64,000 nt of DNA, taken from NCBI GenBank assembly GCA_027487515.1, contig JAIYDL010000010.1:1-64000 (forward strand), in the 5' to 3' direction. Made by a program: the position numbers and the translations under genes. Source of the DNA: Pseudomonadota bacterium (lineage in GTDB: Bacteria; Bdellovibrionota; Bacteriovoracia; Bacteriovoracales; Bacteriovoracaceae). Within the stretch, counting starts at the first letter, position 1. The number at the start of each line of letters is the position of its first letter. Below, piece after piece: positions 1 through 64,000 of this stretch. Under the pieces are notes generated by a model. That model saw nothing but the letters and a program-made list of their open reading frames with translations, did not search any database and was not told where the DNA came from.

Positions 1-11
1 ATGTTGAAAAT

Positions 12-266
12 GTGAAGGTGATTTCTCTCTTTAAGAAAATGGATACGATCGAGTCGACTCTAGATCCCATAGCGGAATTAATTGAAGAGATGGGGGTAGA
101 AGAGGCGAGTGAAACCAAGGTCGAAATGAAGAGAAATATAGTGACCGAGAACCATTTCCCAGACCAATCCCTCTTTATTTTGGATGAGCAAATGAAGTCA
201 TTAAAGAAGCGATTAAATAGAATGAAGTTTTATATTGGAGAGTTAGACGATTTACTTCCGAACTAA
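12..266 (+). CDS. Small hypothetical protein, possibly 5'-truncated by the window edge
   Basis: The 84-residue product is hydrophilic and charged, with a helix-prone C-terminal half rich in Lys, Leu and Met. I recognise no domain, signal peptide or membrane segment. The frame stays open to the first base of the window, so the GTG start at 12 is only a minimum and the real start may lie upstream; an ATG at 39 is another option. The coding region is more AT-rich than the rest of the window. It ends 64 bases before the tRNA-Leu that follows. Function unknown; that it is coding at all is moderately likely. Confidence 0.45.
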   Translation: MKVISLFKKMDTIESTLDPIAELIEEMGVEEASETKVEMKRNIVTENHFPDQSLFILDEQMKSLKKRLNRMKFYIGELDDLLPN

Positions 267-273
267 AATTCTG

Positions 274-302
274 TGGACAAACTTATAGGAATTCCATTAA
301 CT
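274..302 (+). promoter_or_regulatory. Candidate sigma70-type promoter of tRNA-Leu(GAG)
   Basis: A -35-like TGGACA (274-279) is followed after 17 bases by TTAACT (297-302), about 28 bases before the tRNA 5' end. The -35 fits well and the -10 poorly, so this is a weak call based on position and spacing. Confidence 0.3.
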
Positions 303-329
303 TAAAAGCTCGCTTCTTCCATATTCCGT

Positions 330-413
330 GCCCAGGTGGTGGAATGGCAGACACACTACCTTGAGGTGGTAGCGCTGCGAGGCATGCTGGTTCAAGTCCA
401 GTCCTGGGCACCA
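330..413 (+). tRNA. tRNA-Leu (anticodon GAG)
   Basis: An 84-nt class II tRNA with the 3' CCA encoded. The acceptor stem GCCCAGG (330-336) pairs with CCTGGGC (403-409). The anticodon stem CTACC/GGTAG closes the 7-base loop TTGAGGT, giving anticodon GAG, which reads CUC and CUU. The extra bases between anticodon and T arms form the long variable arm typical of tRNA-Leu. The T loop TTCAAGT is intact. A canonical terminator follows at 439-469. Confidence 0.95.
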
Positions 414-438
414 TTTTTACTAGAATTTCTTCCTTCCC

Positions 439-469
439 AAAGGCTCTTCAAAAGAGCCTTTTTGTTTTT
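439..469 (+). terminator. Rho-independent terminator after tRNA-Leu(GAG)
   Basis: The arms GGCTCTT and AAGAGCC form a stem with a short A-rich loop, followed by a T-rich tract. It lies 26 bases beyond the CCA end of the tRNA and explains its 3' end. Confidence 0.8.
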
Positions 470-682
470 ATACTCCCAGATCACTAACCATTCTCAATAA
501 CCTAATGGCCGCGTAAAACGCTCAGATTCTGAGGTCTACTCGCGTTCAAGAACCACAGTCACTTATATGAACGTCTGGTCTTCTGGGTTCAGCTCCTCGA
601 GATCGTCCTCGGTTTTTAAGTGATGTTCGAAAATTTTTGAATAAGATATTAGGATACATCAACGACGAGCAACGGGAGTTCC

Positions 683-1651
683 ATGAGATTCTTAATTAGA
701 CTAAGCATTGCGGGTACCCTCATCTTTCCTCACCTCTTGCACGCGGTGGAGTACCGATGTTCGGTGCGCCTAGAATTGGATAACCATGCGTCTCCCACCT
801 TCCCACAAAATTTTGTGGGGAAGGGAATCCTTCACTGCGTCCGTCCATCCGGGGCCGTCGAAAACTTTACCGTGGTATCGGAGAATACCTTTCTCTTTTC
901 CCGCCGTGGTTGGACCCCAGATCAAAGTCCACGGCCTCGTACCTCAGCTGTACTCTCGATCTTCGGGCTGACGAGTTCTCGCCAACCGACCCAGCTTGGA
1001 CCTTTCACCGCTAGCAGATCTTACCAGACGGGGAGTGGAGAATACCACCTGCCCATGGGCCCCGAAATGAGTTACGGTGACGGAATAGTTCTTGGAAGAG
1101 GTGATCAAGGTGAGAATACTTCCTTCGGGGAGCTGCCGGATCTGAAGAACTTAGTCATCAAAGTCACAGGACGCTCATCCGCAGCCGCTCCTCTCATCCC
1201 GTATCAGCTCTGCCAAATCGGGGACGTCAACATGGAGGTCGATGAACCGTTCATCGAACCCAACCAAGTTGTGTACCGCACTCTGGAAGGCTCGAGTGAG
1301 ATCAGTTGTATCGACGCCGAGAGCGCCACGGTTAGGTTTCCAATTAAGATGAGTACCAAACTTCAACTTTGGGCGAATTCACCAAGCAAGATCCCTGTCT
1401 TAGATTTGGTGCTCCCATTGCGATCCTTGGTTTCGAGAAACTACGGGGAAGATCTTCTGGGGGAGAGGAAATGGAACGATGCCACCACCCCCGGGGCAGG
1501 CTGGCCACTCGGATTCGGTAACCGAAACTTAGACATCGCGAAGAACGGATACCAGTACTATGACTTTAAATGTCGAAGAGCTGGCTGCGACTCAAACACA
1601 TGGGGGATTTGGCTCCAGGGTGTGACTGATTGGGAAGTGAATCGAAACTAG
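683..1651 (+). CDS. Secreted protein of unknown function
   Basis: The 322-residue product starts with a clear Sec signal peptide (residues 1 to about 21, a hydrophobic core ending in LHA). The mature part is beta-rich and carries six or more cysteines, several close to the C-terminus, which suggests a disulfide-bonded periplasmic or extracellular protein. The ATG at 683 is preceded by GGGAG at a suitable distance. The upstream 470-682 stretch contains no other gene. It is convergent with the secreted-protein operon ending at 1783. I do not recognise the family and assign no function; that it is an exported protein is well supported. Confidence 0.7.
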   Translation: MRFLIRLSIAGTLIFPHLLHAVEYRCSVRLELDNHASPTFPQNFVGKGILHCVRPSGAVENFTVVSENTFLFSRRGWTPDQSPRPRTSAVLSIFGLTSSRQPTQLGPFTASRSYQTGSGEYHLPMGPEMSYGDGIVLGRGDQGENTSFGELPDLKNLVIKVTGRSSAAAPLIPYQLCQIGDVNMEVDEPFIEPNQVVYRTLEGSSEISCIDAESATVRFPIKMSTKLQLWANSPSKIPVLDLVLPLRSLVSRNYGEDLLGERKWNDATTPGAGWPLGFGNRNLDIAKNGYQYYDFKCRRAGCDSNTWGIWLQGVTDWEVNRN

Positions 1652-1754
1652 ATTCCCTGAGATCATCTCAGAGTCCATCGAATGAACCATCTGAGCACCG
1701 GCCGATGCGGTTGGTGCTCGTCCATGGCCCGGCGCTCGGGTGGGGTATGCCCTT

Positions 1755-1783
1755 AGAGTCCTGCCCCGGAGTGGAAGGACTCT
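1755..1783. terminator. Perfect hairpin at a convergent gene end, no U-tract
   Basis: AGAGTCCT (1755-1762) and AGGACTCT (1776-1783) form a perfect 8-bp stem around a 13-base loop. It overlaps the stop codon of the minus-strand gene ending at 1783 and lies 104 bases beyond the plus-strand gene ending at 1651. There is no T-run on either strand, so it may be an RNA 3'-end stabiliser or a weak bidirectional terminator. Confidence 0.4.
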
Positions 1784-2310
1784 TAATCCCCAGCGTGACT
1801 CAATTCGAAAATTTCCGCCCCAAAATCTCCATGACAGATCACATGGCCTGCACGTTCGACCCGGGACCGGCGGTCAAGTTTTGCGAGAACGATAGGGCGG
1901 GAAAAAAACTGCCCTCGGCAGAGGGATTCGAAGTGGCGCTCAGTACGAATGTTACCGACGCCGCTATAAATGTTAAACGGGCCTTGGGCCTCGAGGTACA
2001 CAAATTTAGATCCCGAAGAGAAGAGGGTCACCGCATCTTCTTCACTCAGCACGCGGTCGGTGCTTTGGAAGAGTCTCCCGACCTCGCGGTAGAAATGTGA
2101 GATGAAGGAGTTGGCGCCGATGCAGTTCTTGCAGCTTCCGGCCTCGATCAAACAACTTAAACTCTGCTGGCAGAGGCTCGTGCAGAAGGTTTCTTCACTC
2201 TCGCAGCTTATCTTGAGCCTCATCTCAAGCCCTTCGCTCAACTCAACCTTCGACTCCCAGGCGAAGCTGGCAAAGGGGAGAGCAACCAGTAAGAGAAACA
2301 AGGCTTTCAT
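1783..2310 (-). CDS. Cys-rich secreted protein, last gene of the secreted-protein operon
   Basis: The 175-residue product has a signal peptide (residues 1 to about 17, ending in SFA) and a cluster of six cysteines between about residues 35 and 63, which suggests a compact disulfide-bonded domain. Two further Cys lie near the C-terminus. Its start overlaps the stop of the 848-residue gene upstream by four bases (ATGA), so it is probably translationally coupled to it. It is the 3'-most gene of a five-gene minus-strand unit (8064 to 1783) in which every product is exported. No recognised domain; function unknown. Confidence 0.65.
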   Translation of the reverse strand: MKALFLLLVALPFASFAWESKVELSEGLEMRLKISCESEETFCTSLCQQSLSCLIEAGSCKNCIGANSFISHFYREVGRLFQSTDRVLSEEDAVTLFSSGSKFVYLEAQGPFNIYSGVGNIRTERHFESLCRGQFFSRPIVLAKLDRRSRVERAGHVICHGDFGAEIFELSHAGD

Positions 2311-4853
2311 GGTTGTACCTGCTTGAAATCTTCGATCCTAAAAGAATGACCGGCGCAGTTGTAGCGAGGAGTTTCAACGCTGAACGTCCTTTCTCCAGCG
2401 GTCACGAGGCTCAGGCCACCGCTTACGATGCTGATCTCGTCGGGGATAACCTTGAGGTACTTCCCGATGGAGGTGGCGATGTTGGACGCACACGTGCCTC
2501 GGATGCACTCCTCACCCCGAGATAACTTTCGGACACAGGACTTCGGAATCTCTCCGCCGTTGATCTTCAGCGCCCGGGCCACGGCATTGGGATTCACGGT
2601 CCACGAGCGAGGGATATCCTCCGGAGACCGGAGGTTACCTACGAGCTTTACGACCCCTCTGATGACGTAGAAAAACGGGCGCATGACGGGGTTCAGCATC
2701 GCGGCGGAGGTCGCAGTGCTGGCCAAAGAAATGGTGCAGGTGAAGCAGCCAGAAAGTTTTCTGACGGCGTTGCCAATCTGCTCGGGGGATTCCGCTTGCA
2801 CGGTGATGCGCTCGAAGTCCCGGCAGCTCTGGAGGGTGATCCCTTCGAACGCCAGATAATTCTGTGGTCTCACGCGCGCATCCGCGCTGACGACGATGGC
2901 ACAGGGAGCACCCAAGAGCGGTCCAAAATCAATGATCAAAGTTTTCTGTACGGCCCGGCGGTCAAAGCGAGGATTGTAATAGACTTTTCCGTCCTTGATG
3001 ATCTCCTGGAGTGAACTTACTTTTTTGTCAGCGAGGGAGACGTCCACGTAGATGGGAACGATCGTCGCTGCCGAGACACCGGCCAGGACCATGTCTTTTA
3101 GAAACTCAAAGCCGGCTTTCTTTGATTGGGCCCAAGGGTCATACATCTTACACGCATACCTCTCTCCCATGGATGTGGTGGCCGAGATGTTCTTTATCTG
3201 GCCATCGAGGGAAAGGAGACTCGAGGCATAATCCGAAGAGATCTTGAGGTCGATGAGGTTGGAGATGATTTTTTTTCCGCAGTCCAGAGCTGTCATGCAA
3301 AAGGTCTCGACCTTTCCTGACTGACCATCCTTGAGCACAAGATAACTTGCAGTTGCTTCTCGTGGAGTGGCCTCGAGCACCTTCTTAAAGTGGAAGGACT
3401 GGTACCAGGCAGAGAAGGCCTCCGGTCCCGGGTGATCTTCTTCTCCCCAAACCTTATCGTCTCGGAGCTTCTCGCACAAGGTCAGTAGTTGGGGAGCAAA
3501 CTGGGTGAGGGACCACTCTAAGTCGGCCTCGATCTCACTGTGGATACTCTGGGAATAGTTCCAAATGGACTCGTACTGAGTCATGGCCGCAAGTTTAGGC
3601 CGAATAAAACTAATCTCACGGTCAGTGGCCGAGGTGAGCTCCGCACAAAAGGTGAAGGCCTCTGCGCGCTTAGCCTTATCGGCGCCCTTGAGCCCCTCGA
3701 GCTCCGCCGTGATATCGGAGAGGAGTCGATCCTCTAACCCCCGACGGATAAACTTCAACTGAGTCAGGGACTGAGAGAGCTTCAGACGGATGAAGCCTCT
3801 GGTTTTCGCCATGTTGTCTTTAAAGTTCTTGGCCCAGGCGGTCGCTGACTCATGAGCATCCATTCCTAAGTCTTCGCGGCCCAGCCCGTCATCTTGTCGA
3901 AGGATGTCATCGTGTTCGTGGTCCGGGCCCGGCTTGAAGACTTGGAGCTTCGCGAGGTCCGCATCTTGTGAAACTCGCGAGAGCTCGCGCAAAGAATTCG
4001 TGTTCAAGAAATCCTTCGAACACTCGGGCCTTGCGATCGAGTGGCACCCGTTCGAGAAGAAGAAACTGAGCTCCTCGAGGTTCACTTGGCGAAAGAGACC
4101 GTGGTAGTTCAAGGCCATCTGGCGCGCTTCCTGAGAGAAGTGAAACGCCCAGGAGTAATAGATGTTGAAGCTCGACCAGAAATCAAAACCAACCTTGTTC
4201 CACTGTTTCTCATCAAGGTGGCGAAGGTCAAATTGGAAGAAACTTACGCTCAGGTCACCCTGGTTGTCGATGCCACACTCGACCAAGTTCTCTGACCCCA
4301 CTGCCATGGACTCTCCGAGGGCCTTCAGAGTCTCCTGGGTGGGCTTCGATTGAGAGAGATGAGGATAGAGCGCGGCGAAGTCTTTAACTTCGTGGCAGCT
4401 TAAGTGGGAGTCAGGAAAGTTGAGGCGCTCACCTTGAAGCTTGCCTGCCCACGCCGCTGAAACGAGCTGGTCCATCTCTTCGCAGCCATCTTTACAGGTC
4501 TCCATGAGATCTCTGTATTGCGGAAGTTTTGAGTTCAAAAGCGGCAGCTGACCCCGAAGGAGTTTTTCTGCGACGAGCCTCGACAGGGACTGGAGGGTGA
4601 ACCGGTAGCGCTTGATCCCTTCGGTGGTGAACGTATCCTGGCGGGAGAGCATGTCGCCGGCGCGAAGCAATGCTTTACCCACATCGAGGGTGTCAGCGAT
4701 GAAGAAAACCGATCGGGTAGGTTTTTGCGAATCCCGCGCACAATCGGCGCGGTTAGAGAAATTGAGCGGGTTAATATCAAGGGGGCGACTTTCTTTGGCC
4801 TCAGCGATTGCGAGAATACTTAAAGTGCAGAGGCCAAAGAAGAGTCGTCGCAT
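2307..4853 (-). CDS. Large secreted protein of unknown function
   Basis: The 848-residue product has an N-terminal signal peptide (about residues 1-19, ending in AEA). The mature protein is mostly mixed helix with scattered cysteines, and has one moderately hydrophobic stretch around residues 700-735 that could associate with a membrane. There is no recognisable catalytic motif. It is the fourth gene of the five-gene unit: eight bases separate it from the 204-residue gene upstream and it overlaps the gene downstream by four bases. The tight packing implies that the products work together, perhaps in an envelope-associated or extracellular assembly, but that is inference. Confidence 0.65.
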   Translation of the reverse strand: MRRLFFGLCTLSILAIAEAKESRPLDINPLNFSNRADCARDSQKPTRSVFFIADTLDVGKALLRAGDMLSRQDTFTTEGIKRYRFTLQSLSRLVAEKLLRGQLPLLNSKLPQYRDLMETCKDGCEEMDQLVSAAWAGKLQGERLNFPDSHLSCHEVKDFAALYPHLSQSKPTQETLKALGESMAVGSENLVECGIDNQGDLSVSFFQFDLRHLDEKQWNKVGFDFWSSFNIYYSWAFHFSQEARQMALNYHGLFRQVNLEELSFFFSNGCHSIARPECSKDFLNTNSLRELSRVSQDADLAKLQVFKPGPDHEHDDILRQDDGLGREDLGMDAHESATAWAKNFKDNMAKTRGFIRLKLSQSLTQLKFIRRGLEDRLLSDITAELEGLKGADKAKRAEAFTFCAELTSATDREISFIRPKLAAMTQYESIWNYSQSIHSEIEADLEWSLTQFAPQLLTLCEKLRDDKVWGEEDHPGPEAFSAWYQSFHFKKVLEATPREATASYLVLKDGQSGKVETFCMTALDCGKKIISNLIDLKISSDYASSLLSLDGQIKNISATTSMGERYACKMYDPWAQSKKAGFEFLKDMVLAGVSAATIVPIYVDVSLADKKVSSLQEIIKDGKVYYNPRFDRRAVQKTLIIDFGPLLGAPCAIVVSADARVRPQNYLAFEGITLQSCRDFERITVQAESPEQIGNAVRKLSGCFTCTISLASTATSAAMLNPVMRPFFYVIRGVVKLVGNLRSPEDIPRSWTVNPNAVARALKINGGEIPKSCVRKLSRGEECIRGTCASNIATSIGKYLKVIPDEISIVSGGLSLVTAGERTFSVETPRYNCAGHSFRIEDFKQVQP

Positions 4854-4861
4854 GTTGTATC

Positions 4862-5476
4862 CTATTGACCGGCCACGCAGCCAGTAGCTTGCTTCATGAC
4901 TGTTGTGTAGAACATGATCATCGCCTCGTCGGCAGGAGTGAAGCCTCTCCGTGTTCCACCGGTTTCCGTCATCAGACCGTACATGTAGCGGTTGAGAGCG
5001 TAGTAGACCGAGCGAGGGACATTGACTGTCTGCGTGCAGCGGCCAGCGGTGAAGCGCAGGGTGATTCCGTAGTAAGGGCCGGATTCGCAGAGGTTTCCGC
5101 AGCCAGAGCCATTCCCCGGGATGATGATGTTCGTACCGTTGCCAGTGCCGGTGTTGAAGGTGTTCCCTTCGCCGAAACTAAAGGTCGCAGTAAATCTTCT
5201 GTCGGTCGACGTGACACTTGAGAAGCGACACAGACCCCCCGGCGAGCAAGAGATGCGTGCGTCGCGGTTGATTGCCATGAGGATGGTGGCGTCATCGAAG
5301 CGTTCAAACCCAAACTCATTGGTTTCACAGCCGAAGATCTCTCGCACGTCTTGGGAATCACGGCAAGGGTCACTCCCGCCGGACCCGCCTCCGGAGAAGG
5401 AAGGGAGGGAGAGACTTAGAATCAGGATCGAGAATAGTGTTTTCAAATTGGCTCCAATTGTAATCATTATTCGCAT
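4862..5476 (-). CDS. Small Gly/Cys-rich secreted protein
   Basis: The 204-residue product has a signal peptide (hydrophobic core about residues 11-27). A Gly/Ser spacer follows (SGGGSGGS). The mature part has paired cysteines and a Gly/Asn/Thr-rich stretch around residues 105-130 with pilin- or fibre-like low complexity. Its start overlaps the stop of the 514-residue gene by ten bases and its stop is eight bases before the 848-residue gene, which places it in the middle of the five-gene operon. No family recognised. The low-complexity, Cys-paired small exported protein could be a structural subunit, but nothing in the sequence proves this. Confidence 0.6.
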   Translation of the reverse strand: MRIMITIGANLKTLFSILILSLSLPSFSGGGSGGSDPCRDSQDVREIFGCETNEFGFERFDDATILMAINRDARISCSPGGLCRFSSVTSTDRRFTATFSFGEGNTFNTGTGNGTNIIIPGNGSGCGNLCESGPYYGITLRFTAGRCTQTVNVPRSVYYALNRYMYGLMTETGGTRRGFTPADEAMIMFYTTVMKQATGCVAGQ

Positions 5477-7011
5477 TTAATTTCTAATTTATGCAAACTG
5501 TTCATTTCATAGGTTGGGACGATGTAGGAGTCTCGCTTTATGCTCAGCATCTCCAGATCAAGTTTTTTCTCTGATCTGCCGCGGACTTTGAACTCAGCTT
5601 TCAGCGTAAGCATCGGGTCTTTGATGACGGCACACGCCGACCCGTTACAAACTTTCGAATAGTAGGGAGGCCAGAGCTTGAACGACAGGTAGCTTCGGAG
5701 CTGATCGACGGCGCGGTCAACATTATCCAGCGGTCTTTCGAACACAAGGCCCGGGATGGTAGAAATCCCTGGGAGTTCCCTTGTGACTTGAATCCGGGGA
5801 ATTTCCTGGATGGTTGGGATACTCGAGTTCGAGATCCGGCCCAGTTGCTGCTCGATGGTGTTCAGGCGACTCTGGATGCGCTTCTTAAATCGCTCGTAAT
5901 CGTACTTCGGGTCATACATGTTGGATTCAATGACGTAGGTCTTCCCATCTTCGATCAGACTCTCGGCCACTTCAAACCCGATGCCTTTGATGAACCCCTG
6001 AAACCTCGCCGGGGCAATCCCACCGTCATACCAGCTGGTGATGAGCTCCAGGCGTCCCTGAGTCTTTTCATACAGCGAGTGTTCTGCGATCACCGGTTGA
6101 GCATAGTCGCAAGATGATTGGCAAACCTTGTCGCTACAGACTTTCGGGCAATTGTTATTGACCAGCAGCTGGGTCTCGAGCTGAACCAGACCGTTACCTA
6201 GCGGATTCACGGAGACGCTCCCAAAGTGAATGTCGGGCATGCTCCAGCTCTCGGGGAATGTTGGGTATTCGATCCCGTAGTCATCAGATGAAGGGATCAG
6301 GTCCGCCTGGGGATTCACCGACAGTCGGATGGGAAGATTCGACAAGGCCTTGAGGCTGCCGCTGTTACCCGTGGCGTCCCCGGCAAGGTAGAGATTGATG
6401 GCCCCGAAGAGATCAAGGTTCTTAATTCCCAGAGCAGCGAAGGTCTGAGTGTTTTGGCACTCTTTTTTGATTTGTAACTTAAGTAAGTAGCTCGTTCCGT
6501 AGTAGGGTTTCACGAAACAGAAGCCCCCGTTGAAGCTCATCCGATGAGTAGACAGACGCTTCACCTCACAGCCAGGCTGAGTGGCAGGTAGCTGGAGGGG
6601 CTGATGGCCCTCGTCCTCAACGGTCAGTTCGAGGCAGGACTGGATGAGCTTCCAGTCCTGATGAAATTTCTCTTTTCTGACCTCATGGTCGTTGGCGAGC
6701 TCGAAGGGGTGACCCGAAAGCGCGCAGCGCTTGTAGCCAAAGTCTTTCGTGAAGTTCACACCCTTTACGGTGTCTTCATAGTCGACGACCTCGGGGCCCA
6801 GGGCGATCATCAGAAACTGACCATTCATGGCGGCGGTCGAGCAGTTTGACGCGCGGAACTGGGGCAAGTTGGGGAGCGTTCTTTCTTCGTTGTAGTAGAC
6901 CGTTGACTCGGTGGAGTGCGAGATGGCCAGGTTCACGGATCCGATGCGCTGAACCTGGCACGCGAGTGCCGAGGTCGCAGAGATCAGAAATGGAAGGATC
7001 AACATTTTCAT
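5467..7011 (-). CDS. Secreted protein of unknown function, operon gene 2
   Basis: The 514-residue product carries a signal peptide (about residues 1-17, SALA then C). The mature region is beta-rich with many cysteines, including a dense patch of six Cys within residues 290-310 (NNCPKVCSDKVCQSSCDYAQ) that looks like a small disulfide knot. A helix-prone segment at about 370-400 follows. It lies 51 bases after the 333-residue gene and overlaps the following small gene. I recognise no enzyme motif; exported and disulfide-rich is as far as the sequence goes. Confidence 0.65.
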   Translation of the reverse strand: MKMLILPFLISATSALACQVQRIGSVNLAISHSTESTVYYNEERTLPNLPQFRASNCSTAAMNGQFLMIALGPEVVDYEDTVKGVNFTKDFGYKRCALSGHPFELANDHEVRKEKFHQDWKLIQSCLELTVEDEGHQPLQLPATQPGCEVKRLSTHRMSFNGGFCFVKPYYGTSYLLKLQIKKECQNTQTFAALGIKNLDLFGAINLYLAGDATGNSGSLKALSNLPIRLSVNPQADLIPSSDDYGIEYPTFPESWSMPDIHFGSVSVNPLGNGLVQLETQLLVNNNCPKVCSDKVCQSSCDYAQPVIAEHSLYEKTQGRLELITSWYDGGIAPARFQGFIKGIGFEVAESLIEDGKTYVIESNMYDPKYDYERFKKRIQSRLNTIEQQLGRISNSSIPTIQEIPRIQVTRELPGISTIPGLVFERPLDNVDRAVDQLRSYLSFKLWPPYYSKVCNGSACAVIKDPMLTLKAEFKVRGRSEKKLDLEMLSIKRDSYIVPTYEMNSLHKLEIKCE

Positions 7012-7062
7012 CTGGCATCCAGAAACTGGGCAGGGGTGACCCTGCCCAGAGGTGATTCGAGG

Positions 7063-8064
7063 TTACTGAGCTACAGCGTCTTCGTTGATTTCTGTGAACG
7101 TACAGATCTCCGACGAATGGCGCTTCCACTTTCTCAGCTGAGCGAGAAGGTTCGTGTCGTTCCGTCGGGCCTCGATGAACGAGTACCGGATCTTACAGAA
7201 TCTTGGAACAAAGGCGTTGTTGCTGTTGATGAACGTGTCGACCAAGTACGCAGAGCTCACGTTGTTGAAGGCCCGTGGAGTCATGGCCGCAGTCGTGAAC
7301 TGACCGCCGGAGACAGTGATCCCGAGGATGTCATGGAGAAGGAGGTCGTACACCGTTGATCCAGCTGGAGAAGAGGATCCTGCGTAAACGTACGAGCCTT
7401 TGCCTTGCTGATCACACACAACTTTCGCACTTACCTTGAGGTCGGCGAGCTCGGAGTACCGAAGTCCATTGCTTGTGACAAGGTCAGTGACCGTTGCCTG
7501 GGCCTTAACAGAGAAGTTCGGAGTCGCCGTTCCAGCGGGGCTAAATCCACCGTTCTGGGAAGCGTAGAAGTACTCGATCTGAGGACCACGGTAACAAACA
7601 TCAAGGAAGAACTCAGCGCCGTAGCGCTCAGAACCAAGGTTGACGCTCATCTTCGTGAGTTGCCGAGTCCACTCTTCTTTCTGGCCTTCGTTGAAGGCCG
7701 TGTTGAACGAAGTTTCTGGAGCGTAGAGGTTGCGTGCGGATGTGGCCCCGGCCATTTCACCGTTGTCCGTCCACTCTGCAGAAGACACTGAGAGGTAGTC
7801 GAGGCGTGTTTCGCCGTCACCGGACGTAGAGCCCGTACAGACGCAGTTACACTCAGGAGTGGTGCGGCAGTCTTCGGCGGGGTTACAAGACTGGCTTGTC
7901 ACCCGGTCATAACAAACACGGCTTGAATACGGCTCGTGCTTGATACCAGCATTACATGGATAGATTGATGGGCCTGAACTGTTCACATCAAACTTGAATT
8001 CGAGACTCACGGCAAGCGCATTTGCCATAGAAAGTAAGAGTACAAGGGCGATCATTAGACGCAT
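7063..8064 (-). CDS. Secreted Cys-rich protein, first gene of the five-gene operon
   Basis: The 333-residue product has a signal peptide (residues 1 to about 18, ending in ALA). The first 75 mature residues hold eight or more Cys, including a CNCVC cluster, so a disulfide-rich N-terminal domain is likely. The rest looks beta-rich. The ATG at 8064 is preceded by AGGAGAAG, a good ribosome binding site. As first gene it should carry the operon promoter within 8065-8456. Function unknown; the whole unit (333, 514, 204, 848 and 175 residues) appears to be a co-expressed set of exported proteins. Confidence 0.65.
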   Translation of the reverse strand: MRLMIALVLLLSMANALAVSLEFKFDVNSSGPSIYPCNAGIKHEPYSSRVCYDRVTSQSCNPAEDCRTTPECNCVCTGSTSGDGETRLDYLSVSSAEWTDNGEMAGATSARNLYAPETSFNTAFNEGQKEEWTRQLTKMSVNLGSERYGAEFFLDVCYRGPQIEYFYASQNGGFSPAGTATPNFSVKAQATVTDLVTSNGLRYSELADLKVSAKVVCDQQGKGSYVYAGSSSPAGSTVYDLLLHDILGITVSGGQFTTAAMTPRAFNNVSSAYLVDTFINSNNAFVPRFCKIRYSFIEARRNDTNLLAQLRKWKRHSSEICTFTEINEDAVAQ

Positions 8065-8456
8065 GAGACTTCTCCTAAAAAGATATTGAGCGCACTCGGT
8101 ATAACGAAAGAAATAGTCTGTGAAGCCATTTTTTTGTGATGCGCTAAAAGTATGCTTTCCCGTAGGTCACTTTAAGCGGGAATCACCTTGCTGCACTTGA
8201 TGTCGTTTATGATGTCGAAGTTATTAATTTCTTAAGGAATAAAATTATGCCGCGATGCTGCGTGATTCATTTTTTGGGGGCGGTCCTCCCAAAATCCTAA
8301 GCATGGGTGGGATACCCAAGGCTAGATTCTCAGAGTTTTTGTTCTACTGCCCCTGCACCGGAAATTTGTCTCTAATTCGGTATTCTCCTTTCAAATATCA
8401 AACTGTAACCTCTTCCCGTATCAAATTCTTTATCCAAAAAACTGCCCGGAGAGATC
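8065..8456. other. Divergent intergenic region, no gene seen
   Basis: About 390 AT-richer bases lie between the start of the secreted-protein operon (minus) and the M1 aminopeptidase gene (plus). It must hold both promoters. I saw no -35/-10 pair with good spacing and no palindrome longer than six bases (TTCCCG/CGGGAA near 8158-8182), so I make no promoter call. Confidence 0.5.
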
Positions 8457-11075
8457 ATGAAGTTCCTTTTACTTCTCCTTTTTTCAATCACCAACGTCTC
8501 CGCTTTAGTTCGCCAGAACGACGATAACTTAACGCTTAAACTTGCCCAAGAGCGACGGGCCCAGGTGAAAGATGTCGAGTACTTCCTTCGCTTTGAGCTG
8601 GAAAAAGGAGCGGATACGTTCCGCGGGGTCGTTCGACTCGAGCTGACACTCAATTCGATCAAGAAGGACCTATCAATTGATTTCCTGGCCCTAGAAATTG
8701 AAACTCTTAAGGTCAATGGAACAGCTCTTAGGCAGTACCCCAAGCGCCGGGGAAGTTTTGATGTGCCGGCGAAGTACCTCTCTCCGAAAACCTCGGTGGA
8801 AGTCACGTACACCGGGACCTATTCAAAGGAAGCTTCCGGCTTTCAGCGCTCAAAAGATCCCGAGGACGGTTCCGAGTACCTCTTCACGGACTTTGAGCCT
8901 TACTATGCCCACCGGCTCTTTCCCTGCCTCGATCAGCCCGACCTCAAAGCGGTCTATCACCTTTCCGTGAGCGCACCATCGGAGTGGAAGATCATCCACA
9001 ATGAATTAATAGAGAAGGAAGAGAGGGGAGGGGAGAAGACACTCACTGTGTTCCGGGCAACGAAGCCATTTTCAACTTACTTATTTTTCCTCGGGGCCGG
9101 TCCCTACGTCGAATGGAAAGCCTCTCACGGTGATCTTCCGCTTTACATCTACGCCCGGAAGTCTTTGGCGAAGTACGTCGATCATGAGGCGATCATGACG
9201 ACCACTAAGAAGGGTCTTAGCTTCTTCAATGACTACTTCGGATATTCCCATCCCTTCTCAAAATATGCCCACGTCTTCATTCCAGAGTTCGCCTGGGGGG
9301 GAATGGAGAATCCTGGTGCCGTTGCTATGAACGAAAGAAATATTTTCCGAGGACCTGTGCCTCAATCTCGGTATGAACGGCGGGACAGCCTCATCCTCCA
9401 CGAAATGGCCCACATGTGGTTCGGGGACCTCGTAACCATGGAATGGTGGAACGATCTCTGGCTCAATGAGAGCTTCGCGAGCTACCTCGCGGCCGTGGCC
9501 CAGGAGCGGGCGATGGACTCGAAGGCGACCTGGTTGGACTTTTTCTTTTCAAAAACCTGGGGCTACTGGCAGGATCAACTCGTCTCAACCCATCCGATCG
9601 AGACCGACGTCCTCGACGTGCGGTCCGCGCGGGCGAACTTCGATGGGATCACGTATGCGAAGGGCGCCGCGAGCTTGAAGCAGCTCCACTACTTTGTGGG
9701 AGAAGAGGGATTCAAGAATGGCCTCCGAGACTACTTCAAGCGCTACGCTTTCTCGAACACGAAGCGAGAAGATTTCATCGGTGCGATCGCAAAAGCATCC
9801 CAAACGGATCTCACCGACTGGACCGCCAAGTGGCTCAAGACCGCGGGCCCAAATCGCGTGACGCTAGTTCCTCAGTGTGATCAGGGGAAGCTCGTAAATC
9901 TCACGGTGAAACAGAGGCCCAGCGTCTCCGGAACCCTTTCACCCCACCGAGCGCTGGTAGGGTTTTATCAGGATGAAGACGGAAAGCTTTCGCTCAAGGG
10001 AGAGGCGGCGGTGCTCTACTCTTCTGAATCCACCGAGGTGAAGGTCGAAGGAAGAAATTGTCCTGATTTCATCCTCCCGAACTTAAATGACTTTGATTAC
10101 GCGCTCTACGCATTGGATGAGCGCTCCCTCGAGAAGGCGAAGACTGCCCTCAGTCAGCTCCCGGACCCTCTCTCCCGGCTCATGGTCTGGGGTATGCTGT
10201 ATCAGATGACTCGTGATGCCGAGCTAAACCCTATGGTCTTCATTGAAAATGCGTTTGGGGCGCTGAAAACAGAAACTGACGATCTTCTGCTCGGGAGTCT
10301 CCTCAGCCGATACAGCCACATCAAAAATGTCTACGAGCTGTACCTCGGGCCGAAGGAGCGAGCACTGATCGCTCCCCAGTTCGAGGCACTCCTCTGGGAC
10401 CGTGTGGAGCAGGCCAGGCCAGGGATCTCACTCCAGATGTCTTTCTATGATTTTTTTGTCACCGTCTCACAATCTGGGCCCTCGGTCTCACGCCTCTATG
10501 ACATCTTAACCAAGAACGCCCCTCCAAAAGGGATCACTCTTGATCAAGACCGCCGCTGGGCGATCCTAATGAATCTCTCAACCAATGGTCACCTAGAGGC
10601 GATGAATCTCATCACCGCGGAACTCAAGCGAGACCCTTCAACTTTTGGGAAACGCATGGCCCTCGCCGCCCAGGCGGCGTACCCAACGAAGTCCAATAAG
10701 GAGCAGATGTGGAAGACGATTCTCACCAATAAGGACCTGACGCACAGTGAGCTCGAGGAAATCGGGGCCCGGATGCATGGAGTGAATCACCCCGAGTTGT
10801 CGGAGTCATTTTTAAAGGCCTATTTTAAGCGTCTCACGACCGTTAATTGGCAGGAGCATGACGACAAAGTTGATGTCTACTTCGAGGGGCTCTTTCCTCA
10901 CCGTCTTTGCACCGAAGATCTTCTGAAGATGAGTCAGAGGTCCCTGCGAAGTGCCAAGAATCTGACCTCCACCGCCCGTCGGAGTTGGATGGAGGCCCAG
11001 GATGAGCTCACGCGATGTGTGAAAGTCCGCCGACTCCTATCCTCGAAGTCCAATGCACAAAAGCAACCTAACTGA
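8457..11075 (+). CDS. Secreted M1-family (aminopeptidase N-like) metallopeptidase
   Basis: This zinc aminopeptidase removes N-terminal residues from peptides. The 872-residue product, a usual length for the family, has a signal peptide (about residues 1-17) so it acts in the periplasm or outside. The exopeptidase motif GGMEN lies near residue 281. The zinc site HEMAH is near 315-319, followed after 18 residues by the third ligand Glu in WLNES. C-terminal to this is the helical ERAP1-like region. The ATG at 8457 is preceded by GGAGAG. Immediately downstream lies a dead tRNA-Leu, and a decayed copy of this gene's 3' half sits at 13641-14130. The catalytic residues are intact, so this is the functional copy. 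Confidence 0.93.
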   Translation: MKFLLLLLFSITNVSALVRQNDDNLTLKLAQERRAQVKDVEYFLRFELEKGADTFRGVVRLELTLNSIKKDLSIDFLALEIETLKVNGTALRQYPKRRGSFDVPAKYLSPKTSVEVTYTGTYSKEASGFQRSKDPEDGSEYLFTDFEPYYAHRLFPCLDQPDLKAVYHLSVSAPSEWKIIHNELIEKEERGGEKTLTVFRATKPFSTYLFFLGAGPYVEWKASHGDLPLYIYARKSLAKYVDHEAIMTTTKKGLSFFNDYFGYSHPFSKYAHVFIPEFAWGGMENPGAVAMNERNIFRGPVPQSRYERRDSLILHEMAHMWFGDLVTMEWWNDLWLNESFASYLAAVAQERAMDSKATWLDFFFSKTWGYWQDQLVSTHPIETDVLDVRSARANFDGITYAKGAASLKQLHYFVGEEGFKNGLRDYFKRYAFSNTKREDFIGAIAKASQTDLTDWTAKWLKTAGPNRVTLVPQCDQGKLVNLTVKQRPSVSGTLSPHRALVGFYQDEDGKLSLKGEAAVLYSSESTEVKVEGRNCPDFILPNLNDFDYALYALDERSLEKAKTALSQLPDPLSRLMVWGMLYQMTRDAELNPMVFIENAFGALKTETDDLLLGSLLSRYSHIKNVYELYLGPKERALIAPQFEALLWDRVEQARPGISLQMSFYDFFVTVSQSGPSVSRLYDILTKNAPPKGITLDQDRRWAILMNLSTNGHLEAMNLITAELKRDPSTFGKRMALAAQAAYPTKSNKEQMWKTILTNKDLTHSELEEIGARMHGVNHPELSESFLKAYFKRLTTVNWQEHDDKVDVYFEGLFPHRLCTEDLLKMSQRSLRSAKNLTSTARRSWMEAQDELTRCVKVRRLLSSKSNAQKQPN

Positions 11076-11093
11076 TGAGTAGAGTTCCTCACT

Positions 11094-11180
11094 GGCTTGC
11101 TACTTATACAGGTAGACTCTCCGTGTTCAGACGGTAGCGCCTTCAAAAGGATGCTGTTTCAAGTCCAGTTCCGATCTAGG
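11094..11180 (+). pseudogene. Decayed tRNA-Leu
   Basis: From 11111 the sequence matches the intact tRNA-Leu(CAG) at 14153-14239 without gaps for about 62 bases (about 52 identical by eye), covering the D arm end, anticodon loop TTCAGAC, variable arm and T loop TTCAAGT. The acceptor stem no longer pairs (3' side TTCCGAT, no CCA), and a T-stem pair is lost. The promoter is also gone: where the intact copy has TAGACA-17-TATCAT, this one has TGCACA-17-GAGTAG (11054-11082). It sits just after the intact M1 peptidase gene, as the intact tRNA sits just after the dead peptidase copy. Confidence 0.85.
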
Positions 11181-11267
11181 CTGCAATGAATTTTCATTGC
11201 AGCGACCCCCATGTTTCTGCAAGAGAGGTATCTGTTACGCAAACCTCTCTTCACAGTGTCTTCCCAT

Positions 11268-11801
11268 TTACTTCGTTACCAGACGAGGCGCCATCAATGT
11301 CGGGTCTCGCTTAACGACGCGATCTCCTTGCCTCGTGATCGAATCGGCCTCAGCTCGCAGACTTTCGAACTTCGCACCGATGAGCGATGCATTTCTCGCG
11401 CAAACGGGTTGAATCGAGCGATACTTCTCAAGGGCGGGAGAATCCAAGCAGTCCTTGTACTTCTCGAGCTCCTTCCTGGCGTCATCTTCCGAGGCAAGCG
11501 CCGCCTTAAGTCCTGAAAACGCCCAGGCCAAGCGTTGGGTTGCACCATCGTTTTGTGGATGGGGTGCGGCCATGCTTGCCGGAGGCGTCGCCTTCCGGAG
11601 GCCCTCCACAACTTTAAGGGAAGGTGCACTTCCTCCTGCTGCCTGAACCCGATGAAGGTCTCGCTTTAACTCAGGAGCGTCTTTCCCCTCAGGAGCGAGC
11701 ATGGTGCAGAGTGAGAAAACGAGCAACACTGCTACTCCTCCGACTGCGCCTTTTTCAATTCCGCTCCACCGTTCAAACAGGACACTTGTATTTCTCTTCA
11801 T
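11268..11801 (-). CDS. Single-pass membrane-anchored protein, paralogue of the 22995-23573 gene
   Basis: The 177-residue product has a short charged N-terminus, a transmembrane segment at about residues 20-36 and an exported helical domain. The C-terminal half has the pattern YKDC..........PVC, which is also found in the 192-residue protein at 22995-23573 (YQDC..........YVC). The ATG at 11801 is preceded by GAGGAAAG; an upstream ATG at 11879 would overlap the neighbouring gene and lacks support. It lies 26 bases downstream of the B-lectin gene on the same strand and is likely co-transcribed. At the other locus the same two families are again neighbours. Function unknown; a surface partner of the lectin protein is an inference. 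Confidence 0.7.
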   Translation of the reverse strand: MKRNTSVLFERWSGIEKGAVGGVAVLLVFSLCTMLAPEGKDAPELKRDLHRVQAAGGSAPSLKVVEGLRKATPPASMAAPHPQNDGATQRLAWAFSGLKAALASEDDARKELEKYKDCLDSPALEKYRSIQPVCARNASLIGAKFESLRAEADSITRQGDRVVKRDPTLMAPRLVTK

Positions 11802-11827
11802 GAGTTCTTTCCTCTTTGTGTTTTTGA

Positions 11828-13426
11828 TTACTGCCAGGAAGTAAAGAATGGATGGATTGGGAAATTGGCCGGGTTCCACTTGCCGGGAACCGGTCTCACA
11901 TTGCTCCAGTCGCGGCAGTCAATTCTCGCCGCGGGATTGGAGTAACCCCAGGTCGTGTTTTGAATCCCGTTACATTGCGGGGAGCCGTTTCCGACGTTGA
12001 CGCCATTTGGATTGTTGTTCACACTCTGCCAAGCTTCCCAGCGGGTCATTCCGTACTCGCGCGTGAAGTAGAAGAACTCACCACTGTCCACTCCATCCAT
12101 CGTGATGCTGCCGATGTCTTGAGTTTGATGCGCATAGTGATAGGCAATCATGGTTAGCAAAGTCTTTCCGTTCGTATAGGTCACCCAGACAGGCCAAGGG
12201 GTCCAGACGGTGAACGTGTTGGCATAGGTTCCTGGAGTTGCTCCTGCTGGAAAATTACAACTCGGGCTTGCGATCCATGAAAAAGCCTGGTTAGGGGTCG
12301 CTCCGAATGACGAAGGAAAGAGTACCCACGAGTCTCGCGTGTTACAGCCGATAGAAAAGAAGGGCTGGAATCCTCCCGTTTGGTCATGGGTGCCCATGAT
12401 CCCGATGTAGGCACCGTCAGCGCCGATAAGGCTATACCCGCCGTGGTTAGGATTAAATGTGACCTGACCGCCGTTTTGCGGAAGGTACTGAGTATAGGCC
12501 ATCGTCTGCGCCACGCGCACGCGTCCCCACGGATCAGCGATTCGATACGAGTCACTGATCTGGACATAATTGGTATCGTGCTTATGATAAGGAAGATGCT
12601 CACCGATATTGATTTTGCGAGCATTACCGCTTCCGCATGTGCAGCCGGTTCCTTCGTTGCCAGGATCCTGTCCCGTGGCATGCCCCTGACCGTCATCGCA
12701 AACCGTTTGGTCAAGGAAGTCGATCCCGTTAGACGGACGATTGAAGAGACCGTATTGAGCTGGTAGACATTGGGTCCAGGCCACTGTGGCGGCCGGATCT
12801 GGACCGCGGAGGATCGACACATAAGGGCTCTCTTGCATGGTGGTCTGAAGCACCGACCCACCCATGCCCCCAGTACCACTCTGCCAGAGCCATTGCCCGT
12901 TCGGACCGTACACAACTAAGTTTCCATCCCATTGCATATTGGCGACGCAGTTATGGCTCGAGCAGCTCTGAGCGGGGTAGGATCCTGGAGTTGAGCTGGT
13001 TTGGCTCATCCAACTCGTGGCCCAAATTGCGGTTCCACCGTTATATGCAACAAAGTTTCCATCGTGCTGCATCCTAAGACTGGCACCCGGATAATTGTGA
13101 AGACTTTTCATAGGCACCCCAGTTCCTGGAGGAAGTGAGAATGCCTGATACTTTCCATGAAGTGTGTAGACCCAAGAATTCACTCCTGCATCTGACCAGT
13201 AGGAGGCGTACGCACCATCCGTGCCGCACCATTCCTGGTAGTCCGCCGCTCTTTGCATGCACATGATCTGATTAGAGGAGGAATCGTAACCATTGTCTTG
13301 AAACCATCCAGAGCTTGGAATTGTGTACCGGCAACCGTTTGGAACATGAATCCAACATGAATCGGCCAGGGCGAGCTGTTGAGCCCCGAAGAGCGCCAGC
13401 CCAGCGATGAGTAATTGTAAACGCAT
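11828..13426 (-). CDS. Secreted B-lectin (bulb-type lectin) domain protein
   Basis: The 532-residue product has a signal peptide (about residues 1-21, ending ALA). Residues about 22-90 form a Cys-containing domain with the pattern CWI, WFQ, CMQRAADYQEWCG and YAS. This pattern is shared with the 728-residue protein at 20697-22883. Residues about 95-210 are a beta-prism II B-lectin domain; two sugar-binding-like motifs are visible, MQHDGNFVAY and MQWDGNLVVY, near the QxDxNxVxY consensus. The C-terminal 300 residues are Trp/Gly/Asn-rich, beta-like and unrecognised. It probably binds glycans outside the cell. It is first in a two-gene unit with the membrane protein downstream, and is flanked by the two tRNA-Leu/peptidase copies. 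Confidence 0.8.
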   Translation of the reverse strand: MRLQLLIAGLALFGAQQLALADSCWIHVPNGCRYTIPSSGWFQDNGYDSSSNQIMCMQRAADYQEWCGTDGAYASYWSDAGVNSWVYTLHGKYQAFSLPPGTGVPMKSLHNYPGASLRMQHDGNFVAYNGGTAIWATSWMSQTSSTPGSYPAQSCSSHNCVANMQWDGNLVVYGPNGQWLWQSGTGGMGGSVLQTTMQESPYVSILRGPDPAATVAWTQCLPAQYGLFNRPSNGIDFLDQTVCDDGQGHATGQDPGNEGTGCTCGSGNARKINIGEHLPYHKHDTNYVQISDSYRIADPWGRVRVAQTMAYTQYLPQNGGQVTFNPNHGGYSLIGADGAYIGIMGTHDQTGGFQPFFSIGCNTRDSWVLFPSSFGATPNQAFSWIASPSCNFPAGATPGTYANTFTVWTPWPVWVTYTNGKTLLTMIAYHYAHQTQDIGSITMDGVDSGEFFYFTREYGMTRWEAWQSVNNNPNGVNVGNGSPQCNGIQNTTWGYSNPAARIDCRDWSNVRPVPGKWNPANFPIHPFFTSWQ

Positions 13427-13640
13427 TGAATTCCTCCAAAAATAAAGTCTCTGTTAGCAGGAATGAGCTTGCGCTCAAGACTGATCCACACTGCTTTGAG
13501 ATCAGTAATCCAGCTAGTTTTGATGTTTTGATATTGCTTCTTCGGAAACTCTCCTCGCAAGCTTTTGAAATAAGTCTCGACTCGTCTAGATCTTTAGTGA
13601 GTTGCTATAAATAGCTGAAATTTCATCACGAAAACAAAGA

Positions 13641-14130
13641 GACAGTCACTTATGCCAAGGAAGCCGACAGGCTAAAAAAGCTTTATTGTTTTGTAGGGAG
13701 GACCTTTTTAAGTACGTTCTCTAGAAATGTTTTAGGCCATACGTTGTCTCCAATACTAAAACGGCAGACCTCTATCGGCGCTATTGCCAAGGCTTCATAA
13801 AGAATCTGAAATGATGGGGCAGGAGTTTGCAGCGCTTTTTTGGAACCGACTTGAGATGGCTTACCCGGGCCTCTCACTTTACATGACCTCCTCTGATTTT
13901 TATGTCTCTTATCTCGCATCGACTTAACCAAGGGTCACCTGGAGGCGATGAAACTCATTGAGGAGGAGCGTTTTAGCAAAAATACCTTGACGCATAGTGA
14001 TCTTGAAGAGGCGGTAGGCTCGTCTACGCCGGAGAACTACCTCGAGCTCTAGCGGCCATTTTTACAATCATACTTTGTGGGACAGTTCGCAATCGTCTCT
14101 CGATGAAATCCAATAGACATTAACCACTTA
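13641..14130 (+). pseudogene. Decayed M1 aminopeptidase (3' half only)
   Basis: Three blocks align by translation with the intact gene at 8457-11075. Block 1 (13641-13797) has TYAKEADRLKKLYCFVG against TYAKGAASLKQLHYFVG, then SIGAIAKAS against FIGAIAKAS. Block 2 (13813-13910) has EFAALFWNRLEMAYPGLSL against QFEALLWDRVEQARPGISL. Block 3 (13922-14130) has LTHSDLEE against LTHSELEE and continues past the old stop codon. In-frame stops, frameshifts and deletions of about 575 and 100 bases or more separate the blocks. The N-terminal half with the zinc site is missing. The remnant leads directly into the live tRNA-Leu, exactly as the live peptidase leads into the dead tRNA. Confidence 0.85.
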
Positions 14131-14142
14131 ACTAATTATCAT
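14114..14142 (+). promoter_or_regulatory. Promoter of tRNA-Leu(CAG)
   Basis: TAGACA (14114-14119) and TATCAT (14137-14142) are each one mismatch from the sigma70 consensus and are 17 bases apart. Transcription would start about four bases before the tRNA. The promoter lies inside the 3' end of the dead peptidase. The homologous bases beside the dead tRNA at 11054-11082 keep the spacing but have lost the -10 box. Confidence 0.7.
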
Positions 14143-14152
14143 AGCCTCCAGT

Positions 14153-14239
14153 GCCCGGGTGGTGAAATTGGTAGACATACCGTCTTCAGACGGCGGCGCC
14201 TTTAAAAGCATGCTGGTTCAAGTCCAGTCCCGGGCACCA
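14153..14239 (+). tRNA. tRNA-Leu (anticodon CAG)
   Basis: An 87-nt class II tRNA with encoded CCA. The acceptor stem GCCCGGG (14153-14159) pairs with CCCGGGC (14229-14235). The anticodon stem CCGTC/GGCGG (one G-U pair) closes the loop TTCAGAC, giving CAG, which reads CUG. The long variable arm and the T loop TTCAAGT are normal. A good promoter precedes it and a terminator lies at 14365-14393. Confidence 0.95.
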
Positions 14240-14364
14240 ATTAAATCAATACTTGAACTGACACGCTCATACCGCGTGGAAGAAAAAATCCATTATAATA
14301 AAACCATCGGCTAAGAGATTTTATAAATTGATGGCGCTTTGATCGTAGTTATATCCACCGCCGC

Positions 14365-14393
14365 AATCCGATTTGTTGGAAATCGGATTTTTT
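14365..14393 (+). terminator. Rho-independent terminator downstream of tRNA-Leu(CAG)
   Basis: AATCCGATTT (14365-14374) and AAATCGGATT (14380-14389) form a perfect 10-bp stem with a 5-base loop, followed by TTTT. It is the first strong terminator after the tRNA. It also argues against any coding start within the hairpin for the small ORF that follows. Confidence 0.8.
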
Positions 14394-14420
14394 AAAGAAC
14401 CTAACTACGCAAGGGGTTAT

Positions 14421-14597
14421 TTGAAAAAACTAATTTTTACCTTAGCGATATTTTTTGCCGGAGCAGTTAATGCGGACACTGGCGGTGCACTTTTTATCTA
14501 CTCTAATAACACAGAAGCCAAACTGATAATTAACGAAGCAATGGTAGACGGCGACCTTTCCAAACTTTTTGACCAGATGAAAATTGAAGAAATTTGA
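14421..14597 (+). CDS. Small secreted protein or N-terminal remnant
   Basis: The 58-residue product has a convincing signal peptide (KKLIFTLAIFFAGAVNA) followed by only about 38 mature residues. The start is read as TTG at 14421 because AAGGGG stands six bases before it; the frame continues upstream to 14373, but that part lies in a terminator stem. Base composition is very AT-rich compared with the flanks. The short mature part and the neighbouring decay suggest it may be the leftover of a longer exported protein. No homologue recognised. Confidence 0.4.
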   Translation: MKKLIFTLAIFFAGAVNADTGGALFIYSNNTEAKLIINEAMVDGDLSKLFDQMKIEEI

Positions 14598-14954
14598 ATC
14601 GATTAGATCTTTGCATTTTCTAATTTACTTTAAACCCTAAAAGCATCTTCTTGTATTGTCAAATTTCATTGGAATTATAAAGATAGTGTGAGTTCATTCA
14701 CCCTTACGATGCATGCGATGGCGATTAAACGTCTGCTGCTCCCTTAACCTTATCTGGTCTTAGTTAGAGAACCTAACTATATATCCCTTATCGATATCAG
14801 ATCTTCATTCTTCGTTCGGTTTAACGAAAGGCCGTGATTTTACTTGTTAGAGAAAGTGATCTGCGAGAAGAAGAGGATGAAAAAAATTCATTCAGCATAG
14901 CCTCTTGCGATACCGGAATGTAGGCTGGTCAAAAGCTCCAGTAGAGGATTTTTG
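14598..14954. other. AT-rich intergenic stretch, nothing recognised
   Basis: About 357 bases without a credible reading frame on either strand. It contains a repeat of GAACCTAACTA (also at about 14397, next to the terminator) and is visibly AT-rich. I see no RNA gene, no strong palindrome and no clear promoter. Confidence 0.5.
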
Positions 14955-15378
14955 ATGATGAAGCAGTTTATGTTTATTCTAATATGCTCTCCTCTTTTCG
15001 CATTCTCCGATGTCTCGGTGCAAGAGGCAGCTATTGTTTTTAAGTTCCAGCCTAGCACAAAAGAGCTTTTCATAAAAAAAGGCCTTGTAAAACCGGAACT
15101 TTTTATTGGGAATGACCTTTTGATCACAGGAAACCATCGAGACGTTGATGTCGTTATTTTAGGGCACCCAATCTCTGGGCAAATCCCAGCAATGTGTTAG
15201 AGGTGAGAGGAAAGAGGCAGTTAAAATCCTTGTAAGTTTATTCGCAAGTTCTGGAGTCCCGTTGTTGTTTTCGAGAGTCTACGAAGCGGAAAGAGCTGTA
15301 ATCGCATACCATTATGGGTATAAAGAGAGCGAGTTGGCTGAAATAAGACAGGTTGGTAGTGTTGATATTTGTCATTGA
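14955..15378 (+). pseudogene. Frameshifted small secreted protein
   Basis: The first part (14955-15200, 81 residues from ATG 14955 preceded by GAGG) has a signal peptide ending in FAFS and then a beta/alpha-like sequence up to VVILGHP. It stops at 15198. A second stretch in another frame (open from 15163 to the TGA at 15376-15378) continues with protein-like sequence (VKILVSLFASSGVPLLFS, then ESELAEIRQVG) and has no start or ribosome binding site of its own. The simplest reading is one gene of about 140 residues broken by a single-base shift between 15163 and 15198. The alternative is an intact 81-residue protein. Family not recognised. Confidence 0.5.
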
Positions 15379-15436
15379 CCCTGTTATTTCAAAATCTACT
15401 TTCTCGGTTCGGAAAGCCAAGTTTGCGTAACGGGGC

Positions 15437-16171
15437 CTAGTGATCCATTGAGCGAGTTAACGTGTAGTTCGATTTTCCATTCCAAGCGCCGAATTCTTTA
15501 ACTGGCATAAACCGCATCGTGGTAAACTCGTGATGAAAGTCCTTGCGAAGGCGCTCTTGCATGGCGAGCTTGTGGCCGTCCCCGTCCGTCAGCTTATGAT
15601 TCCCGTTGACCATATTGAGCATCTCAGACTCGTTCTTCCAGATACTAAAAGTCGAAAAGGTGTTGAACGGTCTCATCGCGGCGAGGGCGAGATTGATTCC
15701 CTGATGATCGCGAACCTGGCTCTCGACAGGTCTTCCCCATGTTATGAATCTGCGGGTTTCTAAGATATTCAGTCTGGCGAGAGTGACTGCAACGACCGGT
15801 CTATTTGGCGACGCCAATTCTGGGGTCACGACGGCATTCTTCAGTTCTGCGACTTCGCCCCACCTCCTATAAAGCTTCATCCGGACGTGCCAACCATCTC
15901 GTAGAAACTCATTCCCAGGCCTGTCTAAAAAGTTCGACAGGGCCGATTCCTGATCCCACCATGCAAAGAGAGCGACCGTCTTAAAATTGTATCTGGGGAC
16001 GGACATGATGGGCTCCCCCAAATTCATGGTGAAGAAGCTTTCCGAAGCCTTGGGCCCGGGCAAATTTTTTTCATGCATCGAGCGCAGGAAGAAAGACGGC
16101 AACTTGTAAAATGGCACTTTCGCCAGGTGGAAGCTAAAAATTTCTTCGGACAGAGTTGAATTGTGGGACAT
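15437..16171 (-). CDS. Spheroidene monooxygenase (CrtA)-like protein
   Basis: The 244-residue product resembles the CrtA family of carotenoid ketolase-type monooxygenases in length and layout. It has an N-terminal beta-alpha unit, a central LARLNILETRRFITWGRP segment and the C-terminal block STFSIWKNESEM followed by a helix and a closing FGAWNG, matching the family's TFSxWxDxxxM...W pattern. Many members have no known role, and no other carotenoid gene is present here. The start is taken at ATG 16171; the frame extends to 16228, only two bases from the divergent gene, which would leave no room for promoters. Neighbour: a YndJ-like membrane protein divergently encoded. The family call rests on remembered pattern. 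Confidence 0.55.
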   Translation of the reverse strand: MSHNSTLSEEIFSFHLAKVPFYKLPSFFLRSMHEKNLPGPKASESFFTMNLGEPIMSVPRYNFKTVALFAWWDQESALSNFLDRPGNEFLRDGWHVRMKLYRRWGEVAELKNAVVTPELASPNRPVVAVTLARLNILETRRFITWGRPVESQVRDHQGINLALAAMRPFNTFSTFSIWKNESEMLNMVNGNHKLTDGDGHKLAMQERLRKDFHHEFTTMRFMPVKEFGAWNGKSNYTLTRSMDH

Positions 16172-16230
16172 CGTTGCTGCTTTTAAAGAGGTTCTATGGC
16201 CTTCGTCCAGCGTTTCTCTTAGAATCATAG

Positions 16231-17052
16231 ATGATAATGACAGAATTGATGATCCTTTATTTTTTTCTCGGTATTGGTTTTGTCTTGGCCCCGCTAATGA
16301 CGAACCGATTTTTTCTCAATAACTCCAAAGTCTATTCCACGGCTCACAAAGTTGTTTTATCTTTGCTACTCGTCGGCGCGTGCTTGCCCGTGAATCACTT
16401 CGCGTTTATGTGGCCTCTTTTTTGTGTGCTCGGGTTCATCTTGTATTTAGTAAGAAAAGATCGTCCCGTTTTTTTCGTGAGGAATTGGGTTCATACGATT
16501 CCTTTTTTATTCAGTCTCATTTCGGCGACTTGGTTCTACGCAGGAGTCCACGATCTCCAACTCCTTGGCTATGACCGTGTTTGGAGTTTTTACGCCGCAC
16601 TCCACGGGATATTTTTAGGATGGTTGTTTGTTGGTAGCCTAGCTTTTTTGTCGGCCGGGCGGGAGTTAAGGAGGCCCTATCATTTTTGCTGCTACCTCTC
16701 TTTCACATTTTTTTTGTTTGTTGCGCTTGGAATTGATGGAATCCCGCATGTGAAGCGTTTGGGAGTCATCGGTCTGTCCATCATGGTGCCCATGGTGGTT
16801 GGTGCCCATGCTTTCATGTCTCATAAAGGCCAAAGGAGCTCCCGCTGGTTATCCACTCTCAGTTTTTGCTCGGTGATTGCCTCTATGTCCTTGGCGCTTC
16901 TGAATGAATTTTGGTTTTCTGCGCCCAAGCTTGTCCATGGGATTCCGCTCATGGTCCTGGGTCATGGCCTCTTGAATTCGGTCATTTCCATTCCCTGTTT
17001 TTTTCTAGCAGTTCGCGCCGAGCAGGCGGAACTTTCACATTGTTCTCCTTAG
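16231..17052 (+). CDS. YndJ-like polytopic membrane protein
   Basis: The 273-residue product has seven or eight hydrophobic segments spread over its whole length. The conserved-looking parts are AALHGIFLGWLFVG in the middle and VLGHGLLNSVIS near the C-terminus; His-Gly and Asn in such helices recall the YndJ family, whose biochemical role is not established. The start may be ATG 16231 or 16237; neither has a strong ribosome binding site. It is divergent from the CrtA-like gene and convergent with the NHL-repeat gene. That it is an integral inner-membrane protein is firm; the family name is tentative. Confidence 0.55.
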   Translation: MIMTELMILYFFLGIGFVLAPLMTNRFFLNNSKVYSTAHKVVLSLLLVGACLPVNHFAFMWPLFCVLGFILYLVRKDRPVFFVRNWVHTIPFLFSLISATWFYAGVHDLQLLGYDRVWSFYAALHGIFLGWLFVGSLAFLSAGRELRRPYHFCCYLSFTFFLFVALGIDGIPHVKRLGVIGLSIMVPMVVGAHAFMSHKGQRSSRWLSTLSFCSVIASMSLALLNEFWFSAPKLVHGIPLMVLGHGLLNSVISIPCFFLAVRAEQAELSHCSP

Positions 17053-17083
17053 GTCAGAGGTCCAGGTCGAAGGAGCGATGGCC

Positions 17084-20000
17084 CTAATGAACTTTGAAGA
17101 GGGCCCTGTGCTCAGAATTGATAAAGATACCACTCGGTGTGATGGATATGTACATTGGGCGGTAGAGTTTTGCACTGGACAAATCTCCTGCCTTATCGAT
17201 GCGCGATTCAGATACGCCAAGCCAGGTGGTCGTCGTACCAGTGTTCGGGTTCATTCGGCGGATGCTTCCGTTGGACGCGTCAGAAAGATAGAGAAATTTT
17301 CCGTCAGACTGGATGCTCGACGGATTCGACAATAACACCTCTGCCCCTGGCCCGTCGTTGGCGCCCCTCACGCCTGCGGTACCCGCTAATGTAGTTACAG
17401 TGTTTGAGTTTGTGAGGTCAATTTTTCGAATGAGACTGTTTGAGAAATCTGCGACGTACAAATGGTTTTCGAGCCAAGCCAAGCCCAAGGGGTCTGAAAA
17501 GCTTGCTGCGGTGCCTGCTCCGTCAAGGGACCCGGCCACACCAGAGGTCCCTGCGATGGTCGTGACCTGAAGATCCGCGACCCGCAACTTTCGAATGAGC
17601 TGGTTCTCTGTGTCCGAGATGTATAAATCAGTCCCATCCGTTGTGATCATTTCCGGAAGGTTGAACCTGGCACTACTGCCAGTTCCGTCACTGTCTCCAG
17701 TTTGCAAAGGAGATCCAGCGATGGTTGAGACTGTGTCCGCTTGTAAATCAATCTTCCGGACCGTACTGCTTGATCGGTCGACAACGTAAAGATTCTTTCC
17801 GATAGATGTTATGCCGATGGGTCTGTGGAATCGTGCCGAAAGTCGTGCGCCATCGACCGTCCCTGGACTCTTCCGGCTTCCGGCGAAGACTGTTCTTGAC
17901 CCCGAGGAATCAATTTTCCAGATGATGTGATCGTCGTGATCTGTTGCGTAGAGAACCCCATCGACCTCGGCCATAGTTCTAAATCTCGGAGTCACTTCCT
18001 GGCCTTTCCCATTGCTACTTCCATTCGCGGAAGTTTTTCCGGCGATGATGGAGGTTGATCCTGAGGCCGTGTCTACCTTCAGGATTGTCCGACCGCTGGT
18101 GTTAGAGACGAAGAGATTACTGCCGGAAATGGCGAGGCCCCGGGGGGTAACCAATCTGCTATAAGTTCCGAGGTCTCCCGCAAAAGAAGTGATGGTATCC
18201 GTATTCCCGGCAAGCGTTGTTACGCTAAAAGTGACTAAGTTCATTTTCCTGATCAAGCTATTACTAGAATCTGCAATGTACAGATAGTTGGCGTCCTTGG
18301 CGAGGCTTGCTGGATTCTTAAACAACGCTGCACTCCCAGTCCCGTTCGTCTCCCCACTCGTCGCAGAGGTTCCTGCAACTGTGGTAACCACGCCACCTGA
18401 CACGCTTATTTTCCGCAGCGTGTGTCCGGCGTAATCGGAGACGTACAAATATGTCCCATCGCCCGTGATGCCCCAGGGTCCATTGAACCTTGCGCTAGTC
18501 CCGGTACCATCGAGGACTCCTTGGGAGCTTCCGGCGAACGTAGAGACCTGAATGTTATTCAGGTCGGAGAGATCCACCCGACGGATCTTATGGTTAGAAT
18601 AGTCCGCGACAAAGAGGTCTGAGCCTTCGACCCAAAGATCTCTGGGCGCTCGTAAGCGGGCGGTCGCTCCGGAGACCGTCGTGCCGGCCGAAGGAACATT
18701 CCCCAAGGTTCCGCACAACCCAACAATCGTGGTCACGTTTCCGGAGCCGTCGATCCGTCGAATGCAGTTCCCAGCGGAATCAGAAATGAGCCAGTTGGTT
18801 CCGAATTTAGCGATCCCCCCTGGAGTATTGAATCTTGCTGTCGCTGTAGTTCCATCGGTCGTGCCTGCTCGCCCTGGTACTCCGGCGACAAGACTCACGC
18901 TGTCTGACGTCAGATTGAGTTTGCGGATGGTGTGCGAGTAATCTTCAGTGAAGTAAAGTTCATTGCCATCGACGTAAAGTCCGTAGGTCGGCATCAGAGT
19001 CGCAACGTCTTGAGGATTGTACCCTGCGGTGAGGACTTCTGAGGGACCGAGGATTGAACTCACCGCACCTGTGGAGAGGACAAGTTTTTTTATCTTCCTT
19101 GAGGTTTTTGAGTTGATGTAGGCGAGATCTGGTTCCACCAAGACGATGCCACTGATACCGCCGATTCGAGCACTGCTCCCGACTCCGTCAACATCACCGC
19201 TGTAGTCACCACCGAGGCCCGCGAGGTCTGTCGCGATGCCTGTGCTGACATCTACTTTCTTAATGACACCAGATCCGTTGTCAGCAGCGTAGAGGTATCC
19301 TCCATCATAGATCATACTCCGCATCGAAAAATAGTTCATGTCGGCCGCCGTTGCTCCATTGATCCAGCCAATCTTCTGGGAGCCGGAAAGGGTCGTAACG
19401 GCGCCGCTGGCGATGTCAATTTTTCGAATGACTCGATTCCCGTCATAGATGTAAAAGGCGCTGCCATCATGAGTGATCGCGCTGGGTGCGTTGAACCTCG
19501 CCAGCAGCGGATCGCTCCCGTGGTTCACAAGGCCGTTCACGGACCCTGCGTAGGTGGTGACTACCCCTGAAGGGCTGACTTTCCGAATCCGATCGTTGGA
19601 GTAGTCGCACACATAGAGTTCTCCTCCCAGGTAGGTGATGCCAAAGGGGTTCTTGAAGAGAGCACTCGTGCCAGTTCCGTCTGTTAAGCCTGTCGTTCCT
19701 GCGACACCGGCCAGAGTCGTGACCTCTAGGGTGGCCAGATCCAGTTTCCGAATCGTGTGGTTGTTATAGTCTGAGATATACAGTGAAGCTCCATCGGAAG
19801 CGAGGCCTTGGATCGTGTTAAATCTTGCCTCAAGGCCGAACCCGTCCACGGAGCCCGAAAAATCAATGTTCCCCGCGACTGTTGTGACCGAGGGATTTTC
19901 GGGGTCACTGACGTCGATTTTCCTGATTCCGTGTTTGTCTCCGAGAAAAACGTTGGAACCGACTTTCACCATGGGCTCAGGAGACTGGAATCGAGCTTCA

Positions 20001-20473
20001 TTGCCCGCTCCGTCAGCACTCCCCAGAATGTTAAGGTTTCCAGACCAGAGATCCATGGTCGAAACAATCCGAAACGAAGGGCTCACAGAGACTCTCAAGA
20101 CGTCGTCTTCGCCGTAACCGAGGAGCCGAAGTTTTCCCTTCAGAGTGGAGGTCGAGGGGACGGTCCAAGAGATATGCTTAGGAGCTGTTTGGTAGATTTT
20201 GATCGTGTTGTAGTTCACCCCATCGGCCGCGTATTGGAAAACGAGCTTTTTGAATTCTCCACCGGCCCCGAGCTTGATCTTAAGGGTATCTCCTGCTCGA
20301 TAGATCGGGTCGATTCCTTTAAGAGACAGCGAGGTCTTTTCCGAGCCTGGTAGAGTGACTTCGACCTTGCAACTACTTAAGGCCAGGAAGGCCACAAGAC
20401 AGCAACCCAACGCTCCACAAAATCGAGTGAGTTTTTTGGTTAAGGGGCCCAGATAAGATTTATGATGAGTCAT
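17084..20473 (-). CDS. NHL-repeat beta-propeller lipoprotein
   Basis: The 1129-residue product starts with a lipoprotein signal (LALSSC; lipidated Cys about residue 35). An Ig-like N-terminal part (about 40-140) is followed by about 17 tandem units of 50-60 residues from about 150 to the end. Each unit has the pattern (A/S)RFxxPxGI..DGxxLYISDxxNHxIRKxDLxxxxVTTLAG, which is the NHL signature. Seventeen or eighteen blades would make about three six-bladed propellers. Such proteins are usually exposed binding scaffolds. The gene is flanked by the YndJ-like gene (convergent) and, divergently, a lectin protein with a predicted propeller. No catalytic motif is seen. Confidence 0.88.
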   Translation of the reverse strand: MTHHKSYLGPLTKKLTRFCGALGCCLVAFLALSSCKVEVTLPGSEKTSLSLKGIDPIYRAGDTLKIKLGAGGEFKKLVFQYAADGVNYNTIKIYQTAPKHISWTVPSTSTLKGKLRLLGYGEDDVLRVSVSPSFRIVSTMDLWSGNLNILGSADGAGNEARFQSPEPMVKVGSNVFLGDKHGIRKIDVSDPENPSVTTVAGNIDFSGSVDGFGLEARFNTIQGLASDGASLYISDYNNHTIRKLDLATLEVTTLAGVAGTTGLTDGTGTSALFKNPFGITYLGGELYVCDYSNDRIRKVSPSGVVTTYAGSVNGLVNHGSDPLLARFNAPSAITHDGSAFYIYDGNRVIRKIDIASGAVTTLSGSQKIGWINGATAADMNYFSMRSMIYDGGYLYAADNGSGVIKKVDVSTGIATDLAGLGGDYSGDVDGVGSSARIGGISGIVLVEPDLAYINSKTSRKIKKLVLSTGAVSSILGPSEVLTAGYNPQDVATLMPTYGLYVDGNELYFTEDYSHTIRKLNLTSDSVSLVAGVPGRAGTTDGTTATARFNTPGGIAKFGTNWLISDSAGNCIRRIDGSGNVTTIVGLCGTLGNVPSAGTTVSGATARLRAPRDLWVEGSDLFVADYSNHKIRRVDLSDLNNIQVSTFAGSSQGVLDGTGTSARFNGPWGITGDGTYLYVSDYAGHTLRKISVSGGVVTTVAGTSATSGETNGTGSAALFKNPASLAKDANYLYIADSSNSLIRKMNLVTFSVTTLAGNTDTITSFAGDLGTYSRLVTPRGLAISGSNLFVSNTSGRTILKVDTASGSTSIIAGKTSANGSSNGKGQEVTPRFRTMAEVDGVLYATDHDDHIIWKIDSSGSRTVFAGSRKSPGTVDGARLSARFHRPIGITSIGKNLYVVDRSSSTVRKIDLQADTVSTIAGSPLQTGDSDGTGSSARFNLPEMITTDGTDLYISDTENQLIRKLRVADLQVTTIAGTSGVAGSLDGAGTAASFSDPLGLAWLENHLYVADFSNSLIRKIDLTNSNTVTTLAGTAGVRGANDGPGAEVLLSNPSSIQSDGKFLYLSDASNGSIRRMNPNTGTTTTWLGVSESRIDKAGDLSSAKLYRPMYISITPSGIFINSEHRALFKVH

Positions 20474-20512
20474 GCTTTAGTCTATCGACACTGTTTAGTG
20501 TTTTCTTCTCTT

Positions 20513-20532
20513 GGGGTCAGGCACTTCACCCC
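20513..20532. repeat. Short REP-like palindrome (core GGGGTCAGGCAC)
   Basis: A 20-base imperfect palindrome begins GGGGT and ends ACCCC in the intergenic region between the divergent NHL and lectin genes. The core GGGGTCAG(G/A)CAC recurs on the opposite strand in the hairpin at 51601-51624. Short intergenic palindromes with this core are known as REP-type elements in several genomes; only two copies are seen here. Confidence 0.35.
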
Positions 20533-20696
20533 TAATTTCGTTTAAGCTCACCCTGATGATGTGGGCACCAACCAGTCAAATTATTTTTATGGGGAGATAA
20601 ACGGAAGTGATTTAGAAGTAGACCTCTAAAGGTAGTGAGTTTATTCCGATTTAACTTTCTTGGTGAACTCGTCGATAGAGGGTTATCCCGAATTTA

Positions 20697-22883
20697 TTGG
20701 AGATCATCATGTTTATTAAAACTTTCGCAGTTTCGCTCGTGTTGTTGGCCGCTGCAGCCTCTGCCCCTGCCAGCGCGGGTGTCTGTTGGATCAACCTTGC
20801 CGGCCAGTGCCAGCATGACAATCCTCAGGCCCCTAAGAATGATTGGTTCCAGGAACCCTGGTATCCACCTGCACACACTGATCAAGTCCAGTGTATGCAA
20901 AGGGCCGCCGACTTCCAAAGATGGTGCGGTAGCACCTTCACTTATGCCTCTCACTACGATGACCAGGGCCGGAATGCTTTCTTGCTTCTGACGAACCTGA
21001 AACCACAGGTCTTTACGTTAAGGGTCGGGCACGCGTTACCAATGGATGATTTATGGGCCAACCCTAATGGGAAGTTGTATTTTCAGACCGATGGGAATCT
21101 CGTCCTGAGGCAAGGTGAGACACCACTTGCCGCCTCGAGCTGGGCCGAAAACAACAGCGTCACAGGAAAGTTTGCGGGACAGGAATGTTCCAACTGCAAG
21201 GCCGAACTTGGGTGGAACGGGGAGCTCATCCTCTCCGATAACAACGGCACGCCTTACTGGCGGACCTACACGGGAGGAAATCCAGGGGCGCGGATGCTCC
21301 TTGGATCGAGTAACCCGACCATGTCTTTTGTCGATCCCTGGGGATCGCCCCTTTGGACGAGTCAGTATGCCTCCCCTGGACGGAGTTCGAATCGGTGGGT
21401 AACAACAAATCCTAGGAAAGTGAACTACACAGGGGCCGAATGTGCTGGTGACGTCAACGGCTGTCGCAACGCCGTCAGCTGGACACAGATCCCTGGCCCC
21501 GGCATGACAGACTACTTCATCGGTCGTGCGAAAGACTTCGACAGAGTCGAGTGTAATGGGCCCAACGGAGAATGTAACATCACGGGAGAGTATTTCACAC
21601 TTTCGATCGGACGGATGAACTGGAGCACTAACCAGATCGAACTCCAAGGCAAGGTGGTTGATCTTTACTCAGCGCCAAGAGACTTTCAGGGTGGGAAATA
21701 CCGCCTGACGAACATCTACGATCCTTCCATCATGCACGATGGCAACGAGTACTGGGTTGCCTTTGAGTGCGGGGGTGAAGACTACTACCGGAATCCTTCG
21801 AGGATTCCAGGTTGGGCTGCCTCTTGTATGGCGCCGATTCGGTTTGGTGCTAACGGTGGGTTAGATGTTGGGAGAGCGTACGTTGCCGTCTTAGGTGTCA
21901 ACGCCTATCCCAATGATCCGTACCACATGTCTGCGTCTGTGCCGAAGTTGTTTAGAGATGACGATGGCAGAGTCTATTTGTACTGGACAGTGATTAAGGC
22001 GCGACTCTGGCCAGATCTTTTCCAAGAAAGCATCACGACCCGCGGGATTGAGCTCGTGTATCAAAACAATCGTTGGGAACCGAAGGACTACGGAATTGAG
22101 ATGCCAGCGAATCATCCGTTATCCCAAGAGGTGTTTGGTACAGAACCAGAAAGACCAGGGATGGAGATGACGGCCGATGCGGCCCAGATCACGAAGTTTA
22201 ACGGAAGCTACTACCTGATCGGTCACCAAGGTGGTTGTACTGATCCGCGGGCGGCGCAGCCTGGGTGCTATCGGATGACGATCCGCAAGTCCGGATCGCC
22301 ATTGGGGAACCGCATCTTTAACCAGGCCCGAGTCCCAGAGCATCAGTTGCCTTCGAACAGTACGCAGTACCCCCGCTTCTTGTTTGCCCCGGACGGAAAC
22401 CTCCGAGTGCTGGGTCATTTCTCGGATTCTTATGTGAGTGACAACAAGGTTGAAAATGGAACCATCATGTTCGACATCAACCCGGCCTCGAACTTCATCT
22501 ATCCATGGGTGGCCGTCCATACCGATCCAACGGCAACCACCGTCACTCAGCTCTATCGAATGATTCTAAAACGTGATCCCGACGTGGGTGGGTTGCAGTG
22601 GTACACCAATGCTCTCTTCCAGGGATACACGCACCGCCAGATCCTTACGATTATGGCACACTCCCAAGAGGCCCGGGTGCTTTACGGGGCCCAGAGTCTT
22701 CCGCGACCAGAGTTTGTTAATAACGTCTGGTACCGGATCCTTGGGTACGGATTGTCCCAGCCGAACTTGGACATCTACGCGAACGCTTACGCTGATCCAC
22801 GGGATCCGCTAGATCTGGTGTACGATTTACTGAACAGCGCCGAGTTTAGAGCGAGGTCCGTCGACGTTGCTCCGGTGTTCTAG
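20697..22883 (+). CDS. Secreted lectin / GH43-like propeller / DUF4214 protein
   Basis: The call follows from the domain order in the 728-residue product. A signal peptide occupies about residues 1-27. A Cys domain (about 28-95; CWI, DWFQ, CMQRAADFQRWCG, YAS) is shared with the 532-residue lectin protein at 11828. A B-lectin-like domain (about 100-215) has partly degenerate sugar motifs (FQTDGNLVL, LGWNGELIL). A central part (about 240-610) has blade-like repeats such as DPSIMHDGNEYWVAFEC and ITKFNGSYYLIGH, resembling five-bladed glycoside hydrolase families like GH43. The C-terminus (about 620-725; LYRMILKRDPDVGGLQWY) is a DUF4214 domain, often found in surface and S-layer-type proteins. A role in extracellular glycan binding or cleavage is inferred; catalytic residues were not identified. 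Confidence 0.75.
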   Translation: MEIIMFIKTFAVSLVLLAAAASAPASAGVCWINLAGQCQHDNPQAPKNDWFQEPWYPPAHTDQVQCMQRAADFQRWCGSTFTYASHYDDQGRNAFLLLTNLKPQVFTLRVGHALPMDDLWANPNGKLYFQTDGNLVLRQGETPLAASSWAENNSVTGKFAGQECSNCKAELGWNGELILSDNNGTPYWRTYTGGNPGARMLLGSSNPTMSFVDPWGSPLWTSQYASPGRSSNRWVTTNPRKVNYTGAECAGDVNGCRNAVSWTQIPGPGMTDYFIGRAKDFDRVECNGPNGECNITGEYFTLSIGRMNWSTNQIELQGKVVDLYSAPRDFQGGKYRLTNIYDPSIMHDGNEYWVAFECGGEDYYRNPSRIPGWAASCMAPIRFGANGGLDVGRAYVAVLGVNAYPNDPYHMSASVPKLFRDDDGRVYLYWTVIKARLWPDLFQESITTRGIELVYQNNRWEPKDYGIEMPANHPLSQEVFGTEPERPGMEMTADAAQITKFNGSYYLIGHQGGCTDPRAAQPGCYRMTIRKSGSPLGNRIFNQARVPEHQLPSNSTQYPRFLFAPDGNLRVLGHFSDSYVSDNKVENGTIMFDINPASNFIYPWVAVHTDPTATTVTQLYRMILKRDPDVGGLQWYTNALFQGYTHRQILTIMAHSQEARVLYGAQSLPRPEFVNNVWYRILGYGLSQPNLDIYANAYADPRDPLDLVYDLLNSAEFRARSVDVAPVF

Positions 22884-22907
22884 CAGAAGTTAAAGTTTCA
22901 ATTCCTA

Positions 22908-22945
22908 GTTCACAAGCTCAAGAAGTCATTCTTCAGCTTGTGAAC
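22908..22945. terminator. Strong hairpin between convergent genes, no U-tract
   Basis: GTTCACAAGCT (22908-22918) and AGCTTGTGAAC (22935-22945) form a perfect 11-bp stem, with an inner GAAG/CTTC stem extending it. It lies midway between the ends of the lectin gene and the 192-residue membrane protein gene, so it probably ends or protects both transcripts. Neither strand has a T-run. Confidence 0.5.
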
Positions 22946-22994
22946 TTCAGGATTTAAACAGGAGACACAGGCCACGGAGAACGCACAGAGCGTT

Positions 22995-23573
22995 CTATTT
23001 TTTGTTTTTCCGAGTTGGAAGTTTGAGTGGCTTGGCCATGTTCATAAAGGCCGGCGGAATCGGTCTGACCATTCCAGCAGGTGGCGACGCCGAGCTTACC
23101 GAAGAAGCGGAAGAGCTCTTCTTGGCAATCTCCTGTGCTCTCTCGTGGAGGGCCGGGTATTTCTCACCAATTTTCTTCACGAAGTCCAGGCAGACGTACT
23201 GAAGGCCCTTGTACTTCTCGGGATCTTTTCCTTCAATGCAATCTTGGTAAGTATCCAGGAGCTTGGCGGCAGAGCCTTCGGTTTCGCTTTCTTCTCTAAA
23301 CTCCGCCATGGCGGATTCTAAGGCCTTCAAAGGCGCCGCCCTCTGAGTGACGTTGTCTTGAGCGTCTGCTGCCTTGGGAGCTGGTGTGGGAGGTTGAACT
23401 ATTCCACCGACGAGGGGATTCGCTTGGACCAGAGGTGGATTCTTTGGGCCAAAGGACTTGGAAAGGTCAGGTAGCTCCGACCTCGATGGTCGAGAGTAAA
23501 AGTACCCGACCACCCCAGCTGCAAAGACGAGCGTCGCTAGGATGAGAGGGATCGTTGCTCGAGGACTATTCAT
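22995..23573 (-). CDS. Single-pass membrane-anchored protein, paralogue of the 11268-11801 gene
   Basis: The 192-residue product has a transmembrane anchor at about residues 7-25, a Pro/Ala-rich linker, a helical domain with YQDC..........YVC matching the 177-residue protein at 11268 (YKDC..........PVC), and a basic tail rich in Pro and Lys. The ATG at 23573 is preceded by GGAAG at five bases; an ATG at 23585 is the alternative. It is convergent with the lectin/propeller gene, whereas at the other locus the lectin and this family are co-directional. The repeated neighbourhood suggests a functional pair. No enzyme motif. Confidence 0.7.
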   Translation of the reverse strand: MNSPRATIPLILATLVFAAGVVGYFYSRPSRSELPDLSKSFGPKNPPLVQANPLVGGIVQPPTPAPKAADAQDNVTQRAAPLKALESAMAEFREESETEGSAAKLLDTYQDCIEGKDPEKYKGLQYVCLDFVKKIGEKYPALHERAQEIAKKSSSASSVSSASPPAGMVRPIPPAFMNMAKPLKLPTRKNKK

Positions 23574-23795
23574 GTAAACTTCCATCGTTCTTGAGAGCTA
23601 TGAAATCTTGTTTTAGTACCGGGAGATGTCAGTACTAGGTTATACAGATTTGGAATCGAGTCAATATGTCCTGACACTTTACTGCTTTTATGATTTTCTC
23701 TTGGAAAGAGAAAGTTGATCGCGGTGGTCAGACCTTCGCTTGATCGGATCTCGATCTCGGATTCACTGAGACGCATCTCGTTTCCGATCCTTTGA

Positions 23796-24279
23796 AGAAT
23801 CCCCCAGCCGCGTTTATTGTTTGGCCCTAACGCTCAAGGCTTCCTCCTCGATTCGAACCTCTTTGACGACCCTCACCGAGACGTTTTTTTGGATGTGAAG
23901 ACCAGGTCCACAGATTAAGTCTCGAGCGCTCTTGGAGTGAATTCTCGGCGACTTTTTCGCCTGGTTCGCTATAATTTCGGTATGACGACAACCCACTTTA
24001 TTGACGACCTCAATCCTTTGACGTCTATTAATGATTTTACGGATGGTGATCGACTGCGGCGAACAGCAGACTCGGGACATAAAGCGGTACCTCGATCAGA
24101 AGCATCGGAGAGATGATTTATTTTACGGTACTCTTGAAACCGATCGCTCACTCATGACCTGCAACGTCGATGGGCTTGGGCACGGCGAACACATCCATGT
24201 TATTGACGCTGATAATGGCGGCTACGCAGTGGCTGCCATAGAACTTAAAACTCAAATGAAGCCCTCGGAGGCCTTATGA
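23796..24279 (+). pseudogene. Broken gene, translationally linked to the next gene
   Basis: One frame reads protein-like sequence from 23796 (LLFGPNAQGFLLDSNLFDD, then FLDV) through a single TAA at 23916-23918, and continues (HFIDDLNPLTSINDFTDGD) to a TGA at 24114. The adjacent frame then carries on (LFYGTLETDRSLMTCNVDG, then HGEHIHVIDADNGGYAVAA) to a TGA at 24277-24279, which overlaps the ATG of the next gene by four bases. The pattern is one gene disrupted by one stop and one frameshift. The 82-residue ORF 24031-24279 alone could still be translated. The family is not recognised. Confidence 0.5.
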
Positions 24280-24629
24280 ACTTGTCCCTGCTCCTCGTCC
24301 TTTTCCTCTTTGCTCCTTTTTCACTGGCGCAGGTGACGGAGAAATCTCTGCGACCGCTGAGGTTCGTCGAGGCCAAGGTCTTGAACGATAGTGATGGGTT
24401 ACCACCCAAAATCCAAATGATCATTGAAGTCCTTTGTCAGGAGGAAGTCGTTAAAGTCATCCGTCACGATGAGGTCGACCCAAAGACCAAGAAAGTGACG
24501 ATCGCGCTGGGCGCTCTCGTGCGAGAGAATCCCCTTAGTCGTTGCACTGGCAAAAAGCGTGAACTCTCTGTCTATGCTGGTGCAACCTTTTCAGGGCAGG
24601 CCTATGAACTCATGCGAATCAAAAAATAA
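24276..24629 (+). CDS. Small secreted protein
   Basis: The 117-residue product has a signal peptide (about residues 1-18, ending in SLAQ). The mature part is a basic, beta-rich domain of about 95 residues with two Cys (LCQEE and SRCTG) that could pair. The ATG at 24276 is preceded by GGAGG, and it overlaps the stop of the broken upstream gene (ATGA), so it was probably the second gene of a coupled pair. A small hairpin follows at 24631. Function unknown. Confidence 0.6.
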   Translation: MNLSLLLVLFLFAPFSLAQVTEKSLRPLRFVEAKVLNDSDGLPPKIQMIIEVLCQEEVVKVIRHDEVDPKTKKVTIALGALVRENPLSRCTGKKRELSVYAGATFSGQAYELMRIKK

Positions 24630-24630
24630 A

Positions 24631-24649
24631 GTGTTCTTCCCGAGAACAC
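24631..24649 (+). terminator. Small hairpin after the 117-residue secreted protein gene
   Basis: GTGTTCT (24631-24637) and AGAACAC (24643-24649) form a perfect 7-bp stem with a 5-base loop just after the stop codon. There is no T-tract, so termination is uncertain. Confidence 0.35.
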
Positions 24650-24860
24650 CTACAGCACGTTCCAGTGAAGGATCGGCACGGGGAGTTTTTTGAGATTTGT
24701 TGTAAATTTTACAGGCTCGCCTCTGTCCTTCGCCTTGTATCATGTTGAAGTTCCTCTGCGTTTTGTTGTTTGCTCCCTAGGCCATCACATTTGACACTGA
24801 TGAGTTCCTGCGATATTGAATTTTTGGTTTGATTTTCAACCATCAAAAAATGAGGCTTCA

Positions 24861-25451
24861 ATGAAGATTCCGACTCTTACTCCGAAGACCATTCTCACTG
24901 CAGCGCTTGTGACTTTAAGTTCACTGGCGATTGGCACCGTTTCGCATGCCTCTTCGCTCAAATCTGCAGACTTGGTGTGCTTCAACCTCTTAGGAAAGCC
25001 GAATGGTACGGACCCCATTCTGAGATCCATTCAAAACGCCAATGACAACACCGACTACGAATCCTTTATCATCAGATCAAATGTCTTTCTAAGGCCCTCA
25101 ACTCCGGTCACCATCTCTTTTCGGAAGGAAGGGCCAAGGGGAATTTTTCAAGGGACTTACACGCTTAATCCCTCGTCAACAATTTCGACGGATCCAGATC
25201 AGAATGTGTACATCTCAGACCTGAGGTTGAACTTCACGAACAAGGTAACGAGAGAAGTTTCCGAACTCGACAATCCTGGTCCCGTTCCTTATTTTAATTT
25301 GATTAACGGGGAAACTCAGGTCCTCACAGACGATGTTGTCCAGGGGACGGTGTTTGCGAGCTACCTTTGTACGGCAGGAAGAGCTTCTTTTGACGTCGTT
25401 CTCCCAATGCTCATAAGACCGTTTATCATTCAAGGTCAGGCCCGGAACTAG
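24861..25451 (+). CDS. Secreted protein of unknown function
   Basis: The 196-residue product has a long signal peptide ending in SHA (about residue 31). The mature part is about 165 residues, beta-rich, with two Cys far apart (LVCFN near the start, LCTAG near the end) that may close one disulfide. The start is ATG 24861, with GAGG just upstream; a further upstream in-frame ATG at 24816 has no ribosome binding site and would hide the signal peptide. It is followed by the convergent LysR gene. No family recognised. Confidence 0.6.
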   Translation: MKIPTLTPKTILTAALVTLSSLAIGTVSHASSLKSADLVCFNLLGKPNGTDPILRSIQNANDNTDYESFIIRSNVFLRPSTPVTISFRKEGPRGIFQGTYTLNPSSTISTDPDQNVYISDLRLNFTNKVTREVSELDNPGPVPYFNLINGETQVLTDDVVQGTVFASYLCTAGRASFDVVLPMLIRPFIIQGQARN

Positions 25452-25520
25452 AGCTTAGCTCAGAGCTGAGTCCCTTCGGCAGCACCGTCAGAGAACTGCT
25501 CGGTTCGAGTCAAGAATTTG

Positions 25521-26375
25521 TCACGTACCTAAGTGCTTTGGCACACCGACTTGGAGTGCTTCTACGGTAAGCTCGTGGAGCTTCGTGTAATAGGCTTGGT
25601 TGTAGTAGTGCAAGTACACGTTCGACGTAAGACGCATCCTGGGATTTAGGATTCTAAGGTGGCTTAGTTTCTTAACGAGATGGACTGGCAACACGGCCTT
25701 CCCTAGGCCTAAGGCCGTGGCAGCGATGATCCCAGAGACATCATCGAGGAAGTGTCTCTGAATTCTTCCTTTGATGCCAGCGAGCTTGCAGTAGCGGTGT
25801 GTCGTTTGATCATCCTCGTCGTGATCGAGGTAGATGTTTGGAACGGCCGCACCCCTCTTTTCTACCAGCACATAGCTCTCTTCACCCATGAAGAGGCCCT
25901 GGATCCCGTGTTGCTTTGGCGCCTGATCACTCACGATGAAATCGACCTTGCCGGTTCTTAGTAACTCCGGGAGATCCACCAGTTCTGCCGTCAGGCCCAC
26001 CAGCTGGATGTTCGGATGTGTTATCAAGAGAGGGGCCAGCGACGGAAGAACCACCGAATCCATGACCGTCGAGAAGCCAGCGATCCGAAGGACCCCTCCA
26101 ATTTGATTCTTTTGACCATTTCGGACGAGCGAAATGACCTCAGCTTCGAGGCCCTCTTTGGCCTGGCAAAAGCGCAGTAATTCCAGTCCTGCCTCTGTGA
26201 GCTTAGGGCCAGTCCGGTCACGGATGAATAAAGTCGTTCCTAGATCTTCCTCTAAATTTGAGATCCGTTGGGAGAGCGCGGATTGCGTAATCCCTAACCG
26301 CTTGCCTGCGGCCGTGAATTGCCCACATTGGGCCAGGACGTAGAATGCCTCTAGCTGGAGAGAAGAGAGTGCCAT
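25521..26375 (-). CDS. LysR-family transcriptional regulator
   Basis: The 284-residue product has an N-terminal winged helix-turn-helix (about residues 4-62; FTAAGKRLGITQSALSQRIS) and a substrate-binding domain (about 90-280), the standard LysR layout and length. The binding domain has the usual alternating beta/alpha pattern (VDFIVSDQ, GLGKAVLPVHLV). It is divergent from the aminotransferase-methyltransferase pair. A perfect inverted repeat, TTTTAAGT-N13-ACTTAAAA, lies just upstream of its start, so it probably represses itself and activates the divergent operon in response to a ligand that is not evident. Confidence 0.92.
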   Translation of the reverse strand: MALSSLQLEAFYVLAQCGQFTAAGKRLGITQSALSQRISNLEEDLGTTLFIRDRTGPKLTEAGLELLRFCQAKEGLEAEVISLVRNGQKNQIGGVLRIAGFSTVMDSVVLPSLAPLLITHPNIQLVGLTAELVDLPELLRTGKVDFIVSDQAPKQHGIQGLFMGEESYVLVEKRGAAVPNIYLDHDEDDQTTHRYCKLAGIKGRIQRHFLDDVSGIIAATALGLGKAVLPVHLVKKLSHLRILNPRMRLTSNVYLHYYNQAYYTKLHELTVEALQVGVPKHLGT

Positions 26376-26377
26376 CG

Positions 26378-26406
26378 TTTTAAGTTATATTAATGAACAC
26401 TTAAAA
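26378..26406. promoter_or_regulatory. Putative LysR operator
   Basis: TTTTAAGT (26378-26385) and ACTTAAAA (26399-26406) form a perfect 8-bp inverted repeat with a 13-base spacer and an A/T-rich centre, in line with the T-N11-A form of LysR boxes. Its centre lies about 59 bases before the start site predicted from the promoter at 26416-26444, the usual place for a LysR recognition site. It starts two bases from the regulator's own start codon. Confidence 0.6.
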
Positions 26407-26415
26407 TCAATTAAT

Positions 26416-26444
26416 TTTACTCATTTCTCGTCTGAGTCTACATA
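26416..26444 (+). promoter_or_regulatory. Candidate promoter of the aminotransferase-methyltransferase operon
   Basis: TTTACT (26416-26421) and TACATA (26439-26444) are 17 bases apart. The start site would be near 26451, 18 bases before the ATG, with AAGGAGG as ribosome binding site between them. The -35 is imperfect, as expected for an activated promoter. Confidence 0.5.
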
Positions 26445-26468
26445 GTCCTCTGCAAAGAAGGAGGATTC

Positions 26469-27614
26469 ATGCAAACAACATTAACGGACATCGAGAACTT
26501 GGGACTTCACAGTAAGTTTAACTTCGCAGATGGCCACGCGTATCAAGACTTACAGTCGTTCCGAGCGATCCTTGATCAGCTGCCAGCACTTTGGGAGAGG
26601 GCCTCCCGTCTCGGTGTGAGGGAGCAGGAACGGCGCTATCGGGATGCCTTTGCCACACTTGCTGCCTCCCCATCACTCTTGGATTATCCTCACTTCAGGA
26701 TCTGCCCAACTGCCTCAAACTCAATTGATGTGGTGGCCGCTTGGTGTCGGCAGCATCGACTCAAAGTGGGACTGCTCGAGCCAACCTTTGATAACTTGCA
26801 CCTGTTGCTCGTGCGACGAGAGGTCGAAGTCATTTCCGTTTCAGAGGAAACCCTCCACGCTGACTTAGAGGGCACCCTGGCCGCAGCGCCGATCGATGCC
26901 CTCTTTTTGGTGAATCCCAATAACCCCACGGGACAAATCTTGACTGAAGAGGAGTTTCGCAAAATCGTGAATCACTGCCTCGAACGGGGCATCACTTTTC
27001 TCTTGGATAACACCTTCCGCTTCTTCGTGGAACAGAGCTATGACCAATACCAAATTCTCCTCGACTCCGGAGTTAATTTCATCTCCATCGAAGACACGGG
27101 AAAGGTTTGGCCGACGCTCGATATGAAGGCGAGCCTCGTGTTTTACTCTGCAAGTGTCAAACAGGACTTTGAAGTCATCTACGATGAGATCTACCTTTGC
27201 ATTTCCCCGTTCTCACTCGCTGTCCTCGAGGAATTTCTTATAACCTCCGACAGACTTGGGCTTAAGAAGACGATCTGGGACGAGGTTTCAAAGCGACGGA
27301 AGATGTTTCGGGCAGCCATCGCTGGATCCGTCCTTCAGACCGAGGCCATCTCCCGAGATTCTCTGTTGAGTGTTGAGTGGGTGCGCATCCACGGGGTCTT
27401 CCGATCGGATGTCGAACTGGCCCAGCATTTTCAGAGGAAGGATCTTATCCTCTTACCCGGGAGGAATTTCTTTTGGAGCTCGAAGGATCATGGCCAGGTC
27501 ATGAACGTCAGATTTTCTTTGTTAAAAGGCGAGGATCACTTCTCGCAGGCCCTCGCAACTCTACGAGCAGGGTTGGATGAGATTAACGCTGGACTGTTCT
27601 CGGAGGCCGTATGA
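26469..27614 (+). CDS. PLP-dependent aminotransferase, fold type I
   Basis: The 381-residue product has the class I/II aminotransferase core. NPNNPTG at about residue 157 marks the cofactor-binding loop, and LLDNTF at about 178 replaces the usual D-x-x/Y motif. A Lys in SIEDTGKVWPT at about 215 is the likely Schiff-base lysine. The EDTGK context is unlike the common S-x-S-K and recalls specialised amino-acid-modifying members, such as those acting on arginine in antibiotic pathways; that link is only a guess. The start has AAGGAGG. Its stop overlaps the methyltransferase start (ATGA), so the two form one unit. Confidence 0.82.
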   Translation: MQTTLTDIENLGLHSKFNFADGHAYQDLQSFRAILDQLPALWERASRLGVREQERRYRDAFATLAASPSLLDYPHFRICPTASNSIDVVAAWCRQHRLKVGLLEPTFDNLHLLLVRREVEVISVSEETLHADLEGTLAAAPIDALFLVNPNNPTGQILTEEEFRKIVNHCLERGITFLLDNTFRFFVEQSYDQYQILLDSGVNFISIEDTGKVWPTLDMKASLVFYSASVKQDFEVIYDEIYLCISPFSLAVLEEFLITSDRLGLKKTIWDEVSKRRKMFRAAIAGSVLQTEAISRDSLLSVEWVRIHGVFRSDVELAQHFQRKDLILLPGRNFFWSSKDHGQVMNVRFSLLKGEDHFSQALATLRAGLDEINAGLFSEAV

Positions 27615-28420
27615 GCGTTGATCAAGAGTTATACCCGCTAGGGCATTCGGCAACAGAGTTGGGGCGCTTGGAACTCCAAGCGAAACTCTTCGAGGACCCT
27701 TTGTTGATCCACCTCGCCCAGGAAGCGGAGTCTTGCCTTGAGATCGGATCCGGGATTGGATCAAATTGGCCTTCACTCCAGAGGGCGAACTCGACCCTAA
27801 GGTACGAGGGGATCGACCTTTCGGAAACGGCAGTAACCAAGGCGAATTCCATTCATGGGGGAGGACGAGCGAACTTCTCAGTGGCGAGTGCGACCTCCCT
27901 TCCGTTTCGGCCTTGTGCGTTTGATTTAGTTGTTTCAAAGCTCGTGCTCTGGTCTATGGGGCCGGCGTGGAAGACTGCTCTTCGGGAGGCTTATCGAGTC
28001 CTCAGACCCGGTGGATTATTCTACGCCTTCGAGCCCTATGACCAAGGCGTCGTCTTTGAACCCGCAAGGCCCGCCTTCCGTGAAGTCCTTGAGCACTGGG
28101 GCCAAGCGGCTTCTCTGAACGGGATCGACCTTTGCCTTGGACCGAAGGTTCCAGAGGAGCTCATCTTGGCCGGATTCAAGAATGTGCAGACGTTTTTCTT
28201 TCCCGTCCTCGCACCTGCGTCGGACCCTGAGAGATTTCAGGCGATCTGTGATAACCTTGGAAAGTTTTATTTGGGAGAGTCTTCCCGGGAGTTCTTGAAA
28301 GATTTAAACCCGCGTACTCTTTTGAAGGCGAGTGAAGAGTTACTGGCAGCCCCTCACGGTCTTGTCATGGATGCTTTCTTTGTCACGGTCGGAGAGAAGT
28401 GTTTGGATTCAGTTGATTAG
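27611..28420 (+). CDS. SAM-dependent methyltransferase, class I
   Basis: The 269-residue product has motif I CLEIGSGIGSN at about residues 42-52, an acidic residue ending strand 2 (EGIDLS), motif post I/II around FDLVVSKLVLW and motif III LRPGGLFYAFEP. This is a Methyltransf_11-type Rossmann domain of about 140 residues plus a C-terminal substrate cap. It probably methylates a small molecule made or altered by the coupled aminotransferase. The gene starts inside the stop of the aminotransferase gene and is followed by a strong terminator. The substrate is unknown. Confidence 0.85.
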   Translation: MSVDQELYPLGHSATELGRLELQAKLFEDPLLIHLAQEAESCLEIGSGIGSNWPSLQRANSTLRYEGIDLSETAVTKANSIHGGGRANFSVASATSLPFRPCAFDLVVSKLVLWSMGPAWKTALREAYRVLRPGGLFYAFEPYDQGVVFEPARPAFREVLEHWGQAASLNGIDLCLGPKVPEELILAGFKNVQTFFFPVLAPASDPERFQAICDNLGKFYLGESSREFLKDLNPRTLLKASEELLAAPHGLVMDAFFVTVGEKCLDSVD

Positions 28421-28444
28421 GGGAGCGTTTGAGTCGATCAATGG

Positions 28445-28470
28445 CCCAGGGATCTCTCCCTGGGTTTTTG
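28445..28470 (+). terminator. Rho-independent terminator of the aminotransferase-methyltransferase operon
   Basis: CCCAGGGA (28445-28452) and TCCCTGGG (28457-28464) form a perfect 8-bp stem with a TCTC loop followed by TTTTTG, 24 bases after the stop codon. Confidence 0.88.
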
Positions 28471-28592
28471 TGCTCAAACCATGACAAGTCATGGGCCGAA
28501 ATCATTTTCCTTTAGAATAAATCTTTGTTTAGACTTAAAGCGTAGTCAAGTGAGGCGGTCGAAGCCCTCTGTAACAATAGGGATGTTTAGCC

Positions 28593-29015
28593 ATGGGTCA
28601 ATTGTCTTCTGGGTCCTGCCTGTGTGGCGTGGTAAAATTTGAGGTGAGGGGAGCCTTCGATAGCTTCTACCTTTGTCACTGTACGTTCTGCCAAAAGGAC
28701 ACGGGAGCAGCGTACGCGGCGAACATGTTTTCTACAACGGCCCAGCTGACTTGGGTCTCTGGACAGGACTTAGTCAAAACCTTCAATCTCCCCGGAACCA
28801 GGCACGCGAAGAGCTTTTGTCGAGAGTGCGGGTCTGCCGTTCCGATGCGGGTGAAGGACCCTGCTCTGTTGATGGTTCCGGCCGGGAGTCTGGATACGAG
28901 GCCCGCTCAAAGACCTGATGCTCATATTTTCTGGTCCAGTCGGGCACCCTGGGATGAGGGTCTCATGGACACGATGAAGTTTGAAAAATTCCCGATTCAA
29001 GGAGAGTTCCGGTGA
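28593..29015 (+). CDS. GFA-family zinc-binding protein
   Basis: The 140-residue product has the family's Cys pattern: CLCG at about residues 9-12, CHCTFCQ at about 29-35 and FCRECG at about 75-80. These match the two zinc sites of the glutathione-dependent formaldehyde-activating/CENP-V fold. Length and layout are normal. Members are often misnamed as formaldehyde enzymes; a glutathione-adduct or other thiol chemistry role is possible, but not shown. The stop overlaps the start of the following lipoprotein gene (ATGA). Confidence 0.88.
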   Translation: MGQLSSGSCLCGVVKFEVRGAFDSFYLCHCTFCQKDTGAAYAANMFSTTAQLTWVSGQDLVKTFNLPGTRHAKSFCRECGSAVPMRVKDPALLMVPAGSLDTRPAQRPDAHIFWSSRAPWDEGLMDTMKFEKFPIQGEFR

Positions 29016-30412
29016 TGCGATCTCAGTCGTTTAAGTTGTTCCTTTTTTGTGGCCTTCTCGCCTCCTGTGCTCAAGGGAATCTTCGCCGTCACATCTCCTC
29101 TGAGTCTCGGGCGCGGATCCAGCTCTTCGAATCCCACCATGACGGGGCTCTCCAGGAGACTCCAGATCTCGCTCTTGGAGATGAGATCGTCGTGAAGATT
29201 TCGGAGCTCGAACCTTTGACGAAGTATCACCTGCGGTTTGAAACCAACATCGGGAAACGGCTCTACAGGTCAGAGTTTCATGTTGTTTCTTCTGAGAAAG
29301 GGCAAACGCAAAGTTCTCCCGGACCAGATGTGTCGGTGTTCTCTGAGTCTCCTGAAGACCTCTTTTGGTCCATGGTTGACTCTGGAGAAGTGCCGGAGGC
29401 CCCGAGGACCTTCAGAGTTACCGTCTTGAACGGGGACGAAGTGAGCGCAGTGAGAACCTTCCCTTTCGTCGGCCGGAGAGGCACTGTTGATGAGGTCGCG
29501 ACACCGCTCAAAACTCCGCACAAGTTCTTTGTCCCGAAAAGCGGCGTCACTCCAGGGCTGCCAGTGATTATTTCTTTCTCAGGCTCCGAGGGTGGATTGA
29601 AAGCAGGGGAGGAGGAGTCTGTGTATTTTGCTCACCGAGGTTACCCGGCCCTCGGGTTGGCGTATTTCAATGCTCCTGGAGTCAACAAGGATCTCCTGAG
29701 AGTTGATCTTGAGCTGTTCCGACAGGCGATTGGTTTTCTTCGCTCGCACCCACAGTTCCAGCATTCCCCGATCGTGTTGAATGGAGTTTCTCGAGGGGGA
29801 GAGTTAGCGCTCCTTCTAGGCTCCCTTCTCCCAGAGGTGAGTGGGGTCATTGCCCGAGTCCCGAGCTCCGTGGTTTGGCAGGGGATGACTCAGAAAACTT
29901 TCACAACGGATGAGCTAGAACCAGAGCTTCCCCCTTTCATCGTAGATGGAGGTGAGGTTCCGTACGTGAATTGGACCGGGAAGTACGCGGATCATAAGAT
30001 GTCGGACGGGTCGGTTGCTAAAATCCGTACCCCGTGGTTTTTGGATTCAAGGGAGAAGAATAAGACCGCCTACCAGAGGGCCGCAATTCCGGTCGAAAAA
30101 ATCCGTGGTCCGCTCCTTTTACTGGGCGGAAGAGATGATCTCCTCTGGCCTTCCTGCTTGTTCATGCAAGAGATCGAGGAGCGCTTAAAGTCTTCGAATT
30201 ATGCCTACCCCGTAATCTCTTCGTGTGCGGAAAACGCAGGTCACGGTGCCGTGCGCCTGCCTCTTGGACCTCCGACGACAGTGGAGATCAGTGTCCACGC
30301 GGTGACGAAGGCGAGACTCTTTCTGGGAGGAACTCCAGAAGGCAACGGTCGTGGCCAGAGGAAATTCCGTCAACTCATGATCAATTTCTTAAAAACCAAT
30401 TTTAGGCCTTAG
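29012..30412 (+). CDS. BAAT/acyl-CoA thioesterase-like lipoprotein
   Basis: The 466-residue product begins with a lipoprotein signal (GLLASC). Residues about 45-160 resemble the beta-sandwich N-domain of acyl-CoA thioesterase/bile-acid amino-acid N-acyltransferase proteins. About 170-465 is the alpha/beta-hydrolase BAAT_C domain. The nucleophile Ser lies in NGVSRGGELALLLGS, the acid in LLLGGRDDLLWPS and the His in AGHGAVRLP. The family is mainly known from animals and some bacteria; an envelope-anchored form is unusual. The gene is coupled by ATGA to the GFA gene. The substrate is unknown; acyl transfer or ester hydrolysis at the cell surface is inferred. Confidence 0.8.
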   Translation: MMRSQSFKLFLFCGLLASCAQGNLRRHISSESRARIQLFESHHDGALQETPDLALGDEIVVKISELEPLTKYHLRFETNIGKRLYRSEFHVVSSEKGQTQSSPGPDVSVFSESPEDLFWSMVDSGEVPEAPRTFRVTVLNGDEVSAVRTFPFVGRRGTVDEVATPLKTPHKFFVPKSGVTPGLPVIISFSGSEGGLKAGEEESVYFAHRGYPALGLAYFNAPGVNKDLLRVDLELFRQAIGFLRSHPQFQHSPIVLNGVSRGGELALLLGSLLPEVSGVIARVPSSVVWQGMTQKTFTTDELEPELPPFIVDGGEVPYVNWTGKYADHKMSDGSVAKIRTPWFLDSREKNKTAYQRAAIPVEKIRGPLLLLGGRDDLLWPSCLFMQEIEERLKSSNYAYPVISSCAENAGHGAVRLPLGPPTTVEISVHAVTKARLFLGGTPEGNGRGQRKFRQLMINFLKTNFRP

Positions 30413-30488
30413 AAAACGACTCACAAGAATCGCCTTAGATTGATCTCGTTGGTTCTGTGAAGCAGCATCCTTGCTGCGAGGGGTGTCA

Positions 30489-31490
30489 CTAGCGGTTGTA
30501 ATCATCCTGGAAGACATTCTCGTCCCAGTAGGGCTGACCCGAAGCTTGCCGGTCGGTTCTGTCATAGGTGATCTCGAGCATTTTTTCCTTACTCCACGGC
30601 CGGACCTCGTAGCTTCCAGCTCCGGCTTGCTCACTCGTTGCAGCACGGCCGAGCCAGTCATAGAGTTTTTGCGGATCCCAGAACCGCAGAGGCACTGAGT
30701 CTTGGTTCGTATTGCTCCAGTTGCCATTTCTACGCCAGAAAACGAAGCTGTAAAATCCTCTTTCTGCCAACCGCTCTCGCCTAGAAACATAGCGATTTGG
30801 AATCTTCAGCTCCCTCGCCCAAGTTTCGTCGAAGAGAGGTTCGTTGAAGCCTGCGACCTGGAGGAAGCTCATGCCGAAAGCGGCGCAGCCACCCCCTTTG
30901 CCCCTCAACGGGAAGGAGTCCAGTCCGCCGTAGCTTCTGTCGAGCCGATGCTTTTTGTACTCTTCGAGGTAGTTTGTTAAGTAGGCGCACATGGAGTCAT
31001 TAATTTTGAACGTGAGCTTTCGGACCATGTCCCGTTCTGTGAGCGGGCCGAGCCATCCCTCAATCGCTTCCTTCCGAATCAAACTTCCCGGGGTATCGAG
31101 GATCAGAGTGTCCAAGCTACTTCCTTGAAAGAGCCACCGACTGAGGTACTCGAAGGATGAGAGGAGTCCTGTCTTCCCAGTCAGGATGGTCTCTTGATTG
31201 CGGCACTTGAGTTCGACGTTGATATGAGAAATCGCGTGAGGATAGTGGCGGTAAGCATAGACGTTTTGAACCACAGGTCTTCCGTCTTCGTCGAACCCAT
31301 TTTGCCGTTCCATGCGGCCGATGACGGCGAGGGTACTGTTGGCCAGGGTTGAACGAACGAGAGTCCCCGGTGTTGACCAGTCGAGGGGCGTTGGGGCCGT
31401 GTAGGCCAGGAGGCTCAAGGTTGATCCCTCCTCGGCGACGGCAGACGTCATGAGTGCGAGCCCTGTAAACATCGCCGATATCTTTTTCAT
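30489..31490 (-). CDS. Secreted protein of unknown function
   Basis: The 333-residue product starts at ATG 31490, preceded by GGGAGG, and has a signal peptide ending in SAVA (about residue 20). The mature protein has a Gly-rich LRGKGGGCAAFGMSFLQVAG segment near residues 200-220, with a Cys in a small-residue context that recalls a nucleophile elbow, but no matching His/Asp layout is clear. It is convergent with the BAAT-like gene and divergent from the catalase-like gene. I recognise no family. Confidence 0.6.
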   Translation of the reverse strand: MKKISAMFTGLALMTSAVAEEGSTLSLLAYTAPTPLDWSTPGTLVRSTLANSTLAVIGRMERQNGFDEDGRPVVQNVYAYRHYPHAISHINVELKCRNQETILTGKTGLLSSFEYLSRWLFQGSSLDTLILDTPGSLIRKEAIEGWLGPLTERDMVRKLTFKINDSMCAYLTNYLEEYKKHRLDRSYGGLDSFPLRGKGGGCAAFGMSFLQVAGFNEPLFDETWARELKIPNRYVSRRERLAERGFYSFVFWRRNGNWSNTNQDSVPLRFWDPQKLYDWLGRAATSEQAGAGSYEVRPWSKEKMLEITYDRTDRQASGQPYWDENVFQDDYNR

Positions 31491-31704
31491 GGATTCCTCC
31501 CGTGCAACTGTACCTTTTGTGAACACTTCTGCAGGAGGTGTGCCAAAACCCTAGCTTCAAACGGTGCAGACCTTCGGAGGCTTAGGGACCACGCACTGTT
31601 TAGAAAATGGACACTTGTCTGGAGACGGCAATTGGGTGGAACTCCTTTCCATATTCTTCTCGCGGGCGGTTGGGTTTAAACTAAATGCACCAAAGGATGA
31701 TCCC

Positions 31705-32850
31705 TTGAAAAAAGCCCTCCTGATCTTGTCTTCTATTTCGCTGGTCGCTTGCTCCGTCAATGATAAGCGTGAAATTCATCGGTCTGCGGCGTCGCTCCTC
31801 TCTGAGCTTCCCGCACCAGAGCTCGGTGAAGTCTGGACCCAGGCCCAAGACCGGGAAGCGGAAGTCATCCTCGATGATACTCTACAACTCCTGATTAAAG
31901 ATTCAGTTGGGGACGACTACGTAAGACGAGACGCGCACCCGAAGACCCATGCCTGTGTCCGGGCCAAAATGAAGATCGATCCGAGTCTCCTTCCGCGGGC
32001 CAACCAAAAAGGAATCTTTGAAAAAGCTGCGAGCTACGACTCGTGGATCCGCTTCTCGAACGGGGCCAACAACGGTGAGGCGAAGCACGACCTCGACTCG
32101 GATGTTCGAGGGATGGCGATCAAACTTATGAATGTCCCGGGGACTCCGACGGGGACCCATGATTTCTTGTTGGCCAACATGAAAGAGTTTTTCTCGAAAG
32201 ACGGCGCCGACTATACCGATCTCGTGAAGACGGCGTCTCAAGGTTCCACCTTCGACTTCATCCGCTTTGCGGCGACCCATCCGATCAGTGCCCAGAGGCT
32301 CTTGGCGGCACGGATCAAGATGGCCCATCCTCTCCAGCAGGATTTCCACTCAGCGGTGCCGTTTAAGCTCGGCACCCATTCGGTGCGCTACCATGCGCTG
32401 CCGTGTGAGACGAGAAGAGATCCCCTTCCCGGAAAGGATGCGCCGAGAGATTTCCTGCGCCAAAGGCTCGGAGAAACTCTTGCCTCGAAAGGGAGCTGCT
32501 TTACCTTCTACGTTCAGCTCAACCAGAATCCGACCGTCCAGATCGTCGAGGACCCAAGGAAATCCTGGGACGAGAAGACTTCTCCCTTGATCAAGGTCGC
32601 TGACCTTGAGATTCAGCGCCAGTCAGATGTGACGTCGAAGGATCTGGTCAACTTTTGTGAGAACGCGAGATTCAATCCTTGGCACGCGCACCCGGACAAT
32701 CGACCGCTTGGGCAAATCAATAGGATCCGTGCACTGGTCTACCGGGAGATCTCAAAGTACCGGCACGAGAAGAATGGGATCGCGGAGATTGAACCGGTCA
32801 ACCATTCTCCTTGCAGCGGAAGTACTGCTGAACTTTGCCGGAATCCCTAG
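31705..32850 (+). CDS. Catalase-fold lipoprotein
   Basis: The 381-residue product starts at TTG 31705 (AAGGA just upstream) with a lipoprotein signal ending in LVAC. Residues about 70-370 match the heme catalase-like fold: HPKTHAC carries the distal His region, then WIRFSNG, DVRGMAIKLMNVPG and DFLLANMKEFF follow the order seen in catalases (RFS...DPRGFAVKF...FFIRD). The C-terminal catalase helices are short, as in the compact catalase-like peroxidases of the SrpA type. It may consume peroxide or organic hydroperoxides at the envelope. Lipid anchoring is unusual for this fold. The heme-ligand Tyr was not pinned down by eye. Confidence 0.75.
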   Translation: MKKALLILSSISLVACSVNDKREIHRSAASLLSELPAPELGEVWTQAQDREAEVILDDTLQLLIKDSVGDDYVRRDAHPKTHACVRAKMKIDPSLLPRANQKGIFEKAASYDSWIRFSNGANNGEAKHDLDSDVRGMAIKLMNVPGTPTGTHDFLLANMKEFFSKDGADYTDLVKTASQGSTFDFIRFAATHPISAQRLLAARIKMAHPLQQDFHSAVPFKLGTHSVRYHALPCETRRDPLPGKDAPRDFLRQRLGETLASKGSCFTFYVQLNQNPTVQIVEDPRKSWDEKTSPLIKVADLEIQRQSDVTSKDLVNFCENARFNPWHAHPDNRPLGQINRIRALVYREISKYRHEKNGIAEIEPVNHSPCSGSTAELCRNP

Positions 32851-32905
32851 GTTCCTCAGGGCCGCAAAGCCCTCATATTTTTGCCTACCTCACCGATAAT
32901 TCTCT

Positions 32906-33388
32906 GTGATTATTCTACGTCTCATTATCCTCATTTCACTGCTCGCTGGCGGACCCGCGATCGCCAGCAATTCTTGGTACTTTGACAAGGCCATCAACGG
33001 CGTCGAGTTCTGGAAACACCCCGAAATGAAAGACGCTCGCATCGTTCTTGAGCGCCAGACCACCCAGTCTCCCACCGATCTGGCGTACTATCAGTCGAAG
33101 GAATTCGCAGAGACCTTCCAGTCGAGGAAGCGGATGACTCTGAGCTTTTTTAGCATCACGGAGTGGACGGTGACTGTAGAGAGTGTCAAGAAAGTGGGCA
33201 CGGACATCGTGGTGGACTTCTCCGGTACCTATGTGGATCGGACCAGCACGAAGGTGACCTACCGGGAGCGGCATTTTTATGGGCCCAAGCGGCTCATTCA
33301 GCTCCTGTTTACGGCGCCCCTGGCCTCGAAGCCGAAGTTTGAGACTGTGCTGTCGGGCCTTGATGAAGCGCTGAAGGCCCGGCCATGA
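32906..33388 (+). CDS. Small secreted protein coupled to a repeat protein gene
   Basis: The 160-residue product (GTG start) has a signal peptide ending in AIA (about residue 20). The mature part is a basic alpha/beta domain with no cysteines and no recognised motif. Its last four bases overlap the ATG of the 1108-residue gene, so both are likely made together. Function unknown. Confidence 0.6.
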   Translation: MIILRLIILISLLAGGPAIASNSWYFDKAINGVEFWKHPEMKDARIVLERQTTQSPTDLAYYQSKEFAETFQSRKRMTLSFFSITEWTVTVESVKKVGTDIVVDFSGTYVDRTSTKVTYRERHFYGPKRLIQLLFTAPLASKPKFETVLSGLDEALKARP

Positions 33389-36300
33389 GAGCGGTTGTTT
33401 CGCTTGCTCTCTCATTCTTAATTCTCCTCTCGAGTGCCTCTGGGACTTCCCAGCGGGGAAGTGAGTCCGCCCGTAGGGTTGTGACGAATCTGATTCGTGG
33501 CGGCTACCTCGATCCTTCTGACCTTCCCTCCAGAGATATTTTCCTCCGCGAGACCTGCGAAAGCGAGGTCATGTCCAACGGAAGTCTCGATGAACAGATG
33601 CGCCTTTTCTGTGATGTCGTCACGAAGAGTGATGCCTGTAAGTACGTTCCCGCCGATGAACTCATGCGCTGCGAGCAGCCTCGCGCCAGCGGCGTTCAGA
33701 GTAGCCTCGACTTCCTCCGCGGCTGTGGAACCGGGATCTTTAATTCCGTCCGAGACCTGCTCTCTTTCTTGGGGCAGGCGGCGCAGTTCATTTGGGAGAA
33801 CATCACGGACCTTCGAGGTGCTGGAGAGCGCACAGGCCGAGCACTAGACGCTGGTCTTCAGTTCGCCAATTCCATCCGTCTTTATATTTATACCGAGTAC
33901 GACAAGGCTTACCAGGAAGCCTCTTTTCCCCGAGCACTCAACGCGGCTTCCGCGGTGTCTCGGCAACTTATGACGTTTCTTGTCAGTAAACTGACGGATA
34001 TGGTGAAAGAGAGCTACACGGAATTCGGGTGCCTTAATACCCAGGCCAGAAGCCGCCGCATCTGCCAGACCCTCAGTGATTTCATCATGCCACCGGCCGC
34101 GTTCTTTGCGTTTCTCAAGCATGGAGCACGGGCGGTGTCCCAGTTCCCGAGCCTTCAACGGGGTCTCAACTCCCTCAGGGCCGCGGGACGGCTCGCGCCC
34201 TACCGGCAGCGCTTGGATCAGGCGCGACGAATTCTTGGCAAGTCCTTAACTCCAGAGCAGGAAAATGCGATCGTCGCGGCCCACTTGGTGGGATTAGGGG
34301 AGAGAGGTGCGAACGGAGCTCCGGCACAGGTCGGGAACTACACTCCGGCGCAGCTCCGTCGAAAAGCAGAGATCCTCCGGGGTCCCCTGCCAGATCCTCC
34401 GCCGGTTCCACCCGAAGTCTTTACTCCGTTGTTTTCGCCAGACGAAAGACGCTTGCTCATGGAAAACTCCATCGTTGGTGTTTCCCCGGAAGAGCTTCGC
34501 CGCCAGCCTCCATTGACCTCGGCGCCGCCAGCACCGAGTGCTCAGGCCCCGCAGGTAGCAAGTCCCCCGAGTCCGCCGGTAGCCAGTGGTGCAACTCCTC
34601 CTGCAGCTAGTTCTCCTCGACCACCTGAAACTCCCCCGAGACCTCAGACCCAAGAAAGAGTGGCTTCACTATCGGTGAATGCGAATCCGACCCTGAGCTC
34701 AGTCCGAGGGGGAAGAGTTCCAGATGAGCCTCATGCGTCTTACTTACACCCCATTGCTGGTGAACGACTTCCTGTCCGAATCGAAAGGATTCTTCCAGAA
34801 GGGGTCGAGGTTCGCCACCCCAATGGTGAACTTGAGATCTTGTCCGGCCGAAACGCCGATACGCTTCGAAACAGCGACACCGCTCGGCAGGTATTCGCGC
34901 AGGCACCTCCGCACCAGAGTCTTGTGATCCCCGCCCATCCGGACAGCGCTTACGAGAACATCCGTGCAGCGTTTCGGCGCGGAGAAATGCCGGCGGATCC
35001 TAATGTCTCATTCACGAACCCCTTCGGTGAAGTCTTCGAGGGTCGGCTCACGCGAGTCGACAGAGTCTCCGGAGAAGTCCGGCTTAACCTTCCGGATGGA
35101 AGGGAGATGGTTATCCGGGGAGAAGATCTTGCTCAGATTCGAACCACAGCCTCGCTTCGAGGGATTGATCTGAGACCCCACCCAGAGCCGAGCTATCAAA
35201 ATGTTCGCACCGCACTCAATAGTGGCGCGGTTCCACGAGATCCTTACGTCTCTTTTGACATGGGGAACGGAGTCCGGCAGGTAGGAGAAATCCTCAGTGT
35301 GGATAGACTCCTCGGCGAGGTCCGGATGCGCCTCGAGGATGGCGGTGAGTTCGTCGCTCGGCAGGGCCAGCTTCAGTCGATGCGCCAATCCTCCACCGCC
35401 CGAGAAGTGTTCGAGACCCGCGCTCGTGCGACGGCCACGAACCCACGGCTCCCGGCCTCCAGTGATCCGGCCGTCCAAAGCGTTCGGACTTCTCTGAATG
35501 AGGGGCGTATTCCTCCGGACCCTTTTGTCTCCGTCGATCTCCCGGGTGGTCGTATCAGCGCTCGGATCGATGAAGTGGTTCCCTCACAAGGTGCCATCGT
35601 CATCTCAACCGCCTATGGCCAGCGCTACACCCTCACCGGGGTGCAGCTTGAATCGATCCGACCTTCTCCCGAGGCCCGCGCCATGTTCGCACCTCCCGTT
35701 GCTCGAGCTCCGGCCCCAGCTCCAGCGAGCGCTACGCCCCCTGCACAAGCTGCACCAGCCTCTCGAACACCAGCGGCTGTCGCTCCCTCTCCAGCACCAG
35801 CAAATATTCCCTCCCACCCGGCGTTTGAACGCTATGGGATTGCTCCTCGTCACGCCTTCAGTGCTCGAAACGCCTCGTACCAAGTCAGCGACTTCTTCAC
35901 GGACGGCCAGGGCCGAGTTTTCGTGAATGTGGCGGTGACGGTTAATGGGCAGACCACCACTCGGGTTTTCTACCGCTCAAATTCATCCCTTTCCTTCCGG
36001 CTTCTTCCCGCGAGGAATGTCGGAATCCCAGGTCAAGGAGGCTACGACAAAGGCCCAGGGGAAGAGTTCCTCGCGGCGGCCCCGGAGCTCCAACGGTTCC
36101 TCTTTCAGCGACTAGAGTCTGCTGCAGGACCGATGCCTCGAGTAGATCCAGTTCAGCTCCAGGGAATCATCCCTGTGAACCGAAGTTTGGTCGACCATGA
36201 GAACTATCAGCGAGGCGCGGATTACCTTCGTGTCGATTCACCTCGGCCAATACTCAACGAGGCACGAATCCACCATCAATCCGATCTCCATTTAGTGCCT

Positions 36301-36711
36301 GACCCGAGGCAGGTTACCATCCGGGAGGCGGGGGCAAGGCCCGACTTCCGGCAAGCTCGGGTGACGTATCGTACGAGGAATGAATTGTATGGGGACGTAG
36401 ATGTGTATGTGTACCATTCTGCAGATCGAAGTCTGCATTACACGCTCATGCGAGATTCTTCGGGACGGGTCTGGTTCTCTGACGTGGGATCCGCAACATC
36501 TGCGATCAATGGTCACGGTGTTCGTAGCACGGCAATCGATGGCGGTCAGCTTCTAGCCCCTCGGTGGGAAAACAATCGGCAGATCCCGCAACGCTACCAA
36601 AGCGGTGCTCACCCGAGCAACAGAGATTACGGAGATAACTGGAGGTACCTGCGTGAAATGCCAGAGATCCGCCGCTGGTACCAGGAGCAGAATCTTCCGA
36701 TCCCAGACTAG
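33385..36711 (+). CDS. Large secreted protein with four tandem repeats
   Basis: The 1108-residue product has a signal peptide (about residues 1-20). Residues about 30-110 are Cys-rich, about 110-310 helical, and about 310-430 Pro/Ala-rich and disordered. Residues about 435-770 hold four repeats of about 75 residues, each following the pattern SVRxxxxxGxxPxDPxVSF, a beta-rich middle (GEVRxxxxDGxE) and a closing ARxxF. A second Pro/Ala linker and a globular C-terminal domain (about 810-1108) follow. The repeat's beta-rich core resembles small SH3-like folds, but this is not certain. It is coupled to the small secreted gene upstream. Likely a surface or periplasmic scaffold; function unknown. 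Confidence 0.65.
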   Translation: MRAVVSLALSFLILLSSASGTSQRGSESARRVVTNLIRGGYLDPSDLPSRDIFLRETCESEVMSNGSLDEQMRLFCDVVTKSDACKYVPADELMRCEQPRASGVQSSLDFLRGCGTGIFNSVRDLLSFLGQAAQFIWENITDLRGAGERTGRALDAGLQFANSIRLYIYTEYDKAYQEASFPRALNAASAVSRQLMTFLVSKLTDMVKESYTEFGCLNTQARSRRICQTLSDFIMPPAAFFAFLKHGARAVSQFPSLQRGLNSLRAAGRLAPYRQRLDQARRILGKSLTPEQENAIVAAHLVGLGERGANGAPAQVGNYTPAQLRRKAEILRGPLPDPPPVPPEVFTPLFSPDERRLLMENSIVGVSPEELRRQPPLTSAPPAPSAQAPQVASPPSPPVASGATPPAASSPRPPETPPRPQTQERVASLSVNANPTLSSVRGGRVPDEPHASYLHPIAGERLPVRIERILPEGVEVRHPNGELEILSGRNADTLRNSDTARQVFAQAPPHQSLVIPAHPDSAYENIRAAFRRGEMPADPNVSFTNPFGEVFEGRLTRVDRVSGEVRLNLPDGREMVIRGEDLAQIRTTASLRGIDLRPHPEPSYQNVRTALNSGAVPRDPYVSFDMGNGVRQVGEILSVDRLLGEVRMRLEDGGEFVARQGQLQSMRQSSTAREVFETRARATATNPRLPASSDPAVQSVRTSLNEGRIPPDPFVSVDLPGGRISARIDEVVPSQGAIVISTAYGQRYTLTGVQLESIRPSPEARAMFAPPVARAPAPAPASATPPAQAAPASRTPAAVAPSPAPANIPSHPAFERYGIAPRHAFSARNASYQVSDFFTDGQGRVFVNVAVTVNGQTTTRVFYRSNSSLSFRLLPARNVGIPGQGGYDKGPGEEFLAAAPELQRFLFQRLESAAGPMPRVDPVQLQGIIPVNRSLVDHENYQRGADYLRVDSPRPILNEARIHHQSDLHLVPDPRQVTIREAGARPDFRQARVTYRTRNELYGDVDVYVYHSADRSLHYTLMRDSSGRVWFSDVGSATSAINGHGVRSTAIDGGQLLAPRWENNRQIPQRYQSGAHPSNRDYGDNWRYLREMPEIRRWYQEQNLPIPD

Positions 36712-36738
36712 GAAGTTTTCTTGGCCGTGAGGTGCAGC

Positions 36739-37698
36739 CTAGGGACGAGTTGAACCCAGGCTCTGGCGCTCCGTTTGCTGGTATTGATCCCTCAGTTCTT
36801 TCAGCGCTGAGATCCGCTGGACCTCTGTCCCCACGCGCTGATACCCAGGGAAAACAGAGGTATCTGTATCGACGGAGAGACAATTCGCTCCTCTTTCATC
36901 GCAGCGGTTGTAGACCTGGCAGGAGCGTCCGGTCGAGGGAATGAGCCCCTGGCTGGGTGTCCCCCCGACGAGGATTCCAATCACTTCGTTGCGGGAGTTA
37001 AATACGGCACTGCCGCTGTTTCCTTCGAAGGCATCGAGGGTCGTAATGAAGCTTTCTCTCGTGCGGTTGTCCAGGAGGATTCGGGCGCTGTGGGAGAGCT
37101 TGGCAGGAGTCCCATGGGGGTGGCCGATCATCGAGAGGACTTCGTTCGGTGGCAGGGCCCCTGGGGCGAGCGGGAGAGGTCTGCGACCTTTCACCGGTCG
37201 GTCGAGCTGAACCAGAGCATAGTCCCGGAACGGGGCCCCTTCGTCTTTGACGGCGTAGACCACTTGCTTGCAGCGGTAGAGGTTCTCTGCTGGAACCTTG
37301 TCGGTGTCGATCCCTTCCTGGTAATCGAAGAGCCAGGAGTACGCCTGGCAGTAGGTGTCCGTCTCGTTGCGGCTCTCGCCGGTGTTGACCATGCAGTGGC
37401 CTGCGGTGGCGATGAGGTCCGGAGCGACCAGGAAACCGCTGCACGCGTAGGGCAGGGAGATGCTGCGGGAGAAGCGCTCCTCCGGGCAGAGCATACCTTC
37501 GAGGGAATCGGGGAAGAGCTTGATCCATCCAGGATTCGAGGGTTCATGGAGGGAGTTTAAAACTGCGACGGCGGTGGAGCGCGAAAGAGCGTGGCCCCTC
37601 GTGCCGGTGGAGATGGCGATCCTGTCGTCTCGGCCAAAGATCGCCGCAGCGGCATCGAGAGTTGAGACAAGGATGAGGAGCACCGGTAGGAGTTTCAT
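36739..37698 (-). CDS. Secreted trypsin-like serine protease
   Basis: The 319-residue product has a signal peptide (about residues 1-18) and the S1 catalytic triad: His in IATAGHC, Asp in RDYALVQLDRP and Ser in EGNSGSAVF. The V8/glutamyl-endopeptidase-like GNSGS context and the Cys pairs fit an extracellular protease. A prosegment of about 30 residues probably precedes the mature enzyme. The start is taken at ATG 37698; a GTG at 37716 is in frame but would precede the signal peptide. It is convergent with the repeat protein gene and downstream of a lipoprotein gene. Confidence 0.88.
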   Translation of the reverse strand: MKLLPVLLILVSTLDAAAAIFGRDDRIAISTGTRGHALSRSTAVAVLNSLHEPSNPGWIKLFPDSLEGMLCPEERFSRSISLPYACSGFLVAPDLIATAGHCMVNTGESRNETDTYCQAYSWLFDYQEGIDTDKVPAENLYRCKQVVYAVKDEGAPFRDYALVQLDRPVKGRRPLPLAPGALPPNEVLSMIGHPHGTPAKLSHSARILLDNRTRESFITTLDAFEGNSGSAVFNSRNEVIGILVGGTPSQGLIPSTGRSCQVYNRCDERGANCLSVDTDTSVFPGYQRVGTEVQRISALKELRDQYQQTERQSLGSTRP

Positions 37699-37887
37699 GG
37701 ATAGTGGAGAGTACACCGGAACTCTACCGAGGGAGCACGAGCATGAAAAATATTCAAAGGAGACATCTCGAAGGTAAGAAGTAAGAGGTGATAGAGCAGA
37801 GCTTATGTGACGGAATCGTTGCTGGTGATGCCTGGGTGGATGAGAGGAACTACTTCAGGTTCAAAAGAGGAGAGGGGTGCTCGAGAA

Positions 37888-37915
37888 GAGACTACCCCGT
37901 TTCCAGGGTAGTCTC
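37888..37915. terminator. Perfect hairpin after the lipoprotein gene, no U-tract
   Basis: GAGACTACCC (37888-37897) and GGGTAGTCTC (37906-37915) form a perfect 10-bp stem with an 8-base loop. It starts 17 bases beyond the stop of the minus-strand lipoprotein gene at 37933. The bases after it on that strand are only mildly T-rich. Confidence 0.5.
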
Positions 37916-37932
37916 GAAGCTTCAGAGGGCGA

Positions 37933-38688
37933 TTACTGACAAACGCGCTGAGACTCAACGAAGGCGTTGATGCGGCCGTAGCGCTCGCGGACGACCTGAG
38001 ATTCGTCTCTGGCGAAGATGCCGTTCCGGACTCTCACTTTCGTGATGTTATCCGAGATGTCACGGGTGAAGAGAACGTAAGAGCTGAAGCTCTTGTTCGC
38101 AGTGCCGAAGCACTGGTTCATTTGGAACTCTTCGACGCCGCGGTCGCTGTAAACGACGCGAGTGTTATCCCACGCACGGAAGTTGCCCGACTCGTCGAGA
38201 GCTGCGTTGACGATGGTGGTGTTCTGGTTAGAAGTCACGGTGTACTTCTTCACGTTGTCCATCAGCTTGCGGATGTTTCCTGAAGAGGATGGGCACTGGC
38301 CGTTCGGACGACGCTCCCGATCCATGTTCAGAAGGAAGAGGTGATTGGTCTTCTTGAAGTAGACAACCGCAACGTCGTTCGGGTGCTGAGAGATTTTGAA
38401 ATCTTCAACGCCAGAAGTGACGGCGCAGACGGCACCGTTGATGCGACGGAAGAGCGTGCCGTCGTTCCCGAGCATGTAGCGGTCGGCGACGTCGTTCCGA
38501 CGGGCCTCGCGGCACGTGCGGTAGCGTGCGCGGTCGCACTCGTTGGCAGGGACACGGTCGTACTCATCTGGAGCGAACTCTGTTTCGGCGGCCGGAGCAA
38601 CTTCGGCAACGGTGGCCGGGGTTGACTGGTGCTTCACACTCGAGCAAGAAACCAGGGTCAAAAGCGAGAGAACTGCGAGAACTTTCAT
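37933..38688 (-). CDS. Lipoprotein of unknown function
   Basis: The 251-residue product has a lipobox (LVSCS, Cys about residue 15), a short Ala/Pro/Thr linker and a domain of about 200 residues with six cysteines, including a CDRARYRTC pair near residue 55. The C-terminal half looks like a beta-propeller or beta-sheet protein of repeated FK.S/VYF motifs. The ATG has GGAGG at the right distance. It has its own 3' hairpin and is separated from the gene upstream by 113 bases, so it is probably a single-gene transcript. No family recognised. Confidence 0.65.
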   Translation of the reverse strand: MKVLAVLSLLTLVSCSSVKHQSTPATVAEVAPAAETEFAPDEYDRVPANECDRARYRTCREARRNDVADRYMLGNDGTLFRRINGAVCAVTSGVEDFKISQHPNDVAVVYFKKTNHLFLLNMDRERRPNGQCPSSSGNIRKLMDNVKKYTVTSNQNTTIVNAALDESGNFRAWDNTRVVYSDRGVEEFQMNQCFGTANKSFSSYVLFTRDISDNITKVRVRNGIFARDESQVVRERYGRINAFVESQRVCQ

Positions 38689-38801
38689 TTTACATCCTCC
38701 ATCAGGGGGTTGATCGTTTGCTTAACTCACCCGTTAATTATTTGATCAAATCGGAAAAGTTACAAACAAATATTTTGTTAGGTAAATAGTGCCCGACTCC
38801 T

Positions 38802-40196
38802 TTACTTTGTTTTCCCCGGGGTTGGGTTGAACCAAATCGGGTACCGAGTGGAGAAATGATCCTCGGGCCGTGGGCTCACCCCCGGCGCGAAGGTAATAGC
38901 TCCGACCTTGGCGTCCACCAGGGCCCGCTGCCGCCCGAGCGTATTGATCAGCTGATGCTGGGTGAAGGGGTAGTAGTCGAGTGGCTGATGGAAGAGCTTC
39001 ATCTGATGCTCCGTCTCTCCCGGCCGCTTCCAGCTTGTGTACGTGTAGGTTTCGTTCGGAGGGGCGGTGAGGTTCCGTGAGACGTCGCGAAGAAGTTCGT
39101 CGAAGGTTTCCTGGCGAGCGAAACTCCAGGAGTGCACCGGTCCTGTGGAGCAGAGGCCAAAGTCCTCTTGGATGATCTCCGGGCCCGCCCGGAAGACGTT
39201 GTTTGGGTGCACGTCGGTTCTCACGTAGACAGTGTTCTCGATCTCTTCTTCCGGAAGGCGCCAGCAGTCCGGCATTCCGGCGTCCACGAGCTTAAAGCGC
39301 ACCCCCGGTTTGAGCTTCACCCGGGCGAGGAGGCCGCCGGACTCGTCGCGGGAGCCGTAGCCAAAGGTCGAGGCCGGGGTCCGGGAGAGCCAGAGGAGCG
39401 CGTCCTGGCCCTGAACGGCTTCGGTGCGCCACCGGTCTCCCGACATGTGAGCTCGGAGCGTAGGTATGAGATCTTCCGGGCCCCAGACGTAGAGGGTATC
39501 TGGCATGCAGTCTCGCCGGATCCATTTTTCTTTTTCAATCTGGATAGCGTGGCCTCCGTACGCGGGATTCCGACAGCCGTCCCAAGGGTCAAAGTCGATG
39601 ACCGGACCGCTCTTCGAGGCAAGACTTTTGAGAGTCACGGGCGGTGGAGTGAATGTGTAGGTCTTTAGTTCGGGCCCCGCATGGAGGAGCGCCTGATCCT
39701 GACGGATGAGGATGCGGCCGTCGGGGAAATACGCAGCGATCACTCCGTGTTGCTGGCCTTCGCTGGGAGTGCTCCAGCGCGCCTTACTTCCGACGCAAAC
39801 GTCGGTGGTCTTGTTCAAGCAGCTGCCAGGCTTCGTCACGGCCACGTCTCGGGCATCGACCTTGAGTGGTACGGCCGAGATCAACCCGGTGACTTCTGCA
39901 CTTGTGTCGGAGTAGATCCCGGTGACAACGCCGCGGGTGAGCTGGCCCTTCTGCATGTACAGGACCGTGTCTCCGTTGCAGGCCTCGTGTTCGTTACACA
40001 GGAAGCGCTCGGTGAAGATGAAGTGGGTGAACTTGCTCCGTGGAATCCGTGCGATCTGATCCGGGATGCTCGGGCTCCAGAAGGGATGACCGCTTAGCCG
40101 ATGGACTGTTTCGGTTTCCGGAACGCTCGCGACGACCAAGAGACCGATTGTGAAAATGAGTGCGATGAGCATGATTTTCATCGGGAGTTTATTCAA
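38802..40196 (-). CDS. Exported or membrane-anchored protein of unknown function
   Basis: The 464-residue product has an N-terminal hydrophobic segment (about residues 7-24), either an uncleaved anchor or a signal peptide. The mature part has a beta-rich first half with scattered Cys (CNEHEACNGD, GSCLN, DVCVG). Its C-terminal half has a W-rich block (HSWSFARQETFDELLRDVSR). Nothing catalytic is recognised. Its start overlaps the stop of the four-repeat protein gene by four bases, so the two are likely one unit. Confidence 0.6.
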   Translation of the reverse strand: MNKLPMKIMLIALIFTIGLLVVASVPETETVHRLSGHPFWSPSIPDQIARIPRSKFTHFIFTERFLCNEHEACNGDTVLYMQKGQLTRGVVTGIYSDTSAEVTGLISAVPLKVDARDVAVTKPGSCLNKTTDVCVGSKARWSTPSEGQQHGVIAAYFPDGRILIRQDQALLHAGPELKTYTFTPPPVTLKSLASKSGPVIDFDPWDGCRNPAYGGHAIQIEKEKWIRRDCMPDTLYVWGPEDLIPTLRAHMSGDRWRTEAVQGQDALLWLSRTPASTFGYGSRDESGGLLARVKLKPGVRFKLVDAGMPDCWRLPEEEIENTVYVRTDVHPNNVFRAGPEIIQEDFGLCSTGPVHSWSFARQETFDELLRDVSRNLTAPPNETYTYTSWKRPGETEHQMKLFHQPLDYYPFTQHQLINTLGRQRALVDAKVGAITFAPGVSPRPEDHFSTRYPIWFNPTPGKTK

Positions 40197-40780
40197 ATCC
40201 CTGGACCACTTCCGAGGTAGTCGATGAGGTTAAACAAAGGTCTTACCGCTTGAGGAGTCGAGTCGTCGCAGTCGTCGACGGAGATCCGGCGCGTGCAGTT
40301 ACTGTCTGGGACCTCCGTGTTCGTCGCCACATTCATGCATTTCATTTCATGGGCACTACCCCGATGGATCCGAGTCCACTCGAAAACATCAGGCGGACAA
40401 AGGCGTGTGTTGGGCACTTGCTCCCCTCTTGGGACCTCGATACATTCGCGGACGCTCCTCCCGCGAGAAGGACTGTAGGTACGCCACTCGTAGCGGGGCG
40501 GAAATTTTGCCCGACAGATGGAGTTGTCTATCCACACATTCCGACTCACATCTGCGCATTCCATCCTGGTTCTCCGAGAACTCGAATAAGGCCGCCACTG
40601 AGCATTCTGCGGCATCTGCCGCTCACAATTGATACTCGCCGCAGGGACCCCTTGGGAGTCGAGGCACCGGGTCCATGTGGCCCCTCGAGATGACGTGTAC
40701 GTACGCCAAGTGTACTGCGCGTACGTCGCACTCGAAAAGAGGACGCTCATAAGGAGAGTAAGGATCAAATGTGTCTTCAT
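40193..40780 (-). CDS. Secreted protein made of four short Trp/Cys repeats
   Basis: The 195-residue product has a signal peptide (about residues 1-21, ending TYA). The mature protein is four repeats of about 38 residues: each opens with (Y/Q/F)xW(R/T), a YxxSRG-like turn, then (R/E/K)C..(S/V) and a closing C. The pattern is YTWRTYTSSRG, AQWRPYSSSRR, YEWRTYSPSRG, FEWTRIHRG. Each repeat has two Cys and so probably one disulfide. Such strings of small disulfide modules usually serve binding. Its stop overlaps the start of the 464-residue gene. No known family comes to mind. Confidence 0.65.
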   Translation of the reverse strand: MKTHLILTLLMSVLFSSATYAQYTWRTYTSSRGATWTRCLDSQGVPAASINCERQMPQNAQWRPYSSSRRTRMECADVSRNVWIDNSICRAKFPPRYEWRTYSPSRGRSVRECIEVPRGEQVPNTRLCPPDVFEWTRIHRGSAHEMKCMNVATNTEVPDSNCTRRISVDDCDDSTPQAVRPLFNLIDYLGSGPGI

Positions 40781-40995
40781 GCCAATCCCATTAGTTTATT
40801 AATCCAGTACGTCTCATCGGACTCAGGGCTCGTAAACTTTAGAGGAACATTTTCCCGGAGTTTTGAACCGTTAAACTGCCCTTGATGTTTTGAGCTCCTC
40901 GCATCCAACTCCCCACCGATACCACTGGTGAATTATCGGACACTAAGCTACTCTCAACTTGAGCAAAATTTTTTATGGCTAATGGGAGTCGATCG

Positions 40996-42114
40996 ATGTC
41001 TTCTTCTCACTCGTGGCGGCTATGCATCAGTGGGGTATTCATACCCATGCTTCTTATGGGATGTCAGAGTCAGGACAACAAAGGAGTGGCTTGCCCCCCA
41101 ATTCTCACTTCGGCATCGACCCAGTATTTGCCCTCAACATTGGACCTGTGCGGACTCTCACTGCGCTACCAGAAATCGCTGACCAACCTCAAGGCCCTGG
41201 GCCTCTCCGAGCCCCTCCGGATCGCCGACGTCATGGCCCCTCGGTTCATCGAACAGCGCGACTGGCTTCGGGCCAAGACTCATGCCCCAGGTACTCTTCA
41301 CCCCGAGTCGGTGTACGATCCCGCTCCCGCCACTTGGCGCTCCTGGGATGAGGCCCAGCGCTCTGTGGCCCAAAAGGCAAAGGAGAACCAGGCGAGTGGT
41401 CGAATCCCGGAGGTCAAGGTTTCCCGCATCCTCGAGCTCCATCGCTTAAGCACCGCCTACCAAGGTGGGCCGTTTGGTCTTCGGGAGACGTCTGATGAAA
41501 TTGGGCGGGCCTTCGAAGAGTACTACTCGGTGGATGACCAGCAAGTCAAACGCTTCGGCGCGCTTGAGTACGGGCCCCTCCTTACGTGGCACAATACCCT
41601 TTGCCTCGAGGAGCGGGCCGCGGAGTTTCAGGGGAAGTTTCGTGCTGACCTCTACGCCTACACTGACGTCAAACACTGGGCCCCAACGAAAGATCCGCGC
41701 AAGGCCTTCATCAATGCCCGCGGTGAACGGCGCCGGTGCGGCTACATCCAATACCTTGATCACCGCCGGGTTCCTGCGGAACTCTCGCGCTGGGAGCGGG
41801 AGCTGAACCGAGACCTCGCAGCGATTCCGACGAAGGCCCAGGATCCCATTCTCCTGGCCGCTCGGGCCCAGCGCTGGTTGGTGGCGATCCATCCCTTCCT
41901 CTCGGGGAACGGGCGCGTGAGCCGCCTTCTCATGGACGAGATCCTCCAGGCCCTGGGACTTCCGGCCCCACTGCTTGAAAACATGAACGAGGACCTAGGT
42001 CATTCCGAAGCAGAGTGGGCGCGGGAGATCGGGGCCGGGATGGTTCGAACAGTGGAGGTCCTCGAGGCCTGTGTGAAAAGTAAGCTCCAAGGGCCCTACT
42101 GCCGAGAGATCTAG
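40996..42114 (+). CDS. Fic-domain lipoprotein
   Basis: The 372-residue product has a lipoprotein signal with lipobox LMGC (about residue 24) and a C-terminal Fic domain. The core motif HPFLSGNGRVSR at about residues 299-310 contains the catalytic His and the Gly-Asn-Gly-Arg loop of AMP- or phosphoryl-transferring Fic enzymes. The 180-residue region before it is unrecognised. An inhibitory (S/T)xxxE helix is not obvious. The ATG at 40996 is preceded by GGGAG. Fic proteins normally act in the cytosol or are injected into hosts; a lipid-anchored one would face the periplasm or outside. The stop shares CTAG with the convergent PEP-utilising gene. Confidence 0.8.
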   Translation: MSSSHSWRLCISGVFIPMLLMGCQSQDNKGVACPPILTSASTQYLPSTLDLCGLSLRYQKSLTNLKALGLSEPLRIADVMAPRFIEQRDWLRAKTHAPGTLHPESVYDPAPATWRSWDEAQRSVAQKAKENQASGRIPEVKVSRILELHRLSTAYQGGPFGLRETSDEIGRAFEEYYSVDDQQVKRFGALEYGPLLTWHNTLCLEERAAEFQGKFRADLYAYTDVKHWAPTKDPRKAFINARGERRRCGYIQYLDHRRVPAELSRWERELNRDLAAIPTKAQDPILLAARAQRWLVAIHPFLSGNGRVSRLLMDEILQALGLPAPLLENMNEDLGHSEAEWAREIGAGMVRTVEVLEACVKSKLQGPYCREI

Positions 42115-44618
42115 CCTCCTGCCCTCGGTGAGGGATCGAGGAGAGTCACGGTTCCACGGTTTCCGTCGAGCTTGAGCCTCATGCCGGTCTTTAAACTGCG
42201 GGTCGCATCCTTGACGTTGATCACACACGGTATCCCGAGCTCCCGAGAAATGATCGCCGCATGGGAGAGCATGGAGCCCTTCTCGATGATGATTCCCTTC
42301 ACCCCCACAAAGAAGTAGCCCCAGGAAGGGTCAGTCCGTTCGGCCACGAGAATCTTTCCCGAGAGCGACGGCGCACTCGTCAGGTCGGTGACGATCACAC
42401 ACTCAGCTTCCGCGATCCCTCCGGAGCACGGTATCCCGGCGAAGCTCGAGGTGGATCTAGGAACCTGGGAGAGCGCGAGGTTTTCAAGACCCGTGAGAGA
42501 ATTGATGATGATCCGATCCGGGAGTCGGAGGTCTTTGTTCGCGTCGAGGTGACGCCTCCGCAGCGGGACCAACTCCCTCCAGTAGTTGGGCCCGAAGCTC
42601 TCCTGTGTGAGGGAGCGAAGTTCTTCGAAGGTTAAGTAGAACAGGTCCTCGGTGTGGGTCAGGACTCCGGCGGTGACGAGTTTTTCTCCGAGGCCCAGGA
42701 GGAGCTTGCGTGAGAGTCCCTTGAAGCGGACGCGGTCAAAGCGCGCGGCCTCGCGGAAGGCGATGGAGCGCACACAAGGGGTAAAAAGGAACCGGAAGGC
42801 GAGCCAAGCGAACGGACGGCGCAGCCCAGCGGCATTGAGCTCGGCTAAGGCCCTGGCGCCCTTCTCTTTGTCTTGACGGCGTTGCGCTTTTCGATCTCGG
42901 GAGTCCTTTGCGTACTCGAGGATCAGTCTCAGGGTCACCGCCGGCGCTTCCCGGGCCGTCGGAGTTTCAATTTTCATCTCCCACTGGGAGCGGTCCCCGT
43001 AGCGCTCAAAGTGCGCTGCTAGAAGGGAGCGAAACTCCTCGTCGAGGGGGGCTTCTCCTCGCTCGAGGGCGGCGAGCCGTTGGGGATTCCCGCGAGCGAG
43101 GTCGGCCAGAGCGAGGAGGGACGTGATCGCACGGGCACTTTCGAGGTCTTCCTGGTGGCCCAGAAGATCGTTGTAGTAACCCTCGCCTTCGGGATGAAGC
43201 CGGGCCGCGAGCCGCCGGCACGCACGGTTTAGAAGGGAAGAATAGAAATCGTTCAGGAGCGGAACATGAATCATGGAGATGTACTCGCTCTCGAGGTCGG
43301 TGAACCGGCGAAGGAGGCCGAAGACCTGGTCCTCGAGGGGCCCAGAGTGGCGGCGGTGCAGGTCCTGGAAGCGGCGGGAGTAGTCTCTCTGGTAGGAATC
43401 GTTCCGCAGAACAAAGGAGAGCGACCGAGGAAGGATCCGCAGGACAAGGCGAAGTTTTTCTAGAAGAGTTCTCTCCGGAGCTTTGAGGCTTCCCTGGTCT
43501 TTGATCCCGACCATGTCGTTGAAGCTCTTCACCGCCCCGGCGGCACCGAAGGGGAGGAGCGTGTAAACGGCGTACCAGTGATTGAGATTGTAATAGATCT
43601 GGCCTCCCCAGTACCCGGTGAGAGCGTCGAGGTGAGTCTGAAGGTAGCGCCAATCGGAATCTCGTAGGCCCACGAAGCGGAGGAGATTTTTAAAGTTGGT
43701 GGAGTACCCTCGGGAGAGTGACGAATAGGTCAACGGGAGGGAGACGCCGGGGTAATTCTCGGCGATGTTTGAGTTATCAAAGATGAGGGTGTCACGCTTC
43801 GGGGCCAGGGTTGTGATGGGTCTTGCCTGAAGGAGGAAGAGTTCTCCCCGGTCAAACGTGAACTCCAGATCCATGAAGACGTCGACGTGCGTGCTAAGAA
43901 TCGTCGAGGCGGTCAGGAGGGCTTCGAGTTCTCCTTGAGATAAGACGCTGACACTCGCAAGCTCTGCGGGAACCTGCGCCTCAATCATGGCGTCTCCCTC
44001 GAGGGTCAGGAAGCGCCGTTTCTCTCGGATCTGCGCCTCTTTGATCTCCACACCTTCGATCAAGTAGCGGTCAGTGTCCGTTCGATCGTCCACGATGCCT
44101 TGGCCCTGGCCATACCCGGCCTCGATGACTTGTTCGGTGACGAGACCCGTGGGATTGGCCTGGAAGAGGACCCCGGACTTATCTCCGTTGATCATTTCTT
44201 GGATGATGATGTCCATCTTGAGGTCTCGGTCAAGAAGACCTCGCTCCTCAAGGTAGGCGCGGGCCTTCTCCGAGTACAGCGAGGCCCAGACCTCTCTCAC
44301 CGCAGGAGCGAGGTCTTTGACGAAGAGCCGGGTCTTGAAGATCCCCGCGAAGGAATCTCTCTGGGAATCCTCGAGGGATCCGGAGGAGCGGACCGCCCAG
44401 AAGCGATCTCCGGAGAAAAGGTCAAGCTTCATGGATTCGGCGAACGCGTGGGCCCGAGCTTCGACCGCGGATCCCGTCTTCAGCGCCGCCAGGAGCTCGT
44501 CGTACTTCTTCGGGTCACCCTGGGCCACGATCTCTTGATGGGTCAAGACACGAAACTCCGGAACCCGGAGCCCGAGAGAGCGAAGAAAAACCAGGGACCC
44601 CGCCTTACCGTGAAACAT
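42111..44618 (-). CDS. PEP-utilising, PEP synthase/rifampicin phosphotransferase-like enzyme
   Basis: The 835-residue product has an N-terminal ATP-grasp PPDK_N domain (about residues 3-290; KAGSLVFL, WAVRSSGSLED, GVLFQANPTG, QARPIT) and a C-terminal mobile swivelling domain with the phosphorylatable His in KGSMLSHAAIISRELGIPCV at about residue 785. The central 400 residues are helical and unlike a PEP-binding TIM barrel, which is the layout of rifampicin phosphotransferases and related small-molecule kinases rather than of true PEP synthase. The substrate could be a lipid or isoprenoid made by the UbiA protein, but that is inference. The start at 44618 overlaps the UbiA gene by 14 bases. Confidence 0.75.
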   Translation of the reverse strand: MFHGKAGSLVFLRSLGLRVPEFRVLTHQEIVAQGDPKKYDELLAALKTGSAVEARAHAFAESMKLDLFSGDRFWAVRSSGSLEDSQRDSFAGIFKTRLFVKDLAPAVREVWASLYSEKARAYLEERGLLDRDLKMDIIIQEMINGDKSGVLFQANPTGLVTEQVIEAGYGQGQGIVDDRTDTDRYLIEGVEIKEAQIREKRRFLTLEGDAMIEAQVPAELASVSVLSQGELEALLTASTILSTHVDVFMDLEFTFDRGELFLLQARPITTLAPKRDTLIFDNSNIAENYPGVSLPLTYSSLSRGYSTNFKNLLRFVGLRDSDWRYLQTHLDALTGYWGGQIYYNLNHWYAVYTLLPFGAAGAVKSFNDMVGIKDQGSLKAPERTLLEKLRLVLRILPRSLSFVLRNDSYQRDYSRRFQDLHRRHSGPLEDQVFGLLRRFTDLESEYISMIHVPLLNDFYSSLLNRACRRLAARLHPEGEGYYNDLLGHQEDLESARAITSLLALADLARGNPQRLAALERGEAPLDEEFRSLLAAHFERYGDRSQWEMKIETPTAREAPAVTLRLILEYAKDSRDRKAQRRQDKEKGARALAELNAAGLRRPFAWLAFRFLFTPCVRSIAFREAARFDRVRFKGLSRKLLLGLGEKLVTAGVLTHTEDLFYLTFEELRSLTQESFGPNYWRELVPLRRRHLDANKDLRLPDRIIINSLTGLENLALSQVPRSTSSFAGIPCSGGIAEAECVIVTDLTSAPSLSGKILVAERTDPSWGYFFVGVKGIIIEKGSMLSHAAIISRELGIPCVINVKDATRSLKTGMRLKLDGNRGTVTLLDPSPRAGG

Positions 44619-45510
44619 AGGCACCGTACCCGAGGAAAAGGAGCGGAAGCAGGAGGTGCAGGGCCATGTAGAGCTCCGCAATCGGCTTGAGGTTTCTCAT
44701 CCGAGGCCTAACCGCATGTGCGGCGATGACTGAGATGAGTCCGAGGTTCACAGAAAGGAGTAGGCCACTGAGCGAAGCGAGGGAGACGAACTGGACCACG
44801 AGGAAAAGATTATTCAGAAGAGTCCCGAGTACGAGGAGGCCCGCAAAGAGCAGGGCACCTCGGAAGCCGAGCATCGTCGAGTAGACTTGGTAGCCGGGCC
44901 GCTCGTCCTCCGGGAGGTAGGTTTTCCGAAGGACCTCCCAGGAGAGCCCCGGGAGGACGATGAAGCCGATTAACGAGATCGTTTGAGTGAATGCCCAGTC
45001 GACGCCGTAGCTGCGAAGAAGGTACGTGACGGCGTACCAGTAAAGGAAGAAACCGACCGGCGCATGGGTGAGGAAGGCCAGGAGGCGATTCTGCGACAGA
45101 AGTTTTTCCAAGAAGAACCACTTCCCCATGAGAACCGTGAAGCCGAAGGCGAGGGAGTACTCCGCCCAGGCGTACGGCGAGAGGATGTTCACGAGTCCTC
45201 CGAACACACTCACGCAGATAAGAAGCACGGTCAGGTATTCGAGCTTCAACCGCCCGGAGGGGAGAGGGCGGTCGGGGAAAAACTGCGCGTCGGTGTGGCG
45301 GTCTTTAAACTCATCACTGATCCGGTAGTAGAGCAGGAGAAAAAACGTCCCGAAGGATGGAGCGAGGAACTTCACCCCGAAGCCCGGAAGCCCCTTCTCT
45401 TGCCTGACGAGGAGTTCGATCAAGAGACCAACAACGAGGGAAACGAAGAGCCGTGGGCCCGGTTCCAGTTGTTCCTGACAGTAGCAGCGGATCCGTTGAT
45501 AAAATGTCAC
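44605..45510 (-). CDS. UbiA-family prenyltransferase-like membrane protein
   Basis: The 301-residue product has about eight hydrophobic helices. Between the first helices lies YYRISDEFKDRHTDAQFF followed by PDRPLPSGR, in the place of the family's first Asp-rich motif with its RP(I/L)xxG sequel. The second motif is not clear. UbiA enzymes move prenyl groups onto aromatic or sugar acceptors in the inner membrane. The GTG start shares GTGA with the deacetylase stop. It is the third gene of a four-gene minus-strand unit. Family membership is well supported; the substrate is unknown. Confidence 0.75.
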   Translation of the reverse strand: MTFYQRIRCYCQEQLEPGPRLFVSLVVGLLIELLVRQEKGLPGFGVKFLAPSFGTFFLLLYYRISDEFKDRHTDAQFFPDRPLPSGRLKLEYLTVLLICVSVFGGLVNILSPYAWAEYSLAFGFTVLMGKWFFLEKLLSQNRLLAFLTHAPVGFFLYWYAVTYLLRSYGVDWAFTQTISLIGFIVLPGLSWEVLRKTYLPEDERPGYQVYSTMLGFRGALLFAGLLVLGTLLNNLFLVVQFVSLASLSGLLLSVNLGLISVIAAHAVRPRMRNLKPIAELYMALHLLLPLLFLGYGAYVSR

Positions 45511-46508
45511 AGCCGTCCCGTTTGGACCAGGCCCTCGAAGAAAGCACAGTAGGGTTCGTGAGCGAAGACACCGTAGCCACCGGCCATCACATAGGTCTGA
45601 GGGATTCCCCGGGTCCTAAGGAAATCGTAAACCATAAAATCTCTCTCCCGCATTTGGGCCAGACTCAGCCGCAGGTCCCCGGAACTTGGGAGCTCGTCTT
45701 TTTCATAGGGGTCGCTGCCCTGAACGACGATGGCCAGCTCCGGGGAACCCGAGGCCTCAAGCTGGCCCAGGCCTTGGGCGAGTTTGGGTAAGTACTGGGC
45801 CTCGTCTCCTCGTGGGATACCGAGGTCCACGTCACTCGGAATAAACCAGGGGTGCCGGAGGCCTTGTGCATCGAACTCGGGGGAGTCCAGTGGCCAGCCC
45901 TCTTTCATGTGGATGCTTAAGGTTTGAATCGATTCATCCCCGGTGGTGAGTTCCGCGGTGCCGTCGCCTTTGTGCGCATCCACGTCGATGATCCAGATGC
46001 GCTTCACGCCTCGGTGCCGCTGAAGCCAGCGGGCCGCGACGACGATGTCGTTGACGAGGCAGAAGCCGCGACCCCCGAAGCTCATGGCATGGTGGTACCC
46101 TCCCCCCAGGTGATACACGGCCCTTCCTGTCTCTAGCGCTTCGGCTGCGGCCCGGACAGTGAGAGCGGTTTGTCGGAGGACGTGATCGACGATTTCATCC
46201 AGCGGGCGAGAGGCGCTCTCGGGATTGTAGCGGTGGTAGGTGCCGTTGGGACCGACGAGCTCGAAGGTTTCCCGGATGAGGTTCTGCCGTTCTTGGGGAG
46301 TTCCAAAGAGGTTTGCGACGAACTCTTCCGTATGCACGGAGAGGAAATCCGCTTTCGTAAGCGGGGCCCCCTCTCGAGTCACGGTGACCGAAAAATTCTG
46401 GCGTCGGAGAGTTTCAAGGGTGGTGAGGATGCGCCCAGCGTTCAAGGGAATTTGAATCCCGTAGGCCAGGAGGTTTAAGAGTGAGTCGGGATTGTAGAGA
46501 ACTTTCAT
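45507..46508 (-). CDS. Histone-deacetylase-fold amidohydrolase
   Basis: The 333-residue product has the class I/II deacetylase signature: GGGYHHAMSFGGRGFCLVND (His pair at 139-140), then IIDVDAHKGDGT with zinc ligands Asp175 and His179, and a third Asp in QGSDPYEKDELPSSG. The last block ends in YVMAGGYG. Bacterial members remove acetyl groups from polyamines or other small molecules, or from proteins. It sits between an unknown protein gene (40 bases upstream) and a UbiA gene (4-base overlap). The unusual partners suggest it deacylates an intermediate of the pathway run by this operon; that is an inference. Confidence 0.9.
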   Translation of the reverse strand: MKVLYNPDSLLNLLAYGIQIPLNAGRILTTLETLRRQNFSVTVTREGAPLTKADFLSVHTEEFVANLFGTPQERQNLIRETFELVGPNGTYHRYNPESASRPLDEIVDHVLRQTALTVRAAAEALETGRAVYHLGGGYHHAMSFGGRGFCLVNDIVVAARWLQRHRGVKRIWIIDVDAHKGDGTAELTTGDESIQTLSIHMKEGWPLDSPEFDAQGLRHPWFIPSDVDLGIPRGDEAQYLPKLAQGLGQLEASGSPELAIVVQGSDPYEKDELPSSGDLRLSLAQMRERDFMVYDFLRTRGIPQTYVMAGGYGVFAHEPYCAFFEGLVQTGRL

Positions 46509-46548
46509 CCGTTTATCTTAACGCAATTCAAGATGAGGCCACAAAAAA

Positions 46549-47208
46549 TTAGGTCTTCTTTTGAGGCAAGCAGATACCCAATTGTCCTGGTAGGAATAGG
46601 GGCCGGCGGGCCTCGCTTTTGACCCAGTCGACGAAGAGGGGGGCCGGGGCTTTCCAAAGCTCCCAGTCAAACCGCTTGGCGACGTACCGTCGCACGAGGT
46701 TGAGGAAGTCTTCCTCATGGCCAAAGGGCAGCGAGAGGAGATTGAGGACCGCCGCGTCCTGGAGGTAGAGCTTGACTCGGCGGGAGTACACTTCGACCGG
46801 TGCAAGAGCGAATGAGAGGTCCTGCGCCAGCTCGTCGTTGGGATCGTGGGAAGGGGGGTCTCCAAAGGTGAAGTACCGGTGGAGCGTAAAATCCCTAGAG
46901 GCCAGGTTCACTGAAAGTTGTTCTCGGTCAAGCCATCGAAGAAAGGCCCTGCCTTCTCCGAGGTCGCGATCAACACGAAGCCCCCGGAGATGCCAGAGCC
47001 GGTAGGCTTCTCGGAAGGGGATCGCGCGCTCGCTCCTTCGGCGCAGGAGCGTGAGGGCGACCTTGTCAGAAAAATCAGGCCTCTTTTCTCGGCCATTAAT
47101 CCGGAGGGGGGTGAAGTTAAAGATAGGCGCCGGCAGACAGGGCAACCTGGGATCGAAGTCGTCCGCAAAAGACCAGGTTATCCGTCCGTAGCTGAGACCT
47201 TGCTTCAT
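46549..47208 (-). CDS. Hypothetical protein, first gene of the deacetylase operon
   Basis: The 219-residue product is soluble, basic, without signal peptide or membrane segment, and rich in Arg, Trp and Phe. Nothing in it matches a known motif. The frame is compact and its codon use resembles that of its neighbours. It is 40 bases upstream of the deacetylase gene on the same strand and likely shares its promoter, which must lie in 47209-47371, a divergent gap shared with the prolyl aminopeptidase gene. Function unknown. Confidence 0.55.
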   Translation of the reverse strand: MKQGLSYGRITWSFADDFDPRLPCLPAPIFNFTPLRINGREKRPDFSDKVALTLLRRRSERAIPFREAYRLWHLRGLRVDRDLGEGRAFLRWLDREQLSVNLASRDFTLHRYFTFGDPPSHDPNDELAQDLSFALAPVEVYSRRVKLYLQDAAVLNLLSLPFGHEEDFLNLVRRYVAKRFDWELWKAPAPLFVDWVKSEARRPLFLPGQLGICLPQKKT

Positions 47209-47371
47209 TTTCTCTAGTTACGGCAATATTCCTGGAAAAATACAATCCGTAAGCTTCTCTCTCACAATTCTCAAAGGTTGCCTCGGATTCCTTGTCAAAA
47301 GAAGTGTCTTTTCCTCGATCCCTCTTCCATAATTTGGCAACAGTTGTAGACTGAAAAGAAAAGGATTGAGC

Positions 47372-48319
47372 ATGCGTGAATTCTACCCTGAAATCGGGCC
47401 CCTCCGGAGCGGTCACCTGAAGGTCAGTGAGCTCCATGAAATTTACTTCGAAGAAGTGGGGAACCCCGCGGGGAAACCGGTGGTCTTCGTCCACGGAGGT
47501 CCGGGCGGAGGGGTGGACCCCTCCATGCGCCGATTCTTCGATCCCCGAGTTTGGCGGGTGATCCTCTTCGACCAAAGGGGCTGTGGGAAATCCCGCCCCT
47601 TCTCAGAGCTTCGAGAGAACACCACCTGGGACTTAGTCTCCGATATGGAAAAGCTTCGCGCCCACATGGGTGTAAGTTCGTGGACGGTCTTCGGCGGCTC
47701 CTGGGGCTCCACCCTCGCCCTGGCCTACGCGATCTCGCACCCGGACCGAGTTCGGGAGCTCATCCTGCGCGGCATTTTTCTCCTTCGGAAGAAAGAAATC
47801 GACTGGTTCTACCAAGACGGGGCGAGTTTCCTCTTTCCCGATGCGTGGGAGCACTACCTTGCTCCCATTCCTGAGGCCGAACGTGCAGACTTGGTCTCTG
47901 CCTATTACCGTCGTCTGACGTCCCCGGACCAGGCGGTGCGAAGCGCGGCCGCCAAGGCCTGGTCTGTTTGGGAGGGATCAACCTCGAAGCTCCATTTCGA
48001 CCCGGCCTTCGTGGAGCGCTTTGCCGGAGATGAATTCGCCGATGCGTTTGCCCGGATCGAGTGCCACTACTTCACCAACGAGGGCTTCTTCACTGAAGAC
48101 GGTTGGCTCTTAAATAACGTTGAGAAGATCTCCCGGATTCCAGGCCGCATCATCCAGGGCCGCTACGATGTGGTCTGCCCGGCCACCTCTGCCTACGAAC
48201 TCCATAAGCGCTGGCCGGCCTCTGAGCTCATCATCGTTCCGGACGCGGGGCACTCGGCCTCTGAGCCTGGCATTCGCTCTCGGCTCATCGAGGCCACTGA
48301 TGACTTCGGGAAACTCTAA
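47372..48319 (+). CDS. pip: Prolyl aminopeptidase (proline iminopeptidase)
   Basis: This alpha/beta hydrolase of family S33 cleaves N-terminal proline from peptides, in the cytosol. The 315-residue length is normal. The oxyanion motif HGGPGGG lies at about residues 43-49, FDQRGCGKS at about 66-74, the nucleophile Ser in FGGSWGSTLALAYA at about 110, Asp in GRYDVVCP and His in DAGHSASEPG. The start is ATG 47372 with AAGGA seven bases upstream; a TTG at 47366 is in frame. The gene is followed after 15 bases by a DUF885 peptidase gene, so the two are probably co-transcribed. Confidence 0.92.
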   Translation: MREFYPEIGPLRSGHLKVSELHEIYFEEVGNPAGKPVVFVHGGPGGGVDPSMRRFFDPRVWRVILFDQRGCGKSRPFSELRENTTWDLVSDMEKLRAHMGVSSWTVFGGSWGSTLALAYAISHPDRVRELILRGIFLLRKKEIDWFYQDGASFLFPDAWEHYLAPIPEAERADLVSAYYRRLTSPDQAVRSAAAKAWSVWEGSTSKLHFDPAFVERFAGDEFADAFARIECHYFTNEGFFTEDGWLLNNVEKISRIPGRIIQGRYDVVCPATSAYELHKRWPASELIIVPDAGHSASEPGIRSRLIEATDDFGKL

Positions 48320-48334
48320 CAGGAGACTCTCTGC

Positions 48335-50095
48335 GTGCGCCTTCAATTGACCCTTCTTTTACTCTTCTGTGGCGCGTGTGCGTACCGGACCCCGGAGGCC
48401 GCCCACCGGCACTGGCGGCTTGAGTCCAAGGCCCTGGCCCAGAAGTATGCCAAGAGCATCGCCGTCTTTTTTCCGGAGTACGTTTCGGAGATGGGCTTTG
48501 ACCAGTACGAGGGACTCACAACGCCGTACTCGAAGAACTTCGACTACGCCTGGTACGCTCACAGTTACAAGTGGAAGAAGTACTTGGACAAACTTGAAGC
48601 GAAGGCACTGGAGCCGGAGTTTCACACCGATGTAAAAATCCTTCAGCGGAAAGTGAACCTCGAACTCGAGGAGTACGGACTCAACCGCCGCATCGGTCTG
48701 ATCCCATTTATTCCCGTCAGCGAGGTCATCTACCTGAACTTAAAGGAGCTCTTGGCCGAAGGCTCTCCCAAGCGCAAACAGTTGAACGCCTTCTCCCGGT
48801 TCCGGACCTACGTCCGCGGGAACCGGGAACAGCTTCCGATGGTTGACGGGGTCATCGCCTACGTTACGGCCCGGCAAGAGCACGTGCATTCACTTCGCAT
48901 CAGCGGCACCTGGCCCACAAAAGTGGAGGTCGAGACGTATCTGAGGGACTCGCCGGATTACTTGAACAGTATCCGCGAGCTGCTAGCGAACACACCCACC
49001 AAGATTTGGGAGCACGACTTCAAAGAGCTCGAGGCCCAGGAGGCCACCTACCGGGACTTCGTGCGGGTGAAGATTTTGCCCTACGCGCGAACCAGTAGCG
49101 TGATGCCCGCGGAACTCTATGCCTTTCGGTTAAAGCAGTACGAACTCGGGGAAGGAGCGGAGGCCCTGATTGAGACTGCCAAGGCCGATTACCAGAGCCT
49201 CTACAAGAGCTTCAAGGAATTGGGTGAAGACCTAGCACTGATCCACAAGCTCCCGAAGAGTGACCCCGTGTCGGTGGTTCACTACCTCGCCCAAGGGTTT
49301 CTCACCGATGAGCAAGAGCTCTTAAAGTTGTACCAGAAAACGACTCAGGAGTTGCACCAGATTGTGCTCAAGCATAAGCTCTTGACTCTCCGGCGAAAAC
49401 CCGAGATCCGCATTCGGTTTGCCACGGCCGCCGAGGCCCAGTCTCTGCCGGCGCCGCACTTCATTCCGTCTCCGCTGTTTGGTGAAGGTCGCATCATCCC
49501 GTCTCAGTTCGTGATTACCCCGGCGACGCGTGAACGAAATGATTTTAGTTACAAAGAAGCCGTGGTGACTCTCGCGGCCCATGAAGCCATCCCCGGCCAC
49601 GGGGTTCAGTACCAGGCCATGAAGGAGCGTGGGACGACCCTGATCCGTTCATGGTTTGCCCATAACAGTGTCAACGTCGAGGGGTGGGGCCTTTACGCTG
49701 AGGACCTCGTTTATCCGCACCTCACGAAAGAGGCCCAGTTCATCACCCTCCAGCGCCGCCTCTGGCGCGTGGCCCGGATGTTCCTTGATCCGGAGCTCAA
49801 CCTGGGGAGGATCAGGCCCGCGAGAGTTCTTGAGCTCTTCCAGAATGAACTCGGATTCTCGAAATCCTTCGCCGACTCGGAGCTCTCGCGCTACTCCTAC
49901 ATCATGCCGGGGCAAGCGACCTCTTACTACTACGGTTTCAAGAAGCTCGTTTTGATGAAGCACATCCTTCAGCAAAAGAATCTCAAGATCAGCGACCGGT
50001 GCTTTAACGATGCCGTGCTCGACCTGGGGATTCTTCCTTTGGAAGAGATCGATGCTCGGTTACAGAAGGGCATCGCTTGCGATGAAGACGACTGA
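48335..50095 (+). CDS. DUF885 metallopeptidase-like lipoprotein
   Basis: The 586-residue product (GTG start) has a lipobox (FCGACA, about residue 15). The DUF885 fold covers the rest; its zinc motif HEAIPGH is at about residue 413, with the helical flanks and the downstream SVNVEGWGLYAEDL that is typical of the family. Members are M32-like, largely uncharacterised peptidases. It follows the prolyl aminopeptidase gene by 15 bases, so both may serve peptide use, one at the surface and one inside. It is convergent with the Nudix gene. Confidence 0.85.
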   Translation: MRLQLTLLLLFCGACAYRTPEAAHRHWRLESKALAQKYAKSIAVFFPEYVSEMGFDQYEGLTTPYSKNFDYAWYAHSYKWKKYLDKLEAKALEPEFHTDVKILQRKVNLELEEYGLNRRIGLIPFIPVSEVIYLNLKELLAEGSPKRKQLNAFSRFRTYVRGNREQLPMVDGVIAYVTARQEHVHSLRISGTWPTKVEVETYLRDSPDYLNSIRELLANTPTKIWEHDFKELEAQEATYRDFVRVKILPYARTSSVMPAELYAFRLKQYELGEGAEALIETAKADYQSLYKSFKELGEDLALIHKLPKSDPVSVVHYLAQGFLTDEQELLKLYQKTTQELHQIVLKHKLLTLRRKPEIRIRFATAAEAQSLPAPHFIPSPLFGEGRIIPSQFVITPATRERNDFSYKEAVVTLAAHEAIPGHGVQYQAMKERGTTLIRSWFAHNSVNVEGWGLYAEDLVYPHLTKEAQFITLQRRLWRVARMFLDPELNLGRIRPARVLELFQNELGFSKSFADSELSRYSYIMPGQATSYYYGFKKLVLMKHILQQKNLKISDRCFNDAVLDLGILPLEEIDARLQKGIACDEDD

Positions 50096-50120
50096 GCGGA
50101 CGTCCTAGAGATTGCGGTTG

Positions 50121-50148
50121 AGGGCCTCCCGTTACAGCATGAGGCCCT
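50121..50148. terminator. Perfect hairpin between convergent genes, no U-tract
   Basis: AGGGCCTC (50121-50128) and GAGGCCCT (50141-50148) form a perfect 8-bp stem overlapping the stop codon of the Nudix gene, 26 bases after the peptidase stop codon. Neither strand has a T-run. Confidence 0.4.
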
Positions 50149-50713
50149 GAAGCTCCGCATACTGAAGCAGGAGCACCGTTTTCGCGTCCCGGATCTTTCC
50201 CTCCCGAACCATGGCCAGTGCCTGATCCCAAGTACACTCAAGGACCTCGATATTCTCCTGCTCGTCCGCTCGACCTCCGCCGCGTGAAATTCGCATGGAG
50301 TCGTCATAAGGGGCGGTATAAAAATACAGCTTCTCGCTCACCGACCCTGGAGACATGTAGAGCTCGAAGACGCGGGTCAACTCACTCACCCGAAGGCCCG
50401 TCTCTTCCTCGATCTCTCGCCGCATGCATTCGTCGGGATCGATCACGTCAAGCTTCCCTGCACAGGTCTCGATCAGGTGCCCATCTGGATTGCCGTTCTC
50501 ATAGGTCGGGATCCGAAATTGTCGCGTCAGAATGACTGACTTTCTTTCCTTGTTGTAGAGTAAAGCGGTCACTCCGTCGCCTCGGTCGTAGACCTGCCGA
50601 ACGTGCTGCTCCCAGACGCCGTCGTCTCTTTGGTACTTGTAGGTGAGTTTCCGCAGGAGTGCCCAGTCGTCGGAGAGGATAGTGACTTTGATGTTCCGGA
50701 TTCTTTGACTCAT
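50132..50713 (-). CDS. Nudix hydrolase, GDP-mannose pyrophosphatase (NudK)-like
   Basis: The 193-residue product has the Nudix box from GKLDVIDPDECMRREIEEETGL at about residues 86-107 and the NudK-like context: RQFRIPTYENGNPDGHLIETCAGK before it and FELYMSPGSVSEKLYFYTA after it. NudK hydrolyses GDP-mannose and similar sugar nucleotides; substrate specificity cannot be read from the box alone. It has its own strand between a peptidase and a TonB-like gene and looks like a single-gene unit. Confidence 0.85.
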   Translation of the reverse strand: MSQRIRNIKVTILSDDWALLRKLTYKYQRDDGVWEQHVRQVYDRGDGVTALLYNKERKSVILTRQFRIPTYENGNPDGHLIETCAGKLDVIDPDECMRREIEEETGLRVSELTRVFELYMSPGSVSEKLYFYTAPYDDSMRISRGGGRADEQENIEVLECTWDQALAMVREGKIRDAKTVLLLQYAELQGLML

Positions 50714-50804
50714 GAAGGTAAAGTAAAGAACTCCACTCCAGGAGTCAACGGTCCCTGGGCCACCGCGGGTTATCAGATCCAGAGGACCGACCTAGACTGA
50801 GTTC

Positions 50805-51590
50805 ATGGCCGCAAACCCTACTCAGCGAAGAGCAGCCTTTCTTCTTATCTTGGCCGTGATCTCGGTCCTTCACGGGGTGTTACTCACGCTGAGGCCAATT
50901 CACCGAAGAGACATCAGGCAATCTAAAATCGTTCCCCTCCGAGTGCGAGTGCTCTCAGAAGAAAGAGTGGCTGGTCAGATCGTGCGCTCCATAGATTCCG
51001 AGAAGCGAGAGGCCAAGGAAGACGCCTTCCTGAGTGACAAGACTCGCTCCTTTGACCGCCAATCCAAATCCCAAAAGAGCGAACCTTTCCAAGCGGGCGG
51101 TGGGTCTCGTGACCTGAGCTTCTCGGAGCTCGCCGATGGCCTGGGACAGAATCCTTTCCAGGCCACAGCACGCGCTTACGGTCGCAGGAAGGCCAGGTCT
51201 ATGGCGAGCAATGATTACCTAAAGGAGATCCCAGCTGAGGGGTCCACGAAGCTCAATACGGTGGAGTTTAAGTACTACGGCTTCTACCTTCGGATCCGCC
51301 AGAAGCTTGAGCAGTTTTGGGGACGCTCGCTCCACGAAACCGCGGCGAGGTTCGCCGTGAGTGGTCGTCAGGTGAGCTTGAGTTCAGACCACATCACGGC
51401 CCTGCGAGTGACCTTGAACGCCAGTGGAGAGGTGATTGAAATTGAGGTGATCGGGGCGAGCGGAGTCACGGAACTCGACGAAGCGGCGGTTGAATCATTT
51501 AATGAGGCGGGGCCCTTTCCCAATCCACCGAAGGGTCTCGTTGTGGATGGGAAAGTGACTCTCGTCTGGGGGTTTGTCGTGCAGAGCTAG
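50805..51590 (+). CDS. TonB-family C-terminal domain protein
   Basis: The 261-residue product has one N-terminal transmembrane segment (about residues 10-27), a charged linker and a C-terminal TonB domain (about 175-260; LRVTLNASGEVIEIEVIGASG, then LDEAAVESFNEAGPFPNPP). The layout is like an energy transducer that reaches the outer membrane through the periplasm, although the linker is short and not Pro-rich. No ExbB/ExbD genes are in the window. It is convergent with a small secreted gene, with a hairpin between them. Confidence 0.8.
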   Translation: MAANPTQRRAAFLLILAVISVLHGVLLTLRPIHRRDIRQSKIVPLRVRVLSEERVAGQIVRSIDSEKREAKEDAFLSDKTRSFDRQSKSQKSEPFQAGGGSRDLSFSELADGLGQNPFQATARAYGRRKARSMASNDYLKEIPAEGSTKLNTVEFKYYGFYLRIRQKLEQFWGRSLHETAARFAVSGRQVSLSSDHITALRVTLNASGEVIEIEVIGASGVTELDEAAVESFNEAGPFPNPPKGLVVDGKVTLVWGFVVQS

Positions 51591-51600
51591 TCGGCAAAAG

Positions 51601-51624
51601 GGTGCGGGTGTCTGACCCCGCACC
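51601..51624. terminator. Hairpin with REP-like core between convergent genes
   Basis: GGTGCGGG (51601-51608) and CCCGCACC (51617-51624) form a perfect 8-bp stem with the loop region TGTCTGAC. The stem-loop holds the complement of the core GGGGTCAG(G/A)CAC also seen at 20513. It lies 11 bases after the TonB-like gene and 12 before the convergent gene's stop. It may act as a bidirectional terminator, a REP-like repeat or both. Confidence 0.5.
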
Positions 51625-51635
51625 ACAAGATTCGG

Positions 51636-52016
51636 TTACTGCTTTACGTAGTCGAAGATCCCGAGCATGGTGTTTCGAAATGTGCTGTTCTTAACACCGC
51701 GACCGATGCGAAGTTTGTTCTCTCGAACGAAGATGGCCCCGGCGTCCACTCCGTCAGAGGTGCTCCAGTTGGCCTCCCAGACATCGTTCGGGGTGAAGAT
51801 CGTAGTGATCTTGCGACCGATCTCAACGGTTCCGGCCTCGGTGTCGCTGTGATCAAAGTCTTGGCACGAGCTGTCCCGGTACCAGTCCCGCGTAAACTCA
51901 TAGGCCCCGTCCTTTCGGATGGAGTAAGTTTCTTGGACATACCCAGATTGGTTTTGGATCTGAGATTGGATGCAAGTGGTAGACCAAATGCCGATGAAAA
52001 GAAGCAAAGTGTTCAT
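51636..52016 (-). CDS. Small secreted protein, possible lipocalin-like
   Basis: The 126-residue product has a short signal-like hydrophobic N-terminus (about residues 1-13) followed by GIWSTTCIQ, which recalls the G-x-W start of lipocalin-type barrels, then alternating beta-like strands to the C-terminus. Two Cys (about residues 15 and 51) could pair. The hydrophobic segment is short, so the signal is not certain. It is separated from galM by 71 bases and is likely its own transcript. Function unknown. Confidence 0.5.
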   Translation of the reverse strand: MNTLLLFIGIWSTTCIQSQIQNQSGYVQETYSIRKDGAYEFTRDWYRDSSCQDFDHSDTEAGTVEIGRKITTIFTPNDVWEANWSTSDGVDAGAIFVRENKLRIGRGVKNSTFRNTMLGIFDYVKQ

Positions 52017-52087
52017 GCTGATAACTCCCGTAGGTAAACGGGCGTTTTATAGCCGAAGCGGCGATGCCTCTACAACTGAAAAAAAGC

Positions 52088-53083
52088 TCATTCCCTCGAA
52101 CTGGTGCTGAATTTATAGGTCGTCGTGGCCTGGAACGTTTCACCGGGCCTAAGGATGGTTGAAGGAAAGTGGTCGTGGTGGGGAGAATCCGGGAAGTGCT
52201 GGGCTTCGAGACAGATCCCAGCAAATTTTTCATACGCTTGATTTCGCTTACCCCGGAGCTTCCCATTGAGCTTATGACCTGAATAGACCTGAAGGCCCGG
52301 TTCGGTGGTAAAGACTTCCAGGCGAAGGCCTGTGCGTGGGTAAGTGAGTCGCGCTTGGGCGCTAGATGGGGGTGCTTCGTTTAAAACGAAATTGTAGTCG
52401 AGGCCTCCGTTGAGAATCACCGCATCCCTCCCGATCTTTTGCGGCGTTCGAAAGTCCGTGGCGCCGCTGACAGGCAGGATTTTTCCCGTCGGAACAAGGC
52501 CCTCATCAACCTCCGTGAACCGGTCGGCGCCAAGCCACAGTTCATGGTCCAGAATAGAGTCGACCCCTCCGGAGAGGTTGAAGTAGGAGTGATTGGTGAG
52601 GTTGATCGCCGTGGGTGCCGAAGTCCTTGCCTCGTAGTGGATGGTGAGGGCCGGACCTGGAGTCACCCGGTAGGTGACCTCAATTTGTAGCTCCCCTGGG
52701 TGCCCTTGGTCTCCATCGGGAGAAACGAGTCTCAAGGTGTAGGAGGTTTGATCAGGGTTGGCAGAGACCTCCCAGAACTTTTTATCTAACCCAATGGCCC
52801 CTCCGTGCAACGACGTTGTGCCTTGGTTCGGCACAAGGGTAAAGTCTCTTCCGTCAATTTGGTAGTGACTATTTTTGATCCGGTTCGCGTAGCGCCCAAT
52901 GAGCCCACCGAAATAGGGATGAGTGCAGCGCCGGTAGTCCTCCGGATCTTCGAATCCGAGCACCACGTCGACGAGCTCTCCGGTGTTGTCCGGAGTTCGC
53001 AGAGACTGGATGATGCCGCCGTAGTTAAGGAAGGTTACTTCGATGAGGCCCGGGATAGCGAGAGTGTAAGATTTGATGTTCAT
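52088..53083 (-). CDS. galM: Aldose 1-epimerase (mutarotase)
   Basis: The enzyme interconverts alpha and beta anomers of galactose and glucose. The 331-residue length is normal. GLIGRYANRIKNS at about residues 61-73 carries the family Arg and Asn, TSLHGG lies at about residue 90, and the catalytic His is in LTNHSYFNLSGG at about residue 160. The catalytic Glu lies near the C-terminus in GICLEAQHFPDSPHH. It overlaps the stop of galK by four bases and is the last gene of a galT-galK-galM unit that performs the Leloir pathway. Confidence 0.93.
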   Translation of the reverse strand: MNIKSYTLAIPGLIEVTFLNYGGIIQSLRTPDNTGELVDVVLGFEDPEDYRRCTHPYFGGLIGRYANRIKNSHYQIDGRDFTLVPNQGTTSLHGGAIGLDKKFWEVSANPDQTSYTLRLVSPDGDQGHPGELQIEVTYRVTPGPALTIHYEARTSAPTAINLTNHSYFNLSGGVDSILDHELWLGADRFTEVDEGLVPTGKILPVSGATDFRTPQKIGRDAVILNGGLDYNFVLNEAPPSSAQARLTYPRTGLRLEVFTTEPGLQVYSGHKLNGKLRGKRNQAYEKFAGICLEAQHFPDSPHHDHFPSTILRPGETFQATTTYKFSTSSRE

Positions 53084-54135
53084 AAAAGACGCTCCGCCGT
53101 TTCGGCAGTCTCCGATTCATAGGTGGGAATGACTTCGCTTGCGACTCGGTCACTTTGGTTTTTCTGAGTCAGGGCAACGATGGATCCTCCAAAGCCCCCT
53201 CCGGTGAGCCGAGCTCCCCAGACGCTCTCGTGGGCCCGGCAGAGGTCGACCAAGAGATCGATTTCTGGAAGGGAGACTTCGTAGTCGAGCTTCATCGAAA
53301 GATGTGACTCGACGAAGAGCTGTCCCAGCAGCTTCAGATCCTTCGCCTTGAGGGCGACCACGGCCTCCTTGACCCGGAGATTCTCCGAGACCACGTGACG
53401 GACCCGTTTTCGCAGAGTCTCCGGAAGGTCCCGCAGCTTCAAAGTACTAAGGTCCAGGTCTCTTAGGCACTGAATCCCGAGTCTTCGGCAGGCCTCTTCG
53501 CACTCCTCTCGTCGTTGGTTGTAGCCCCCGTCATTCTCAGACAGGCGATGGGTGATGCCGGAGCTAATGATGAGAAGGTCCATCATTTCTAGAGGAAGCG
53601 GAATGCGTTCAAAGTCGAGGGTTAGGGTGTCGAGGAAGAGCGCTTCGCCGACTGCTCCAAGACCCGTCGCCATTTGATCCATGATCCCGACGCGGGCACC
53701 GACGAACTCGTTTTCGATCCGCTGACCAAGGCGCGCGATCGCTAGGGCATCGAGACCGAGCTCATGGTGGCGCGTGAGGGCCTGCAAGAAACTCGTTTCA
53801 AGAGCTGCGCTCGAAGAGAGGCCCGCGCCTTCTGGAAGGGTGGAATGAATCTGAACTCGGAGACCGCCTCTGTGAGCGACCTGGGGCCCCAGGAGATGCG
53901 TCGCACCTTGGATGTAGTCAATCCACTCCCCGGTGATGGCCTCGTCACCCAAGTCATAGGCGAAGCGGCGTCCTTGGGAGCTCTCGACCTCAACGGTTCT
54001 TCCGGGAGTGCTCGAAAGGGTGACCTCCGTGTACTGAGGAATCTGAGTCGGGAGCACCCAGCCCCCATTGTAATCCGTGTGCTCCCCCAGGAGATTCACT
54101 CGTCCATGGGCCCGGGCAGTGGTGCTAGGATTCAC
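53080..54135 (-). CDS. galK: Galactokinase
   Basis: This GHMP kinase phosphorylates galactose with ATP in the second Leloir step. The 351-residue product has the galactose signature GRVNLLGEHTDYNGG at about residues 11-25, the ATP loop AGLSSSAALE at about 98-107 and the third GHMP motif GGGFGGSIVAL at about 308-318. The start is GTG with GGAGG upstream. It overlaps galT by about 11 bases and galM by four, so the three are translationally coupled. Confidence 0.95.
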   Translation of the reverse strand: MNPSTTARAHGRVNLLGEHTDYNGGWVLPTQIPQYTEVTLSSTPGRTVEVESSQGRRFAYDLGDEAITGEWIDYIQGATHLLGPQVAHRGGLRVQIHSTLPEGAGLSSSAALETSFLQALTRHHELGLDALAIARLGQRIENEFVGARVGIMDQMATGLGAVGEALFLDTLTLDFERIPLPLEMMDLLIISSGITHRLSENDGGYNQRREECEEACRRLGIQCLRDLDLSTLKLRDLPETLRKRVRHVVSENLRVKEAVVALKAKDLKLLGQLFVESHLSMKLDYEVSLPEIDLLVDLCRAHESVWGARLTGGGFGGSIVALTQKNQSDRVASEVIPTYESETAETAERLL

Positions 54136-55210
54136 GGGGAACCTCCACGTCCTGGAGTTCTCGGGCCTTCTCTTCCGGAAGTGAGTCGTTCACGAAGATC
54201 CCTGCACCAAGCTCCGTTCCCGCCAGGTATTTCAGCCGGTCTCGGGACCGGTACGGAGGAGTGATCTGGAAAAAAAGATGTGCGTAAGGGTGCTCTCCTT
54301 TCACGGGTGCTTGGTTCAAGGTCATGAGGTAGGGGAAGGGTTTTGCCCAGAGAAGATCGAACTTCTGAAGCAGCACTTTCAGAACCTGGGCCAGGCCAAG
54401 GAGTTCCTCAGAACTGAGCGTCGAGAGAAGTCCTCGTCGTTTTTTCGGTACGACCCAGGTTTCATAGGGGTACCGAGCGAAGGCCGGGATGAACGCCAGA
54501 GCGAATTCGTTTTGGACAATGATCCGGCGTCCATCTTCCATCTCGTCAAAGATGATGGCCTCCATCAGACCGTGACTGTGCTCACTCAGGTAATCTCTCA
54601 TGGACCGTAGGAATCGCTTCTGGACCGGCGGCACAAAGGAGTAGGCATAGATTTGGCCATGAGGATGCGAGAGAGTCACACCCATCTCCACACCGCGGTT
54701 CTCGAACGGCAGGACGTACTGGATCTCCGGAACCTTTCCCAGTTCCGTGGTTCTATCAGCGAGGACCTGGAGGATGAGGTCGATGCGCTCCGGAGGGAGG
54801 TTTCCCAATGCGGTCTCCGGGTCTTTGGTAAAGACCACCACTTCGCAAACTCCAGAAGACGGACGAGTTGGGACCCGAAGCGTCGGCGCCTCCCGAGTCG
54901 TGAGGTTCAGAGAGGGAAAGAGATTTTCAAAGACCGCGACCTCGTAGTCACCCGCGGGAAGCTCCGTCGGAAAGTCGGGATCCTTTGACTCCGCTAACGG
55001 AGAATAATTCTTCGGAGGCAAAAAGGTTCGATCCTGCCGGTGGGGGGCGTAGATCACCCATTCCCGCCGCAGCGGATGCCAGCGCTGATGCGGTTTTGGC
55101 ACAGGCCCCGCGTTCCGAGGAGCGGTCGCGACAATTCCCTCCGGGATCTGGATTCTGGAGAAGAGATGAAGGAATCGGCCGTCGGGTTTCATTAGCGTCT
55201 TCTTGTGCAT
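54125..55210 (-). CDS. galT: Galactose-1-phosphate uridylyltransferase
   Basis: The enzyme exchanges UMP between UDP-glucose and galactose-1-phosphate in the Leloir pathway. The product is about 361 residues. The first family block includes RWHPLRREWVIYAPHRQDR, and the catalytic histidine is in SHPHGQIYAY at about residue 165. The last block has HLFFQITPPYRSRDRLKYLAG. Candidate starts at 55210 and 55192 both fit; 55210 is chosen without a strong ribosome binding site to decide. It is the first gene of galT-galK-galM; a membrane protein gene lies 77 bases upstream on the same strand. Confidence 0.9.
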   Translation of the reverse strand: MHKKTLMKPDGRFLHLFSRIQIPEGIVATAPRNAGPVPKPHQRWHPLRREWVIYAPHRQDRTFLPPKNYSPLAESKDPDFPTELPAGDYEVAVFENLFPSLNLTTREAPTLRVPTRPSSGVCEVVVFTKDPETALGNLPPERIDLILQVLADRTTELGKVPEIQYVLPFENRGVEMGVTLSHPHGQIYAYSFVPPVQKRFLRSMRDYLSEHSHGLMEAIIFDEMEDGRRIIVQNEFALAFIPAFARYPYETWVVPKKRRGLLSTLSSEELLGLAQVLKVLLQKFDLLWAKPFPYLMTLNQAPVKGEHPYAHLFFQITPPYRSRDRLKYLAGTELGAGIFVNDSLPEEKARELQDVEVPRES

Positions 55211-55287
55211 CCACGGTTTGTACGGACGCGGCCCAAGCAAAAGCAATGGACAGGGAGTTAGAGAAGGTTCCGAGCGGAAAAACGGGC

Positions 55288-55695
55288 TCAGCGGCGGGCC
55301 TCTGGTGCGCGAGGGAAAGTGAGCGCATTCCCAACCAAGGCAAGGAGGAGATTCACCGCGTAGACGAACAGGTTCTTCTCCGGCGCTGTGAAGACCGCTG
55401 CGAAGGCGACGACCACGAGAGACTCGTGGAGGGCCCAGCAGATGACGTAGAAGGGAAAACGTTTGGTCAGATTTTCTTCAGGTACAATTTTCTTTTCATG
55501 GAGGGCGTATGTGACAAACAGCATGGCCCCCATGCCCAGGGCCAGGGCCTCGAGGGCGCTGTAGCTTTGTGGCACAGAGAATTGGATGGCCCCGAGAGTG
55601 GTGAGCACGAAACCGTACACGAGATTTGAGAAGGTTAGCGCCACCCAGAGGATCTTAAGAGTCATCAAAGGGGCGGCGACCGTGCGCGGTTCCAT
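55288..55695 (-). CDS. Four-helix integral membrane protein
   Basis: The 135-residue product has four hydrophobic segments filling almost all of it. The start is ATG 55695 with AAGGAAG upstream; a further upstream in-frame ATG (55731) has less support. The helices carry no charged catalytic pattern. It lies 77 bases upstream of galT and may belong to the same transcript. It could be a transport or tolerance protein, but nothing specific can be said. Confidence 0.6.
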   Translation of the reverse strand: MEPRTVAAPLMTLKILWVALTFSNLVYGFVLTTLGAIQFSVPQSYSALEALALGMGAMLFVTYALHEKKIVPEENLTKRFPFYVICWALHESLVVVAFAAVFTAPEKNLFVYAVNLLLALVGNALTFPRAPEARR

Positions 55696-55782
55696 GTGTC
55701 TTCCTTTTGAGCAGAGTAGTAAAATTTTCACCTAGACCGGTGAAAATGACACCAAAAAAATGACCTGGGTAAACTGCCAGAG

Positions 55783-56853
55783 ATGAACCTCTTCCCAACC
55801 GCCCTGATTGTCCTGGGTCTCGCCCTGACTGTGAGCTTTGCTTCACGGGAAGAGTTCTATCAGGTGATCGACTCTCACCTCCACCTTGGGCAAGAACTGG
55901 GCCCCGACGTCGAAACAACTTTCAAGAGCGGCCGGCTTTGGATCGTCCGGCTTCGGGAGAACTCACCGCTTCATCTCACCGGAAGTTTTCGCCGCCTTCG
56001 AGGGGGAGAGAAGAGTTATCGCTTCCTCGATCGGCTTCGAGGGACGTTCGGGCGTCGGGCCCCTCTTATCCGCACGACACTGGCGGGAATTCAGCGCGCG
56101 CGGATCCAAAATGACGTCGAACTCTTATCGGCCTTCGAGACTCGGCGGGCCGGCACAGCTGGGAACCGGTCAGCGATCGCCCTCGTTGCCGAACGCCTCC
56201 GCTCCCTAGGGTTCGAGCTGTCTCTCTCGTGCTACGCACCCGAGGTTTGTAACGTCATCGCCGAGCGCCGGGGCCTGGCGGAACCTTCCGCCGTTACTGT
56301 CGTCATGGCCCACCTCGATTCTGTTGGTGAAACCCACGCCGGCGCGGATGACAATGCTTCCGGAGTCGCAGCACTTCTGGAAATAGGCCGGGTGATGGCC
56401 GACGTTCCGCTTCGAAAAACCCTTCGGCTCGTCGTCACCAACGGTGAGGAGGATGGACTCCTGGGATCTGTCTTCTACGCCAAGGAGTTAGAGCGTCAGG
56501 AAACTCTGGGAGCGATCGGTCTCCTCGTGAACATGGATATGATTGGGTACAATCAAAACGGCATCCTCGAGCTTGAGACCAGTGCGGAGCGAGAAGGCCT
56601 CGCACGCTGGATGGCCCAGCTCGTTCATCAGTACACCTCCCTCACGGCGAAAGTTTCCATCGGGGCCTGGGGGAGCGATCATGTTCCGTTCCTTCGCCGA
56701 GGTGTGCCGGCGGTTCTAACGATCCAGAACTGGGACACGAAGAACCCATGCTATCATGAGGCCTGTGACACCCCCGAAAAACTCAACTATAGCTACATCA
56801 CGGAGGTCGCACGGCTTAACACGGCGGCCGTCCTGACCAAAGACCTTGAGTGA
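55783..56853 (+). CDS. Secreted M28-family aminopeptidase-like metallopeptidase
   Basis: The 356-residue product has a signal peptide (about residues 1-20) and then the M28 zinc ligands in order: AHLDSVGETHAGADDNASG (His and bridging Asp), NGEEDGLLGS (Glu pair), NMDMIGYN (Asp) and the final His in PCYHEACDT. This is the layout of bacterial leucyl aminopeptidases and related co-catalytic zinc peptidases. The N-terminal 120 residues are an extra, unrecognised domain. It is convergent with cstA. Confidence 0.9.
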   Translation: MNLFPTALIVLGLALTVSFASREEFYQVIDSHLHLGQELGPDVETTFKSGRLWIVRLRENSPLHLTGSFRRLRGGEKSYRFLDRLRGTFGRRAPLIRTTLAGIQRARIQNDVELLSAFETRRAGTAGNRSAIALVAERLRSLGFELSLSCYAPEVCNVIAERRGLAEPSAVTVVMAHLDSVGETHAGADDNASGVAALLEIGRVMADVPLRKTLRLVVTNGEEDGLLGSVFYAKELERQETLGAIGLLVNMDMIGYNQNGILELETSAEREGLARWMAQLVHQYTSLTAKVSIGAWGSDHVPFLRRGVPAVLTIQNWDTKNPCYHEACDTPEKLNYSYITEVARLNTAAVLTKDLE

Positions 56854-56873
56854 CCTCGTACGAAGGCCCTCCC

Positions 56874-58544
56874 TTAGCTCGCTGCGAGTCTCCGAGGCGA
56901 TGTCATTTGCTTCACCGCTGTGAGCACCAGGTAGAGGGCCAAGGCGATGAGAAGAATGGAAATGACCGAGTTCATCAAGGGAAGATCGATCCCCTGGGAC
57001 TTCGCAAAATTTCCCCGGGAGAGCTGAATCAGCGCGACCAGCGTCGTCAGCAGGACAAAGGTCATCGGGAGTAGGGTGAACCAAAGCCGCTTTCCGTTTT
57101 GGTGGAGCCAAGCAGAGATTACCAAAAGAGTCATCGCTGCCAAGAGCTGGTTGGCCGCACCAAAGAGTGACCAGAACTGCGCCCACATGCCGGAGTCGGT
57201 GTTCAGGAGGATGAGGGCCGCCGGCAGGATCGTGAGCAGTGTTCCCACGATGGCCCCGGTTTTCCCGGAGATCCCGGTGAGTTCTTCAATCAGGTAGCGG
57301 CCCAAGCGTGTGGAGACGTCGAGCGTATCGAAGACGAACGTCGAGAAGGCCATCGCTCCGAAGGTGACGGCAAACGGCAGATGGTCCTGTCCAATGAGAA
57401 GAGTGAGGAACTCGCCGATGCCTCGGCCGTAGATCGTCCCTGGCTTCAACGTTCCCACTTCGGCCGGCGCCATGGTCATGATGATTCCGAGCGAGATCAG
57501 TGCGACGAGTCCCTCGGCGAGCATGGCCCCGTAGCCCACGGGATGAAGGTGCGACTCCTTATCGATTTGCTTTGACGTCGTTCCAGAGCAAACCAGACCG
57601 TGGAACCCCGAGCACGCGCCACAGGCGATGGTCACAAAGAGAAAGGGGAACAAGGAGCCGGTCATTTTGTCGAAGTGGAATCCGGTGAAGGCGGGCTGTT
57701 GGATGGGTTTCCCACTGAAGAAGAGGCCGATGATTCCGAGGATTAGCACCGTGTAAAGGATGTAGCCCCCGAGATACCCACGGGGCTGGAGCAAGAGCCA
57801 GGCGGGAACGAGGGATGCCAGGGCGCAGTAGGTACAAATCAACAACGCCCAACCGGTTTGAGAGAATTGGAACCAATGGGAAAAAGATGTCCCGGCCCAG
57901 CAGACAGCAAAGGTGAGCGGAACGAAGATCAGTGTGTTAAGCCAAAGAGGAGTTTTGAGGTAGCGCTCAACGAGGCCTAACCCCAAGGAGAGAAGGAGGT
58001 AGGCGATGGCCGCCCAAGCGACGGCCCCGCCTGGGTGAAAGTTCACGCTGGTGCCGGCGAGCTCCTCGGGGCCCGTGACGAAGCTTCCCGCCGTGATGTC
58101 GGCGAAGGCGACGATGATGTAGACGAGGGCGATCCAAATGAAGGCCATCATCGCCTTCCCGGCCTTCGTGCCAAGCTGCTCGCGGGTGATGTCGGCGATC
58201 GAATGGGCCTGGTGCTTCACTGAGCAGGTGAGGGAGCTAAAGTCATGGACTGCGCCGATGAAGACGACGCCGAGGGAGATCCAGATGAGGGAAGGAAGCC
58301 AGCCGAACTGCTGGCAGGCGACGATGGGGCCCGCGATGGGACCGGCGGCTGCGATGGCGGAGAAGTGCTGGGCAAAAAGGTAGAAGGGATTCGTGGGGAT
58401 GTAGTCGACGCCGTCGTTATGGGTGTGGGCCGGTGTGGCGGCACCAGCGTCGAGGTTAAACTGTTTGGCGACCCACCCTCCGTATTGGAAGTATCCGATG
58501 GTGAGGAAAACGATGAAGATCGTAGCAATGAGGGGAAGACTCAT
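56874..58544 (-). CDS. cstA: Carbon starvation protein A (pyruvate/peptide transporter)
   Basis: CstA moves pyruvate, and in some species peptides, across the inner membrane and is induced when carbon is scarce. The 556-residue product has about 15 hydrophobic segments. The conserved blocks IPTNPFYLFAQHFSAIAAAG, IAGPIVACQQFGWLPSLIWI, GAVHDFSSL and CGACSGFHGLVCSGTTSKQI are all present. The start is ATG 58544 with GGAG upstream; a longer frame to 58694 has no such support. It is shorter than the Escherichia coli protein (about 700), as are many non-enteric CstA proteins. It probably works with the many exported peptidases here. Confidence 0.92.
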   Translation of the reverse strand: MSLPLIATIFIVFLTIGYFQYGGWVAKQFNLDAGAATPAHTHNDGVDYIPTNPFYLFAQHFSAIAAAGPIAGPIVACQQFGWLPSLIWISLGVVFIGAVHDFSSLTCSVKHQAHSIADITREQLGTKAGKAMMAFIWIALVYIIVAFADITAGSFVTGPEELAGTSVNFHPGGAVAWAAIAYLLLSLGLGLVERYLKTPLWLNTLIFVPLTFAVCWAGTSFSHWFQFSQTGWALLICTYCALASLVPAWLLLQPRGYLGGYILYTVLILGIIGLFFSGKPIQQPAFTGFHFDKMTGSLFPFLFVTIACGACSGFHGLVCSGTTSKQIDKESHLHPVGYGAMLAEGLVALISLGIIMTMAPAEVGTLKPGTIYGRGIGEFLTLLIGQDHLPFAVTFGAMAFSTFVFDTLDVSTRLGRYLIEELTGISGKTGAIVGTLLTILPAALILLNTDSGMWAQFWSLFGAANQLLAAMTLLVISAWLHQNGKRLWFTLLPMTFVLLTTLVALIQLSRGNFAKSQGIDLPLMNSVISILLIALALYLVLTAVKQMTSPRRLAAS

Positions 58545-58638
58545 GGGGCACTCCGGTAAAGCATCAGCAGTCGGCGAGTCTTCATTGATATCGAATTGAC
58601 CACGAAGGGTCAAACGAGAAGGCCCGGGCCTCTTCGTT

Positions 58639-59223
58639 TTAGAGCGGGGGAGGCAAGCTGGAGGAGCTCCGCCGCCGCAGGTACCTCCATCCAAGAAGGA
58701 GAAGGCCTACTCCGAGCGCCCAAAGGAGAGTGCCCGTGGGTGGGACTGGAAGTGGGGTTTTCTCCGCCCGCTTACGTTCCCCCTTGGCCTCGTACTCTTT
58801 ATCGAGGACGTCGATGAACTCGATGATCCCATCAACGGTTCGGCCCTCGAAGAGCCTCGGCTTCAGGATCCTCACGAGTGTCTCTTGGGCTTTGTCGGGA
58901 AGGTCACTGCCCTCGAGCCACATCTTCCGATCTCCGATGGCCAGAGTGAGAAGGAGCTTCTGGGCCTGGGGGTTGTTACCGTCCTGCCATTGGCGCAAGA
59001 ACCGGGCACTGTACGCCTCGATCGGTTCCCCGTCGAGAGTTTCGAGGGTGTGCACCACCAGCCCTAGACCTCGGCGGTTTCCGAGGTCGAGGATCTTTGC
59101 CTCCAGCTCCTTTCGGCGTCCAGGGGGAAAGATCTGCGCGTCATCAACGACGGTGGACGGCAGCTCCCGCGCCTCAGCGAAGACTGCGAAACAGAGGCCG
59201 GTCAGGAGAAGAAAGAAGTTCAT
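58639..59223 (-). CDS. TPM-domain protein (YgcG family)
   Basis: The 194-residue product has a signal peptide (about residues 1-17, ending AEA), a TPM domain (about 20-140; VDDAQIFPPGRRKELEAKIL and a SDLPDKAQETLVRILKPRLF block) and a C-terminal transmembrane helix (about 165-180) ended by a basic Arg-Ser tail. TPM domains are periplasmic and occur in YgcG proteins and photosystem repair proteins; some have phosphatase activity. The start is ATG 59223; an upstream in-frame ATG at 59265 lacks support. It lies about 95 bases upstream of cstA on the same strand. Confidence 0.8.
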   Translation of the reverse strand: MNFFLLLTGLCFAVFAEARELPSTVVDDAQIFPPGRRKELEAKILDLGNRRGLGLVVHTLETLDGEPIEAYSARFLRQWQDGNNPQAQKLLLTLAIGDRKMWLEGSDLPDKAQETLVRILKPRLFEGRTVDGIIEFIDVLDKEYEAKGERKRAEKTPLPVPPTGTLLWALGVGLLLLGWRYLRRRSSSSLPPPL

Positions 59224-59381
59224 GGTTTGCTGGTTCCGAGAAATCGCCGTATCGACGGGCAACACCTTGAGAGGATCTCAGAAATTTCTCGGTGGGGCAA
59301 TCGGGGTCTAACTGTCTAAAATACTCGGAGTCAATCTTTGCCGCTTCGGACGCTCTTCCTTGGGAGTGATAGAATTGAGGG

Positions 59382-60251
59382 GTGAAGACTGACCTCAACC
59401 CCAGTAGCTACCTTCCCCCGAAGACCCTGGCCTCAAAGGCACAGGCCTCGAAAGAGGCGATGACGAAGCTCGTTCCGGCCAAGCTCCCGGAGCAGGGCTC
59501 TCCCGACTATAAGATCGATCTCTCGGGTCAAAGTAAGCCTCCGGTCTCCGCGCCGTCACTCCCGAACCTCTCTCTTCCCCTCCCGCCAGCTCCGCCGGTG
59601 CCAGACCTTCCGAAGGTCGACGCCGACCTTCCTTCTCCGATCAGTGCTGCCACGGAGGCCAAGGCGAGTGCCGTGGCGAAGAAGGAGATGGAGAAGATCA
59701 TCCGCGATGAAGTCAAACCGGGCTCGGTTCGAAAGCCCCTCGTGGTTTTCATCAAAGGGCTCGACGTTTTCAGCTCTCCCTCCAAGAGTGAGGGCGGCTA
59801 CGCAGGAGTTGGGCGCATGGCAGAGAGCATCTTGGGCGCGCGATCGTTCGGCTGGGATCAAAAGGATGAGATCATCAAAGAGGTTGGGAAGATTCACCGG
59901 GATTTTCCCGTGGTGCTAGTGGGCCACAGCCTCGGAGGAGACACGGCCGTGGAGATCGCCGATGAGTTCGATTCTCTGAAACAAGGCTTCCGCTCCATCG
60001 ATCTCCTCGTGACCATTGATGCGGTTGGGTTTTCCAACGACATCATTCCGCAAAACGTAAAGCAGCACCTGAACATCTTCGGAGAGACGAGTCTCTTTTT
60101 AAATGATGGCCCTCACGTCGCCCGTCGCGAAGAAAAAACCTCCGTCAGAAACATCCTCTCACCGCTCGATCACACAGAGATCGACGACGACCGGGAGGTC
60201 CAGTTCGAGGTGATCGATCTCATCCAGCAAACACTGGCGGCCCGGCCCTAG
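59382..60251 (+). CDS. Alpha/beta hydrolase (lipase-like) with a disordered N-terminus
   Basis: The 289-residue product has a long low-complexity N-terminus (Pro, Ser, Lys, Ala; residues about 1-100) without a signal peptide, then a hydrolase domain. The nucleophile Ser is in LVGHSLGGDTAVE at about residue 183, the Asp in VTIDAVG at about 213 and the His in PLDHTEID at about 264. The short cap and triad order fit lipase/esterase or thioesterase folds. The N-terminal extension might be a secretion or anchoring region. It ends convergently in the same CTAG as the two-component regulator gene. Confidence 0.75.
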   Translation: MKTDLNPSSYLPPKTLASKAQASKEAMTKLVPAKLPEQGSPDYKIDLSGQSKPPVSAPSLPNLSLPLPPAPPVPDLPKVDADLPSPISAATEAKASAVAKKEMEKIIRDEVKPGSVRKPLVVFIKGLDVFSSPSKSEGGYAGVGRMAESILGARSFGWDQKDEIIKEVGKIHRDFPVVLVGHSLGGDTAVEIADEFDSLKQGFRSIDLLVTIDAVGFSNDIIPQNVKQHLNIFGETSLFLNDGPHVARREEKTSVRNILSPLDHTEIDDDREVQFEVIDLIQQTLAARP

Positions 60252-60949
60252 TCCCGGATCGTCACCTTCAACCGAGAGAGATAGAGTTCATACTGGGAGA
60301 AGAGGTGCCAGAGGGTGCTGAGTTGTTTTTTCTGGGCAGCGGCTTCGAGTGATCTTCCCAATTCACCGAGCTCCGGAAACCCGTAGGACCCAGCGGCACC
60401 CACGAGCTTATGCCCAATGCCCTCGACGCTCTTCAGGTCCCCTCGGCGCAGGGCCTCCCGAAGTTCTCCCATCTCCGCGAACCTCTTGGAGAGGTAGAGA
60501 GGAATCATGCTGGCAAGGTCTCGATCCACGGCAACCGTGATGTCTCCGGAGTAATCGCGGATCGCGCGGACCAGTTCTTCCCGAACCACCGGCTTGGTCA
60601 CATGAGCGTGGCACCCGGCCTCTAAGCTCTTGAGCATGTCTTCTGCCAGTCCACGGGCCGTGAGCGCGATGATGGGTGAAGGAATGGTTGCGGAATCCTC
60701 CCAGTACTGGCGGATCCTGCGCGTCGCTGTGTGGCCATCCATCACGGGCATCTGCATGTCCATGAGAATGAGATCGAAGCGGGCCTCCCGAACTCTGGCC
60801 AACGCTTCTTCCCCATTGGTGGCATCCACGAGTTCCCAGGGAAAGGCTTTGAGGAAAAGACGAATCACGAGTCGACTCTCGAGGTTATCATCCACGAGGA
60901 GAATCCTGAATTTCCTCTCTTCTGCGATCGGTTCCTTGGGCTCTTGCAT
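60248..60949 (-). CDS. Response regulator with HPt domain
   Basis: The 233-residue product has a CheY-like receiver domain (about residues 14-135) with the acidic pair DD at 20-21, phospho-acceptor Asp64 in ILMDMQMPVMDG and Lys120 in THVTKP, then a histidine phosphotransfer domain (about 145-232) with the phosphorylatable His181 in IGHKLVGAAGSYGF. This order passes phosphate between a hybrid kinase and a downstream regulator, a phosphorelay component. No DNA-binding domain is present and no kinase lies nearby. It shares CTAG at its 3' end with the hydrolase gene. Confidence 0.92.
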   Translation of the reverse strand: MQEPKEPIAEERKFRILLVDDNLESRLVIRLFLKAFPWELVDATNGEEALARVREARFDLILMDMQMPVMDGHTATRRIRQYWEDSATIPSPIIALTARGLAEDMLKSLEAGCHAHVTKPVVREELVRAIRDYSGDITVAVDRDLASMIPLYLSKRFAEMGELREALRRGDLKSVEGIGHKLVGAAGSYGFPELGELGRSLEAAAQKKQLSTLWHLFSQYELYLSRLKVTIRD

Positions 60950-61027
60950 GTGTTCTCCTCTTCTATCACCACTGGGGAGAATGGATAACGGTCGGGTCAG
61001 GTCTCGGCGCGGGCCCCGGGGCTAAAA

Positions 61028-61055
61028 ACAAAAAAGCCCCTCGCGAGGAGGGGCC
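61028..61055 (-). terminator. Rho-independent terminator of the lysyl-endopeptidase-like gene
   Basis: On the minus strand GCCCCTC and GAGGGGC form a stem with a GCGAG-type loop, followed by TTTTTTGTTTTT. It lies just beyond the stop at 61065 and has the full canonical form. Confidence 0.88.
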
Positions 61056-61064
61056 TACGGGTCT

Positions 61065-62315
61065 TTAGATCGTGTCAGTCACGAGTCGGCCGGTGCGGGC
61101 CGCGTCCAAGAAATCGGACAGGCCTCCGGTGCCTGAGCTCCCCTGGCCCTGCCAAGAGGTATGAAGGCGGCCGTAGTAGTCGGAGAGGTCATTGCCACAG
61201 GCCGCGCCGCCGCCGTGGAGCTGGCCCACGACTCGCTTGGAGGAGTTGAAGAGGGGCGAGCCTGAAGAGCCGGGTTCAGTTGTTCCCTTGTCCCAGTCAA
61301 TCACCCGCACGTGGGTTCCGTCACCGGGTGAGCTCTGACCGCTGTACGAAGAGATGACAGCTTTTTCGTTCTCAAAGGAGATCGACTTCTCGTCGACGTT
61401 TGGATGATGGATGGCAACCACCGGGCTGTCATGCCCAGTCGCCGTCGCGTCCCAGCCAGCGTACTTCACGTTCCACTTCGAGTCCGGCTGAGTGTTTAAC
61501 CGCACGAGAGTGAAGTCGGAGCGAGAGCCGCTGACGAGGTGAGTGGAGCCGGTCTGGAAGTCTGTGAGTTTGCCGTCACGGCTTCCGCCGCAAGCAGAGG
61601 TCTGGTAATTCCAGTAAACCACTAGGGTCGCCGCCGTTGCAGCCGTGATCCGGCAGTGGGCCGCGGTCATGAAGTACGGGGTCCGATCCCCGGCCGTGTT
61701 ATTCACCATGAAGCCGGTGCAGAAGCGCGAGCCTCCGGTGGAAATCACTGCCACCGCATTCACTTGGTTCTCCCAGCCTTTTGAATCACTGCAGGCGACG
61801 TCGACGTTACACCCACCGGCCTTGAGAGTGGACTGGCCGAAGGTGCGAAAGCCTTGACCCACGTGGCCTAGCTCGACGTCCACCTGACCCACCACTTCCG
61901 GCGGAGCCGTGAGCTCAATCACGACGTCATCGGACATGATGACCGGAGTCCAGAGCTCGCCCTGCGGGTTATTGTCTTTTGCCGTAAACGATCGAATGAA
62001 TTGAGTCCGGTCCGCGGAATAGATCGCGAGCTCCGCACCGGGAGGAAGCTTGAAGCGAGTGAAGCCGAAGTTCAAAGAAACTGCGTTCGGGGCAGTGACC
62101 TGGTGAGTCCAGACATAATCTGCGCCGGTCTTCTCCCAGCTCGGCTTAACTGAGAGGCGGTGCGGGACTGCGAAGCGCGGGGCTTCGCCCTTTTTTTCAG
62201 CACCGAGCTCTTGATCGTGGAGCGACTGGATGTCCAGCGGCCGCAAGAAGGTAGAGCTAGCGGAATAGGCTTCAAACGTGAGGGCCAAGACGGCGAAGGC
62301 TGCAAAATATCTCAT
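61065..62315 (-). CDS. Secreted trypsin-fold serine protease, lysyl-endopeptidase-like
   Basis: The 416-residue product has a signal peptide (about residues 1-20) and a propeptide-like N-terminal domain of about 150 residues. The triad is His in FMTAAHCRITAA, Asp in SRSDFTLVRL and Ser in EPGSSGSPLFN. Cys in GGCNVDVAC and the YTLVxL/EPGSSGSPL context fit the Achromobacter-type lysyl endopeptidases. The start is ATG 62315, preceded by AAGGAGGAG, which is among the best ribosome binding sites in the window; the frame continues to 62375 without a credible alternative start. It has its own terminator. Confidence 0.9.
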   Translation of the reverse strand: MRYFAAFAVLALTFEAYSASSTFLRPLDIQSLHDQELGAEKKGEAPRFAVPHRLSVKPSWEKTGADYVWTHQVTAPNAVSLNFGFTRFKLPPGAELAIYSADRTQFIRSFTAKDNNPQGELWTPVIMSDDVVIELTAPPEVVGQVDVELGHVGQGFRTFGQSTLKAGGCNVDVACSDSKGWENQVNAVAVISTGGSRFCTGFMVNNTAGDRTPYFMTAAHCRITAATAATLVVYWNYQTSACGGSRDGKLTDFQTGSTHLVSGSRSDFTLVRLNTQPDSKWNVKYAGWDATATGHDSPVVAIHHPNVDEKSISFENEKAVISSYSGQSSPGDGTHVRVIDWDKGTTEPGSSGSPLFNSSKRVVGQLHGGGAACGNDLSDYYGRLHTSWQGQGSSGTGGLSDFLDAARTGRLVTDTI

Positions 62316-62475
62316 GTCTCCTCCTTGAGAACTTTTATTAAATAAAACGATAGTGACAAAAAATCTGAGTGCCATCTAACATTTACTCTCATCCGATGCA
62401 CGGAGTCTGAGCAGCTTTGTCTAATATTTTCGCGAGATCTTGACTGGACAAGCCCGAGGCAGATTTTTATATTTA

Positions 62476-62498
62476 ACTTTATTAACTATTAATAAAGT
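62476..62498. promoter_or_regulatory. Putative MarR operator
   Basis: ACTTTATTAA (62476-62485) and TTAATAAAGT (62489-62498) are a perfect 10-bp inverted repeat with a 3-base centre, ending five bases before the MarR start codon. A 23-base palindrome in this place is typical of MarR self-repression. A TTGACT at 62440-62445 with TTTTAT 19 bases on is a weak promoter candidate upstream. Confidence 0.65.
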
Positions 62499-62503
62499 AC
62501 AGT

Positions 62504-62923
62504 ATGCTCACGGATTTGATTCTCACCTCCATCCCTCTTGCGGTCCGCACCCTCCGGCGGTCGAGTGCGAGTTCGCTCGGCGGAGAAATCACGTTCCAGC
62601 AGTTTCGGGTGCTCTCGCAGGTTCACGAGGGCATGGGTCAAACGCAGATCTCTCAGAATCTGCAGATTTCGGTGGCCGCCGTCTCGAAGCTCGTGGACCT
62701 CCTGGTGAAGCGTGAACTGGTGAAACGCACTCCTGGGGTCGACCGAAGGAGCCACCGGCTGACCTTAACCCGGGAAGGGGAAAAGCTCCGGCGCACGGTC
62801 CACGATGCGGTGGCGCGGGAGCTTCAGCGCAATTTGAAACAACTCACTAAGCAAGAGCTCTCGGACCTCGAGCGGGGTCTGGCAGTGCTCGATAAACTCA
62901 TGGGATTCGTCAATGAAAAGTAG
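62504..62923 (+). CDS. MarR-family transcriptional regulator
   Basis: The 139-residue product has a winged helix-turn-helix (about residues 25-100; TQISQNLQISVAAVSKLVDL then KRTPGVDRRSHRLTLTREG) and flanking dimerisation helices, the full MarR length. Family members respond to phenolic or other toxic compounds and often repress an adjacent efflux gene. Here the TolC-family gene begins inside the end of this gene, so both are likely one operon. The palindrome at 62476-62498 is the likely operator. The ligand is unknown. Confidence 0.92.
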   Translation: MLTDLILTSIPLAVRTLRRSSASSLGGEITFQQFRVLSQVHEGMGQTQISQNLQISVAAVSKLVDLLVKRELVKRTPGVDRRSHRLTLTREGEKLRRTVHDAVARELQRNLKQLTKQELSDLERGLAVLDKLMGFVNEK

Positions 62924-64000
62924 ATTCACTCCTCTCCTCGTTTTCGTCCTCGCCTCGGCACCAGCGAGTGCTGCCACTTTGAAGGAAGCCTTCACCATGG
63001 CACGAGGGAACATGGAGACCCTGAAGCGGGCGTCTCTCCAGGTCACGCAGACCGAGGAGCAAAAAGTCCAGGCCCGCGCCGCGGTTCTTCCGACCATCGC
63101 CGGAGTGGGGTCGTACACCCGCATCGACCCACCAGCGCAGGCGGGGCGAAGCCCCTTCCTCCTGACCCGGCAGTACACAGCTGCGATCCGCCTCTCTCAA
63201 CCCATTCTGAGAGGAGGAGTGATTTCGGCGTACCAGCTCGCCCAAGATAATTTACTCCTGGCCCGCTACCAGCGGGACGCCACAGAACTCAGTCTCTACC
63301 AGCTGGTGATCAACGCGTATTATAATGTTGCCGTCGCCCAGGTGGACGTGAAGAACGTGGACGAACTGCTGCGGTTTAGCCGCGAGAGGGTTCGGGACAT
63401 TCGAGACCGGACGGCGATCGGTCGCTCCCGCCGAGGGGAGCTGGTTGAAGCCGAGGCGCAGTTGCACATCGCTGAATCCCAGTACCAACAAACTCTCATT
63501 GGGCTCGAGCAGGCGGAAAAAAACTACGAGTTCCTGACCCTCACCCGCCCGGGCCCCATCACCGTCGACGCCGCTGTCCCAGAAGCGATGCCCCCGCTCG
63601 GGGAGCTCCTTCAGAAAGTTCGCACCAGACCCGACGTCTTGGCGGGCCTGCAAGAAGCCACCGTTGCCGGTCGGCAGATCGAAATCGCCAAAGGGGGACA
63701 CTACCCGCAGGTTGATTTGACCAGCAACTATTACATCGATCGGACCGGAGTTCTCGCGACGTCAGAGTGGGACGTCGGTGTTCAGGTGAGTCTCCCCATC
63801 TTCCAAGGAGGTGGAATCGCCTCCCAAGTCCGGGCCGCGGCGGAGGGTCGACGGATCGCCGAACTGCGCGGGGCAGAGACCCTTCGAAGTGCGGAGCGGG
63901 ACATCACCGTGAACTACCAAAACCTCTTGAAGATTCGGGAACAATTAAAATCCCTCCGAGAAGCGCTTCGCAAATCCGAAGAAGTCTACCGGTTGAACAA
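62913..64000 (+). CDS. TolC-family outer-membrane efflux protein, truncated by the window end
   Basis: The visible 362 residues have a signal peptide (about residues 1-20, ending SAA), then a TolC-like alternation of helical coiled regions and beta hairpins. Typical segments are LKEAFTMARGN at the start, QPILRGG, YNVAVAQ and LPIFQGGGIASQVRAA before the second repeat. TolC proteins form the outer channel of tripartite efflux or type I secretion. The ATG at 62913 lies 8 codons' worth of bases inside the MarR gene end. The C-terminal part and any inner-membrane pump partners lie beyond the window. Confidence 0.9.
   Translation, partial: MKSRFTPLLVFVLASAPASAATLKEAFTMARGNMETLKRASLQVTQTEEQKVQARAAVLPTIAGVGSYTRIDPPAQAGRSPFLLTRQYTAAIRLSQPILRGGVISAYQLAQDNLLLARYQRDATELSLYQLVINAYYNVAVAQVDVKNVDELLRFSRERVRDIRDRTAIGRSRRGELVEAEAQLHIAESQYQQTLIGLEQAEKNYEFLTLTRPGPITVDAAVPEAMPPLGELLQKVRTRPDVLAGLQEATVAGRQIEIAKGGHYPQVDLTSNYYIDRTGVLATSEWDVGVQVSLPIFQGGGIASQVRAAAEGRRIAELRGAETLRSAERDITVNYQNLLKIREQLKSLREALRKSEEVYRLN

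Follow-up and report, generated by a model that had tools for sequence, protein, structure and literature searches.

Introduction

Homology-facilitated illegitimate recombination, or Campbell-type insertion, leaves a hybrid gene upstream, then the cargo, and then a left-over native 3' end downstream. Genomic islands integrate next to tRNA genes, which results in a duplicated tRNA sequence with one copy damaged. Tandem duplication-random loss (DRL/TDRL) is a model of mitochondrial gene order (PMC5745709).

Here we analysed a 64-kb window, namely the first 64 kb of contig C5 (107,453 bases), from an assembly of 3.41 Mb in 27 contigs with a completeness of 93.85% and a contamination of 0.73%. The bacterium belongs to a predatory-type family. 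Within the window, 5.8 kb (8457-14239) are spanned by a doubled block, of which the upstream copy keeps the enzyme, an M1 aminopeptidase, and the downstream copy keeps the tRNA. A narrow literature search found no publication that describes this locus. For comparison, 25 same-genus relatives were searched (26 genomes including the window's own, G000; the other G numbers denote the relatives), together with a family set of 129 genomes, own included.

Two copies of a block, each with one intact half

The features of the locus are as follows.

330-413: tRNA-Leu(GAG)
8457..11075, + strand: intact M1 aminopeptidase gene, 872 aa (Pfam, motifs, orthologues in five of 25 same-genus relatives)
11054..11082, + strand: decayed tRNA promoter TGCACA-17-GAGTAG (alignment with relatives)
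11093..11180, + strand: dead tRNA-Leu, best kept at 11111-11173, anticodon triplet CAG still there (similarity to the live tRNA)
11268..11879, - strand: 203-aa protein of unassigned function between the copies (no Pfam match at E<=10, no PHROGs match at E<=0.01)
11828..13426, - strand: 532-aa protein, weakly B-lectin-like, between the copies (B_lectin, phrog_19296)
13633..14123, + strand: dead, 5'-truncated peptidase copy, codon ~394 to stop (pieces, semi-global alignment)
14114..14142, + strand: tRNA promoter TAGACA-17-TATCAT, -35 box within the dead peptidase's last codons (same layout in G012)
14153..14239, + strand: intact tRNA-Leu(CAG) (ARAGORN; Rfam; 98-99% identical in G012, G017, G022 and G023)

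A preliminary description of this DNA had proposed an intact M1 peptidase at 8457-11075. Its product indeed matches Peptidase_M1 (E=7e-56), ERAP1_C (2e-29) and Peptidase_M1_N (7.7e-22), and carries HExxH at residue 315 with the downstream Glu as well as GGMEN at 281. With the M1 domain and both the HExxH...E and GxMEN motifs, it is a member of the M1 family. The protein terminates in SNAQKQPN; the old stop is gone and the end has shifted four residues later.

The dead tRNA-Leu proposed at about 11094-11180 was located at about 11093-11180. Its positions 11111-11173 are 84% identical to 14170-14232 over 63 nt (E=3.8e-13 in a whole-genome search), and 61 of 87 positions match the live tRNA over the whole length. 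The local score is 76, whereas 1000 mononucleotide shuffles reached at most 24, which places this similarity beyond chance. ARAGORN called no tRNA at 11093-11180, and 11050-11260 gave no match to tRNA models at E<=10. Clearly similar to a live gene, with no callable tRNA and no promoter, the element is a tRNA pseudogene.

The downstream peptidase is preserved as pieces in more than one frame, with stops. Individually the pieces are weak (whole-genome E of 1.3e-4, 0.0055 and 6.0), and they are concordant in order, strand and position. Semi-global alignment scored 202 with the G012 gene and 134 with the own intact gene, while the maxima of 40 shuffles each were 70 and 67, respectively. The dead copy expected at 13641-14130 is thus real, with a start a few bases earlier, at 13633. 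Codons 1-393 are missing and nothing peptidase-like is left in 13428-13632; this loss could be secondary. Because it has no first ~393 codons, the copy may never have been a working one that "lost" its function. It ends in KSNRH, followed by TAA. The tRNA-Leu(CAG) behind it is intact, as had been described, with 46.9 bits to the Rfam tRNA model and the anticodon CAG in ARAGORN. A DNA search of the own genome, which is incomplete, gave no second CAG gene among seven matches at E<=10.

The two copies share orientation at a spacing of 3.06-3.35 kb, and are collinear through peptidase end, spacer and tRNA (110 of 159 nt, three gaps), as the preliminary description had it. The promoters also read as given there, TAGACA-17-TATCAT from 14114 and TGCACA-17-GAGTAG from 11054. 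Two collinear same-strand copies with reciprocal inactivation are one of the features by which tandem duplication-random loss is recognised.

The single block in related genomes

A full-length peptidase was found in five of the 25 relatives (G009, G012, G015, G017 and G023) at 58-80% identity; a sixth match, in G002, is a distant M1 protein (27%). The tRNA-Leu(CAG) lies 3' of the peptidase stop by 30 bases in G012, 55 in G023 and 42 in G017, in a single block each, which had been predicted. Neither G015 nor G009 has a tRNA within 19 and 15 kb, respectively, around or beside the peptidase gene, and two intact blocks occur in none of the 26 genus genomes. Since three of the five peptidase-bearing relatives have tRNA-Leu(CAG) directly after the gene, once, the single peptidase-tRNA block is likely to be the ancestral state.

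The G012 promoter reads TAGACA-17-TAGAAT. Within the 59 bases that precede the tRNA, the closest match to the consensus is TAGACA-17-TATGAT in G017, TAGACA-17-TAAAAT in G022, which has the tRNA-Leu(CAG) without the peptidase, and TGGACA-18-TAAAAA in G023. Relatives thus retain the tRNA promoter, which the dead tRNA has lost. The -35 box falls within the final codons of the peptidase both in G012, whose enzyme ends in KSDRH followed by TAA, and in the dead copy; G017 and G023 have it immediately past the peptidase stop.

No dead peptidase on an unrelated mobile element turned up in the stretches of relatives that were compared. Sensitive tblastn of six stretches before tRNA-Leu(CAG) in five relatives that have no full-length peptidase (G003, G008, G011, G021 and G022) found no peptidase remnant, and the only match there is an intact, different M1-like gene in G008.

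An apparently mosaic pattern in the intact peptidase gene

The divergence of the intact gene from that of G012 divides it as follows.

8457..9350, + strand: 5' part of the intact gene (to about codon 297), G012-like (change point, pS)
9351..11075, + strand: 3' part of the intact gene, more deeply diverged from G012, proposed to be incoming (change point, pS)

In overlapping 100-codon windows, nucleotide identity to G012 was 0.77-0.83 for those reaching as far as column 400 and 0.65-0.77 for those past column 360. The flank upstream of the gene is G012-like as well (78% of 167 nt). For third positions the best change point was codon 297 (interval 279-317), where identity to G012 fell from 0.606 to 0.462, with seven of 2000 permutations as strong; five control pairs gave 77 to 1233 of 2000. 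For all variable sites the best point was codon 117 (interval 115-308), with 0 of 2000 permutations as strong, against 120 to 1171 in three control pairs. Synonymous third positions (same amino acid; 366 sites) showed no significant change point (324 of 2000). Around codon 300, the pS between G000 and G012 rose from 0.569 [0.495-0.651] to 0.737 [0.678-0.797] and pN from 0.074 to 0.141, the intervals not overlapping in either case, while pS and pN were flat in four control pairs. Sites supporting G000 with G012, against the two other groupings, numbered 78:25 in codons 1-300 and 75:79 after column 400 (Fisher 1.7e-5, with columns 300-400 (8:15) omitted and the split picked after the data were seen).

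The branches to G000, to G012 and of their stem measured 0.27, 0.20 and 0.16 in the 3' part and 0.19, 0.07 and 0.27 in the 5' part. As both 3' branches are longer and the stem is shorter, an older split is suggested rather than faster change in one lineage. G000 and G012 are sisters with respect to G023 in both parts, other groupings being rejected (AU p at most 0.006); hence the 3' part appears to have split before the 5' part and after the line of G023 had left. Nine other G000-G012 gene pairs have a pS of 0.50-0.87 (11 divergence rows, leaving out a spurious antisense frame with a pS of 0.074 and the peptidase itself), so each peptidase part, taken alone, falls inside the usual range, and absolute divergence is uninformative as to foreign origin. 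Among the 129 family genomes, no donor of the 3' part was closer than G012 itself (76%). Taken together, the surviving peptidase is probably recombinant.

Kinship and age of the dead copy

In the coding alignment, the dead copy is identical to G012 at 292 of 462 positions and to the intact gene of its own genome at 264 of 462; for G023 the count is 236 of 447. The intact gene differs from that of G012 at 113 sites, and of these the dead copy shares the G012 base at 55, the base of its neighbour at 27 and neither base at 31. Other coding alignments gave 52:31 of 112 and 55:35 of 115, and inclusion of the spacer, which holds a promoter under selection, gave 70:27 and 72:28. It should be pointed out that the branch of the intact gene is longer than that of G012, so that a three-way split would by itself give some excess of matches to G012. 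With branch length allowed for, the counts are no longer significant (p 0.09 for 55:27, then 0.38 and 0.52). Ultrafast bootstrap for the dead copy with G012 was 80, 85, 90, 68 and 52 in five alignments, and neither alternative, the dead copy with the intact gene or outside both, was rejected (AU p 0.14-0.53). Through peptidase end, spacer and tRNA, the dead copy's stretch is 87.3% identical to G012 over 165 nt and the intact copy's 68.9% over 151 nt; function contributes to the former value, since the tRNA makes up 87 of the bases and the promoter lies in the spacer.

As the dead peptidase resembles the intact gene beside it no more than it does the gene of G012, the nearest relative, the doubling does not look recent. 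A safe statement from these comparisons is that it appears old, dating from about the time when G012 split off. Of the duplication proposed earlier, after which each copy kept one function, the two block copies with one function each are borne out. A recent duplication within the lineage is not, as the dead copy is nearer to G012 than to its own genome's gene and the intact gene looks recombinant.

Genes between and around the copies

The two genes of the proposed B-lectin module do lie between the copies, and the label itself rests on a below-cut-off Pfam match of the 532-aa protein (B_lectin, E=0.013, 16.5 bits against a curated cut-off of 32.4). This protein also matches phrog_19296 (unknown function; E=5.7e-10) and is related to the N-terminus of 20697-22883. 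The gene has matches at E<=1e-5 in three of the 129 family genomes, own one included.

No recombinase or integrase was found among the window proteins scanned (17 + 7 proteins, a subset of the ORFs), and no attachment site was seen. What is repeated is the end of the peptidase, the spacer and the tRNA except for its unmatched 3' end; with no integrase in the scanned set, the locus does not resemble a tRNA-targeted integrative element. A mobile-element origin of the dead peptidase was likewise set aside, no recombinase being among the scanned proteins.

In G012, the gene directly upstream of the peptidase (1127 aa, NHL repeats) has its counterpart here at 17084-20473, beyond the far end of the block and in opposite orientation. 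The match stops with the stop codon of this NHL gene, and about 30 bases further along in G012 the peptidase flank begins again. The DNA 3' of tRNA-Leu(CAG) in G012 is found here on contig C6.

Five genomes (G000, G012, G023, G003 and G011) differ in the genes that they carry between tRNA-Leu(GAG) and the peptidase or CAG gene, so the stretch is variable. Only G003 and G011 share any gene there at tblastx E<=1e-10, in a comparison of these stretches, outside which the NHL and peptidase genes lie. Such variability fits repeated exchange.

Discussion

We tentatively favour a recombination inside the peptidase gene, which would have brought in the 3' end of a related peptidase with a tRNA and pushed the resident end downstream. 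Long ago, near the parting of this lineage and G012, related DNA carrying a peptidase 3' end and a tRNA-Leu would have recombined into the first third of the resident peptidase, and the hybrid gene would have remained in frame and working. The resident 3' end and its tRNA would have been left downstream, the lectin-like genes having come in the same event or not. The left-over peptidase fragment would then have been dead from birth, and the incoming tRNA, one of two redundant ones, may have lost its promoter and stems by drift. The incoming DNA may have been foreign or a diverged duplicate of the cell's own. What points to this course is that the G012-like flank and 5' part on one side, and a 3' remnant at least not less G012-like on the other, enclose the peptidase 3' part, the dead tRNA and the two lectin-module genes, which is the pattern of one recombination in the peptidase. 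However, different site classes give different best breaks (codon 117 or 297), and these fall some 100-280 codons short of the point at which the dead copy becomes recognisable. A fuller version, in which the related peptidase end was spliced in frame together with its own tRNA, each copy kept only the half that paid, and the live peptidase, free of the promoter, lost its old stop and gained four residues, is possible but doubtful. In that version, each copy would keep only one half because the tRNA's -35 box sits inside the peptidase's last codons, as in G012 and the dead copy.

The common orientation, the 3.06-3.35 kb spacing and the collinearity of the copies would be expected of an old tandem duplication with random loss, which we regard as rather less than probable. 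The doubling would have preceded or roughly coincided with the parting from G012, whose line then recombined its two copies into one, giving the mosaic pattern. In the present lineage, the second peptidase would instead have lost its 5' half to the lectin genes, and one tRNA would have decayed. The trees are compatible with a nearly simultaneous parting of dead copy, intact copy and G012, and the mosaic is accounted for equally well. Nevertheless, two full-length peptidases must have persisted long enough to diverge, a recombination loss in G012 plus a separate truncation here are required, and no genome with two intact blocks was found among the 26 of the genus. Fewest steps are needed if the duplication took place within this lineage after the parting from G012 and was followed by reciprocal loss, the mosaic reflecting an unrelated exchange or chance. 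The AU test does not reject the dead copy with the own intact gene (p 0.14-0.31), yet the dead copy is nearer to G012 (292/462) than to its same-genome neighbour (264/462), the site counts (55:27, 52:31, 55:35) all lean to G012, and the mosaic is left unexplained; we therefore consider this course unlikely. Recent tandem duplication as the whole story is disfavoured by the site counts and the mosaic. Finally, a stretch of 119 nt next to tRNA-Leu(GAG), at the ends of contigs, is identical between G000 and G012, so both may come from one mixed assembly, and the contig might join two populations. Such an artefact is very improbable, as the longest exact match between the peptidase regions of the window and G012 is 23 nt, which is not long enough for a false join there, the dead copies show decay and not mere misplacement, and the contamination estimate is 0.73%. 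An assembly chimera was rejected on the shortness of these exact matches (23 nt).

The locus can be seen as a readable intermediate of neighbouring genes parting in a bacterial chromosome, since both dead halves are still visible and relatives appear to show the prior state. It also offers a small natural test of the cost of a protein-coding end that overlaps a tRNA promoter: the promoter-keeping copy retains the last codons, while the protein-keeping copy is without the promoter and the old stop. It points to no new system or function.

Compared with islands at tRNA genes, the repeat here extends over the spacer and the 3' end of the peptidase, both ends of the damaged tRNA are gone and not only its 5' part, and no integrase was among the proteins scanned. 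Campbell-type or illegitimate recombination differs in that here neither a donor nor a plasmid or phage integration gene was seen, and the break is only roughly placed. As in DRL/TDRL (PMC5745709), a tandem gene block has different members inactivated in each copy, with pseudogenes beside live paralogues; unlike that model, the block lies on a bacterial chromosome, one copy is truncated, genes stand between the copies and the live gene looks recombinant. The processes behind the locus are ordinary and already known, and it is a well-preserved case of opposite decay in a doubled block.

Gene content and order around the tRNA-Leu genes

Gene content of the interval between tRNA-Leu(GAG) and tRNA-Leu(CAG) differs among species, as observed by comparing window 414-14152 with the numbered DNA stretches L145, L146, L150 and L151. 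This interval is possibly an exchange hot spot. In the same-genus relative G008, an M1-like gene directly upstream adjoins tRNA-Leu(CAG):

L152 (G008:C28) 266-1723 (-), intact M1-like gene, different from the window's peptidase (Pfam E=1.5e-7)

Gene order was also compared between the window and the nearest relative, G012, where the peptidase is immediately preceded by the NHL-repeat orthologue and shares its strand. In the window, the NHL-repeat gene is inverted relative to that arrangement and located past the tRNA, and the break falls at its stop codon.

Window 17084-20473 (-), NHL-repeat protein gene (G012 orthologue, 75% aa)
Window 11180-11203, perfect hairpin abutting the dead tRNA (11-bp stem, 2-base loop)
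Window 11221-11251, second hairpin (9-bp)

Relatives of the lectin-like protein occur at other sites of the source genome G000 (window 20697-22883 and G000:C20:4963-7237), and they resemble either the N-terminal part of that protein (37%) or the C-terminal part (30-31%).

An 84-aa gene, for which Pfam gave no match, is found with tRNA-Leu(GAG) twice in G000:

Window 12-413, first copy
G000:C27:1-405 (L158), second copy

The G000:C27 stretch shares 78.6% identity with G012:C6 across 8.25 kb, and its final 119 bases exactly match contig ends of G012. One of the two copies could be mis-binned.
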